Positions 1-40,590 of a stretch of DNA of 40,590 bases are shown one piece after another. The translations under genes and the position numbers were made by a program. This stretch comes from an uncultured Opitutia bacterium (lineage in GTDB: Bacteria > Verrucomicrobiota > Verrucomicrobiia > Opitutales > CAJWYM01), in the NCBI GenBank assembly GCA_913049555.1, contig CAJWYM010000031.1, positions 1-40,590 of the forward strand. Direction: 5' to 3'. Numbering within the stretch: position 1 is the first letter of the stretch; every line of letters starts with the position of its first letter. Under the pieces are notes generated by a model. The model was not told the origin of the DNA. It saw only the letters and a list, made by a program, of their open reading frames with translations, and did no database searches.

Positions 1-95
1 ATGGAGAGAATTAAGAGTAGAATAATAGATAAAATCCCCAAGGATAGAATGAAGGCTAATCCATTATTGGACCGAATTTTAACCTTTTGGTTCAT
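1..95 (-). CDS. Partial CDS: N-terminus of a pilin-like (PilX-type) membrane protein
   Basis: An ATG on the minus strand (plus-strand CAT at 93-95) opens a frame that stays open to the left edge, giving 31 residues. They begin with a short basic stretch (MNQKVKIRSNNG) followed by a continuous hydrophobic segment of about 19 residues (LAFILSLGILSIILLLILS). A basic leader, a glycine and then a long hydrophobic helix is the layout of type IV pilin-like or PilX-like N-termini. The rest of the gene lies outside the window, so no function can be assigned. There is no clear ribosome binding site. A competing plus-strand frame (1-153) has no recognisable features. Confidence 0.35.
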   Translation of the reverse strand, partial: MNQKVKIRSNNGLAFILSLGILSIILLLILS

Positions 96-152
96 TAAAA
101 TAGGGAGTGGTTGCCCTTGTAGGAAATTAAGAAGAAACAAAGCAACGAATTA

Positions 153-176
153 GGATTTAAAATCTTTTTTAAATTC
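153..176. repeat. AT-rich inverted repeat after the GH3 gene
   Basis: Arms ATTTAAAA (155-162) and TTTTAAAT (167-174) are perfectly complementary around a 4-nt loop, just past the GH3 stop codon on the minus strand. It could weakly terminate the GH3 transcript, but it has almost no G or C, so it may be chance in AT-rich DNA. Confidence 0.25.
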
Positions 177-186
177 AATTGCCAAT

Positions 187-1728
187 TTATGGATTCAATA
201 GAGCACAGACATGCTTAGAGCTTGTGGGAGTGCTGCCATAGGTATTAATAACTGTATCCATAACCGCTTTGTACTCCAGTTCTATAAATGGATGATTGTG
301 AGATACAAAAACAACGGGTGTTTCTAAGTGCATCCAACCTTGCATAAGGTTTCTACAAGCCAATCCATTAAGACGAATCACATTAGTCCCGAAGTTGTAG
401 TTTGCAACGATGGAACAGACGATCAAATCAAAATTTTGAGATTCTGCCAAATCAAACAATCGATCCGGGCCTGGGTTTGAAAGTTCTTGAACATTGTTGT
501 AGTTTTTTTTGAGTTCTTGTGTCAGTTCGTAAATATGATTTTCATTCTTAATCATTTCATTTCGAATGATCACATGAAGAACTTTTTTGGCATTTTGTGT
601 CTTCTTGGGAATTAAATCATTGCGATCTCGGACAATCGAAATTGTTTTTTTTGTAACGTCGTCTGCCAATTTCTCATGTTCCGATTTAATGAAGGGAACC
701 GGCTCTTTGAAAAAGCCTCGTTCTAATAAGTCCTCTTTAAATGCTAATACCCTAGCGGTTCTATCAATAAGCGTTTCCTCTGATAAAATTCCTTTTTTAA
801 CACAAGCTTTCATTTTGTCATAAAATTTCGGCCCTATTTTGGGAAATAACAAAAGATCCCCTCCTGATTCAAAAAATGTAGCACAAGCATCATAGACATT
901 CATGTAACCGACAATGCCACCCATGCCCACTGCATCGGAAACAATAATTCCTTCAAAGCCTAATTCCCCTCTTAACAGATCTACCATCAGTCTTGGGGAT
1001 AGGGTTGCAGGAGGATAAACTCCATTTTTAGGATTTGCATGATCATAAGCGGGGAGTGAAATATGACCAGGCATAATTGCCATCACGCCGGCATCTATGA
1101 CCTCTTGGAAGACTCTACCAGAAAGCTTTCTCCAATCACTCATAGTTAGAGGGTTTTCAGGAGTGGTCAAGTGTTGATCATAGATCCCAAAGCCATCCCC
1201 TGGGAAATGCTTGGCAGTTGCTACCAAGCCATTTTGTTGTAAACCATGAATATAAGCCGTTGCCTTCTTAATAACCTCTTCAGGACTTCGACCTGAGCTT
1301 CTGGAACCCACTGCAGGACTGTCTGGGTTTTCTGCGATGTCAACACAGGGACCAAGAGTCCAATTAAATCCGACTTCCCTACCTTCTAAGGCTGCAACTT
1401 TTCCAACTTCGTATAAAGTTTCGGTAACATTTTGAGAACACAATCCAAAGAATTCAGGGAACTCACTTCCTCCCAAAATCATTTCGCCAGGACCATTTTC
1501 CATGTCTGTGGTAATCAAGCTATGGTTTCCAGCAAGCGCTTTAAAATCACGGATTCTTGTCTTTAATTTAGATTTTTTATCGGCATGAAAAAAAGCTGCT
1601 CCCGTTTGGATTTTTGGGGGTTGGGAACCATTGTAGTTCGGACAACATAGAACATCTATTTTCTGATTGAAATCCAAACTTTTTGCCTGTTCAAAATGAT
1701 TCGCGCTGATTTTAAATGTGTATTTCAT
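187..1728 (-). CDS. Glycoside hydrolase family 3 protein (NagZ-like N-terminal domain plus C-terminal alpha/beta domain)
   Basis: A 513-aa GH3 glycosidase. The catalytic barrel carries KHFPGDGFGIYDQH, which fits the NagZ-type signature KH(F/I)PG(H/D)GxxxxDxH, whose His serves with Asp as the acid/base pair in that subfamily. The nucleophile Asp is in IIVSDAVGMGG. The region from about residue 360 resembles the C-terminal alpha/beta sandwich of longer GH3 enzymes. No signal peptide is visible (start MKYTFKISANHF), so it probably acts in the cytoplasm on imported oligosaccharides or amino-sugar glycosides. The DQH form occurs in beta-N-acetylglucosaminidase-like GH3 groups, but the substrate cannot be fixed from sequence. 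It is divergent from the sulfatase at 2063 and lacks the palindromic operator found before the agar genes, so co-regulation is not supported. Confidence 0.88.
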   Translation of the reverse strand: MKYTFKISANHFEQAKSLDFNQKIDVLCCPNYNGSQPPKIQTGAAFFHADKKSKLKTRIRDFKALAGNHSLITTDMENGPGEMILGGSEFPEFFGLCSQNVTETLYEVGKVAALEGREVGFNWTLGPCVDIAENPDSPAVGSRSSGRSPEEVIKKATAYIHGLQQNGLVATAKHFPGDGFGIYDQHLTTPENPLTMSDWRKLSGRVFQEVIDAGVMAIMPGHISLPAYDHANPKNGVYPPATLSPRLMVDLLRGELGFEGIIVSDAVGMGGIVGYMNVYDACATFFESGGDLLLFPKIGPKFYDKMKACVKKGILSEETLIDRTARVLAFKEDLLERGFFKEPVPFIKSEHEKLADDVTKKTISIVRDRNDLIPKKTQNAKKVLHVIIRNEMIKNENHIYELTQELKKNYNNVQELSNPGPDRLFDLAESQNFDLIVCSIVANYNFGTNVIRLNGLACRNLMQGWMHLETPVVFVSHNHPFIELEYKAVMDTVINTYGSTPTSSKHVCALLNP

Positions 1729-2062
1729 AGAGGATAAATTAAATTTAAAAAGAATCTTTCTCCAGTGGTCATCAGGTCAAACATTTGACTTATTTAAAAC
1801 CAAAGCCTTGGATGGATATTTAGAATTCATATGTTAAGAATACAGTTTGTTTTTTTGTAGGTAGCTTTTTTAATATTTCTAATTACAAAACTTTTAAATA
1901 TCAACTTTGGACAGGCTAGGGTTCTTCAAATTAGAATGGAAAACTCTATCTTAAATTTTTATTGATGGAAATGCTTGATGACTCTTGAGAATTTTAAATT
2001 AAAATTTGATTTTTAACTCATTTATAATACTATAGTAATATTAATTATTGAGTATTAAAACT
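1729..2062. other. Divergent intergenic region between GH3 and sulfatase genes
   Basis: AT-rich divergent promoter region. It holds the operator-like site at 2024-2038 and, overlapping it, a perfect -10-like TATAAT at 2023-2028. An AT-only palindrome (AATTTTAA-A-TTAAAATT) lies at 1990-2006 and may be chance. No ORF or RNA gene seen. Confidence 0.6.
2024..2038. promoter_or_regulatory. Putative GntR-family operator before the EF-hand sulfatase
   Basis: The sequence ATAATACTATAGTAA matches the core TANTATNATANTA with one mismatch and lies 24 nt before the ATG at 2063. It overlaps a TATAAT (2023-2028), as expected for a repressor site. It is the weakest of the main sites, apart from the second site before the regulator gene. 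Confidence 0.5.
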
Positions 2063-3775
2063 ATGAAAAAAGCTCTATCAATCCTCTTTTTATTTTACTT
2101 TTTACAGGCGGTTTACGGGGCAGATTCCAAGCCGAATGTTCTGCTAATAGTTTGCGATGATTTGAATGATTACATCAGCGGGATGAACAGTCACCCACAA
2201 GCAAAAACACCCAATATTGAAAAATTAGCCTCTAGTGGTGTTATGTTTCGTCGAGCTTACAGCAACAACCCAGTTTGCGCCCCTTCAAGGTCTAGTTTTT
2301 TATCTGGTTTGTATCCACATACTTCTTACAATTTCTTCTGGTCAAAATGGTTTGAAAACCCAATTATGAAAAATTCCAACACCCTTATGGAGTATTTCAA
2401 AAAACAGGGCTATTCTGTCTTAGGCACTGGTAAATTGATGCACCATTTTAAAAAAGAGGTTTGGAGTGAATACAAAAACAAAACCGACTATGGTCCTTAT
2501 TGGTTCAATGGAAAAGATCGGACGGCGCATCCAAATGTTCCAAAACCTATGTATGATGTTGGGCCTATTGACGGTTCTTTTGCTTCTTTTGACGATCAAC
2601 CAAAACAAAAAGGTCCTAAGGATGGTTGGGTTCTAGGATGGGGGAGCCCAAAACTATATGATTATTCAGAGGGAAGTTCAGACTTAACCCCTGATGAAAG
2701 AAACGCTCAATGGGCAAGCCAGAAACTTCAAGAATTTGCCGACAATCAGCACGAGGATCCTTTTTTCCTTGCGGTAGGATTTGTAAGACCTCACACCCCT
2801 TTGCATGTGCGGCAAAAGTATTTTGATCTTTTTCCAGAGGATGAAGTTTTATTGCCCGTTTTAAAAGAGGGAGACAATGAGGATACTTTCTATCATAAAA
2901 TCTTAAAACGCAAGGGGCATGAAAACAAAGGGGGCACTTATTATCAGAATTTAAAAGAGGGTTATGAAGGGAAACACGAAGGATTAAAAAAATTTACCCG
3001 CGCTTATCTTGCTAGTGTTGCCGCTGTAGATGCCAATGTTGGTAAAGTTATCGATACGCTGGATAATACTCATTTGAAGGATAATACGATCGTTGTATTT
3101 ACAAGCGATCATGGTTGGAATATGGGTCAAAAAGAGCACTTATTTAAGGGCGCTCCTTGGGAGGAAAGTTGTCGTGTCCCCTTTGTTGTTAGAGCTCCTG
3201 GGGTAACAAAACAAGGGGGAATCGCTGAGCATCCAATTTCCTTGATTGATCTTTACCCAACATTGACAGACCTCTGTGGTATCTCTGGAGATACAAGAAA
3301 AAATGAAAAAGGCATTCAAATCGATGGAACCAGTGTTCGTCCATTCTTAGAGAATCCTAAATCCAGAGAATGGGAAGGGCCCAGAATCGCTGTTACAATG
3401 GTTTTCGACCAACAATTTGATGGCAACCCTCACAAGCAAAATTGGTCCCTTCGATCCGAAGATTTTCGTTATATTAAATACAGTGATGGGACAGAAGAGT
3501 TGTACGATCACCGTTCGGATTCGCATGAGTGGATGAATCTTGCAATGAACCCAGAATACGATTTGATCAAAAACCGTATCTATCAAGAACTTCTTTCCAT
3601 GCTTCCTACTCCAGAAGAAGTGACGCAAAGATCTGCTTCTATGAAAAAAGGAAAAGAGAAAAATGCAGAAAAATGGAAGAATGAATATTTTAAGAAAAAC
3701 CCTGCTTCTGATTTGAATAAAGACGGGAAACTTTCCTGGAGTGAGTTTCAAGAATATAAGAAGGGCAAGAAATAG
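2063..3775 (+). CDS. Secreted formylglycine-dependent sulfatase (iduronate-2-sulfatase-like) with C-terminal EF-hand
   Basis: A 570-aa S1-family sulfatase. A signal peptide (MKKALSILFLFYFLQAVYGA) precedes the sulfatase start PNVLLIVCDD, whose Asp residues bind calcium. The modification motif CAPSR is at residues 72-76, with Cys72 the residue converted to formylglycine. The arrangement resembles iduronate-2-sulfatase or choline-sulfatase-like subfamilies. The last 25 residues hold a canonical EF-hand loop (DLNKDGKLSWSE), presumed to bind calcium. I chose the ATG at 2063 rather than the in-frame TTG at 2048 because it starts exactly at a good signal peptide. An operator-like palindrome lies directly upstream, so it is probably induced with the agarase and anhydrogalactose genes. 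The sulfated substrate is unknown. No sulfatase-maturing enzyme is in the window. Confidence 0.9.
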   Translation: MKKALSILFLFYFLQAVYGADSKPNVLLIVCDDLNDYISGMNSHPQAKTPNIEKLASSGVMFRRAYSNNPVCAPSRSSFLSGLYPHTSYNFFWSKWFENPIMKNSNTLMEYFKKQGYSVLGTGKLMHHFKKEVWSEYKNKTDYGPYWFNGKDRTAHPNVPKPMYDVGPIDGSFASFDDQPKQKGPKDGWVLGWGSPKLYDYSEGSSDLTPDERNAQWASQKLQEFADNQHEDPFFLAVGFVRPHTPLHVRQKYFDLFPEDEVLLPVLKEGDNEDTFYHKILKRKGHENKGGTYYQNLKEGYEGKHEGLKKFTRAYLASVAAVDANVGKVIDTLDNTHLKDNTIVVFTSDHGWNMGQKEHLFKGAPWEESCRVPFVVRAPGVTKQGGIAEHPISLIDLYPTLTDLCGISGDTRKNEKGIQIDGTSVRPFLENPKSREWEGPRIAVTMVFDQQFDGNPHKQNWSLRSEDFRYIKYSDGTEELYDHRSDSHEWMNLAMNPEYDLIKNRIYQELLSMLPTPEEVTQRSASMKKGKEKNAEKWKNEYFKKNPASDLNKDGKLSWSEFQEYKKGKK

Positions 3776-4386
3776 TTTGGGTAGTAATGTTTCAAAATTG
3801 AGAAGATACCGAATGATCGGTTTTTTGATTGAGAATAAAACCTCATTACAAGTTCAGAATGGTTAAAAGTAGTGGATCTCAATATTCAATGGAATTTCGT
3901 TCAATTTTTATAAACTTAGGATCGGATCAAAGCACCTTTAATGGAATGAATCCAATATTAACAATGAACCATTCATCTTTAATTTGAAGATTTCAAACAA
4001 AGACAGCAAAATTTCTCCGTTTGAGCTATTTGTAACAACTTTTTCTTATCAATAGAACACAATATCTTTAGCGGAGATGGAATGATTTTGCAGGTTGGAC
4101 TTTGCTCAAAAAATGGAAAAATAATCCAATAAAGTTAGGAAAATATTCAATTCGCTCAAAGTAAGTTTTTTTGTTTGAGATAATAATTACCCTGCGATTT
4201 GATAGCTCCAACAAAGTTGAAATACAACTCATTTAAAAAATTGGATGCTCCTCGTTTTTTACTATTTCTCAGATTGCCATTTTAAAATGCAATGATAATT
4301 TAAATGGATCCTTTCTTATAAATTTCTAAGGTCAGGGAATTTTGTTTTGCTTGATCAAAAAATAAATTTAACAACCGATTTCCTCT
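3776..4386. other. 611-bp intergenic region
   Basis: Apart from the hairpin at 3808-3826, nothing recognisable was found: no tRNA, no operator palindrome and no convincing ORF. Very AT-rich. It presumably contains the promoter of the gene at 4387. Confidence 0.5.
3808..3826 (+). terminator. Probable rho-independent terminator after the sulfatase
   Basis: A short hairpin (ACCGA, loop ATGA, TCGGT) is followed at once by a run of six T residues, about 32 bp past the sulfatase stop. The stem has only 5 bp, so this is a moderate call. Confidence 0.5.
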
Positions 4387-5595
4387 ATGCCTCCTGCTGA
4401 TTCTGTTCTGACAGCTGTATATGACCTTCAAGTTTGTCCTTGCTCGTATGACTTTTTTCAATTCTTAATTGGGGCTGAATTGCATCGAAAAAGATATTCT
4501 TATCATTCCATAAATCTCGTTTTTTTACCGGGACCTAAGAATGGGTTCAGAGAAGACCAATTACGGTCAAACGATCAAAATGATCTTTTTTTCAAAAATG
4601 TAATCATTCCAGGTCTTTCTGTTTTGCCAAGCATTTCTTCTTTTCACAGCTATTCTTCTCGAAAAGAATTTCGATTTAAATCCAAACCAAAACTAAGCAG
4701 TGTTTACCCACGTGGTTATAAGGTTGAAAAGCCAATTGCCGATTATGTTTTTCATGGCGTGGTAGCTTCTCAATTGAGGGAGGAGGAGATGGTTTTCTTT
4801 GAGGCACCTGATTATTGTAAAAAGATTGCTCATGAATATTTGAACAAAATTGCAGGAAATAAAAAAGTGGTTGTTTTAACTACTAGAGAACTTAGTAGAG
4901 AGGATTCTGGTTCTAGATCCATTTTAAAAGAAGTTTGGAAAGATTTTTTCGCCCAGTTGGATCCTGATTTTTATCAGCCTTTGATTATTCGTGATACATC
5001 TACCGCTTTTTCGACGGATCGCCTTTTTAACGGAGTTCCTGAGTTGAGCGCTGCCTCCATTCATTTGCCTCTCCGTTTAGCGATCTATCAATTGAGTCAT
5101 TTGAACTTCTTTAAGAATAACGGGCCTGCGGTTTTTGGATATTATTCTAAAGCCAATGCTATCATATTCAATGAGTTTGACAGCAGACATCATGCTTTGT
5201 CCGAGGAGTATTATAAAATGCATTATGGAATGAAACGGGGTTGTCAGCTACCCTTGACCCCACAAAATTCTCTCATTTTATGGGGAAAAGAAAACGTTGC
5301 AGTTTTAAATCAAGTCTTAGCAGTCAATTGGTCCGAAAAATCAAACCAAAGCAATGGGTACAAAGACAAAGAAAATTTAATTTTGTCAATGATCACTGGA
5401 TTCAATTATCTTGTAGAAAATTTAAAACAAGGAGTGCTTACAGAAGATGCAAAAACGGTCCTCTTTGCTCAAAAATTAATTGAGACTCATGATTTTGAAT
5501 GGGATATTCCTCAGTTGATTAAAGATTTGGAAGCTAAAGGTTGGCCAAAAGGAACTTGGGCCCAGATTGTTAAACTTCAAAATACATTTAAATAA
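4387..5595 (+). CDS. Unrecognised 402-aa protein, possibly glycosyltransferase-like
   Basis: A soluble protein with no signal peptide or membrane segments. The middle reads as alternating strands and helices, with KKVVVLTTRELSRE followed by a segment containing WKDFFAQLD, IIRDTS and, later, FFKNNGPAVF. This pattern (a TTRE or TLRE strand, W-x-x-F, an Asp-containing strand, then a NNGP loop) reminds me of uncharacterised proteins near surface-polysaccharide genes that are thought to be glycosyltransferase-like, but I cannot name a family. The N-terminus (ADSVLTAVYDLQVCPCSYDFF) suggests a nucleotide-sugar-type Rossmann start. It stands alone, with 611 bp before it and a convergent gene after it, and has no operator palindrome. 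Coding status is well supported by length; function is open. Confidence 0.7.
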   Translation: MPPADSVLTAVYDLQVCPCSYDFFQFLIGAELHRKRYSYHSINLVFLPGPKNGFREDQLRSNDQNDLFFKNVIIPGLSVLPSISSFHSYSSRKEFRFKSKPKLSSVYPRGYKVEKPIADYVFHGVVASQLREEEMVFFEAPDYCKKIAHEYLNKIAGNKKVVVLTTRELSREDSGSRSILKEVWKDFFAQLDPDFYQPLIIRDTSTAFSTDRLFNGVPELSAASIHLPLRLAIYQLSHLNFFKNNGPAVFGYYSKANAIIFNEFDSRHHALSEEYYKMHYGMKRGCQLPLTPQNSLILWGKENVAVLNQVLAVNWSEKSNQSNGYKDKENLILSMITGFNYLVENLKQGVLTEDAKTVLFAQKLIETHDFEWDIPQLIKDLEAKGWPKGTWAQIVKLQNTFK

Positions 5596-5654
5596 AAAAT
5601 TTTACTATGGATTCGCATGAATTTTGCTTATAAATAACCAGTATTTTTTCAAGC

Positions 5655-5993
5655 TCAGTGAATAGAAATCCAAAAGATATATCCATTCAGGCACATATAG
5701 AAAAAAGCAGGAAAGGAAACAAGTAAGCTATCCCTCATTCTAATTCTTACCATCACTCCCAAAAGCATCAGAAGGGTCAGTCCAAGAGAAGAAATAATTA
5801 AAATAGGTTTGTAATAGAAACCTGCAAGTAATCCTGAGGCCCCAAGAAATTGAAAACCAATCACCATGGAACTGAATTTTTCCAGTTCAAATCTTTTGAA
5901 TTCCAATTTCATTTTTGGAGATTTAAAATAGAAGATTACATAAGAAAAAAAAGAGAAACTAGATATTAAAATGCAAATTTTATGCGAATCCAT
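5655..5993 (-). CDS. DoxX-like small membrane protein (second of a tandem pair)
   Basis: A 112-aa protein with four predicted hydrophobic helices (starting near residues 6, 42, 66 and 90), the size and layout of DoxX-like proteins. It starts 2 bp after the stop of a similar 113-aa protein, so the two are almost certainly co-transcribed and may form a heterodimer. Both have a charged EF-x-x-F-type segment before the second helix and a GAS motif in it (FLGASGLLAG here, IVGASKISLS in the partner). DoxX-family proteins have been tied to quinone-linked and thiol-redox functions, but the exact role here is unknown. Confidence 0.7.
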   Translation of the reverse strand: MDSHKICILISSFSFFSYVIFYFKSPKMKLEFKRFELEKFSSMVIGFQFLGASGLLAGFYYKPILIISSLGLTLLMLLGVMVRIRMRDSLLVSFPAFFYMCLNGYIFWISIH

Positions 5994-5995
5994 AT

Positions 5996-6337
5996 TTAAT
6001 AGTTATATGATTGGGCCGCTATAACAGCCGACAGAATGAGTAGAATCATTGAGGGTAGATGTTTGATAAGAGGATTTTTCACTGAGAAGTGATAATATTG
6101 CGCTGCAATCATAAGAAATCCCATGAGAAGTGAAGGTATAAAAACAAGCGTTGGAAACCAAATGCCAACTACCAGAAGGGTTGAAAGCGAGATTTTGGAG
6201 GCACCCACAATATTTCGTATTAAGGGATTCAACCCAAACTCATCAAACTCTCTCAATACATTATGAAATCTAAAAATCCATACATAGGCTACAGAAAATG
6301 CCAATATTAATTGTGCTAAGTTTGTTACGTTTTCCAT
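5996..6337 (-). CDS. DoxX-like small membrane protein (first of a tandem pair)
   Basis: A 113-aa protein with four hydrophobic helices. The first is followed by RFHNVLREFDEFGLNPLIRNIVGASKIS, whose charged loop and GAS motif are typical of DoxX-like proteins. It is the promoter-proximal member of a two-gene unit with the paralogue at 5655-5993 (2-bp gap). A 626-bp gap upstream must hold its promoter. No cofactor-binding motif is obvious. Family assignment rests on topology and loop motifs only. Confidence 0.7.
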   Translation of the reverse strand: MENVTNLAQLILAFSVAYVWIFRFHNVLREFDEFGLNPLIRNIVGASKISLSTLLVVGIWFPTLVFIPSLLMGFLMIAAQYYHFSVKNPLIKHLPSMILLILSAVIAAQSYNY

Positions 6338-6963
6338 TTCAGTTTTTTTTAAGTTTATACATTCTTGAGTTGTCAGACCATTTTTGAATAAATCAATTTT
6401 GGATAATAAAGAAGGATTTCATAATTCCAAAGAAAAAGGAATAAAAGAGATAAAATAAAAATCAAATTGGAATTCTTGCTTTTTTAAAGATAGACTTAGG
6501 TTTCGCAAGTCGTTTCCTATTTTGATCCAAGCACTTGAAAATAACCCACGGAGTGTCCTGTTAGAAATCATTAATTATCAGGAAAATCTGAAAAGTTATA
6601 AATTTTCTCATACATTATTTGCATTTAAGAAAAATGATTAGATTGAAAAGCCGATAGTTGCTAAAGTAGATCCGAATTGTTTGTAAACACACTCATTTCT
6701 TAATTTATAAACTAAATTGTTATATTGGATACAAAGTTAATCGAAACCAAAGGGGTTTCATTCTGGAATCGGATCACTCATTAAGTTCTAATAGTTCTTA
6801 TTTAAATTTTATTAATGGTTGCATCATATGGAATAAAATAACTTCAGAATTTCTGGGAACGAGCTTCGTTTCAAAGAAAAAAAGCAAATGGATGTCAAGA
6901 AATCTGTAAATAATGGATGTAAACCCGATTTATTTTAAGTAAAGATACAAAATGTAACCATTA
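6338..6963. other. 626-bp intergenic region
   Basis: AT-rich and without a credible ORF, tRNA or operator palindrome. A 6-bp inverted repeat (GAAACC 6743-6748, GGTTTC 6754-6759) is not followed by a T-run on either strand. It should include the promoter of the DoxX-like pair and the downstream end of the DUF805 gene. Nothing else seen. Confidence 0.5.
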
Positions 6964-7332
6964 CTAATTCAATGCAATTTTCGTTCTAGAGGGACCGTAT
7001 TTATTGCTAGTGCTTGTACCTTTTTGAAACAACAACTTAAACCCAATAATGAAGTTCACGATCGGAATCATTGTGAGAAAAAAACTCCAACCAGACATAC
7101 CAATGTCATGAAAGCGCCTTACTGTAGCGCAGGTTTCTGTCAAAGCGCCAACAAAAATAATAAATAAAATCATACCCAAGATAGCCATTTCATTCGTCTT
7201 TATTTCAAAGTAACGGTCCATCAAAGAGATTGAAATTACCGATACGGCTATAAAGAGGAGATCTAAGATAGAGTGAATAAAAAATTCCAATCTTCCTGAC
7301 CTTCCTGAGAAACTAAACAAGTGTGAAAACAT
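6964..7332 (-). CDS. DUF805 family membrane protein
   Basis: A 122-aa protein with the DUF805 hallmarks: an aromatic and charged start with SGRSGRLEFF before helix 1, then VRRFHDIGMSGWSFFL between the later helices, followed by IVNFIIGFKLLFQKGT and a polar tail with NKYGP. DUF805 proteins (YhaH type) are small inner-membrane proteins of unknown function. It lies about 80 bp downstream of the DUF4174 gene on the same strand, which permits but does not prove co-transcription. Confidence 0.9.
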   Translation of the reverse strand: MFSHLFSFSGRSGRLEFFIHSILDLLFIAVSVISISLMDRYFEIKTNEMAILGMILFIIFVGALTETCATVRRFHDIGMSGWSFFLTMIPIVNFIIGFKLLFQKGTSTSNKYGPSRTKIALN

Positions 7333-7411
7333 AAAAAATTTCGATTGATATGAAAGTAAAATTTAAACTATGCATCCAAGCTGTTTGGATCAACAAAATT
7401 GAATACAATGA

Positions 7412-7861
7412 TTAATTTGTTCGATTATTTCTTAACTCTGATCGTCTCATAGGCATACTGTCAATGATTGAAAAGAGTGTTTTTCTATTAATAATAGTGC
7501 TTTGGTTCAATTTGACCCCTCCATCCAAGCCAATCAAAATAAGTCTGAATGAATCCCCTCTTTGGTTGTATCGATCCCATAAATCATGATTTTCAAAGGG
7601 TTTTGAATTTTCAGAATTTAGAATTTCTAAACGGGTTCGATTCACTCTGAAAATTAAGAGTTTTCTTTCTGTGAACTCTTTATTGAAATCCCCTAAATTA
7701 ACCACTTGTTTGTCGTAGGTAAATTGATTTTCAGAGTTGTCAATAATCAATAAAATCCTGTTTTTCCAAACATACTTCTTCAGATCAGTTCCATGACCTT
7801 TCAAACATCCAAGGGTAAGGATTATTAAGAAGCATAGAATAGAATTTCGTATTAAATACAT
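7412..7861 (-). CDS. DUF4174 family exported protein
   Basis: A 149-aa protein with an N-terminal export signal (ILCFLIILTLGC) that may be a lipoprotein signal, although the lipobox is not canonical. The mature part shows the DUF4174 pattern: KKYVWKNRILLIID at the start, a central strand-rich region, then FRLILIGLDGGVKL and the closing SIIDSMPMRRSELR. The fold is probably thioredoxin-like, without a visible CxxC pair. Function unknown. A lone gene with about 130 bp of unremarkable sequence before the sulfatase stop at 7992. Confidence 0.85.
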   Translation of the reverse strand: MYLIRNSILCFLIILTLGCLKGHGTDLKKYVWKNRILLIIDNSENQFTYDKQVVNLGDFNKEFTERKLLIFRVNRTRLEILNSENSKPFENHDLWDRYNQRGDSFRLILIGLDGGVKLNQSTIINRKTLFSIIDSMPMRRSELRNNRTN

Positions 7862-7991
7862 ACAAAAAGTTTTGTGAACCTACAACTACAATTCCTTTTT
7901 ATGAAAAATAAAGTTCCATTAATCGGAGTCAATGATGGGTTAAAAGGATAGATTTTGAAAACTTTCTACTTAAGGACAAAATGAGAAGCGT

Positions 7992-9386
7992 TTAATTTTT
8001 TTTCCACCAATCATCTTTTCCAAGAGTTGGGAAATAACGTTCTTTCAATTGTGCATTCCAGTTTTCCCATTCCTGTAACAATTGTTTGCTTTTTTCCGGT
8101 TGAGAAGATTTCAAATTTTTCTTTTCGCTTATGTCCTCTTTAATGTTAAACAACTGATTTTCTGTATTTTTGTATTTTGTGTTTGCGACCAGCTTTACAT
8201 CTCCCGATCGGATGGCCATTCCATCATTTTCTCGTTTTCTCCAAAATAAAGTTTTGTGAGGAGCTTCAGATTTTTGGCCGGTAAGGTAAGGGATCAAATT
8301 GACTCCGTCCAATGGGCGATCTTTTGAGATCTGAACATTGGTTTGGGCTGTAATGGTGCTCATGATATCTAGGGAAATTACAGGATGTGGAAATTCCAAA
8401 GCAGAGGGAATAGTTCCTTTCCATTGCATTGCAAAGGGAACTCGGATACCGCCTTCAAATAAATCGCTTTTAAAACCTTTCAATGGATCATTGTTGGATG
8501 AATTTTTAGTAGTGCCCCCATTGTCCGATAAAAATACGACAATTGTATTTTCTTCGATTCCATTTCTTCTGAGAGTATCTAAAACTCTCCCAACTCCATC
8601 ATCTACTGAGCTTACCATAGCAGCATAAGTTCTTCTATTTTTATCTTCTATATTTGGAAATCTTGAAAGGTATTTCTCGGTTGCTTGTAAGGGAGCATGG
8701 GGAGCGTTGTAAGCCAAATATAGGAAAAAAGGATTGTCTTCTTGGACTTGTAGATCGATGTAACGGTTTGCAGCGTCGGTCAATTCATCTGTCAAGTAAT
8801 CATCAATTTCAATTCTTTGATGATTTTCCATGATTTTTGTTGAATACCATTGCCACTTTCTTGTGACTTGGCTCAAGTCTTGGATTGTAAGCATTTCAGG
8901 CATGTAGTTATGACCACCAGAAAGGAAGCCATAGAAATAATCAAAGCCTCTATTGAGTGGATGATTGCTTATGTGGCTACCCATGTGCCACTTTCCAATA
9001 ATTGCGCTTTTATACCCCACTTTTGTCAGAACTTCAGCCATATTTTCCTCTTCTTTGGGCAGTCCGGCAATTTCATTTTTTGGATCGATTGTAGGGTTCG
9101 TTGTATATCCAAATCGATCTTGATAGCGACCTGTCAATAGTCCGGCTCGACTGGGCCCGCAAACTGGAAAAGACACATATCCCTCTCTAAAAATAACTCC
9201 ATTGTTAGCCAAAGTATCTATGTTAGGAGTTGGTATATCCTCACAGCCATTGAACCCAACATCTTTATATCCTTGGTCATCGGTCAATATCACGATTAAG
9301 TTGGGAGTTTTTGCATGGATGGTTCCAAAGCATACACTAAATGTTAAGATTGATAGGGCGAGTTTATGGATTTTTTTAATGTTCAT
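7992..9386 (-). CDS. Secreted formylglycine-dependent sulfatase, S1_19-like (agar/carrageenan type)
   Basis: A 464-aa sulfatase. The signal peptide ends near IHA-KTP, and the mature protein opens with PNLIVILTDDQGY, whose Asp pair binds calcium. The maturation motif CGPSR is at residues 76-80, with Cys76 the formylglycine site, followed by LLTGRYQDRFGY. That stretch is typical of the S1_19-type group, which includes carrageenan and other red-algal galactan sulfatases. The subfamily call is by resemblance only. I place the start at 9386 because the longer frame would put 22 non-signal residues before the signal peptide and overlap the agarase gene. It lies 31 bp downstream of that gene on the same strand, so it probably shares its operon and operator. 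It likely removes sulfate from agar or porphyran-type chains so that glycosidases can act. Confidence 0.9.
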   Translation of the reverse strand: MNIKKIHKLALSILTFSVCFGTIHAKTPNLIVILTDDQGYKDVGFNGCEDIPTPNIDTLANNGVIFREGYVSFPVCGPSRAGLLTGRYQDRFGYTTNPTIDPKNEIAGLPKEEENMAEVLTKVGYKSAIIGKWHMGSHISNHPLNRGFDYFYGFLSGGHNYMPEMLTIQDLSQVTRKWQWYSTKIMENHQRIEIDDYLTDELTDAANRYIDLQVQEDNPFFLYLAYNAPHAPLQATEKYLSRFPNIEDKNRRTYAAMVSSVDDGVGRVLDTLRRNGIEENTIVVFLSDNGGTTKNSSNNDPLKGFKSDLFEGGIRVPFAMQWKGTIPSALEFPHPVISLDIMSTITAQTNVQISKDRPLDGVNLIPYLTGQKSEAPHKTLFWRKRENDGMAIRSGDVKLVANTKYKNTENQLFNIKEDISEKKNLKSSQPEKSKQLLQEWENWNAQLKERYFPTLGKDDWWKKN

Positions 9387-9417
9387 TAGATGCGTTGATT
9401 TTAAAGTTTTAAGGATT

Positions 9418-11475
9418 TTAATTGTATCTTTCTGAGTAGATTTTGTAGCCAATTTCGCGAACTTTTTGAATCAATTCTGGGTAAGGCGTGTCTGTGATGT
9501 CTAGCATTCCAATTTGAAAGTTTTCTCCATCTTGTCCACGTCCAGTAAAAGCTTGAGATCCATATTGAAACCAATGAGTTCCGAGCATCAGCGGATTCTT
9601 CAGGGCTCCTTTCACGAATTCGTAATAATGAATGGCTCGATCCTCTTGGTCAGAACTGTAATTCAATCCGGTATGAAACATTCCTCGATCGAGGGCCCCA
9701 AAGTGAAATTCGGTGGCCATCATGGGTTTTGAAAGGTTTGGAACCGGACCGGTAAAATCGGCAATGGATTTTCGATATAAGTTATAGCTAATTACGTCGC
9801 AATATTTTTGAGCGATTCTCATTGGAACTGGGTCAATATGATCATGGAATCGGCATCCGAGGTAGAGGTGATTAGGAAATACTTTTTTAAATTCGGAACG
9901 ACAGAGTTTAAAATATTTTTCACACATATTTTCATAAAATGCATCGACTTCTGTTTGAGTCTGTTCATAAGGAATCACTTTTTTCCTTTCGAGGAGACTA
10001 TTGAAGTTTGAAAATTGAGTATCCCATTTCTTGTTCAATTTTTGAATCGTTTGGAATTTTTCTTTGAGTTTGGATACAAAGAATTTCTTTGCGGGTTGGG
10101 ATGCTGAGGCTTTAAAGAGGATGGCATTGAATTTTTCGGCACTTTCCCAGTGAAGTTCATTGTTTATATAAGAACCCATATGGTAAGGGGAATAGGCGCT
10201 GGGTCGCGTGGCAGCATACTCAATAGCCTCACGCAAATTTGTTTCGTAGTCCGGGTGCCAGAGATCAGGGAACTTACTTCCTAGGTTCACTTTGTTAGGA
10301 TGGATGGCTAGAGTAAATGGAGTTCGCTCCAATTTCTGCGTTTCGTCATCGGACCAGTTTCCGATGGTATTCAATCCCCAACTTCTAAGCCTTTTGTGGT
10401 GCTTCTTTTGGATTATATTTTGCCAATTGTCACCGTACTTTTCTAATAAATTGGCTCTGGTGAAATTGTAGGTCTGCTGTTGGTTTTTTGGACTCTTCAG
10501 GAATTGAAATTTTGGATCTTCTGGTTCGGGAATACTTCTAAAATAATGCTCGCGCCCTTCTGTGATTGTATAGGCACCGTGAGTGTTGACACAGGTAACC
10601 CCATGAGACCAAAACAAACATCCACTAGGATCAATAAACCACCATTTGCCCTCTATAAGTTGAACTCTGAAATAACCAGTTGCTTTCTGTTTGGGACCGT
10701 TTTGCCATCCTCCCCATTTGTTCCAAGTGACAGGCTCTGGATATTTTTGCAGATCGATTTTCTCTGCTTGAATATTGGCGTTGAGATCTTGTTTGGTATA
10801 GACTTTACCGGGCCAATCACCGTGAATAAATTGTCCATATTTGTCAATAAAGGGAAATTCTAGTTTTTCGCTTCGATGGAACTTTTCATGAAACCTTATA
10901 GGCGTTATTCTTTCAATTCTGTAGGTGGTTCCTTTAGATGCGAGTGCCTCGTTCTTGATCGCTTTGTGAGAGAAAGTAATTTCAGAGATGTTTGAAGGAT
11001 CTACGTCTCTCCACCATTTGATTTCAGTATTGGGACCCGCTCGCAGTCCAATTAGATCTGGGTATTTTTCTTGGAACCAGTCATCATCAGCCAGAAAATA
11101 GACCAATAGATTTTTTCTTTCCCCAGGGTCTAGGTATCTTGAGTGGTATTGCCCCGGGTTGTATCCATTGATGACGCTGTCAGGGCTTTTAAGAAAAACC
11201 TGGGGAATGATTCTTTCTTTTGTTGGATTGAATAAAGTAATTTCAAGAGCTTGAAAATCTTTAAAATCCCAAGGTTTTAAAGATTTTAAGGTGAGGGTAG
11301 CGGATCCTATTCCAGGTTCCGTCTCCTCGTAGAGTAGGGTTTTGTCCTTAGTAATTTTGAGGGATGAGGAAATTGTAGAGATTGTTAGGTTCTCTGAGGT
11401 CAATTCAATACTTTCTGACATCGTTATTAATGGAAAGATCAGAGATAGAGTTAGGAGGATTAAGAATGATTTCAT
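9418..11475 (-). CDS. GH50-type beta-agarase, secreted
   Basis: A 685-aa enzyme with a signal peptide (MKSFLILLTLSLIFPLITMS). Residues about 20-195 form a beta-rich, CBM-like domain, followed by a (beta/alpha)8 catalytic domain. Catalytic candidates are Glu440 (acid/base, in INNELHWES) and Glu589 (nucleophile, in MATEFHFGAL). The NE and TEFHFG sites about 150 residues apart, preceded by WWFIDPSGCLFWSHGVTCV, match clan GH-A enzymes of GH50 type. GH50 enzymes cut agarose, often exo-wise, releasing neoagarobiose. I chose the ATG at 11475 (eighth residue of the longest frame) because it begins the signal peptide. It is first in an operon with the sulfatase, with an operator palindrome 26 nt upstream. 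Specificity towards agarose versus porphyran is not proven. Confidence 0.78.
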   Translation of the reverse strand: MKSFLILLTLSLIFPLITMSESIELTSENLTISTISSSLKITKDKTLLYEETEPGIGSATLTLKSLKPWDFKDFQALEITLFNPTKERIIPQVFLKSPDSVINGYNPGQYHSRYLDPGERKNLLVYFLADDDWFQEKYPDLIGLRAGPNTEIKWWRDVDPSNISEITFSHKAIKNEALASKGTTYRIERITPIRFHEKFHRSEKLEFPFIDKYGQFIHGDWPGKVYTKQDLNANIQAEKIDLQKYPEPVTWNKWGGWQNGPKQKATGYFRVQLIEGKWWFIDPSGCLFWSHGVTCVNTHGAYTITEGREHYFRSIPEPEDPKFQFLKSPKNQQQTYNFTRANLLEKYGDNWQNIIQKKHHKRLRSWGLNTIGNWSDDETQKLERTPFTLAIHPNKVNLGSKFPDLWHPDYETNLREAIEYAATRPSAYSPYHMGSYINNELHWESAEKFNAILFKASASQPAKKFFVSKLKEKFQTIQKLNKKWDTQFSNFNSLLERKKVIPYEQTQTEVDAFYENMCEKYFKLCRSEFKKVFPNHLYLGCRFHDHIDPVPMRIAQKYCDVISYNLYRKSIADFTGPVPNLSKPMMATEFHFGALDRGMFHTGLNYSSDQEDRAIHYYEFVKGALKNPLMLGTHWFQYGSQAFTGRGQDGENFQIGMLDITDTPYPELIQKVREIGYKIYSERYN

Positions 11476-11824
11476 AAGTTTAAAATGAAGATACAATTAT
11501 CATACTATAATATTAATTGAGATTTTTTCAAATGGATTTTTAATTTAATCTTTGAGAATGCATTGAGGAATGTTTACATCTCAAATGGCCGAGTTTTTTT
11601 AAAAAAAGACCCCGGAGTCATTAGGATCTCTTTCTCCATACCTTAGTCACCAAAGTTAAAAAGCCTTGAATGGATTCCATCGCTTCCCCGTGATCTACCC
11701 TAATGAATCTCGGGGAATTGTAGGAGTAAGTAAGCAAAATAATTTTATTTAACAATGGAAAATGGGTTTAGAGGAGAATGATGGGGGTGATGAGAATTAT
11801 TTAAATAAGGATCCGCATCTATGG
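11476..11824. other. 349-bp gap between the MFS and GH50 genes
   Basis: Holds the operator at 11502-11516. Further up, a T7A7 tract (11594-11607) adjoins GACCCCGGAGTC (11608-11619). Read on the minus strand, this is a small imperfect hairpin followed by seven T residues, a weak candidate terminator for the MFS gene. A wider inverted repeat (TTCCCCG 11684-11690, CGGGGAA 11711-11717) has a 20-nt loop. No gene seen. Confidence 0.45.
11502..11516. promoter_or_regulatory. Putative GntR-family operator before the GH50-sulfatase operon
   Basis: ATACTATAATATTAA contains a perfect TANTATNATANTA core (11503-11515), 26 nt before the GH50 start codon on the minus strand. Spacing to the start codon is like that of the other sites. 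Confidence 0.6.
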
Positions 11825-13300
11825 CTATACTTTTCCGCGTCGAATTTCTAACTCATTTCTGATTTCAGTCATCTTCTCTTTTGTGAGTGGGTAGATTTGG
11901 ATCATAATGTAGGTGAGAATAAAGCAAGCTGCTGGTAAAATAATAAACAGCAGGCGCATTGCTAGAAATGTGCTTTCAGTTTGGGTCCCCCCTAAGTCTT
12001 TATCAAAATTTGTCATGGTTAATAAGATTCCTGATAGGGCTATAGATAAGGATGCTCCTGCTTTCATAACCCATCCGCTGACAGCTCCAAAAATTCCTTC
12101 TCTTCGATTCCCATTTTTATGCTCATCATAATCTGTATAATCCGCGAGCATGGACATGAAAATGGCCCAAAGACCTGTGTATGCAGGAGCAAAGAAAATA
12201 GGAATAATAAGCGTTAAATATGGATTTTCGGGAGTGAATAGAAACCATTTCGCAGCAGAGCCGGAAAGGCCAAAAAGAACGCAAACCGTTAAGATTTTCT
12301 TCTTTTCAATATTCATCCAGTAGCGTTTCAATGCCCAAAGAAAAAAGAAACCTAAAAATTGAGTGATGTTCCCACCGATGGCAGCATATTTATAACCGGC
12401 TTTTAAGTCTCCTCCCCATACATAAAAAAGATTTACATAGAGTCCTAGCGCACCTAATAAAGCAGTGCTGCACAACAGTCCCAGACCTAAAGAGTGCAAG
12501 GTTATAAAGCAACGGTCTTTACTGAATTCTTTAAAGCTTTTGAAAAGATTTACTTTTTCTTGCTTTTTGGCGACTTTGTAATAGCGCTCTTGAGTGTATT
12601 TGTAAACGGAGAATCCAGCAATCAGGATGAGCACACTACAAGCCCCTGTTACTGCACGAATTCCGGTGACAGGATCTCCAAAAAAATCCATCTGAGAGAG
12701 TGGTAAGATCCAGACGACTCCAATCTGAAAAAACTTATTCATGTAAGCGGAGTAAATACTTACCGCTGTTCTCTCTTTGTAGTCAGCAGTCAGTTCCGTT
12801 CCTAATGCTCTAAATGGAACTGAAAAAATAGTATAAGTGGTAAAGAAAAAGATGCAGGCACAAACAAAATAAATTGTTTTTGCACTGTCTGCCCAGCTAG
12901 GAGAGGCAAACCACAAGAGTGGAAAGGAGAATGCCATAAGTAAGGCTCCTATTAGAATAAAGGGTCTTCTTCTCCCATTTTTTCCTTTCCAATTGTCTGA
13001 AATAGTTCCCATTATAGGATCTGAAACTGCGTCCCAGAATCTCATAGCTCCCATAACAATCCCTATAATTGCTGGGCTCAGCCCGAGGGAAATGTTATAC
13101 ACTGGAGTAGCCAGTGAATTAATGCCCGCTTCACCAAATTGATTGCAGAAAGAACCCAATCCATAAGCAGCTTTTTCTTTTACAGGCAGAGTTTCCCCTT
13201 CTGCAAGAGAGTCTTTAGATTTTGCAGGAGCGTCTTTTGTAGGAACATTTCCCATTTGTTGGCTGTTGTGGTTTGGTTGTATATCTAGTGCATCACTCAT
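11825..13300 (-). CDS. MFS sugar:cation symporter, GPH (melibiose-carrier) family
   Basis: A 491-aa membrane protein with about 12 hydrophobic helices. After a polar N-terminus of about 40 residues comes VKEKAAYGLGSFCNQFG, then MRFWDAVSDPIMGTISDNWKGKNGRRRPFILIG, which carries the GPH hallmark of cation-site Asp residues (WDAVSDP) and the DxxxxxxGRRRP loop. The family imports mono- and oligosaccharides with Na+ or H+. Position next to the agarase operon and a perfect copy of the shared operator suggest it imports agar-derived sugars such as anhydrogalactose or neoagarobiose. An alternative start at Met16 (13255) is possible: the operator lies only 2 bp from the ATG used here, leaving no room for a ribosome binding site. 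Confidence 0.88.
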   Translation of the reverse strand: MSDALDIQPNHNSQQMGNVPTKDAPAKSKDSLAEGETLPVKEKAAYGLGSFCNQFGEAGINSLATPVYNISLGLSPAIIGIVMGAMRFWDAVSDPIMGTISDNWKGKNGRRRPFILIGALLMAFSFPLLWFASPSWADSAKTIYFVCACIFFFTTYTIFSVPFRALGTELTADYKERTAVSIYSAYMNKFFQIGVVWILPLSQMDFFGDPVTGIRAVTGACSVLILIAGFSVYKYTQERYYKVAKKQEKVNLFKSFKEFSKDRCFITLHSLGLGLLCSTALLGALGLYVNLFYVWGGDLKAGYKYAAIGGNITQFLGFFFLWALKRYWMNIEKKKILTVCVLFGLSGSAAKWFLFTPENPYLTLIIPIFFAPAYTGLWAIFMSMLADYTDYDEHKNGNRREGIFGAVSGWVMKAGASLSIALSGILLTMTNFDKDLGGTQTESTFLAMRLLFIILPAACFILTYIMIQIYPLTKEKMTEIRNELEIRRGKV

Positions 13301-13805
13301 ATGTACTATTATATTACTTTATTGAAAAATTAAAAGTAATTTTTTATTTTTTGAGTCATTAAAACACATTTTAGTTTTTCTAGTATCCATTCAAAAGATT
13401 GAATCCTAGGAACTTATAAGCTTCTAGAGCCTATTCAATTGGAAATTGTTTTTTAAAGACTCAAATTGTTAGCAACGAATTTCCTTTGAATTTTTTGACC
13501 AACAGTGGGTTTTAGTGTGTATTAAAATACCTTTGAGTCCTTTCTAAGTCTTAACAGCCTAATTTTTCAAAATTAATTTTAGTGTCGCTCCTTTTCGAGT
13601 GGATTTTTAACTGGTGCCAAAACTTTTTCAGAATCATTGTTTTACTGATTTGATTATGGCTTACAGTCAATGATTGATTAGTTTCATATCTGTAGTAATT
13701 TTTCTTATTGTTATTCAAAAGCCTCCCTTATAATTATTTGGATTTTGTTGGGCTTGACCTCAATGAGTTTGTAAAAGTAATTTTTTTTATTAACATGATA
13801 CAATT
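13301..13805. other. 505-bp divergent intergenic region
   Basis: Separates the MFS gene from the adenylate kinase-like gene, transcribed away from each other. Besides the operator at 13303-13317 it is AT-rich sequence that should hold the promoter for the gene at 13806. No ORF, tRNA or further palindrome seen. Confidence 0.5.
13303..13317. promoter_or_regulatory. Putative GntR-family operator before the MFS transporter (perfect copy)
   Basis: GTACTATTATATTAC matches GTANTATNATANTAC at every defined position, including the outer G and C, and is the best copy in the window. It ends 2 bp from the annotated MFS start codon. The minus strand contains TATAAT within it. Confidence 0.65.
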
Positions 13806-15017
13806 ATGGCGATGGAAACAATCTCAGATAAAAAACTAGACAACCGTCCTGATGACTTAGAGGTGAAGGATGCCCACTTGATTTTTAATCATGTTTGGAA
13901 TGAATTGGTCGATGAATACGGCGAAGATCACCTTTGTTTTCCTAAGGAAATATTTTGGTTGAATGGTGCGCCTGGATCCGGAAAAGGAACCCACACTCGA
14001 TTCATTATGGATTTAAGAGATATGATGCAGGAGCCGGTTGTTGTCAGTTCTCTTTTAAAGAGTCCCCAGGCTAAAAAGATGATTGATGCGGGGATGCTTG
14101 TGGGTGATAAGGATGTAGTAGGTTTGGTTTTTCGAAAGTTATTGGAAGCGCAATACGAAAAAGGAGCTATTGTGGATGGTTTTCCTCGCACGAAGGTTCA
14201 AGTAGAATGTCTGAAGCTTTTGCATGCCCGATTGAATCAATTGCGACTTAAATATCTAGATACTTTGCGAGAGTCCTTATTTCCTAAACCGCAATTTCAT
14301 ATTATTGTTTTATTCATTGACGAAAAAGAAAGTGTGGCGCGTCAGGTAAAGCGTGGTAGAAAGATGATTGAGCACAATGAGAAAGTAAAACTCTCTGGTA
14401 TGGGGGAGCTTATTGAGGTTCGAGTTACAGATTTGGATGAGAATACGACACGCAACCGTTATCGAACGTTTAAGGAGCAAACTTATGACTCTTTGACTAC
14501 TTTGAGGGAGTTGTTTCATTATCATTTTGTCAGTGCCCATGGATCCATCGCGAATGTCCAAGAGAGAATTATTGATGAGTTGAAATACCAAAGTTCATTG
14601 GAGTTGAACCAAGATACCTACGATCGACTTTCAATCATTCCAATTTCGGACACTTTAGCGACTCACGCCCGCCAAGAATTGATCACTCGGTTGGAAAATT
14701 ATGAAAAGGTACATACGGTTCTTTTTAAGCGGGTGGTTGATTTAATAAACAGTAAGTTCATCCCAATTATTCGTAGGCATGCAATTTCTGGTACTGCGAT
14801 TATCAACTCTGAAAACAATGTTTTTGAGGAGCCCATTGCGTTGACTATTTTGTTGGATGTATTCTCTGAGAGAGGCTACCATGCCACTATTGACATAAAC
14901 AAAGTTCAAGTCCCGGATACGATCGATCCGAAAACTTTCAAGATCACTTGCAAAGTCAAAAAGGTTTACAGCGTTAGAGTTCGCTTTCAAGGGTCTGAAA
15001 TTCGCCGAGGTCATTAA
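13806..15017 (+). CDS. Long adenylate kinase-like nucleoside monophosphate kinase
   Basis: A 403-aa protein with an adenylate kinase core at about residues 45-265. The P-loop GAPGSGKGT is at 54-62, VVSSLL marks the NMP-binding region, and VDGFPRT (123-129) is the adenylate kinase signature. RQVKRGRK and a later NRYRTF-type arginine segment correspond to the lid and catalytic arginines. Normal bacterial Adk is about 215 aa. Here there are about 45 extra N-terminal residues and a 140-residue C-terminal extension that I cannot assign. Expected reaction: ATP + AMP to 2 ADP, or a related monophosphate. It is followed 20 bp later by an aminopeptidase on the same strand. Whether it is the cell's only Adk cannot be told. 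Confidence 0.85.
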
Positions 15018-15037
15018 ATCTTGTTATTATTGTTACC

Positions 15038-16150
15038 ATGAATTCCAATTATTATAAATTAGCAAAGGTTCTGACCCAATTTTCAACAAATTTAAAAGAA
15101 GGGGATCGGGTATTGATTGATGTTTTAGAGACGCCCGAGGAAATGGTGGTTGCTCTAATCCGAGAAGCGAGAAAATTGGGTGCGATACCGTTTGTTAATA
15201 TTCAGCAAAGTGTGGTTTCTCGTGAATTGTTTATGGATGCCAGTGAGGGTCAATTTCATATTGCGAGTCAATGGGAACTTGCACGCATGAAAAAAATGGA
15301 TGCGTATATAGCCATTCGAGGATCCAACAATATCTTTGAACAATCAGATGTTTCTGCGCAGAAAATGAGTTTGGCGATGCGAGAAATGAAACCTGTTCTG
15401 GATTGGCGGGTGAAGAAGACTCGTTGGGTCGTTCTTCGCTGGCCTACTTCTGCTATGGCCCAGCAGGCAGGTATGAGCACGGAAGCTTTTGAAGACTTTT
15501 ATTTTAAAGTTTGCACGCTTGATTATTCAAAGATGATTCCAGGTATGGATGCTTTGAAAATTCTTATGGAAAAGACGGACCAAGTTTTTATAAAAGGACC
15601 TGGCACCCATCTAAAATTTTCAATCAAAGGCATTCCTGCCATCCCTTGTGGAGGCAATTACAACATCCCTGATGGGGAGGTTTTTTCTTGTCCCATTAAA
15701 GACAGCGTTGAGGGAACCATCACTTTCAACGCTCCGACTACTTATCAGGGTAAATCTTTCGACAACATTCAGTTGACTTTTAGTAAGGGCAAGATTGTCA
15801 AAGCAACTTCAAGTGACTCAGTAAGTTTGAACAATATTTTAGACTCTGATGAGGGCGCTCGTTACATTGGTGAGTTTGCAATTGCTTTCAATCCCTACAT
15901 TCAAGAACCTATGAGAGATATTTTATTTGATGAAAAAATCTGTGGTTCTTTTCACTTTACACCGGGTCAGGCTTATGAGGAAGCGGACAATGGGAATAAA
16001 TCTCAAGTGCATTGGGATATGGTTTCCATTCAAAGGCCTGAGTATGGTGGAGGCGAAATTTATTTTGACAATCAATTGATCCGTAAAGAAGGTTTGTTTT
16101 TACCCACGGCTCTACAGAAGCTGAATCCGGAATTTCTGATCAAAGATTAG
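15038..16150 (+). CDS. M29-family metalloaminopeptidase (AmpS/leucyl aminopeptidase type)
   Basis: A 370-aa cytoplasmic peptidase. The metal ligands expected for family M29 are present in order: Glu214 ([11 protein letters not shown]), Glu279 ([10 protein letters not shown]), His306 (GSFHFTPG), and His325 with Asp327 (QVHWDMVS). The N-terminal half has the Rossmann-like layout of the family ([24 protein letters not shown]). Family members remove N-terminal residues using two divalent metals. It lies 20 bp after the adenylate kinase-like gene, so probably in the same transcript. A 7-bp hairpin follows the stop codon. Confidence 0.93.
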
Positions 16151-16163
16151 TTTGAGAGGTGAA

Positions 16164-16183
16164 TCTTCTGCTTTTACAGAAGA
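16164..16183. terminator. Possible weak terminator hairpin
   Basis: TCTTCTG (16164-16170) and CAGAAGA (16177-16183) form a perfect 7-bp stem with a 6-nt loop, 13 bp after the aminopeptidase stop. No T-run follows on the plus strand, so it is at best a weak or factor-assisted terminator. Confidence 0.35.
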
Positions 16184-16255
16184 AACAGGAAACATTTTGA
16201 TAAAGGAACTTTTGTTGTTTTTCAAAAAGAATTTTTTAGTTTTCAACTCTTTGAT

Positions 16256-16894
16256 TCAGAACCAAGTTACCTTCCCTTCAATGGCTTTAATAATAAATAC
16301 GCCTATATTTTTTGTTAAATGCGCCAATATAGGAGGTAAGAGGGAGTTCTGAATATTCAAGGAGCTGAATCTCACACAGTAGAACCAAATGGAATTGGTA
16401 AATATAAAAAAGGTAGAAAAAAGACCTTTTGTGTTGAGATTTATATTCCAAGCTCCTTTGTGGATTTCCCAAAAAGAGAATTCTTCATTTCTGAGCCAAA
16501 AATAAGGGTGGAAAATTGCAAATAAGATAGAAAAAAGAAAAATAGAAATCCAAAGTTTCATCTTATTTTTAGGATTCGCAAAGAGATATCCTCTAAAAAT
16601 GACTTCTTCAATAAAAGAGGCAGAAATTATCATACATAAAAACAATAAAGAAATTTCACTCTGCTCCTCGGAGATGCCAAACCAGTATTCCCCTGCCGTT
16701 TCAAGAAATAATAAAATCAAAGAACCGACAACTGCTATTTTTAAAAGTTTATTGGGAGCTGGGTAAGCTCCGGGTAAAAAAGGTTCCTCCACTGAAGATC
16801 CATTCCGATTTTTTTTTAAATCTTTACACCATTGGATGAAAAAGTAGAGACAAATTAGGGATGTGAGAATGATTAGGATTGGATCTTCTTTCAT
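16256..16894 (-). CDS. CPBP-family (CAAX/Abi) intramembrane metalloprotease
   Basis: A 212-aa membrane protein with about six hydrophobic segments. It carries the CPBP catalytic motifs: EExxxR at residues 96-101 (FIEEVIFRGYLF), a conserved His at 129 (FAIFHPYF) and HxxxN at 192-196 (LAHLTKN). Members include Rce1-like CAAX proteases and bacteriocin-immunity proteins; the bacterial substrate is usually unknown. It sits alone on the minus strand between plus-strand genes, convergent with the aminopeptidase and divergent from the polyprenyl synthase gene. Confidence 0.9.
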   Translation of the reverse strand: MKEDPILIILTSLICLYFFIQWCKDLKKNRNGSSVEEPFLPGAYPAPNKLLKIAVVGSLILLFLETAGEYWFGISEEQSEISLLFLCMIISASFIEEVIFRGYLFANPKNKMKLWISIFLFSILFAIFHPYFWLRNEEFSFWEIHKGAWNINLNTKGLFSTFFIFTNSIWFYCVRFSSLNIQNSLLPPILAHLTKNIGVFIIKAIEGKVTWF

Positions 16895-16992
16895 GATTTT
16901 CTGAAAAACTAAACTTCAATCGATCAATGATTGGGTTGTAATCCTACTTTTCTCATTGAAAGTATTAACTTAAAGGTTTAAATTAAAAGCAT

Positions 16993-18015
16993 ATGTCTAT
17001 CGCGGGAGCAAACGCAAGTAAAGGATCATTAAGAACTGAATTTGAACAGTTATTTGACTGTGTTCAACCCTTTCAATCCGCTTTATCTCTTTTTATCGAG
17101 GAGGAAGTAAAGAATTTTGAGGACGAAATTCGTTCCGCAGTACATTATTGCTTTCAGGGTGGGGGAAAAAGAATTCGTCCAACACTGGTTTATTTGAGTG
17201 GTGTGAACGATCTTGGTTCCTACACAACCGACATGGTAAAAGCTTCGGCTGTTATAGAAATGATCCATGTTGCCACTCTTGTCCATGATGATATTTTGGA
17301 TGATGCGGATACCCGTCATGGTAAGGATTCTGTTTCTGCCAAATTTGGGTCCGACGCTGCTGTATTGATTGGAGACGCTATTTTTGCCCACGCGTTGAAG
17401 TTGGCAGCTAGTTTTCCAACGACTGCTGTTTGTTCTGCTGTAGCTCAAGCGACCCGAAGGGTATGTGCTGGGGAAATTGCCCAAACTTATCAAAGAGGAG
17501 AAGTGAATTACTCTCTTAAAAATTATTTTAGAATCATCGATTTAAAGACAGCAGAACTTTTCCGGGTTGCTTGTTTTCTGGGTGCTCATGTAACTGAAAA
17601 AGGGCCTATAATTGAGAAGGCCTACGGGGATTTTGGACGTCATCTTGGTTTGGCTTATCAAATGTTTGATGATTTGGTGGATCTTCTTGGAGATGAAAAT
17701 GAAATTGGAAAAACGCTCGGCACGGATTTAATCAGCGGTAAATATACTTTGCCAGTCATTTTGTTGCTGAATCGCATGTCTGAAAAGGAGGCTGCTGTTT
17801 TATTGAATCGTTTGAAATCTCAAGAAGAGGGTGCTGTTAAAGAGTTGAGGCAGTCTATTGGATCTCATTCTGTTCTGGCTGAAGTTGCGAGCCTTTTCAA
17901 TGAGAAGATCTCTCAAGCCAGGAAGGCTTTAGACTCTACAGGAGGTGGCAGTGATCAGATGCAATCTTTGTGTGACTTTGTTGAAAATCAAGGACGAAAA
18001 GTTCTCTTAATCTAA
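16993..18015 (+). CDS. Trans-polyprenyl diphosphate synthase (octaprenyl/IspB-like)
   Basis: A 340-aa enzyme that chain-extends allylic diphosphates with isopentenyl diphosphate, most likely for a quinone side chain. Motifs in order: GGGKRIRP (57-64), first Asp-rich motif HDDILDDADTRHG (DDxxD at 99-103), and second motif YQMFDDLVDLLGD (DDxxD at 227-231), followed by GKTLGTDLISGKYTLP, which is typical of long-chain synthases. Product chain length cannot be read reliably. It is first in a tight run with pdxA, the IscA-type gene and a channel gene. Confidence 0.9.
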   Translation: MSIAGANASKGSLRTEFEQLFDCVQPFQSALSLFIEEEVKNFEDEIRSAVHYCFQGGGKRIRPTLVYLSGVNDLGSYTTDMVKASAVIEMIHVATLVHDDILDDADTRHGKDSVSAKFGSDAAVLIGDAIFAHALKLAASFPTTAVCSAVAQATRRVCAGEIAQTYQRGEVNYSLKNYFRIIDLKTAELFRVACFLGAHVTEKGPIIEKAYGDFGRHLGLAYQMFDDLVDLLGDENEIGKTLGTDLISGKYTLPVILLLNRMSEKEAAVLLNRLKSQEEGAVKELRQSIGSHSVLAEVASLFNEKISQARKALDSTGGGSDQMQSLCDFVENQGRKVLLI

Positions 18016-18024
18016 TTCTTCCGC

Positions 18025-18948
18025 ATGAAAAAGATTGCGGTTACTATGGGCGATCCCTCAGGCACAGGTCCTGAAATTGCTGAAAAATATTTCTCCGATT
18101 CCTCTGTGGACTCAGATCGTTTTTGTCTGATAGGCCCTCGATCCTTGAAGAGTCGTTTCCTGTCTTTAGTAGACTATATTGGAGTGGGAGCGATTGGTTT
18201 AGAGGCTCAATCAGGGTTACCCAGTGTCGAGGGTTCTAAAACGGCGATCGATGCCCTCAATCTTTCCACAGAAGGATGTTTGAATGGATCCTTCTCCTCG
18301 GTTGTGACCTTGCCAATCTCCAAGGCTTGGATGACTCAGGCAGGTTTTCAGCATCCCGGACACACGGAATATTTTGCGGATCGATGGGGGGGGCAACCGA
18401 CTATGGCTTTTGTTGGGACTCAGATGAAAGTGATTTTATGCAGTTGGCATATTCCTTTAAAAGAGGTTCCAGAGTCCCTCACTCCAGAATCAGTGAATCG
18501 ATCGGTTGCAGTTGCTTATGATTTGGTGAACGCTCTTGGTGGAGTCAATACTCCCAAAATTGCAGTTTGTGGATTGAATCCTCATGCAGGAGAGGGGGGG
18601 CTTTTAGGTCAAGAAGAAGTGGACTTCTTAACTCCTCATTTGGAAGATTTGAAGAATCAATATCCCGGTCTTTCAGGGCCATATCCTGCAGACACAGTTT
18701 TTTGGAGGCATTTAAGGGGTGACTTTGATGTCGTGGTTGCTTTGTATCACGACCAAGGACTGATTCCGCTTAAAACAGTGGAATTTGAAACTGCTGTAAA
18801 TGTAACGATGGGTTTGCCTTTCATTCGGACTAGTCCGGATCATGGGACTGGATTTGACATTGCAGGGAAAGGCATTGCTTCTATAGATAGTTTTTCTCAT
18901 GCTGTGGAGGTGTGTATGCAATTAGAAAGGGCTAAAAATGGTGGTTGA
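18025..18948 (+). CDS. pdxA: 4-hydroxythreonine-4-phosphate dehydrogenase
   Basis: A 307-aa enzyme of pyridoxal 5'-phosphate biosynthesis (DXP-dependent route), which oxidises 4-phosphohydroxy-L-threonine before ring closure by PdxJ. The family start VTMGDPSGTGPEI is clear. HPGHTEYFADRWGG, LNPHAGEGGLLGQEE, ALYHDQGLIPLKT and the C-terminal SPDHGTGFDIAGKG carry the conserved His residues for metal binding. Slightly shorter than E. coli PdxA (329 aa). It begins 9 bp after the polyprenyl synthase stop and overlaps the next gene by 11 bp, which implies co-translation. Confidence 0.95.
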   Translation: MKKIAVTMGDPSGTGPEIAEKYFSDSSVDSDRFCLIGPRSLKSRFLSLVDYIGVGAIGLEAQSGLPSVEGSKTAIDALNLSTEGCLNGSFSSVVTLPISKAWMTQAGFQHPGHTEYFADRWGGQPTMAFVGTQMKVILCSWHIPLKEVPESLTPESVNRSVAVAYDLVNALGGVNTPKIAVCGLNPHAGEGGLLGQEEVDFLTPHLEDLKNQYPGLSGPYPADTVFWRHLRGDFDVVVALYHDQGLIPLKTVEFETAVNVTMGLPFIRTSPDHGTGFDIAGKGIASIDSFSHAVEVCMQLERAKNGG

Positions 18949-19300
18949 TAAAGAAGGAATCCGAGTTGGAAATGAGAAATTGATCAAACTATCGTTGCCT
19001 GCTGGAGAAAAAGTGAATGCTCTTTTAAAAAAAGAATCGGAAGAAACCTTTTTAAGAATCCGTATTTCTGGGGGTGGATGCAATGGATTGAGTTATAAGT
19101 TGAAATTTGATCAGAAAAACAAACCTGGAGATATTCTTGTAATCACTGGGGGTACCGAGGTCGTTGTGGATAAAAAAAGTGCGTTGTATTTGAGGGGCAC
19201 TGCATTGGATTATTCTAACAGTATGATTGGAGGGGGCTTTAAATTTACGAATCCTAATGCCTCTTCGAGTTGTAGTTGTGGAGAGAGTTTTAGTGTGTAA
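18938..19300 (+). CDS. Iron-sulfur carrier/insertion protein of the IscA/ErpA (HesB) family
   Basis: A 120-aa A-type carrier with the three conserved cysteines: Cys48 in SGGGCNGLSY and Cys112 and Cys114 in the C-terminal SCSCGESF. The characteristic GGGFKFTNPNA segment lies before the last pair. Such proteins deliver [2Fe-2S] or [4Fe-4S] clusters to apo-enzymes. The start overlaps the pdxA 3' end by 11 bp, and an AGAAAGG purine stretch (18924-18930) gives a plausible ribosome binding site. Which of IscA, ErpA or SufA it corresponds to cannot be decided here. Confidence 0.93.
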   Translation: MVVDKEGIRVGNEKLIKLSLPAGEKVNALLKKESEETFLRIRISGGGCNGLSYKLKFDQKNKPGDILVITGGTEVVVDKKSALYLRGTALDYSNSMIGGGFKFTNPNASSSCSCGESFSV

Positions 19301-19303
19301 CCC

Positions 19304-20395
19304 ATGTTTAGATCTTCTACATTTTCTTTTGTGCCAAAGTTATTTTTATGCTTGGTTTTTTGGGTTTCTCTCCATGCATCGGAATCGACGAAGCCTTTAA
19401 GAGTTGGAATTAAAGAGGCCCCTCCATTTACGATTAAAGACGTGGATGGAAATTGGAGTGGATTGTGCGTTGATTTATTCAAGGATTTTGCAACTGAAAG
19501 AAATTTCCAATTCGATTGGGTAGAACTCTCATTGAATGAAGTTCTGGTGCAAGTAGCAGACTCTAAAATCGATTTTGGTGTGGCTGCAATTACCGTTACC
19601 GAGGAAAGAGAGAAGAAGTTCGACTTTAGTTTTCCTTTTTACAGTGATGGTTTAGCGATTGCGGTTCGTGATCAATCTTCTGGTGGGCTATGGCCCATTA
19701 TTTTGCGTTTTATCTCTGTAGATTTTCTCACTGCAGTTGCAGCTTTATTAGGGCTTTTACTTGTTTTTGGATTTTTAATTTGGTTGTTTGAAAGACAAAA
19801 GAACAGTGCAGAGTTTGCTAAAAATCCGGTTTCAGGGATTGGTTCTGGTCTTTGGTGGTCTGCAGTAACTATGACCACTGTGGGATACGGAGATAAATCC
19901 CCAAAATCTTTTTTCGGTCGTTTGCTCGCTCTGATTTGGATGTTTGCATCCATTATTGTGATCTCAGGATTTACAGCGAGTATCGCTTCCTCGCTGACTG
20001 TAGATCGCATTACTTATTCGGTGAACAATGCAAATGATCTTTACAAAGTCAAAACAGGAGCAATTGCTGGAACTACAGGGATCCAATACCTGAAAGAATT
20101 TAGAAAAGAATACCTGGCATTCCCAAATCCGAAAACAGCATTGGAGGCATTGAAGGACAAGAGGGTAGAAGCCGTTCTCTACGATCGACCCATACTTTTA
20201 CATGAAATCAATTCCGACCCCGCTCATTTTAATGATCTTTTTTTATTAAAAGACAATATCAATCAAGAAAGCTATGCAATTGCGATTCCAGAGAAAAGCG
20301 AGATGAGAGAAGCTTTGAATCGCTTTATTTTAAAATATATCAATAGCCCATCTTGGTCTTCTATTTTAGAAAAATATCTTGGGCAGGATCTATAA
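19304..20395 (+). CDS. GluR0-like ligand-gated potassium channel (prokaryotic ionotropic glutamate receptor)
   Basis: A 363-aa protein with the iGluR-type layout. A signal peptide (ending near LHASES) precedes binding lobe S1 (about 31-125; VGIKEAPPF, ITVTEEREKKFDFSFPF), TM1 (about 139-161), a pore loop with the potassium filter TVGYGD (192-197), TM2 (about 203-228) and lobe S2 (about 240-363; GTTGIQYLKEF, AVLYDRP). After TM2, SGFTASIASSLTV (221-233) parallels the SYTANLAAFLT gate of animal iGluRs. Arg102 and Asp294 sit where family members bind the ligand's carboxylate and amino groups, suggesting an amino-acid ligand. It is a channel rather than an ABC-transporter binding protein. It starts 3 bp after the IscA-type gene, so it is probably in that transcript, without an obvious functional link. 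Confidence 0.9.
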   Translation: MFRSSTFSFVPKLFLCLVFWVSLHASESTKPLRVGIKEAPPFTIKDVDGNWSGLCVDLFKDFATERNFQFDWVELSLNEVLVQVADSKIDFGVAAITVTEEREKKFDFSFPFYSDGLAIAVRDQSSGGLWPIILRFISVDFLTAVAALLGLLLVFGFLIWLFERQKNSAEFAKNPVSGIGSGLWWSAVTMTTVGYGDKSPKSFFGRLLALIWMFASIIVISGFTASIASSLTVDRITYSVNNANDLYKVKTGAIAGTTGIQYLKEFRKEYLAFPNPKTALEALKDKRVEAVLYDRPILLHEINSDPAHFNDLFLLKDNINQESYAIAIPEKSEMREALNRFILKYINSPSWSSILEKYLGQDL

Positions 20396-20517
20396 TTGTT
20401 TCATTCATATCTATTCGGGATCATTAAATCTTGGTGGAAATTCATCTCTAAGAATTTCATTTGCCCTAGCTACTAATTAAAAAATGGAGGAGTCCCTTTT
20501 ATTTGAGAATTTATGAC

Positions 20518-21660
20518 TCAAATTCCTTGGTAAGTTTTGATCCAGTCTTTGGACCAAGAATCAAAGTCACCCTCTATAATATGCAATCTTGCCTGGTTGA
20601 GTAAATGGATAAAAAAATGAAGGTTATGAAGAGTAATTAATATGGGTGCAAGCATCTCTCCCGCAACAATTAAATGACGAAGGTAGGCTCTGCTAAAATT
20701 CTTACAAGTGTAATTGTCCAGTCCTTCTTCAATAGAGCTTTCATCATATTTGAATTGAACATTTTTTAAATTTATTCTGCCTTTACTAGTAAAAGCTGTG
20801 TTGTGTCTTGCCATTCTACTTGGCATAACACAATCAAACATATCTACGCCGAACCCAATCATTTTTAGCAATTGATCAGGAGTGCCAACCCCCATTGTAT
20901 ATCTTGCCTGGTCTTGTGGGAGTAATGGAGCCGTCCATTCTACTTGTCTCAATAATTCTTCTTCAGGCTCACCAACACTTACCCCTCCAATTGCGTAGCC
21001 AGAAAATCCGATTTCTTGAAGTCCCTCTGCACATGTTTTGCGTAGATCATCATAGGTAGAGCCTTGGACAATCCCAAAAACGTGATAGCCTTGTTCAAAA
21101 AGACCTTTGTCTTGCCAGAATTGCTTGGATACTTTTGCCCAATCTAAAGTCCTTCTATTTGCATGGATTGCATCTTTTCTTGAGCATCCGGCTGGAGGAC
21201 ATTCATCGAGTACCATAGCTATGTCAGAGCCAAGATTGGCTTGAATTTGTAAGGATTCTTTCGGCCCTAAAAAAACTTTTTCACCATTGATATGAGACCT
21301 AAAGTGAACGCCTTCTTCTGTTAGTTTTCTTAACTTGGCTAAACTAAAGACTTGGAATCCGCCACTGTCTGTAAGAATTGGTTGGTCCCAATTCATGAAA
21401 TTGTGGAGTCCTCCCATTTTAGCAATAAGCTCTGATTTCGGACGCAGGTTGAGGTGATAAGTATTGCTTAAGATTACTTGGCTCCCGATTTCTTTTAAAT
21501 CTTTGGGCAACATTCCTTTTACAGTAGCTTGAGTGCCAACAGGCATAAAAACTGGAGTTTGAATGACACCATGTGGAGTTTTTATCTTACCAGCTCGTGC
21601 TTGAGTTTTGTTGTCTTTAGCACACACGCTAAAGTTTTTTGGAATTGGATTGTTACTCAT
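20518..21660 (-). CDS. tgt: tRNA-guanine (queuine) transglycosylase with incomplete zinc site
   Basis: A 380-aa enzyme that exchanges guanine-34 of GUN-anticodon tRNAs for preQ1. Conserved features: NTYHLNLRP, Asp98 (general base, TDSGGFQ), IVQGSTYDDLR, GYAIGGVSVGE, and Asp276 (nucleophile, VDMFDCVMPSR). The usual zinc site is C-x-C-x2-C followed 26 residues later by His. Here only Cys319 and His345 remain: the first two cysteines are Leu314 and Asn316 (EEGLDNYTC). The rest is well kept, so this may be a lineage variant that is metal-free or uses other ligands. It is divergent from valS across 128 bp. Confidence 0.93.
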   Translation of the reverse strand: MSNNPIPKNFSVCAKDNKTQARAGKIKTPHGVIQTPVFMPVGTQATVKGMLPKDLKEIGSQVILSNTYHLNLRPKSELIAKMGGLHNFMNWDQPILTDSGGFQVFSLAKLRKLTEEGVHFRSHINGEKVFLGPKESLQIQANLGSDIAMVLDECPPAGCSRKDAIHANRRTLDWAKVSKQFWQDKGLFEQGYHVFGIVQGSTYDDLRKTCAEGLQEIGFSGYAIGGVSVGEPEEELLRQVEWTAPLLPQDQARYTMGVGTPDQLLKMIGFGVDMFDCVMPSRMARHNTAFTSKGRINLKNVQFKYDESSIEEGLDNYTCKNFSRAYLRHLIVAGEMLAPILITLHNLHFFIHLLNQARLHIIEGDFDSWSKDWIKTYQGI

Positions 21661-21788
21661 AGGAACCCCTCACAATAAAGAAATTGAAAGAGGATTCAAA
21701 ATCTAAATTTACTGATTACTTGCACTTGCCATTTCAGCACCTATTTAATAAATTAAAGTTTTTTTTATAATTCAATCACGCGAGAACA

Positions 21789-24542
21789 ATGAAAGAGATT
21801 CCTAAGACATACGAACCTGAAGGAGTAGAAGAGAAGTGGTACAAACGCTGGACTGAAAACCAGTGTTTTTCTCCTGATATGGATGCGGCCCGAGAAGGCA
21901 AGGAAACCTTCAGTATTATGATACCCCCTCCGAATGTAACAGGTGTTCTGACTATGGGTCACGTGTTGAATAACACCATTCAAGATATTCTCATTCGCTA
22001 TCAGAAACAGCAAGGCAAAGAGGCTCTTTGGCTACCCGGGACTGATCATGCCGGGATTGCGACTCAGACTCGGGTTGAGAAAAAACTGAGAGAAGAAGGA
22101 TTGACTCGCCATGATTTAGGACGTGAGAAGTTTTTAGAGCGGGCCGTGGATTGGAGAGATGAACATGGAGGAATTATATTAAAACAACTCAAAAAGTTGG
22201 GATGCTCTTGTGACTGGGAGCGTGCGGTGCATACATTGGATGAAGATTACAGCCAAGCTGTATTGGCGGCTTTTGTTAAGTTGTATGAACGTGGATTTAT
22301 TTATCGTGGCCAAAGAATGGTGAATTGGTGTCCTTCCTCCTTGACGGCTCTTTCTGATGAAGAGGTGGTGATGAAACCTCAAAAAGGAATTTTGTATCAA
22401 ATGAAGTATGAGTTGGTAGATTCACCGGGTAGTTTTTTAAAGATTTCTACAACTCGTCCCGAAACAATAATGGGGGATTCGGCGGTCGCTGTTCATCCTG
22501 AAGACAGTCGATATCAACACTTAATCGGTAAAAGTGTTTGGCGTCCATTTCCTAAAGCACAGATTCCCATTGTGGGTGATTTTTCAGTGGAAAAAGATTT
22601 CGGAACTGGAGTTTTGAAGGTCACTCCTGCTCATGATAAAACGGATTTTGAAATTGGAAAAAGACACCATCTAGATGTCATTGATGTCATGAATCCTGAT
22701 GGAACTTTGAATGAATTGGCTGGGAATGATTTCGCTGGAATGGATCGATTTAAAGCGAGAAAATTGGCTTCGAGTAAATTAGATGAAATGGGTTTGTTGA
22801 TTGAGGAGGAACCTTATGAAAACAATGTTGGATTTTCTGAGCGGGCTGAGGTTCCGGTTGAGCCTCGTATTTCAATGCAGTGGTTTCTAAAATATCCTAA
22901 AGTTGAAGAAGCAAAAAAAGTAGTTCGCGAGGGGGGGATCCAATTTTACCCCGATCGTTGGGTCAAAACTTATCTGCACTGGTTGGATAATATTCAAGAC
23001 TGGTGCATCAGCAGACAACTTTGGTGGGGTCATAGGATTCCCGTCTGGTATAAAAATGGAGAGGACAAAGCCGACCCAAAAAATTGGCATGTTTCTATCC
23101 AAGGTCCTTCAGACCCAGAAAATTGGACGCAAGATGTGGATGTTCTAGACACTTGGGCTTCTTCTTGGTTGTGGCCTTTTGCAACCTTAGGGTGGCCTGA
23201 TGAAGAAGAGGCAGAAAAAAGAGGGTTGTCACAATTTTATCCTACGAGTGATCTGGTAACAGGACCTGATATTATCTTCTTTTGGGTGGCTCGAATGATT
23301 ATGGCTGGTCTTGAATTTATGGGGGAACCATCTGGAGGTTCGGATAGTAAGGAACTTTCTGAGGACGAAATTTTAAAAAGAATCCCTTTTAAAAATGTTT
23401 ATTTCACTGGTATTATTAGAGATTCTAAGGGTAGAAAAATGTCAAAGTCTCTGGGCAATTCTCCTGATCCATTGGATTTAATAGCAAAATATGGTGCGGA
23501 TGGACTGCGATTTGGAATTATGAGTATTGCTCCTAAAGGTCAAGATATTCGCTTCAATGAAGATCAGGTAGAACAAGGTAGGAATTTTTGTACTAAATTA
23601 TGGAATGTTTGTCGTTTTCGACAAATGTCAGGAGAATCAGGCAACAATCAATCTTTAGAGAAAATAATAAACCGTATTGAATCTAGGCAGTTAGATTTGG
23701 ACGATCTTGCTATTCTCAATAAGCTAGGAGTTTTGATTGGAGATTACAAAAAAGATCTGGAAGCTTATGAATTCAATGTAGCCATAAGACGTGTTTATAC
23801 CTTCTTTTGGACGGATTTCTGTGATTGGTACATAGAAGTATCCAAGCAAAAACTTAAAGAATTGTCGGCCCAACAAACTTGTTTGGCTATACAAGATATT
23901 TGTATTCGGCAAGTTTTGTTAGTTTTGCATCCATTTGTTCCTTTTATTACAGAAGAAATCTGGGATTTACTTGGGTATAAATCCGAAGATTTGAAGTTTA
24001 TTGAAAACAGTCTCCCGGAGACAAAGGATCGTTTCTTCTCAGCTTTCAATAAAAAAGGGATAGAATTGCCTGATTCTGCAGTTCTTGAAATTGAATGTGT
24101 ACGGGAATTTGTTTCTCAAATTAGAGCCGTGAAGTCTGAGTTCAATGTGGCTGCAAAAAAAGATACGGTCCTCACTTACCAAGCGACCGAACAACAAAAT
24201 TCGTTGATTCTTAGAAATCTCAATAAAATCAAAAAAATGGCTGGTTTAAAAAGTTTGGAGAAAGTAGAGGTGGCTCCCGAGAATGCTCCTGCAAAAGTAA
24301 CTGGGATTTGCACATTTTATATCGATTTAGCGTCTTCTGTTAATATAGCGGAGGAAAAAATGAAACTGGATAAAGAATCTGCGAGATTGAGTTCTATCAT
24401 TGCCGGCATTGAAAATAAACTCAAGAATCGAGGCTTTATTGACAAAGCACCTGCTAAGGTCGTGGAGGGTGCTCGGAAACAGCTGATAGACAATCAAAGT
24501 AAATTGTCTGAGATCCAATCGCTCATTCGTTCTATGGGCTGA
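21789..24542 (+). CDS. valS: Valyl-tRNA synthetase
   Basis: A 917-aa class I aminoacyl-tRNA synthetase that charges tRNA-Val. The N-terminal signature PPPNVTGVLTMGHVLNNT (about 46-63) contains the HIGH-type motif, but its first His, usual in ValRS as HMGH, is Thr55 here. KMSKS is intact (about residues 549-553; GRKMSKSLGNSPDP). The editing domain follows the usual order (STTRPETIMGD, KVTPAHDKTDF), and the C-terminus ends in a coiled-coil arm (EKMKLDKESARLSSIIAGIENKL) typical of ValRS. The gene is single and ends in a clear terminator. Confidence 0.96.
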   Translation: MKEIPKTYEPEGVEEKWYKRWTENQCFSPDMDAAREGKETFSIMIPPPNVTGVLTMGHVLNNTIQDILIRYQKQQGKEALWLPGTDHAGIATQTRVEKKLREEGLTRHDLGREKFLERAVDWRDEHGGIILKQLKKLGCSCDWERAVHTLDEDYSQAVLAAFVKLYERGFIYRGQRMVNWCPSSLTALSDEEVVMKPQKGILYQMKYELVDSPGSFLKISTTRPETIMGDSAVAVHPEDSRYQHLIGKSVWRPFPKAQIPIVGDFSVEKDFGTGVLKVTPAHDKTDFEIGKRHHLDVIDVMNPDGTLNELAGNDFAGMDRFKARKLASSKLDEMGLLIEEEPYENNVGFSERAEVPVEPRISMQWFLKYPKVEEAKKVVREGGIQFYPDRWVKTYLHWLDNIQDWCISRQLWWGHRIPVWYKNGEDKADPKNWHVSIQGPSDPENWTQDVDVLDTWASSWLWPFATLGWPDEEEAEKRGLSQFYPTSDLVTGPDIIFFWVARMIMAGLEFMGEPSGGSDSKELSEDEILKRIPFKNVYFTGIIRDSKGRKMSKSLGNSPDPLDLIAKYGADGLRFGIMSIAPKGQDIRFNEDQVEQGRNFCTKLWNVCRFRQMSGESGNNQSLEKIINRIESRQLDLDDLAILNKLGVLIGDYKKDLEAYEFNVAIRRVYTFFWTDFCDWYIEVSKQKLKELSAQQTCLAIQDICIRQVLLVLHPFVPFITEEIWDLLGYKSEDLKFIENSLPETKDRFFSAFNKKGIELPDSAVLEIECVREFVSQIRAVKSEFNVAAKKDTVLTYQATEQQNSLILRNLNKIKKMAGLKSLEKVEVAPENAPAKVTGICTFYIDLASSVNIAEEKMKLDKESARLSSIIAGIENKLKNRGFIDKAPAKVVEGARKQLIDNQSKLSEIQSLIRSMG

Positions 24543-24560
24543 TTGCTTATAAACTAAGGA

Positions 24561-24589
24561 AAAAAATGCCGTCATAGAGACGGCATTTT
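24561..24589. terminator. Rho-independent terminator, probably bidirectional
   Basis: A hairpin with arms AAAATGCCGTC (24563-24573) and GACGGCATTTT (24579-24589) and a 5-nt loop lies about 20 bp after the valS stop. T-rich sequence follows on the plus strand and an A-run precedes it, giving a U-run on the minus strand. It can therefore end both valS and the convergent gene at 24617. Confidence 0.9.
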
Positions 24590-24616
24590 CTATTTAAAAA
24601 TGGGGATGTACTATTT

Positions 24617-25171
24617 TTATTTTAACTCCAATTCAATGACCCAGTTGGTTTGATCTTTTCTTGTAGATAAATTAGAACCTACTGCAAAGTGGATCATATC
24701 TCCTTTGTTGACTTTCACCGAGATCTTAGGAGTTGTGACACTGTCAATATCTGTGGTCAGGTAAGCAGGATCCTCTCCTTTTGGCCAGATTTGGTCTTCG
24801 TTTTTTAAGATTCGAAGAGTCACTCCATCGCCATTGTCATCATGATGGATTACCGGCAAACTTTCATAGATGGTGATATTTCCTCTTTTAGGAGATTTAA
24901 AACTCCTGACAGATTCAGCCATGGGTCCTGGATGTTGATTGGCTGCTAGGCAGTTGCCGTATTTGAAATTGTCGTAAGCATCCATCCACCATCCTCTTCC
25001 TTGTTCATCATAGTGGTCGTATTGCTCATAAACTCCGTCAAGGTCTATAGAGCCATAATACCAGTTCTCATTGCCCTGTTCTCCAATAAAAGCATATTCT
25101 GAGTTGGACTCAAAAGCATGGAGGGAATGGAAGTAGCAAGCTAAAAACGCGAGTAAGAGTGTAATTTTCAT
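24617..25171 (-). CDS. Secreted 184-aa beta-rich protein of unknown function, candidate polysaccharide-binding protein
   Basis: It has a signal peptide (MKITLLLAFLACYFHSLHA) and a compact beta-rich mature domain of about 165 residues. Recognisable pieces are GEQGNENWYYGS, a Trp/Tyr-rich stretch (GRGWWMDAYDNF), SVRSFKSPKRGNITI, DDNGDGVTLRILKNEDQIWP, and VKVNKGDMIHFAVGSN near the end. This succession (QGxxxWYYG, then VRxxxSPxxGxITI, GDGVxxRIxxN, VxxGDxIxF) resembles jelly-roll, carbohydrate-binding-like modules attached to polysaccharide lyases, hydrolases and surface proteins of marine bacteria, but here the module is alone. An excellent copy of the shared operator lies 24 nt upstream, so it is likely expressed with the agar genes. 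Function is inferred from context only. Confidence 0.75.
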   Translation of the reverse strand: MKITLLLAFLACYFHSLHAFESNSEYAFIGEQGNENWYYGSIDLDGVYEQYDHYDEQGRGWWMDAYDNFKYGNCLAANQHPGPMAESVRSFKSPKRGNITIYESLPVIHHDDNGDGVTLRILKNEDQIWPKGEDPAYLTTDIDSVTTPKISVKVNKGDMIHFAVGSNLSTRKDQTNWVIELELK

Positions 25172-25195
25172 AATGATTGTTAAATTAATTAATAA

Positions 25196-25210
25196 GTAAT
25201 ATTATAATAG
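25196..25210. promoter_or_regulatory. Putative GntR-family operator before the secreted 184-aa protein
   Basis: GTAATATTATAATAG matches GTANTATNATANTAC at all defined positions except the final C. It lies 24 nt before the start codon of the minus-strand gene. On the minus strand it includes TATAAT, so it overlaps a possible -10 box. Confidence 0.62.
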
Positions 25211-25285
25211 TAATACTTGTTAATTAAAAAAATTCAACTCTATTTCTCAATTAATAGGGGTAGCAATATTAAAAAATTCTCAGAA

Positions 25286-26347
25286 TTAATTCCCGGGATC
25301 CTGTTCGGGGCTACTTTCCTCGTATACTTTGCCAGCAACATTGTCAAATTGGTTGAAGCTGTAGGAACTGGCTATAAAAGCCGTTTCTTTTTGGGCTAAG
25401 TTCCAAATATTTTTTTCGTCAGAAAAGTTGAATTTTACAACCACTGGGCCTGCAGGGATAGTTTTGTTTTGAGGTTCTTTACCCTCCTGTGCGGAGTCTT
25501 GAATTTCATTTTCAATAACTTCTTCCGGTTTTCTTCCAATTTCAAGAGTGAATGTATCTTCGGTTTCAAAGGTTTTCATCACTAAGGTTTGAAATTTTTG
25601 CATACCTTCCTGAACTTCTGAATCTTCCAAGGATCGAGAATCTGTAAATTGAAGGTTGATAATGTTTTCTATCAAGCTATTAATTTCAGTTTGATTCAGT
25701 GACATGCCATCCGGAGTTCTTACCGAGTCAAATTCATCCTCTTTGGTCGCTCTTGAGAATGAGAACATTTCTAGATTGCTTGATTTAAGTGAAATCGACT
25801 GAATGTCATCCGCTTGGAGGCTTTTGAACGGTTTTTTCTCAATCCAGTGATTTTTGTCTGTGTTTAAATCTAATGATTTATCGGACAAATATGCAGATTT
25901 GTCGGATATGTATTGGATAAAACTACCCTCGGATTTCCCCTCTTTTCCAATATTAAGGATAAAATCTTTACCAGCATATTTAATAAGAACTCTTTTGTCT
26001 CCAAATTCCAAACGATCCATCGTTTCCTTTTTGGAACTTACAAAGCGTTCTACTTTATTTTCTAACAATTCATTCGCAAATGTGGAAAGTTTTTCAAAGT
26101 CTACAGGTATGTTGTGATGATTGTTCAGCAACCAACCCTCGTTTTTATCTTTAGAAATCTTAATAGAATCAGAACCATTCTCAATTATGAGCGTATCCAT
26201 TTCTTTTACCACCTCTTCAGACAGCAAGGAGTTGCCGACAATCTCATACTCACTGCCTTTTTGATTTTTGTTTTTTCCTGAGAAAAATAATACCAGAGTA
26301 AGTACTATTATAACGCCTGTTATCGTTGAAATTTTGTTGGTATTCAT
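25286..26347 (-). CDS. DUF4340 domain protein, membrane-anchored
   Basis: A 353-aa protein with one N-terminal membrane helix (ISTITGVIIVLTLVLFFSG) and an extracytoplasmic domain. The domain shows DUF4340 repeats: WLLNNHHNIPVDFEKLSTFANELLENKVERFVSS, then a threaded strand pattern (LEFGDKRVLIKYAGKDFILNIGKE) and WIEKKPFKSLQADDIQSISLK. DUF4340 proteins usually accompany gliding-type ABC transporter subunits, but no such partner is in the window. The C-terminus is acidic and Glu/Gln-rich. A weak operator-like sequence falls inside its coding region near the start (26302-26316) and is judged accidental. Confidence 0.8.
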   Translation of the reverse strand: MNTNKISTITGVIIVLTLVLFFSGKNKNQKGSEYEIVGNSLLSEEVVKEMDTLIIENGSDSIKISKDKNEGWLLNNHHNIPVDFEKLSTFANELLENKVERFVSSKKETMDRLEFGDKRVLIKYAGKDFILNIGKEGKSEGSFIQYISDKSAYLSDKSLDLNTDKNHWIEKKPFKSLQADDIQSISLKSSNLEMFSFSRATKEDEFDSVRTPDGMSLNQTEINSLIENIINLQFTDSRSLEDSEVQEGMQKFQTLVMKTFETEDTFTLEIGRKPEEVIENEIQDSAQEGKEPQNKTIPAGPVVVKFNFSDEKNIWNLAQKETAFIASSYSFNQFDNVAGKVYEESSPEQDPGN

Positions 26348-26510
26348 AGGTTTGTTCGTCTAAAAATAAGAGGTTAAAATTAATAAAGTCCTTATTTCAA
26401 ACAGGAAATGAAATAGATTTCAAGAATGAATTTTAAGCACGATTTTTTGTGGCTATTGGTAGATTTAATTCTAATTTAAAGGATGGTAAAATCCTCTAAT
26501 CAACAGAGAT

Positions 26511-28175
26511 TTATCCACTTACCGATGCCACACAAGCATTGCAGGAATCTTTAATCGTTGAGAAGAAATCATTCCCTTTATCATCTACTAAAATATAGGC
26601 TGGAAAGTCTTTCACCTCAATTTTCCAAACAGCTTCCATACCTAGTTCAGGGTATTCGTGAATTTCCACATTTTGGATATTATCTTGGGCTAATAATGCG
26701 GCGGGTCCCCCAATAGATCCAAGATAAAAACCTCCAAATTTCTTACAGGATTCCGTTACTTGAGGGCTTCGATTTCCTTTCGCAATCATAACCATGGAGC
26801 CTCCTGCCTCTTGAAATGGAAGGACATAACTATCCATGCGACCTGCAGTTGTGGGACCAAAAGATCCAGAGGGCATCCCTTCGGGAGTTTTAGCAGGACC
26901 GGCATAGTAAATGGGATGATTTTTAAAGTATTCTGGGAGCCCCTCTCCCTTGTCCATCCTTTCTTTCAACTTGGCATGAGCGATGTCTCGTGCGACTATA
27001 ATTGTTCCATTTAGGCTTAATTGAGTTTGGATTGGGTAATGACTGAGCTCGGAGAGTATTTGCTCCATAGGTTTGTTTAAGTTGATTGGAACAATCTTTG
27101 AATCCCTCTTTTCATCCATCATATCGGGAATGAAACGACCGGGATTTGTTTCTAATTTTTCTAACCAAATCCCCTCTTTATTGATTTTGGCTTTCATGTT
27201 TCTATCTGCGGAACAGGATACTCCCATAGCAACTGGACACGAAGCACCGTGACGAGGCATTCGAATTACACGAACATCTAAAGCAAAATACTTACCCCCA
27301 AATTGCGCACCAAAACCTAGTTTTTGAGCATGTTTTAATAATTTATCTTCCATTTCAATGTCTCGAAATGCTTGACCGTATTCGTTCCCAGATCTGGGTA
27401 AGGGGTCTAAATATTTTGCCGAAGCCAACTTCACCGTTTTAAGGCAGTTTTCTGCGCTTGTTCCGCCGATTACAAAAGCAATGTGATAGGGGGGGCAAGC
27501 CGCTGTACCAAGAGTCGCCATTTTTTCAATTAAAAACTTCTCTAACGAAGTTGGGTTTAATAATGCCTTTGTTTCTTGAAATAAAAAGCTTTTGTTTGCG
27601 GATCCCCCACCTTTGGCAATAAAAAGAAAATTGTACTCCATTCCAGAGCTTGCATAGAGGTCAATTTGTGCGGGAAGATTACATCCTGTATTTTTTTCCT
27701 CGAACATTGTAATGGGTGCCGTTTGCGAGTAGCGCAAGTTTTCAGTGGTGTATGTATTGTACACTCCTCTTGAAAGAGCCTCCTCATCGTTGCAGTCCGT
27801 CCAAACCTGCTGCCCTTTTTTACCCATAATAATCGCAGTTCCAGTATCTTGGCAAAAAGGCAATATCCCGTGCGAAGATACTTCAGCATTTTTTAGCATT
27901 CGAAGCGCTACATCCCGATCATTTTTGGAAGCCTCGGGGTCTTTGAGAATCTGGGAAACTTGCTCCAAATGTTTGGGTCTGAGAAAAAAGGCAATATCTC
28001 TCATGCTTGCTTGCGCAATTGCTGTCAATGCCTCTGGTTTTATTTTTAAAATTTCTTTACCTTCAAATGTTTTCACCTCTACATATTCATCTGTCAGCAA
28101 ACGGTATTCAATATTGTCCTCACCTAAAGGAGTGATACTTTGGTATTTGAATGGAGGGGCTGATTTTTTTTTCAT
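26511..28175 (-). CDS. Class I (iron-sulfur) fumarate hydratase
   Basis: A 554-aa TCA-cycle enzyme interconverting fumarate and L-malate with a [4Fe-4S] cluster. Cluster ligands expected from E. coli FumA align with Cys108 ([11 protein letters not shown]), Cys227 (GTAACPPYH) and Cys321 ([14 protein letters not shown]). [32 protein letters not shown] and the C-terminal half with [13 protein letters not shown] are family signatures. The subunit is of fused alpha-beta type, as in FumA/FumB. It is monocistronic and lacks the agar-type operator. Whether to call it fumA or fumB cannot be decided. Confidence 0.96.
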
Positions 28176-28441
28176 AACGAAAGGGATTACATAATTTTAA
28201 AAAAGTAAAATCAATTGGATTTATGCGGATTGAACCAACAGTATGGTTTTTAATTCTAGGTATTAACTTTTTTCACGATCTGAATACTTCCAACTTGAAA
28301 TAAAACCTCTAAAAATTAAGGTAAAACATCATTAAAGCACTTATTTTAGGGTTATTTAGGATGCTATTTGGAAAAAATTTTCGATTTCATAATCTTTCTT
28401 TAGATCCTTTCGCTTTAAATAGCTTTAAAATAGAAGTATTG

Positions 28442-28456
28442 ATAATATTATAATAG
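28442..28456. promoter_or_regulatory. Putative autoregulatory operator 1 of the GntR gene
   Basis: ATAATATTATAATAG contains a perfect TANTATNATANTA core (28443-28455), itself a near-exact palindrome. It lies 79 nt before the GntR start codon. TATAAT is embedded in it. Confidence 0.6.
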
Positions 28457-28505
28457 CACCAAAACTAAGACTTGAGAAATTAAAATAGGTATATTAAGTT
28501 AAATA

Positions 28506-28520
28506 ATACTATTATAAACT
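28506..28520. promoter_or_regulatory. Putative autoregulatory operator 2 of the GntR gene (degenerate)
   Basis: ATACTATTATAAACT matches the core with two mismatches in the right half. It lies 15 nt before the ATG and next to the ribosome binding site (CGGAGAA, 28524-28530). Two sites about 64 bp apart could allow co-operative or looping autoregulation. Confidence 0.4.
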
Positions 28521-28535
28521 TATCGGAGAATAGAT

Positions 28536-29231
28536 ATGGGATTAAATTTATGCGGACAGTTAGTTCATGAACTTGGAAAAAAAATCATTTCTGGGGAAAT
28601 TGCAACGGACAGTTGTATTCCTAGTGAAGAAGAATTAAGAAGTAAATATGATGTGAGTAGAACGGTTACTCGAGAGGCAATTCGTGCCTTAATTGCTAAA
28701 GGTCTTGTAGAATCAAAACCAAAGAAGGGAACCAGTGTTTGCCCGACCGAGAAGTGGAATTTTTTGGATATTGATGTTTTAAATTGGAGTGTTGTCACTG
28801 ATCAATCGGGAGGTTTTTTCCAACATTTGCATCAATTGCGAAGTGCTATTGAGCCAGAGGCTGCTTCAATTGTGGCTAAGAATGGACCTCAGGAATTACT
28901 TGATTTTGTTGTTGAGCAAGCCAATAAGATGGAAAGTTTAGCGGACTCCCCGGAGGAGTATTCAAAAGCAGATCTGGATTTTCATAAAGCAATTTTAATG
29001 GGTGCAAAGAATCCATTGTTCAATCCTATTATCAATGTGATCCATTTTGCTCAAAGTTATACTTTGAAAATGACAAACAATAAGCAGGAGGATAATTTAG
29101 AATCGATTCCTATTCATAAGGCCATTGCAAATTCAATTGCAGCAAGACAAGTGGATCTCTCGAAGGCTTCTATGATTGCGCATTTTGATCATTTGGCAAC
29201 TCGCCTTGATAAATACGGAGTTCTTAATTAA
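28536..29231 (+). CDS. GntR-family transcriptional regulator, FadR/FCD subfamily
   Basis: A 231-aa regulator. The N-terminal winged helix-turn-helix (about 1-75) reads LGKKIISGEIATDSCIPSEEELRSKYDVSRTVTREAIRALIAKGLVESKPKKGTSV, the classic GntR pattern. The C-terminal FCD domain has the metal and ligand site of the subfamily: Asp146 and His150 (KADLDFHKA), His194 (IPIHKA) and His216 (IAHFDHL). FCD regulators usually bind sugar acids or other carboxylates and release DNA when induced. It lies directly before the anhydrogalactose operon on the same strand, and the same palindrome stands before that operon, its own gene and the agar genes. It is therefore the best candidate to control them. The inducer could be anhydrogalactonate, KDGal or its phosphate. 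Confidence 0.93.
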   Translation: MGLNLCGQLVHELGKKIISGEIATDSCIPSEEELRSKYDVSRTVTREAIRALIAKGLVESKPKKGTSVCPTEKWNFLDIDVLNWSVVTDQSGGFFQHLHQLRSAIEPEAASIVAKNGPQELLDFVVEQANKMESLADSPEEYSKADLDFHKAILMGAKNPLFNPIINVIHFAQSYTLKMTNNKQEDNLESIPIHKAIANSIAARQVDLSKASMIAHFDHLATRLDKYGVLN

Positions 29232-29432
29232 TTCCCTGTTTTTCTTATCCTCCCCATTGCAGAGGCTTTTTTAATAACTTAAGGGCTTCCAGTGACTTTT
29301 TCTTACTCCAATCCATTTATAACTTAGAACTGCATTGTTTCCCTATTTTAAACTTTGAATATTTTTGGTTCATGTACTTCAGTATCCAATACCCCTTAAA
29401 ATTTTGATCTGCAAAAATTCGTTTAGACTCAT

Positions 29433-29472
29433 TTGACAAATTCTAATTTTTGTATTAGTAATATTATATTAT
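29433..29472 (+). promoter_or_regulatory. Promoter and operator of the anhydrogalactose operon
   Basis: A perfect -35 hexamer TTGACA (29433-29438) is followed at -10 distance by TAGTAATAT. The operator GTAATATTATATTAT (29458-29472) overlaps this -10 region and matches GTANTATNATANTAC at all defined positions except the last. Its right end is 21 nt before the ATG at 29494. The overlap predicts repression by blocking RNA polymerase. Confidence 0.6.
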
Positions 29473-29493
29473 TAATTAAAATAATTTTGAGAT

Positions 29494-30645
29494 ATGATTG
29501 AATCGATTAAAACCCACAGACTTCAGCACAAGTTAGAAGAATCATTTGGATTTTCTCAATGGCACTACAGTGTTCGGAATAATTTGATAGTCGAAATTGT
29601 AGATAGCTCAGGAGCAATTGGTTGGGGAGAATGCTACGGCCCTGCTGAAGTCACTCAATGCGCAATCCAATCTTTTTATGCTCCCCTCATGATTGGAAAA
29701 GATGGAACCCAAAATGAAGCTATTTGGCATAATAATTGGCGAGCAGGTTTAGATTTTTCTAGAAAAGGAATTATGATGGGTGCTATGAGTGGTTTAGATA
29801 TGGCTCTTTTTGATTTAAAAGGGAAATTATTGAATCTTTCAGCCTCCGAATTGATGGGAGGACGGGTTCGGGAGGAACTCTCTTGTTATGCTACAGGTAT
29901 GTATTTTCGAAAAATTCCTGAGGCAGATTTGTTGGATTTAATTCTAGAGGAAGCGGAGGGTTACGTTGAAAGTGGATACAAAGCTCTCAAAATAAAAGTG
30001 GGAAAAAATATGGATTTCGATCAACAACTGATCGAGGCAATGAGAAAGCGTTTCCCAAAAATTGCATTGATGGCAGATTCAAACCATGCTTATGATTTGT
30101 CTGAAGCTACAACCATTGGAAAATTGTTGGATGCCAACAATTATCTTTGGTTTGAAGAGCCCCTGTCTCCCAATTACATGAAGCAGTTCAGACAATTATC
30201 AGATCGGCTTCAAATTCCATTAGCAACAGGTGAATGCGAGCAAACAAGATGGGGTTTTCAAGATCTTTTGTCTGAGGGTGGGGTTCAATTCGCTCAACCA
30301 GACCTCGCTTATTGTGGGGGTCCTACAGAGTCTTTAAAAATTAGAGCGATTGCTTCCTCTTTAGGAGTTAATGTGATCCCTCATGCTTGGGGAACGATGT
30401 TAAACATGGCGACGGCTGCTCATTTTCTAGCAACTACTTATGTCGAGCCTGGGCGGGCAGAGGTTCGAGAGCCTCTTTTGGAGTCAGATTTAACTCCGAA
30501 TCCCATGCGGGATGAAATGTTTTCCACTGCTTTAGAAATTGAGAATGGTCAGCTAAAGGTTCCTTCTCTTCCAGGCTTAGGGGTAGAACCAGATCGCAAG
30601 GCAATGCAAACTTTCACAATTCAAACAACTGAGGCAAAAAAATGA
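29494..30645 (+). CDS. Enolase-superfamily sugar-acid cycloisomerase, probably 3,6-anhydrogalactonate cycloisomerase
   Basis: A 383-aa protein of the mandelate racemase group. The catalytic Lys-x-Lys is K166-I-K168 (ALKIKVG), metal ligands are Asp195 (MADSNHAY), Glu221 (WFEEPLSP) and Glu247 (TGECE), and the Asp270-His297 dyad (QPDLAYCGG, PHAWGTM) completes the site. The N-terminal GWGECYGP loop and the HAWGTMLNMATAAHFLA end resemble anhydrogalactonate and galactarolactone cycloisomerases more than dehydratases. Expected reaction: 3,6-anhydrogalactonate to 2-keto-3-deoxygalactonate. Neighbours support this: a dehydrogenase to make the acid, then kinase and aldolase for the keto-deoxy product. 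It overlaps the next gene by 4 bp (ATGA). A galactonate or fuconate dehydratase remains possible. Confidence 0.8.
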   Translation: MIESIKTHRLQHKLEESFGFSQWHYSVRNNLIVEIVDSSGAIGWGECYGPAEVTQCAIQSFYAPLMIGKDGTQNEAIWHNNWRAGLDFSRKGIMMGAMSGLDMALFDLKGKLLNLSASELMGGRVREELSCYATGMYFRKIPEADLLDLILEEAEGYVESGYKALKIKVGKNMDFDQQLIEAMRKRFPKIALMADSNHAYDLSEATTIGKLLDANNYLWFEEPLSPNYMKQFRQLSDRLQIPLATGECEQTRWGFQDLLSEGGVQFAQPDLAYCGGPTESLKIRAIASSLGVNVIPHAWGTMLNMATAAHFLATTYVEPGRAEVREPLLESDLTPNPMRDEMFSTALEIENGQLKVPSLPGLGVEPDRKAMQTFTIQTTEAKK

Positions 30646-32042
30646 GTTCTAAAAAATATGCATCCTTAATCAACGGGAATATCGTAGATGGAGATCAATT
30701 CTTTGACGTAATCAATCCTTCTTCAAATCAGGTGTTGGCGACTGTTACAGAGGTAGATTCCCATGGAATCGAAGCGGCTCTTTCCTCGGCTAAAGAAGGT
30801 TTCAAGGTTTGGTCCAAAGAAAAGCCTTCTGTTCGTAAAGAGAAGATCTTAAAATATGTTGAAATCTTGGAGCGTGAAAAAGAAGGTTTGATTTCTCTCT
30901 TAATTAGCGAGACTGGAAAACCAAGGGATAATGCGGAGTATGATTTTGGAATGTTAATTACATGTCTTAAATTCTTTGTTGAAGAATATGAACGCATGGA
31001 TCAGCCAGTGATTCAAGATCCTAGTGGTCGTTTTTTAAATTACATACAAAGACAGCCTCTAGGTGTCGTTGTAGGCTTGTTGGCTTGGAATTTTCCATTA
31101 TTGAATGTCGGATACAAGCTGGGTCCTGTTCTAGCAGCCGGCTGCTCTGCCATAATAAAACCCTCTGAATTCACTCCATTGGCTTCTTTAGAGGTCGGCT
31201 ATTTAGCGAAAGAAGCAGGGATCCCAGATGGCGTTGTAAATATGATCGCTTGCAAAGATAAAGAAGTCTTCAAGCCTGCACTGGAGAGTGAAATCCCAGC
31301 AATGGTAACTATGATAGGCTCTACTCGTGGAGGACTTTCTGTCATGCAGAGCTCCTGTTCAAGTATCAAACAATTTTCTGTAGAATTAGGTGGAAACGCG
31401 CCTGTTCTGGTTTACCCTGATGCGGATCTAGCAAAAGCAGCCGAAAAAATAGTAGGTTTAAAATTTGCAAATACTGGGCAAGTTTGTGTATCCCCGAATC
31501 GTTGTTATGTGCATGATTCGATTCTTGAGGAATTTACCGAAAAAGTCTTAGAAATTACTTCATCGGTTGAAATGGGTCCGATGATTTCCTCTCAAGAGCG
31601 AGACAATGTGTTAGCTATGATAGATCTAGCTGTGAAGGAGGGAGCTACCATAGCAGCTGGAGGTTCTGCAAAAGAAGGACCTGGGTTTTTCATGCAACCC
31701 ACCGTCTTGACTGGCATGACTCATGGACAAACGATGTGTCGTAAAGAAATTTTTGGTCCTGTTTTGCCGATCTATTCTTTCAGCGATGACGAGGATGAAA
31801 TAGCCTTGGCCAATGATGTCAGTGAAGGATTGGCTGCCTATGTATTTACTTCTAATTTATCAAAAGCATTGAAGGCGGCACAAGAAATTGAAGCGGGTAG
31901 TGTTTGTATCAATGAACCTCATTATTCTGTTGAATTGCCTCATGGTGGACTGAAACAGAGTGGGGTTGGTAAGGATTGTTCCAGATACAGTTTAGAAGAA
32001 TACTTAACCGTGAAACGAGTTTCTGTTCTAATAGAGTCATAA
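30642..32042 (+). CDS. NAD(P)-dependent aldehyde dehydrogenase, probably 3,6-anhydrogalactose dehydrogenase
   Basis: A 466-aa ALDH-superfamily enzyme. Key residues: Asn in LLAWNFPLL, Lys in IIKPSEFTP, the catalytic Glu in VELGGNAPV (near residue 248), the nucleophilic Cys in NTGQVCVSPNR (near 281), and EIFGPVLPIYSF. It is most like succinate-semialdehyde-type ALDHs. In this operon the logical job is oxidation of 3,6-anhydrogalactose to 3,6-anhydrogalactonate, the substrate of the upstream cycloisomerase, with which it overlaps by 4 bp. Between EEFTEKVLEITS and MGPMIS it lacks about 10 residues that most relatives have (the KVGDPLD-type loop), which explains its short length. Confidence 0.88.
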   Translation: MSSKKYASLINGNIVDGDQFFDVINPSSNQVLATVTEVDSHGIEAALSSAKEGFKVWSKEKPSVRKEKILKYVEILEREKEGLISLLISETGKPRDNAEYDFGMLITCLKFFVEEYERMDQPVIQDPSGRFLNYIQRQPLGVVVGLLAWNFPLLNVGYKLGPVLAAGCSAIIKPSEFTPLASLEVGYLAKEAGIPDGVVNMIACKDKEVFKPALESEIPAMVTMIGSTRGGLSVMQSSCSSIKQFSVELGGNAPVLVYPDADLAKAAEKIVGLKFANTGQVCVSPNRCYVHDSILEEFTEKVLEITSSVEMGPMISSQERDNVLAMIDLAVKEGATIAAGGSAKEGPGFFMQPTVLTGMTHGQTMCRKEIFGPVLPIYSFSDDEDEIALANDVSEGLAAYVFTSNLSKALKAAQEIEAGSVCINEPHYSVELPHGGLKQSGVGKDCSRYSLEEYLTVKRVSVLIES

Positions 32043-32056
32043 ATAAAGGATTTAAA

Positions 32057-32704
32057 ATGAGTTTATTTTCTAAAGAATTATTAGAAAAGTTAGGGAAAAA
32101 CCCAATAGTCGCTGGGTTCTCTGTTGAAAATGTAAAAGATGCAGTGCCGATTGCGGAGGCATTATTAGAAGGGGGGATCCATACGATCGAACTTACCTTG
32201 AGAACAGAAGCTGGATTGAAGGGTTTGGAGGAAATTTGCAAACACGTTCCAGAAATTACTGTTGGAGTTGGTACAATTCTAACGGTAGATCAATTACAAA
32301 CAGTCTCTGATCTAGGTGCAGATTTCGGAGTTGCTCCGGGTCTGAATCCTAAAGTCATTGAAGCTTCTATAAATGCAAATTTTCCTTTTGCTCCCGGTAT
32401 TATGACTCCTTCTGAATTGGAACAGGCGATTTCTATGGGATGCCGATTTGTAAAATTCTTTCCTGCTGAAAGCTGTGGAGGAATACCCTACCTGAAAAGC
32501 ATTTCTACACCCTACAACCACCTTGGAATTCAATATTTTCCCTTGGGAGGTGTTCATGCTGGGAATCTAAATAATTATCTAGCCCTGGATGCCGTCTTAA
32601 CCGTTGGTGGATCTTGGATTGTTCAGAATGAACAAGTTCGAGAAGGTAATTTTAAAGAGATCTCCAGTCGAGCTGCTGAAGCAATACAGGCAATCAAACA
32701 ATAA
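32057..32704 (+). CDS. 2-keto-3-deoxy-6-phosphogluconate/galactonate aldolase
   Basis: A 215-aa class I aldolase of the KDPG family (Eda/DgoA type). The Schiff-base lysine is Lys133 in CRFVKFFPAE; TLRTEAGL carries the catalytic Glu and phosphate-region Arg, and GVGTIL, FAPGIMTPSE and PLGGV complete the barrel. It cleaves the 6-phospho-2-keto-3-deoxy acid to pyruvate and glyceraldehyde 3-phosphate. I chose the ATG at 32057 (not the frame's start inside the preceding gene) because AAAGGA at 32045-32050 is a good ribosome binding site and the protein then starts like Eda (MSLFSKELLEKLGKNPIVAG). Third gene of the operon, 14 bp after the ALDH stop. Confidence 0.93.
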   Translation: MSLFSKELLEKLGKNPIVAGFSVENVKDAVPIAEALLEGGIHTIELTLRTEAGLKGLEEICKHVPEITVGVGTILTVDQLQTVSDLGADFGVAPGLNPKVIEASINANFPFAPGIMTPSELEQAISMGCRFVKFFPAESCGGIPYLKSISTPYNHLGIQYFPLGGVHAGNLNNYLALDAVLTVGGSWIVQNEQVREGNFKEISSRAAEAIQAIKQ

Positions 32705-32731
32705 TTTAAGAGATTAATAAAAGGAATAAAT

Positions 32732-33823
32732 ATGAATACAATTGTCACATTTGGAGAGATTATGGGAAGAATGGCTACGCCAGGAAATCTGCGCCTTCGT
32801 CAAACTAGAGAATTTGAAGTTACTTACGCAGGTGCCGAAGCAAGTGTAGCTGCATCTGTTTGTAACTTTGGTGGCAATGCACGCTACGTGACTGCATTGC
32901 CGAAACATTCTATTGCCGAATCTGCAGTGGACTCTGTCCGGGCAGTTGGGATTGATACGAGTTTTATTATTCGAACCGATGAAGGAAGATTAGGGATGTA
33001 TTATCTGGAGGCTGGAGCCAATCAGCGTCCCAGCAATGTTATTTACGATCGTGCGGATTCCTCTGTATCTTTACTTCACGCAGATCAATACAATTGGAAA
33101 ATGATTTTTGAAAGTGCCAGCTGGTTTCATATCAGCGGAATCACACCAGCTTTATCTAAAAATGCAGCGGAGGTGAGTTTGTATGCAGTTCAACAAGCCC
33201 AAGCAAACGGTGTGAAGGTTTCTTGTGATTTAAATTTTAGAAAGAAGCTTTGGCAGTGGGGAGAAAAGGGCGAGGATGCAAAAGAGCTTGCTCGCAAAAC
33301 AATGGCAGAAATTCTAAAATATGTTAATGTTGTCATCGCCAATGAAGAAGATTGTGCGGATGTTTGCAATATTCATGCAGGTGACACGGATGTTGAATCT
33401 GGTCACCTAGATACCAGCCGTTATCCTGATGTGGCGAAACAAGTTGCAGCTCTTTATCCGAGCGTTGAGAAGGTTGCAATTACACTCCGGGAAAGCTTGT
33501 CGGCGAGTCATAACAATTGGGGTGCTATGCTCTATGAGGTAGCGGATGAAAAAGCATATTTTGCACCATTGAACGAGGATGGAACTTATCAATCTTACGA
33601 AATCAAAAATATCGTAGATCGAGTTGGGGGAGGCGACTCTTTCGCAGGAGGTCTGATTTTTGCCTTAACGACGGATCAATTAAAAGAATCAAAAGTAGCG
33701 GTTCAATATGCAGTGGCTGCCTCTTGTTTAAAACATTCCATTAAAGGAGATTTCAATTTTTCAACAAGAGCAGAGGTGGAGTCTTTGATGGGGGGTTCTG
33801 CATCTGGTCGGGTGGTTCGCTAG
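32732..33823 (+). CDS. 2-keto-3-deoxygluconate/galactonate kinase (PfkB family)
   Basis: A 363-aa ribokinase-fold sugar kinase. The N-terminus (TFGEIMGRMATPG) and the substrate segment YYLEAGANQRPSNVIYDR are typical of KDG kinases. The anion hole and catalytic Asp are in DRVGGGDSFAGGL (near residues 295-307). It phosphorylates the 2-keto-3-deoxy acid at O6 for the aldolase just upstream. AAAGGA at 32719-32724 provides a ribosome binding site. Last gene of the operon. Whether it prefers the gluco or galacto epimer cannot be seen. Confidence 0.92.
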   Translation: MNTIVTFGEIMGRMATPGNLRLRQTREFEVTYAGAEASVAASVCNFGGNARYVTALPKHSIAESAVDSVRAVGIDTSFIIRTDEGRLGMYYLEAGANQRPSNVIYDRADSSVSLLHADQYNWKMIFESASWFHISGITPALSKNAAEVSLYAVQQAQANGVKVSCDLNFRKKLWQWGEKGEDAKELARKTMAEILKYVNVVIANEEDCADVCNIHAGDTDVESGHLDTSRYPDVAKQVAALYPSVEKVAITLRESLSASHNNWGAMLYEVADEKAYFAPLNEDGTYQSYEIKNIVDRVGGGDSFAGGLIFALTTDQLKESKVAVQYAVAASCLKHSIKGDFNFSTRAEVESLMGGSASGRVVR

Positions 33824-33863
33824 GAGAAGAGTTCCACTTCAAATCAGTGTAATTTTAGCTTTC

Positions 33864-33883
33864 TGAACGAAGAGGTTCATTTT
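33864..33883 (+). terminator. Weak terminator candidate after the kinase gene
   Basis: TGAAC and GTTCA form a 5-bp stem with a 6-nt loop, followed by TTTTAG, 40 bp after the operon's last stop codon. Low GC and a short stem make it weak. Confidence 0.35.
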
Positions 33884-33939
33884 AGTCCTATTAAATCTCA
33901 AAACAAAATTTGAAGTTTCTTTTCTGCAAACTTTTCACA

Positions 33940-33960
33940 AACCTAAGCGGGTTTTAGGTT
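33940..33960. repeat. Inverted repeat before the PqqD-like gene
   Basis: AACCTAA and TTAGGTT form perfect 7-bp arms around a 7-nt loop, 86 bp before the PqqD-like start. No T-run follows on either strand. It could be a regulator site or an RNA hairpin; no function is shown. Confidence 0.35.
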
Positions 33961-34046
33961 CCAATGGATAAGATCCTACTTTTTAAAAATCAATTCTTTG
34001 TAATTTCTATTGATTGAAAAATTACTTTTGTTTAGATCTATTCAAT

Positions 34047-34427
34047 ATGCATAGTGTAACCCCGAATCGGCAGAATGAAAAACCTCAAAATATTTTAGAA
34101 CAACTTCAAGTCATTCCAATTCAGAATGAACATGTTAAGAAGTCTGTTGGAGATTCGGGTGCATTGAGGGTCGAAATTGAATTTAAAAAAAAGGGCTTGA
34201 TTCCAATGGCACTTCGTTTGACTGGTGGGGCAAAGGTCAAAGTATATCATTTAGATGGTTATGGACGGTATTTATATGAAAGAATAGATGGTAAATCCTA
34301 CCTGCTTCAAATTGTTTATGAGTTCATGGAAAATGAAAAACTCACCTTTTTTGAGGCCAAAGGTCTTTTGCAGGAATATGTTCGTATTTTGATGGAAAAA
34401 GGCTTGGTTGTTTTAATCAAGAAATAA
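34047..34427 (+). CDS. PqqD-like domain protein, stand-alone
   Basis: A 126-aa soluble protein. Residues about 66-122 follow the PqqD pattern (VYHLDGYGRYLYERIDGKSYLLQI, then a helix and EYVRILMEKGLVVL), the winged-helix-like peptide-binding domain that presents precursor peptides to radical-SAM enzymes in RiPP pathways. No radical-SAM enzyme or precursor peptide is nearby, so its partner is unknown. I start at the ATG 34047 instead of the TTG at 34014. The N-terminal 35 residues are polar and probably disordered. Between the kinase operon and the convergent efflux locus it stands alone. Confidence 0.75.
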   Translation: MHSVTPNRQNEKPQNILEQLQVIPIQNEHVKKSVGDSGALRVEIEFKKKGLIPMALRLTGGAKVKVYHLDGYGRYLYERIDGKSYLLQIVYEFMENEKLTFFEAKGLLQEYVRILMEKGLVVLIKK

Positions 34428-34508
34428 TATTTTGGATTCTATTTCTAATGTATTCTTGTATTGAATTTTAAAGATTATCGTAGAAATTCAGGGAGCTAAG
34501 GTATTTTA

Positions 34509-35024
34509 TTATGGAACCTTGGGGAACTCTTCAATTTTGTAATTAAATTTTGTTTTCAGCTTTTCACCATTCGGTTGATTGACTAATACAATCAATGGAA
34601 TGTTGTTTCCTTTCGGTAATTTTAAGTTTGATATTAAAACATTTCCTTCAGGGTTGAACTCTAAAACGGTTGGATCTTTGCGATCGCCTCCAATAATCTG
34701 AACAATGGCTCCTGTAGGAGGTATTGGTTTTTTATTTTGATCGATAAAGGTGAGTTGAACCGTGTTGTCTTGTTTGACAAAAAATTCGAAGTTTGGAGTG
34801 ATTTCTGTTATCAAACGACCGCCATTAGGGCCTTTTTCAATTTTTTGTTGTAGGAGATCTTTATGGTGGGAATGAGAGTGATCGTTTTGATGAGAGTGGT
34901 CGTGATGTGAGTGACCACTGGAATGTTCATGATGTCCGTGACTATCCATTTCTTGATCGTTCTTACTACAAGAAATAAAGCAGATCAATGAGATGGAAAA
35001 TGAAATTAAAAGAGTATTTTTCAT
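34509..35024 (-). CDS. His-rich lipoprotein linked to metal efflux
   Basis: A 171-aa protein. The signal ends in a lipobox-like FISC with Cys19, so it is probably lipid-anchored in the periplasm or outer membrane. Residues 29-54 hold 13 His in an HxH-type low-complexity stretch, a likely buffer for Zn, Cu, Ni or Co ions. The remainder is a beta-rich domain starting at GPNGGRL, a phrase that also occurs in domains linked to metal-efflux adaptors. It is last in the efflux operon, 32 bp after the RND pump stop, and probably captures or hands over metal to the pump system. Confidence 0.82.
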   Translation of the reverse strand: MKNTLLISFSISLICFISCSKNDQEMDSHGHHEHSSGHSHHDHSHQNDHSHSHHKDLLQQKIEKGPNGGRLITEITPNFEFFVKQDNTVQLTFIDQNKKPIPPTGAIVQIIGGDRKDPTVLEFNPEGNVLISNLKLPKGNNIPLIVLVNQPNGEKLKTKFNYKIEEFPKVP

Positions 35025-35056
35025 TATTTTTAGTAGATGCTTAGATGTATAAGAGA

Positions 35057-38000
35057 TTATTTAGGCAAGGTGGAATTTATATCGTTTGAGGTGGAAACGG
35101 TTTTTTTACAAAAAGTGTAAAACAAGGCAGGTGTAAGGCCAAGGCCAATGATCGTAGAACTTAATAATCCTCCTACAATAACAATCGATACAGGGTTCAA
35201 AATTTCTTTGCCGGGTTCTTCCGATGCAAGGACAAAGGGTATGAGTGCCACTCCCGCCGAAAGAGCAGTCATTAAAATAGGAACCACCCTCTCTAAAGTT
35301 CCCCGTTCAATCATTGATCTAGAAAAATGTTCTCCTTCATGTTGAATTAAATGAATATAATGCGAGATAAGCATAATATTGTTTCTGGCGGATATGCCGG
35401 CAATTGCTATAAATCCGACAAGGGTTGCTACACTGATATTATCTAGAGTCGCTTTTGTAAAGAATACACTCCCGATAAGTGAAATAGGAATGATTGTTAA
35501 AACTAATAAGACAAGAGGAACACTTTTAAAATGATTGTAAAGTAAGAAAGCAATCAGTAAAAGAATGATCGCTGATAAAATGAATATTGTCTTTTTGGCT
35601 TCTCGTTGGGCCTGGTATTCCCCTTCGAATCTTAGGTGGTACCCCTCTGGCAACTGAATGGAATCCTCCACTTTTGATTGGAGTGCCTCCACGGATTTGT
35701 TCAGATCACTCACTGTTGGATTTATAGATACAACTATTCTTCTTTGGGTATTTTCACGCATGATTGCATTTGGACCCGTCGCGTTGTTGAAAGAGACCAT
35801 CGAGGACAGTGAAACTTTGCCCCTTGGAGTGTGAATCTGAATGGTACGCAATTTATCTACATCCTCCCTCCATTCTTTACCCAAACGGACTACGATGTCA
35901 TACACTCTGTGCTCATCATAAACTTGAGCAACTTTCTTTCCAGCTAAAAAGATACCTAATTGTTCATTGATAGCTCCAGGAGTGACCCCATAACTTAGAG
36001 CACGGTCTCGATCGATCTCGATGCGCAATTGAGGAATTAGAGCTTGTTGCTCTAATCTTGCTTCCTCTAAACCAGGGATCTTTCTTGCTTCATCAGTAAT
36101 TTTCTGTCCAATTGCTTTTAAGGTATCCAAGTCTTGACCAAAGACTTTAATAGCAATTTTGGCTGGGACACCACTCAACATATGACCCACTCGATCCGCA
36201 AGAGGACTACTGATCGCACTGAAGGTTCCAGGTATGCTTTTCATTTTGACTCTTAGGTCAGCAAAAATCTCTGATCGGGTTCTTTTAGAATCTTTGAATT
36301 GAACTTCAAATTCAACCGTAGAGACAGGAACAATGTGATCTCCCTTCTCAGCTCTTCCAGCACGGTACCCAACCGTCTCCACTTCCGGAATTTGCAAAAG
36401 AATTTCTTGAGCTAAGTCAGCCATCGCACTTGTCTTTTTTAAGGAAGTTCCAGGGGCTGTCGTTGTTGCAATGACTGCTGTGGGTTCCCTAAATGGAGGT
36501 AAAAAATTACCACCCATTGTGTAGGTGGTTGCAAAGGCTGCAATCACCAATAGAAAACAAACAAATAGGAGAATCAAAGGTTGAGACAAGGAGAAGCGCA
36601 ACCAAGTATTTTTATAGAGGGTTTTGATCGTTCTGGCTAAAAAAGGATCTTTTTCAAACTCATTTTTTTGAGGGTCTATTAAATAAGAGCAGAGAACTGG
36701 GATGACAGTTAATGATACAACGAAAGAGGCGGCCATGCTCACCATCGTTGCAATTGCAATCGGAGAGAAGAGTCTACCTTCTAATCCTCTCAATGCCAAA
36801 AGAGGTAAGAAAGCTAAAACAATCAAGGCTGTGGCATAAAAAATAGAGGATCTAACCTCCGCGGATGCATTTGCAATTACTTGAAGTCTTGATTTTGGTT
36901 TCGACAGCGATTTGTTTTCTCGAAGTCTTCTAAATACATTTTCAACATCTACAATGGCATCATCCACTACGATTCCAATAGATACGGCCAAGCCCCCAAG
37001 AGTCATTGAATTTACACTTAGATTGCATAAATCAAAAACTAAAATTGTGATTCCTAATGAGAGTGGAATTGCAGTCAAGGTGATTAAAGTGATTCGAAAA
37101 TTCAATAAAAATAAAAGCAAAACGATGGCTACGACTAGAGCACCATCTAGAAGGGCTTCTTTCAAATTACCGATTGCTAGGTGGATAAAATCAGATTGAT
37201 CATAAAGAGGAAGGATCTGTAAAGTCTTGGGTAGTGTTTTTTCTAATTCAAACAACTGTTCCTTAATGATTTCAGTCAATTCTAGGGTGTCAAATCCGGG
37301 GGATTTTGTGATACTTATAATCACTCCAGGATGACCAAGATTTTTACTTTTTGCTGAATCTGGTCTTGATTTTGAACCTAGGCCAGCATCTCCTCGCATC
37401 GGCTTAACTTCCCATTGAATGGAACATACATCTTTCAACAAAATGGGTCTATTCGCTCTGTAATCAACAATTGTTTTGCCAATAGAATCTAAATCGGAGG
37501 TCATTGCTAAGTTACGAACCATGATTTCTTGATTGGATTCAATCAAGAACCCCCCAGAAGTATTCTTTGTGGCTTGGCGGGCTGCTTGAAGAATTTCCTC
37601 CAAATCGATTCCATGGGCCATCATTTTATTGGGATTTGGTTGGATGTGAATTTGCCTAACACCGCCTCCAATTGAAAGCACTTCAGCGATTCCAGGGATC
37701 GTTTGAATTTTTTTTGCTATTTTCCAGTCTGCCAAAGTCCTAATTTCTGTAGGACTGATTGTTCCACTCGGATCGTTGAGGCCAATAAGCATAATATTTC
37801 CCATAAGAGACGCCACGGGGGTCATGTAGGGGAATATACCTGAGGGTAATTTTTCTGAGGAGTTCGTAAGCCTTTCTTGAACCCATTGCCGCGCTTGGTA
37901 AATTTTTGTATCCCAACTAAACTCTAAATAGATCAATGAGAGGCTGATATCATTGATACTTCTCAAACGAGAAACCCCGGCAGTACCTATCAAGGCATTC

Positions 38001-38209
38001 TCTAGTGGGATTGTTACAAGCTTTTCGACTTCTTCAGGGGAGAACCCTGGACACTCAGTCATTAGGATTATCGTTGGTTTCGTTAAATCAGGAAGCACAT
38101 CAACGGGTAGATCAGATGCCTTTTTAAAGCTGAATACAAGAAGGGCAAAAGCAATGGACAAAACAAGTCCCCTTTGGGCTAAAGCAAATTTTATTAGTAA
38201 ATCTAACAT
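35057..38209 (-). CDS. CusA/CzcA-type heavy-metal RND efflux pump
   Basis: A 1050-aa inner-membrane pump with 12 predicted helices and two large periplasmic loops. The start (LALAQRGLVLSIAFALLVFS, then DVLPDLTKPTIILMTECPGFSPEEVE) is characteristic of the heavy-metal-efflux branch of RND pumps. The proton-relay helix 4 reads SIGIVVDDAIVDVENVFRRLREN (around residue 410). It keeps Asp and Glu at relay positions but lacks the D-F-G start seen in classical CzcA, so metal specificity cannot be assigned. Other conserved stretches include FLPPFREPTAVI. It starts 9 bp after the adaptor gene, as expected for a tripartite system. Confidence 0.93.
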   Translation of the reverse strand: MLDLLIKFALAQRGLVLSIAFALLVFSFKKASDLPVDVLPDLTKPTIILMTECPGFSPEEVEKLVTIPLENALIGTAGVSRLRSINDISLSLIYLEFSWDTKIYQARQWVQERLTNSSEKLPSGIFPYMTPVASLMGNIMLIGLNDPSGTISPTEIRTLADWKIAKKIQTIPGIAEVLSIGGGVRQIHIQPNPNKMMAHGIDLEEILQAARQATKNTSGGFLIESNQEIMVRNLAMTSDLDSIGKTIVDYRANRPILLKDVCSIQWEVKPMRGDAGLGSKSRPDSAKSKNLGHPGVIISITKSPGFDTLELTEIIKEQLFELEKTLPKTLQILPLYDQSDFIHLAIGNLKEALLDGALVVAIVLLLFLLNFRITLITLTAIPLSLGITILVFDLCNLSVNSMTLGGLAVSIGIVVDDAIVDVENVFRRLRENKSLSKPKSRLQVIANASAEVRSSIFYATALIVLAFLPLLALRGLEGRLFSPIAIATMVSMAASFVVSLTVIPVLCSYLIDPQKNEFEKDPFLARTIKTLYKNTWLRFSLSQPLILLFVCFLLVIAAFATTYTMGGNFLPPFREPTAVIATTTAPGTSLKKTSAMADLAQEILLQIPEVETVGYRAGRAEKGDHIVPVSTVEFEVQFKDSKRTRSEIFADLRVKMKSIPGTFSAISSPLADRVGHMLSGVPAKIAIKVFGQDLDTLKAIGQKITDEARKIPGLEEARLEQQALIPQLRIEIDRDRALSYGVTPGAINEQLGIFLAGKKVAQVYDEHRVYDIVVRLGKEWREDVDKLRTIQIHTPRGKVSLSSMVSFNNATGPNAIMRENTQRRIVVSINPTVSDLNKSVEALQSKVEDSIQLPEGYHLRFEGEYQAQREAKKTIFILSAIILLLIAFLLYNHFKSVPLVLLVLTIIPISLIGSVFFTKATLDNISVATLVGFIAIAGISARNNIMLISHYIHLIQHEGEHFSRSMIERGTLERVVPILMTALSAGVALIPFVLASEEPGKEILNPVSIVIVGGLLSSTIIGLGLTPALFYTFCKKTVSTSNDINSTLPK

Positions 38210-38218
38210 CGATTCGGC

Positions 38219-39343
38219 TTAAATTTGGGAATCTTTAATTCCGATCGATTTTTGTAATAGAAATAGAGCAATAAGGGTAATTATAAGGGCATAACCAGAG
38301 ATTGTATAGAGGATCCATTGAATCTTAGAGCTCTGTGAATTCACTTTGGAAGCCTTTGCATTTTGCGAACCTGTAATTTCAGAACCATCTTCATTGTGTT
38401 CGTGACCATGAGCAGCATCTAATGCTTCTTTGAGAGAAATAGCACTTTCGTCCCCAACGAAACTTAAAGCATAGGATCCAGAGCTAACCACTTCATCACT
38501 GGGAAAGAGGCCATTTATGATTTCAACCCGGTCTTTGTTTTTTTCTCCTATCAAAACAGGGGTCTTGATGAAGGCATTTTCTAAATCAAAATCTCTAACA
38601 AAAACATAGGGGTTAGACTCGGAGCCTTGAATGCAATGAATCGGGATTGAAAAAACATTTTCGCGCTGACTCACAATGATTGAGAATTCAGCCCTCATAT
38701 TGGGTAGGACACGAACTTCAGGGTGTTTCAATTCAAAAATGGCATCCAAAGTCCCAGCTTTAGTTTTTGTAGAAGTTCCAAACCTTAGCAACGAAGCTTT
38801 GATTCGCTTGTTCCCAATCGCCGGAATATAAATTTCAGATTGTGCCCCGATCAAAATTTTTGATATTTGTCCCTCTGGAATTTTAGCAATGGCCCATAGG
38901 ATTGTGGGATCGTAGATTTCCATTAAAATCTTTTGAGGTTCTACAGGTTCTCCCAATTGGATGTAAGAATTTAAAATGATGCCAGATTTTTTGGCTCTTA
39001 GAGTAATGACTTTGGAGGGATTCCCGACTTTCCGAGTCTCTATTTCAGCCAATATTTGATTTTCAGTAACGGATTCTCCCTCATATGCATGGATTTTTGT
39101 AATTCGGCCTGGAATTCGGGTAGAGAGTGCACTTTTATGAGAAGGCTTTACTTGAATTTGCCCGATTGCAAAAAGCGTGGACACGAAGGATCCTTGAGCC
39201 ACTTCAACCGTTTCAATTTTTAGATTTTGTAAGGCATTTTCGTTCAGTATTTTCAAGCTAGGATTGAGATTAGGGCTTGAAAAAGCATTCGATAGATAAA
39301 AAAAGAAAATGAGTAAAGAAAAAGTTTGGTTTTGAAATTTCAT
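38219..39343 (-). CDS. RND efflux periplasmic adaptor (CusB/HlyD type) with C-terminal membrane helix
   Basis: A 374-aa membrane-fusion protein linking pump and outer-membrane channel. A signal peptide (MKFQNQTFSLLIFFFYLSNAFSS) precedes the lipoyl/barrel-sandwich domain (GRITKIHAYEGESVTENQILAEIE and GIILNSYIQLGEPVEP) and a beta-barrel domain (VLPNMRAEFSI). The hairpin between the lipoyl halves is very short. The C-terminus has HGHEHNEDG and then a second hydrophobic helix (IQWILYTISGYALIITLIALFLLQ), unusual for such adaptors. I start at Met14 of the longest frame (39343) because it begins the signal peptide. Confidence 0.88.
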   Translation of the reverse strand: MKFQNQTFSLLIFFFYLSNAFSSPNLNPSLKILNENALQNLKIETVEVAQGSFVSTLFAIGQIQVKPSHKSALSTRIPGRITKIHAYEGESVTENQILAEIETRKVGNPSKVITLRAKKSGIILNSYIQLGEPVEPQKILMEIYDPTILWAIAKIPEGQISKILIGAQSEIYIPAIGNKRIKASLLRFGTSTKTKAGTLDAIFELKHPEVRVLPNMRAEFSIIVSQRENVFSIPIHCIQGSESNPYVFVRDFDLENAFIKTPVLIGEKNKDRVEIINGLFPSDEVVSSGSYALSFVGDESAISLKEALDAAHGHEHNEDGSEITGSQNAKASKVNSQSSKIQWILYTISGYALIITLIALFLLQKSIGIKDSQI

Positions 39344-39456
39344 AATAAGTTTTACACTTGAGAGAATCTGAAAGAATCTCAACGGGCATTTTGGTATCCT
39401 GCAAGCCTAGGCATTCAAAGTATGAGGATTCGGAAGAGTCAGGTTCATATAGAGTT

Positions 39457-40590
39457 CTAAAAATGAAGGCCACTCGCGGAGGACCAAAGCGTTTTATTTT
39501 TATGAATCCTGTGATGCAAGCTTAGGTGCTCCAAGCGGATTTCAAGAAGTTGTTTTTGACTTCGAAAGAGTTCTTTTAGAGAGACCTCGCCCAATTCGTA
39601 GGCGCGTTCCATCATGTTGATATTATCATGGAGCAATGGTTCTACATTCTTTTGGTAATGTTGAATTTTCTCATTTTGATGAATCAGAGACGTTCGAAGG
39701 TTGAAACAAGTAGATTGAATTTTATTAACTGTCGCTTCTAAAAGAATTTCATTTTTTTTAATTTCAGTTTCAATCTGTCTCTTTTTGTTGTTGAAATTAT
39801 TTAAAATTGGAATGGGAAGCTCCAATCCGAGCCCCAAAAATTGCGAGCTTTCTAAATTGGCATATTCTTTTGATTTCTCTTGTTTCAAAATAAGTCGAAC
39901 ATTGAAATGGTCCCATTTTTCTAATTCTACAAGTTCTTTGCTCGTTTTAGCAATCCGAAGAGATTGTTGGATTCTTTTATATTCTGGGCGAGATTGAATG
40001 ACACTCATGGGAACCGAGGGTGGATTTGTAAAAAGAGGATCTTTAGAATAAAAGTTTTCAGGGAAATGGAGATTGAGAGTTTCATTTTTCCCTATCAAAT
40101 ATTTTAGTTGAACGAGTTCTTTTGATTTATCATGACTCAAATGATCGATTTCTTGCAAAATTCCATATCTTTCTAGTTTTATGAGATTTACAGCAAATAA
40201 AGAGCTTTCTCCAAGTTCTAATTTTGAAGAAATGAATTTTAAAAAACCAGACAGTAAGTCCAGTTGATCATTTAAAATACTTAGGGAACTAGAAAGAAAT
40301 CGAATTTTTTCATAAGAAATCAGCACGTTTTTTTTCAAATCTTGTTCCAATTCTTTAATTTTCAGTTTTTCTAATTCGATTTCCAAAGAAGCCCTCTTTT
40401 TTAAGAGAAATATCTTCTTTGGAACTGGAAAGTTTTGAGTCAGATTTAAAGTAAGATTGCTTTCCTTCAAGTTTTGAAAAAAAAGGTCCTCTTCGTATTG
40501 AATTCCAAAAGTTGGATTTCTCCATTGATAGCTTTGTTTAGAATGAAACTTTTTTGCGTCTACGGAGGTCCTTGCCGCAATTAAGGATTT
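39457..40590 (-). CDS. Outer-membrane efflux channel (TolC/CusC type), truncated by the window edge
   Basis: The frame stays open to the right edge: 40 codons before the TTG at 40470 read on without a stop (AARTSVDAKKFHSKQSYQW, then RNPTFGIQYEEDLFFQN). That TTG is therefore internal and the gene's 5' end is missing. About 377 residues are visible, with the two repeated TolC patterns: LNLTQNFPVPKK followed by long helices, then LGLGLELPIPILNN followed by more long helices and YELGEVSLKELFRSQKQLLEI. TolC-type proteins form the trimeric outer-membrane tunnel of tripartite pumps. It is the promoter-proximal visible gene of the metal-efflux operon. Confidence 0.9.
   Translation of the reverse strand, partial: KSLIAARTSVDAKKFHSKQSYQWRNPTFGIQYEEDLFFQNLKESNLTLNLTQNFPVPKKIFLLKKRASLEIELEKLKIKELEQDLKKNVLISYEKIRFLSSSLSILNDQLDLLSGFLKFISSKLELGESSLFAVNLIKLERYGILQEIDHLSHDKSKELVQLKYLIGKNETLNLHFPENFYSKDPLFTNPPSVPMSVIQSRPEYKRIQQSLRIAKTSKELVELEKWDHFNVRLILKQEKSKEYANLESSQFLGLGLELPIPILNNFNNKKRQIETEIKKNEILLEATVNKIQSTCFNLRTSLIHQNEKIQHYQKNVEPLLHDNINMMERAYELGEVSLKELFRSQKQLLEIRLEHLSLHHRIHKNKTLWSSASGLHF

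Follow-up and report, generated by a model that had tools for sequence, protein, structure and literature searches.

A stretch of 40,590 nucleotides from an uncultured Opitutia bacterium (contig CAJWYM010000031.1; the whole stretch is hereafter the window) carries at 19304-20395 a gene in which an initial annotation, made from the letters alone, saw a ligand-gated potassium channel of the GluR0 type, oddly placed behind an IscA-type gene. The locus thus raises two questions: whether the encoded protein is such a channel, and whether its position ties it to the genes that precede it.

Layout and domains of the channel protein

The gene is a single intact ORF of 363 codons (363 aa) on the forward strand, running from an ATG at 19304 to a TAA stop at 20393-20395. 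Its parts are as follows.

19304-20395 (+): GluR0-type channel gene, 363 aa (ORF; Pfam SBP_bac_3, Lig_chan and Ion_trans_2; fold match to 1ii5 and 2pyy)
19304-19378 (+): predicted signal peptide, residues 1-25 (hydropathic stretch 5-25; low-confidence and disordered in the model)
19391-19684 (+): S1 lobe, residues ~30-127, holding F42, T97 and R102 (aligns to 2pyy 3-100; model strands and helices 32-122)
19718-19792 (+): TM1, residues 139-163 (model helix; hydropathic stretch 128-165)
19826-19876 (+): pore helix, residues 175-191 (model helix)
19877-19894 (+): selectivity filter TVGYGD, residues 192-197 (invariant in 25/25 aligned rows and 22/22 loci of the window's order)
19910-19999 (+): TM2, residues 203-232, with the terminal ASIASSLT (225-232) as gate region (model helix; S221, T224 and T232 invariant)
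20024-20383 (+): S2 lobe, residues ~241-360, holding T257, T258 and D294 (aligns to 2pyy 105-221; model)

Three Pfam domains lie above their cut-offs, so this is not a chance ORF: SBP_bac_3 gives the best match (4.4e-24, residues 32-361 in two halves), and both Lig_chan (8.7e-18) and Ion_trans_2 (8.5e-14) exceed their curated cut-offs, the latter together with TVGYGD, the selectivity filter of K+ channels. Hydropathy marks three stretches, at residues 5-25 (signal peptide), 128-165 (TM1) and 201-233 (TM2). Across the ORF, the Pfam domains, the hydropathy and the model described below, the complete receptor layout that had been claimed (S1-TM1-TVGYGD pore-TM2-S2) is borne out. Two related classes were considered and excluded, namely Group 2 prokaryotic glutamate receptors, whose pore loop is without the K+ signature, by the presence of TVGYGD, and the ABC amino-acid solute-binding proteins (GlnH equivalog) by a score of 79.2 bits against a cut-off of 303.

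A solute-binding protein that serves transport and is no channel would account for SBP_bac_3 being the top Pfam match, and plasmid-borne relatives are indeed automatically annotated as ‘transporter substrate-binding domain-containing protein’. We nevertheless regard this as most improbable: pore helix, filter and TM2 are all intact and split the lobes, the retention of TVGYGD at all 22 channel loci of the order argues against a plain solute-binding protein, and no neighbouring family, permease or other, recurs beyond close kin in flanks of 1.5 to 4 kb.

The loops on either side of the pore helix carry a net positive charge (mean +1.04 for TM1-P and +1.16 for P-TM2 over the 25 aligned rows, a small bias), set against +0.28 and +0.24 for the stretches at the end of S1 and the start of S2. 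These charges, small as the bias is, fit cytoplasmic pore loops such as those of GluR0, which is described in PMC13099474 as a plasma-membrane protein of inverted topology with both lobes outside. Together with the N-terminal hydrophobic stretch, the weak positive charge of the pore loops agrees with the same topology for the window protein, whose lobes would then lie outside.

Predicted fold and ligand pocket

The AlphaFold2 model, built from the 25 aligned sequences, has a mean pLDDT of 87.5 and a pTM of 0.71, and its helices at 139-163, 175-191 and 203-232 correspond to TM1, the pore helix and TM2. The joined lobes form a clamshell, the absence of which would have spoken against a receptor, and this ligand-binding domain (LBD) matches 1ii5 and 2pyy. 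The top match in the structure search was the Synechocystis GluR0 core with glutamate (1ii5; Z 28.3, 1.9 A, 218 residues), with an engineered glutamine-binding protein (8eyz, Z 27.6) less than one Z below it and the Nostoc core (2pyy; Z 27.2, 2.1 A, 213 residues) at rank four; ranks less than one Z apart count as ties. By single-sequence search the closest PDB entry was 2pyy, the core of the Nostoc GluR0 homologue (3.1e-28). A profile built on the 25-protein alignment placed the tandem glutamine-binding ABC protein 6h30 first and 2pyy second, an order that is expected since such lobes are common to solute-binding proteins. The 50 best rows from Foldseek were animal glutamate receptors (AMPA), aligned over the full protein (~370 columns) with TMq of 0.51-0.68.

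The alignment comprises 25 full-length proteins, i.e. the window protein and 24 relatives that are 34-42% identical to it. Invariant in all 25 are P41, F42, A95, R102, T192-D197, S221, T224, T232 and D294, while T or S occupies position 97 in 23 proteins, 257 in all 25 and 258 in 20. R102 is part of TEERE, D294 of YDRP; these two residues, proposed at the outset as likely ligand contacts, prove to be correctly numbered as well as invariant. The gate proposed at ASIASSLT also holds, its letters between the fixed T224 and T232 varying conservatively over the 25 rows.

We name the ligand contacts after residue roles in GluA2, which we take to carry over to the window protein. Alignment with the structures suggests a cap aromatic, contacts for the carboxylate and the amine, and a side-chain site. 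We judge with good confidence that the ligand would be an alpha-amino acid; glutamate may be the best one, at slightly worse than even chances. The pocket does not reveal which one it is: relatives differ at and around position 258, and the lobes are matched almost as closely by amino-acid-binding proteins as by GluR0.

Could the lobes have ceased to bind amino acids, serving assembly alone in a K+ channel that leaks or responds to stretch? PMC13099474 suggests that GluR0 might respond to membrane tension and reports that its K+ uptake needs lobe dimerisation; the ligand of the window protein is, for its part, a putative one. We consider this unlikely, as the retention of F42, R102 and D294 in 25/25 proteins of 34-42% identity is hard to explain without binding. 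The GluR0-type identity, in short the claim from which we started, is supported by sequence, predicted fold and conservation, and we think it likely that the gene encodes a stand-alone channel subunit of the GluR0 kind, gated by an amino acid and selective for K+.

Gene order and spread among relatives

Immediately upstream of the channel lie three genes on the same strand, the four being separated by tiny gaps or overlaps.

16993-18015 (+): polyprenyl synthetase (PF00348, 1.8e-62), 9 bases upstream of pdxA
18025-18948 (+): pdxA (TIGR00557, 321 bits, above cut-off), with an 11-base overlap with the called start of the next ORF
18938-19300 (+): IscA/ErpA/SufA-like gene (TIGR00049, 115 bits against a cut-off of 58.8)

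The IscA-type protein passes the TIGR00049 subfamily model and falls below the equivalog cut-offs for ErpA, SufA and IscA alike. Its ORF ends at 19300, confirming the 3 bp spacing to the channel ATG that had been noted. The nearest GGAG lies 20 bases upstream of that ATG, too distant for an ordinary ribosome site, and translation of the channel is therefore probably coupled. Neither promoter-like matches (5 against 8.6 expected) nor terminators exceeded chance in a scan of the region, and no tRNA or Rfam match was found in the window. Elsewhere in the window, tgt (queuine tRNA-ribosyltransferase; 20518-21660, -) is convergent with the channel gene and ends 122 bases past it, and 13806-16150 holds a 403 aa protein followed 20 bases on by an M29 aminopeptidase; the 403 aa protein has an adenylate kinase domain at residues 53-143 only (AAA_17 to 182), the remainder having no Pfam match.

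A channel on the same strand, 3 bp past iscA, with probably coupled translation and with promoter-like matches at chance level, is what one would see if pdxA, iscA and the channel formed a functional operon tying amino-acid sensing or K+ flux to PLP/Fe-S supply. Gene order was compared at the level of the window's taxonomic order, among genomes from outside the window's own family and genus. The pair itself is common: of the 70 order genomes in which both genes were entered, at least 43 have a TIGR00049 gene on the same strand as pdxA and no more than 1 kb past it. The channel stands directly behind the pair in the window's genome only (0/21 other channel-bearing genomes), so at this depth the check on whether this order is conserved in relatives came out negative. 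The pair is intact elsewhere in seven of those 21 genomes, and the nearest approaches to a channel gene are a TIGR00049 gene at ~12.5 kb (G082) and ~15.4 kb (G103) and a pdxA at ~34 kb (G021). Three of the 22 channel-bearing genomes have no TIGR00049 row, and the fetched flanks of the other channel loci contain no pdxA or iscA homologue.

When the ORFs flanking the window's channel and 41 further channel loci were clustered (flanks of 1.5 kb, up to 4 kb for named genomes), again no neighbour proved widely shared. The largest real clusters hold four and three loci, mostly close kin; in one cluster of three (L041, L052, L066) an Alcanivorax is joined with two genomes of the window's order. Apparent clusters of 26 and 16 ‘loci’ were set aside, as their positions suggest ORFs antisense to the channel gene. 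In three Halieaceae loci (Haliea and Halioglobus; L044:1563-2312, L045:1066-1815, L047:1020-1769) a second ORF lies ~1.7-2.2 kb before the channel and reads like an amino-acid-binding protein.

On the compared positions of channel, pdxA and TIGR00049 genes and on the ORF clustering, we reject the link by gene order, and a functional operon is in our estimate scarcely credible: the pair is conserved without the channel, which sits elsewhere in 21 of the 22 genomes that bear it. Very unlikely, too, are two bolder readings. In one, the channel was captured in this lineage into the polyprenyl synthetase-pdxA-iscA unit and would be dose-coupled to cofactor synthesis, a periplasmic amino acid gating K+ flux in step with PLP/Fe-S demand; in the other, its pocket, which sits on a long branch with no near relatives, would recognise a ligand other than glutamate. 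The placement behind pdxA-iscA instead looks accidental, a one-off in the window's genome for which the gene orders compared give no hint of a connection in function, and this accounts for its having seemed odd.

Counting full-length relatives with E of at most 1e-40, the channel turns up in 22 of the 156 genomes sampled from the order, the window's own included, and in 30 of the 387 sampled from the phylum. The 19 named loci (18 full-length, one truncated) belong to Planctomycetota, Pseudomonadota, one Verrucomicrobiales and one unclassified bacterium. The description of such receptors as rare outside cyanobacteria is thus overstated, given these phylum-wide counts and the named loci from Planctomycetota, Pseudomonadota and Verrucomicrobiota, while ‘little studied’ fits the literature examined. 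The family is patchy, with no neighbour conserved past close kin. A match elsewhere in the window's genome (G000:C3) is no second copy of the channel; it lies in a separate ORF of 233 aa, which reads as a K+ channel of the voltage-gated type. One channel match in another genome (G303:C1:1926663-1927715) contains a single in-frame TAG, which may point to a copy in decay or to an error of sequencing.

Six of 50,697 phage records gave partial matches, none covering 80% of the channel, and 23 of 94 matching plasmid records cover at least 80% of it. In the trees the window protein lies on a long branch outside any well-supported clade, and rows from its order are interspersed with those of other phyla; both trees also place L039, the named Verrucomicrobiales protein, within the window's order. 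No donor or origin can be named for the window channel, owing to this long branch and to a letter make-up unlike that of the other rows. The mixed tree and the plasmid-borne relatives would fit transfer between lineages, as proposed for the family by Ger et al. (PMC2950845). Its scatter across phyla and the lack of any conserved neighbour point to a sensor channel that is self-contained and transferable.

Three translated plasmid-borne relatives (Rhizobium tumorigenes, Kovacikia and Agrobacterium) are without TVGYGD and branch outside the 40 TVGYGD rows. That of R. tumorigenes plasmid pRt932 (L073:2378-3499) is full-length and, at 38% identity, as near to the window protein as many filter-bearing relatives; it keeps the lobes and TM helices, has QASTGHRG in the position of the filter, and stands just outside all 40 TVGYGD rows (97/89), far nearer than the other two. 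It may represent an intermediate form linking receptors of the K+ and non-K+ types. This relative belongs to neither the 22 loci of the order nor the 25 aligned proteins, and within those two sets the pore loss that would have told against the channel was not seen.

Proposed mechanism and known systems

We propose that the signal peptide takes the protein across the inner membrane, leaving the S1-S2 clamshell in the periplasm, and that subunits would assemble as a tetramer. An L-alpha-amino acid, at best guess polar and glutamate-like, would bind between S1 and S2, where R102 and T97 would hold its alpha-carboxylate, D294 its alpha-amine, F42 would cover it and T257/T258 would face its side chain. 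By analogy, the amino acid very probably opens the channel: lobe closure would pull on the TM2 ends, opening the inverted pore, and the TVGYGD filter would pass K+. That a K+ pore can be gated by a fused glutamate receptor lobe is described in PMC6385376, and PMC13099474 reports that GluR0 mediates K+ uptake in E. coli LB2003, with both soluble lobes required, and slows cell shrinkage following KCl shock. The cell might use the channel for fast K+ flux upon the appearance of free periplasmic amino acid, e.g. in osmotic or ionic adjustment, a role that we carry over from this single cyanobacterial study. The pdxA-iscA neighbours would probably lend it transcription and translation only.

Compared with known systems, the lobes share their fold and amino-acid site with glutamine-binding proteins (GlnH; 1wdn, Z 25.6), which are soluble carriers and, unlike the window protein, have no pore. 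The AMPA, kainate and NMDA receptors of animals have the same core topology and a gate region (SYTANLAAF) that resembles the one in the window protein, whereas the latter is without the amino-terminal domain and M4, has a K+-type filter and is only ~20% identical. GluR0 of Synechocystis PCC 6803 (slr1257; 1ii5, 1iit, 1iiw) shares with it the order signal peptide-S1-TM1-P-TM2-S2, the K+-type filter, the LBD fold (Z 28.3, as above) and a similar motif around the conserved Asp (FDRP in GluR0, YDRP in the window protein); the two are 24% identical over the LBD and differ at the side-chain site (DTT and GTT, respectively). The Nostoc punctiforme GluR0 core 2pyy, a PDB entry of the LBD only, has the same Arg, Asp and PPF positions and is 31% identical over the LBD.

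The nearest described class is Group 1 of the prokaryotic glutamate receptors, which makes up 12 of the 22 putative channels of Ger et al. (2010; PMC2950845) and in which S1 and S2 flank two TM helices with a K+ filter, an Arg in S1 and an Asp in S2. The window protein has the flanking lobes, the K+ filter, R102/D294 and the clamshell, with no difference in kind, and is an additional potassium-type prokaryotic glutamate receptor of the Group 1 described in 2010. The main text of that paper names cyanobacteria and proteobacteria, the words Verrucomicrobia and Planctomycetes being absent from it, and no study of such a channel from either phylum was found in the literature covered, which takes in few subscription papers. 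Among the literature examined, a natural role of the family is reported from one cyanobacterium only (PMC13099474). The gain from the window gene alone is small, its layout and residues being as expected; with it, one more lineage joins a family regarded as similar to the ancestor of the glutamate receptors of animals.

Follow-up and report, generated by a model that had tools for sequence, protein, structure and literature searches.

Organization of the operon

The window, the whole 40,590-nucleotide stretch of DNA analysed here, was read for open reading frames and found to hold an operon on the + strand whose genes, for a regulator, a cycloisomerase, an aldehyde dehydrogenase, an aldolase and a kinase, are complete, intact and tightly spaced. 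A Pfam assignment was obtained for every gene. The transcriptional regulator (28536–29231, +) belongs to the GntR family, FCD type (Pfam GntR 1.9e-16, FCD 3.1e-19), and is followed by an enolase-superfamily gene (29494–30645, +) for a predicted DauB-type 3,6-anhydro-D-galactonate cycloisomerase. This gene overlaps by 4 bases that of a predicted DauA-type 3,6-anhydro-D-galactose dehydrogenase of the aldehyde dehydrogenase family (30642–32042, +). A KDPG/KHG (Eda-like) aldolase is encoded from an ATG at 32057 to 32704 (+; Pfam Aldolase 2.8e-57), with 2-keto-3-deoxy-6-phospho-galactonate as its predicted substrate (DauD role), and a PfkB-family kinase (32732–33823, +) would take the DauC role of 2-keto-3-deoxygalactonate kinase.

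These gene contents and Pfam assignments confirm two statements of the first-pass annotation, that the cycloisomerase, dehydrogenase, aldolase and kinase all lie in the operon and that the two oxidoreductases of the L-anhydrogalactose route are missing from it. No keto-deoxy-galactonate 5-dehydrogenase or 5-reductase gene is present in the operon and none was identified among the other genes of the window; a crude, unvalidated scan for SDR motifs, run on the window and on 14 related loci, gave no match. The D route needs no such pair because the D sugar yields the D-galacto acid directly, and the ‘missing’ agar-pathway enzymes are thus not needed if, as is most likely, the operon handles the D-form sugar.

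A shared operator

Operators of GntR proteins are usually near-palindromic. The cycloisomerase promoter, ahead of the catabolic operon, contains the 13-mer TAATATTATATTA (29459–29471), a putative operator. Allowing at most one mismatch, four further intergenic sites were found in the window against 0.15 expected, a number reached by none of 400 dinucleotide shuffles. At up to two mismatches the window holds eight matches, all intergenic and each just upstream of a gene, and two more sites lie outside the window on another contig (C21) of the same genome, both ahead of sulfatases. The palindrome-like site ahead of the regulator gene, TAATATTATAATA (28443–28455), a putative autoregulation site, differs by one mismatch from that of the cycloisomerase promoter, as do the putative operators ahead of a GH50-sulfatase operon, TACTATAATATTA (11503–11515), and a symporter gene, TACTATTATATTA (13304–13316). 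The candidate site between a GH3 gene and an S1 sulfatase gene, TAATACTATAGTA (2025–2037), has two mismatches to the cycloisomerase site and one to the consensus, while two overlapping candidates with one and two mismatches (25197–25212) precede a small secreted-protein gene.

The GntR/FCD protein is probably the repressor that binds this palindrome. It is 33–36% identical to FadR/GntR regulators adjoining dau genes on plasmids of Sulfitobacter SK012 and P. carrageenovora. Through one AT-rich palindrome it would repress its own expression as well as the operon and the genes of sugar supply, namely the GH50 hydrolase and S1_19 sulfatase, further sulfatases and a GPH symporter.

Cycloisomerase and dehydrogenase

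The best PDB match of the cycloisomerase is Zobellia DauB (5OLC, 306 bits, 40% identity), followed by the galactarolactone cycloisomerase (GCI) AtGCI (4GGB, 266 bits, 38% identity), with the L-specific 5XD7 at 119 bits. The catalytic residues K166/K168, D195, E221, E247 and H297 are all conserved. In a first tree the clade of the window enzyme grouped with the Zobellia and Flammeovirga DauBs (support 96/95). However, when Gammaproteobacterial and Alphaproteobacterial DauBs were added, no order of the deep forks was supported, and the tree is therefore not used as proof. With identities of 40% and 38% and deep branches without resolution, phylogeny alone is not enough to decide the substrate.

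The near-equal similarity to AtGCI and the unsettled deep branches would also suit another acid-sugar pathway, with a GCI or galactonate-type dehydratase as the enolase and some other aldehyde as the substrate of the aldehyde dehydrogenase. We regard this as scarcely credible. Residues at the lid and at the beta-strand ends are DauB-like: S21, Q22 and Y25 of the lid, together with A199, E249 and H310, match four DauBs and differ from three GCIs. Likewise, at 16 columns fixed in the four DauBs, which span two phyla, and fixed otherwise in the three GCIs, the window enzyme is DauB-type at eight (including the lid loop S21-Q22-x-x-Y25, A199 and E249) and GCI-type at two. It scores under the NCBI cut-offs of all dehydratase models, and the clustering with galactonate dehydratases that had been raised as a counter-indication did not appear, E. 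coli DgoD falling far outside. Moreover, an aldehyde dehydrogenase is missing from both GCI-type operons that were read, which instead contain kdgD, an amidohydrolase and TRAP transporters. The residues, the content of the operon and the model cut-offs led us to reject assignment as a galactonate dehydratase or GCI.

For the dehydrogenase, the best PDB match (6PNU, 353 bits) stands 60 bits above the next (293). 6PNU is the Pseudoalteromonas DauA, a 3,6-anhydro-D-galactose dehydrogenase (PMC6923384). The Vibrio L-anhydrogalactose dehydrogenase 6J75 reaches 283 bits, 70 under 6PNU, so that both L-specific references, 6J75 and 5XD7, come behind the D-specific enzymes; in genuine agar-pathway enzymes, identity to these L-specific references is about 69% (PMC10163077). 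By homology, we infer that the dehydrogenase would oxidise 3,6-anhydro-D-galactose to 3,6-anhydro-D-galactonate, which the cycloisomerase would open to 2-keto-3-deoxy-D-galactonate.

Kinase and aldolase

The kinase best matches the KDG kinase 2AFB (273 bits). A profile search found no DgoK (PF05035) in this genome, which has the PfkB kinase in its place, and across 12 cycloisomerase-carrying genomes PfkB orthologues and DgoK are mutually exclusive and perfectly complementary. We infer that the PfkB kinase substitutes for DgoK in this operon. In Desulfofustis (L016) the cycloisomerase gene is followed, about 230 bases on, by a DgoK gene, an adjacency pointing to 2-keto-3-deoxygalactonate as the cycloisomerase product. 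Since some carriers of the carrageenan system are reported to lack dauC (PMC5698469), this gene is not strictly defining for the pathway, and the complementarity offers a possible answer to the puzzle of such degraders, one that needs no non-phosphorylative route.

The aldolase (PF01081) is 40% identical to E. coli Eda, 35% to Flammeovirga DauD and 24% to E. coli DgoA; its identity to DauDs overall, 29–35%, is below that to Eda. Agarolytic bacteria use a PfkB KDG kinase and an Eda-like aldolase after epimer conversion (PMC10163077), and the presence of these families rather than DgoK and DgoA points against the D-route reading. It is consistent with a shortened agar pathway, the option favoured by the first-pass annotation, in which the operon would serve 3,6-anhydro-L-galactose, either with a kinase and aldolase that accept the L-galacto acid or with the two oxidoreductases encoded at another place in the genome. 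That pathway is nevertheless highly improbable, the dehydrogenase and cycloisomerase being far nearer the D-specific enzymes than 6J75 and 5XD7.

Co-regulated hydrolase, sulfatases and transporter

The GH50 family is known for beta-agarases. A secreted GH50 glycoside hydrolase (9418–11496, −; probable start 11475) matches the exo-beta-agarase 4BQ2 at 263 bits, a score that leaves the substrate open, with the acid/base E447 and nucleophile E596 conserved. Its gene is overlapped by that of a predicted S1_19-type carrageenan sulfatase (7992–9452, −) in the same operon and under the same operator (11503). The best PDB matches of this sulfatase score 352 bits for 6BIA, 346 for the iota-carrageenan sulfatase 6B0J/6B0K, 339 for the S1-19 enzyme 9HH3 and 332 for the exo-4S-kappa-carrageenan sulfatase 6PRM, and it is 40% identical to a sulfatase of the P. 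carrageenovora carrageenan cluster. The argument for agar had been that a GH50-type agarase shares the operator of the operon; the shared operator and the family hold, but the step to agar is not supported, given a co-operonic sulfatase of carrageenan type. GH50-like genes are present in 97 of 388 Verrucomicrobiota genomes, where their surroundings differ widely, so that GH50 alone is weak evidence for agar, and, as the co-operonic sulfatase is closest to carrageenan sulfatases, it is more probable that the GH50 belongs to a carrageenan regulon than that it is proof of agar. If it is carrageenan-active, many Verrucomicrobiota ‘beta-agarase’ annotations would be wrong, since a quarter of the sampled genomes have GH50-like genes.

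The regulon would further include a GPH-family sugar:cation symporter (11825–13300, −; Pfam MFS_2 1.4e-64) with the operator 4 bases upstream, which scores 193 bits against TIGR00792 (GPH), under the model cut-off of 231, and a secreted S1 sulfatase (2048–3775, +; probable start 2063; Pfam Sulfatase), 43–46% identical to sulfatases encoded after the orthologous operon of two relatives, L017 and L018. A 184-residue secreted protein with a signal-peptide-like start (24617–25171, −; operator about 26 bases upstream) is a possible member.

The genome is 95% complete, and the search of it gave no DagA-type GH127, a point against the carrageenan reading. Its sole GH127, in an ABC-transporter locus, is 31–33% identical to DagA and has no operator; it was rejected as DagA on distance and lack of an operator, and we therefore do not count the genome among the complete core carrageenan systems. 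GH129 (PF11308) had zero matches in the genome, but also zero in the controls, so that this result carries no information. The only GH16 domain in the genome is laminarinase-like. A single-sequence AlphaFold model of the GH50 (mean pLDDT 35) was too poor for use. We suggest, tentatively, that a GH50 branch may have joined carrageenan breakdown: where DagA-type GH127 is lacking (this genome and L018), the co-controlled GH50 might cut carrageenan oligosaccharides once these are desulfated and, together with enzymes of GH2 or GH3, replace the GH16/GH127 route. The GH50 could instead cut agarose stretches of a hybrid carrageenan-agar galactan, containing both D- and L-anhydrogalactose, of which the operon takes the D sugar only. 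This would reconcile an agarase-family GH50 with D-type enzymes and an S1_19 sulfatase under one operator; we consider it unlikely, as no L-anhydrogalactose genes were seen alongside and, within the families searched, the single GH16 domain is laminarinase-like. It is compatible with the main explanation of the operon itself.

Orthologous operons in related bacteria

In marine Verrucomicrobiota and one planctomycete, orthologues in the same order have GH127 anhydro-D-galactosidases and S1_19 sulfatases as neighbours. In loci L007–L019 identities to the window are 57–73% for the cycloisomerase, 62–65% for the dehydrogenase, 54–59% for the aldolase and 58–73% for the PfkB kinase, and the order is kept where all are present. 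DagA GH127 genes lie near the orthologous operon (orthologues 67–73% identical) in Pontiella F21, Pontiellaceae B12227, two Pelagicoccus and Adhaeretor. Those GH127s are 71–78% identical to the Pontiella F21 enzyme, itself 61–64% identical to Flammeovirga GH127s adjoining a RhaT-DauB-DauA-DgoK-aldolase row; a sixth relative has a more distant GH127 (about 40%). S1_19-like sulfatases stand beside most orthologous operons. RhaT is directly upstream of the cycloisomerase gene in Kiritimatiellales and Flammeovirga, and in Zobellia a DMT sugar/H+ symporter gene adjoins dauB (PMC5698469). The P. carrageenovora carrageenan cluster has the same four-enzyme set beside FadR/GntR regulators. A beta-helix protein near the Pontiella operon was discarded as a GH82 carrageenase, being closest to lacto-N-biosidase. 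No clear L-pathway operon was seen in the stretch read of a Catenovulum plasmid with GH50s.

Pontiella sulfatireligans F21 (L015), which carries the operon, grows on kappa- and iota-carrageenan and not on agar (PMC7356697), arguing against the agar pathway; P. agarivorans, another Pontiella, grows on both agar and carrageenan (PMC10880615). The phenotype of relatives is one step removed from this organism, which counts against leaning on it.

Pathway assignment

Carrageenan is a red-seaweed gel, and 3,6-anhydro-D-galactose is its sugar. From homology, residues, conserved context and the phenotype of relatives, we assign to the operon, with a probability of roughly 0.88, the role of a catabolic module for the 3,6-anhydro-D-galactose of carrageenan. 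This was one of the options first put forward, and it is strongly supported by DauA and DauB as closest enzymes, the carrageenan-type sulfatase, the GH127 context and the F21 phenotype. The favoured shortened agar pathway, argued from GH50, was set aside because of the homology of the dehydrogenase, the cycloisomerase and the sulfatase, and because of the context. The enantiomer assignment closes the apparent pathway gap and moves the genome from the probable agar to the probable carrageenan degraders.

Comparison with known systems

Judged by homology, the pathway would be one already known; what appears new is the PfkB-for-DgoK swap, the Eda-like aldolase, the GH50 in the regulon and the finding of no DagA-type GH127. 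The operon resembles the Dau pathway (DauA-DauB-DauC-DauD) of Zobellia galactanivorans and Pseudoalteromonas (Ficko-Blean 2017, PMC5698469; Hettle 2019, PMC6923384) in its Dau-type dehydrogenase and cycloisomerase, its kinase and KDPG-family aldolase, the lack of an oxidoreductase pair in the operon, and the co-regulated carrageenan sulfatase and sugar transporter. It differs from the Zobellia system in having PfkB rather than DgoK, an Eda-like rather than DgoA-like aldolase, GntR rather than AraC (CgrA) control, although the P. carrageenovora set, too, has GntR-type genes at its flanks, and a GH50 in the regulon of a genome in which no DagA-type GH127 was found.

The agar L-pathway of Vibrio EJY3 and P. 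atlantica (PMC5943477, PMC10163077) shares the order of the first two chemical steps, the PfkB KDG kinase and KDPG aldolase families and GH50, whereas the 5-dehydrogenase and 5-reductase are absent from the present operon and its dehydrogenase and cycloisomerase fall outside the L-specific families. AtGCI-type operons share the enolase-superfamily branch and a GntR regulator; unlike the window, they combine kdgD, amidohydrolase and TRAP transporter genes and have no aldehyde dehydrogenase, kinase or KDPG aldolase. The operons of Pontiella F21 and other PVC bacteria have orthologous enzymes in the same order. Those of a first type differ from the window by DagA GH127, GH16 and a sugar-porter MFS, while L017 and L018, without GH127 and with GH2 and a Sulf2-like sulfatase (in L018 also a GH50), are nearer to this genome.

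The catabolic operon and its predicted substrate

The four catabolic genes recognised in the first-pass annotation, encoding an enolase-superfamily cycloisomerase (29494-30645), an aldehyde dehydrogenase (30642-32042), a KDPG/KHG aldolase (32057-32704) and a PfkB kinase (32732-33823), are all intact and tightly spaced behind an intact GntR/FCD regulator gene (28536-29231). As annotated, enzymes for converting L-galactonate to D-gluconate forms are missing from the operon, and none was identified among the window genes. In the agar route, 3,6-anhydro-L-galactose is oxidised and then opened to 2-keto-3-deoxy-L-galactonate, on which a 5-dehydrogenase and a 5-reductase must act to give 2-keto-3-deoxy-D-gluconate. 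By the carrageenan route (DauA, DauB, DauC and DauD), the D sugar is turned directly into 2-keto-3-deoxy-D-galactonate, then into the 6-phosphate of this acid and lastly into pyruvate and glyceraldehyde-3-phosphate (PMC5698469, PMC5943477, PMC10163077).

The top solved relative of the dehydrogenase is Pseudoalteromonas DauA, 6PNU (PMC6923384), at 353 bits against 283 for the L-specific 6J75. For the cycloisomerase, Zobellia DauB 5OLC (306 bits) ranks above the galactarolactone cycloisomerase (GCI) 4GGB (266) and the L-specific 5XD7 (119). Agar-cluster enzymes are ∼69% identical to 6J75 and 5XD7 (PMC10163077). These scores speak against the shortened agar pathway initially preferred and bear out the carrageenan option. 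The operon is predicted to serve the D enantiomer, which explains the absent epimer-converting enzymes, and the locus is predicted to work in the manner of the Dau pathway, its dehydrogenase and cycloisomerase belonging by sequence to DauA and DauB.

Cycloisomerase type

The cycloisomerase is 40% identical to DauB and 38% to GCI, values too close to tell the two apart. In a tree that included Zobellia and Flammeovirga DauB, the window clade grouped with these two, but this grouping was lost, with deep forks unresolved, on adding Pseudoalteromonas and Sulfitobacter DauBs. The catalytic lysines and acid histidine of the enzyme are kept, as are three metal ligands and the shared Asp and Trp. Sixteen alignment columns separate four DauBs of two distant lineages from three GCIs, each set being invariant but different; at these the enzyme matches DauB eight times (I5, S21, Q22, Y25, L146, A199, E249 and H310), GCI twice and neither set six times. 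The S-Q-x-x-Y stretch makes up the mobile lid loop; A199 and E249 are placed at barrel-strand ends adjoining metal ligands. Such residues are more telling of type than the tree or overall identity. A more distant dehydrogenase-cycloisomerase-aldolase-kinase row in a same-order genome (L002; cycloisomerase 44% identical) has the same lid-loop motif and probably represents a second form of the module.

Operator and predicted regulon

Scanning with the single site before the cycloisomerase, TAATATTATATTA, located four more intergenic sites in the window at ≤1 mismatch (0.15 expected), and all window matches at ≤2 mismatches lie directly 5′ of a gene. The operator precedes the regulator, a GH50-sulfatase pair, a GPH symporter, one sulfatase and one small secreted protein, and these statistics uphold the proposed sharing of an operator by GH50 and operon. 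Elsewhere in the genome, two further sites lie 5′ of sulfatase genes on contig C21. One operator-associated C21 protein (L039:15876-18758; 960 aa) has an S1 sulfatase domain at residues 451-954, preceded by ∼430 residues without any Pfam match.

The operator at 2025-2037 sits between a GH3 gene (187-1728, minus strand) and a sulfatase gene (2048-3775, plus strand); the GH3 hydrolase has no evident signal peptide and could be an extra regulon member acting on imported oligosaccharides. Exact matches on two other contigs (C9:55598, L042:7598; C23:24148, L043:6148) lie ahead of a secreted PATR-motif repeat protein of 814 aa and close to two short secreted proteins, and reflect either regulon members or chance.

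GH50 and the predicted carrageenan gene set

The GH50 (9418-11496) keeps both catalytic glutamates, and its gene overlaps a sulfatase gene with which it is very probably co-transcribed. The top PDB matches of this sulfatase are S1_19 iota- and kappa-carrageenan sulfatases, and it is 40% identical to a sulfatase of the P. carrageenovora cluster, which weakens the GH50 as an argument for agar.

GH127 is the family of DagA, which releases D-anhydrogalactose. No DagA-type GH127 was found in the genome (3.1 Mb, 95% complete); its single GH127 is too distant (31-33% identical to DagA), adjoins an ABC transporter and lacks the operator. The single GH16 domain is of laminarinase type and fused to a sulfatase, an unusual pairing, in an 842-aa protein (L044:8752-11280; C46:11752-14280, minus strand) with an N-terminal S1 sulfatase and a C-terminal GH16, whose best PDB match is 6T2N, followed by laminarinases. 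Since a search that took in GH127, GH16 and GH2 yielded no assignable D-sugar-releasing enzyme, we do not class the locus as a full core system for carrageenan use.

Verrucomicrobiota genomes carry GH50-like genes in 97 of 388 cases, mostly in different settings; in two of 20 neighbourhoods inspected (L098 and L104), GH50 again has a GPH-type symporter and a sulfatase of S1_19 type for company. A related locus in another genome (L018) has the contiguous row symporter-cycloisomerase-dehydrogenase-aldolase-kinase-sulfatase-GH2-GH50, its terminal GH50 being 30% identical to that of the window and its GH2 41% identical to a GH2 of our genome. GH50 thus accompanies the D-sugar operon in two lineages, in genomes without a DagA-type GH127. 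Possibly it acts on desulfated carrageenan, which would be new; alternatively, the substrate may be a hybrid galactan.

Orthologous operons

Fourteen cycloisomerase orthologues (57-73% identical) occur in Kiritimatiellales, Pelagicoccus, other Verrucomicrobia, the planctomycete Adhaeretor and Desulfofustis-type bacteria. At most non-Desulfofustis loci the dehydrogenase (62-65%), aldolase and kinase stand beside the cycloisomerase in unchanged order; at some, the aldolase or kinase is located elsewhere. GH127 genes lie close to the operon in Pontiella F21, Pontiellaceae B12227, two Pelagicoccus and Adhaeretor. With the Pontiella F21 enzyme as reference, the other four share 71-78% identity and the Flammeovirga GH127s 61-64%. 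Both kappa- and iota-carrageenan support growth of Pontiella F21, and agar does not (PMC7356697); Pontiella agarivorans grows on agar as well as carrageenan (PMC10880615). In Adhaeretor mobilis (L009 genome; G422:C1:2165048-2167009), one in-frame TAG in the DagA-type GH127 near the operon suggests a pseudogene or a sequence error.

Proposed kinase replacement and comparison with known Dau systems

DgoK (PF05035) is present in only three of 12 cycloisomerase-bearing genomes, all Desulfofustis-type, and lies ∼230 bases 3′ of the cycloisomerase in one; exactly the other nine have the orthologous PfkB kinase. The locus with the 230-base spacing (L016:10001-12214), from a sulfate-reducing lineage, has no dehydrogenase alongside the cycloisomerase and DgoK. 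On the simplest reading, PfkB is a non-orthologous replacement of DgoK, predicted to act on 2-keto-3-deoxygalactonate, although the PfkB family serves as the gluconate-type kinase in the agar route, which counts against replacement. Carrageenan degraders without dauC have been noted and a non-phosphorylative route suggested (PMC5698469); a PfkB kinase offers an alternative answer.

In Kiritimatiellales, a RhaT-family symporter gene stands immediately 5′ of the cycloisomerase, as in the Flammeovirga row RhaT-DauB-DauA-DgoK-aldolase, which has two GH127 genes close by; Zobellia dauB is adjoined by a DMT sugar/H+ symporter gene (PMC5698469). In the Dau systems of Zobellia and Pseudoalteromonas the kinase is of the DgoK family; in the window operon it is PfkB. 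The operon would be a known pathway in altered form, its interest lying in the predicted kinase replacement and the GH50.
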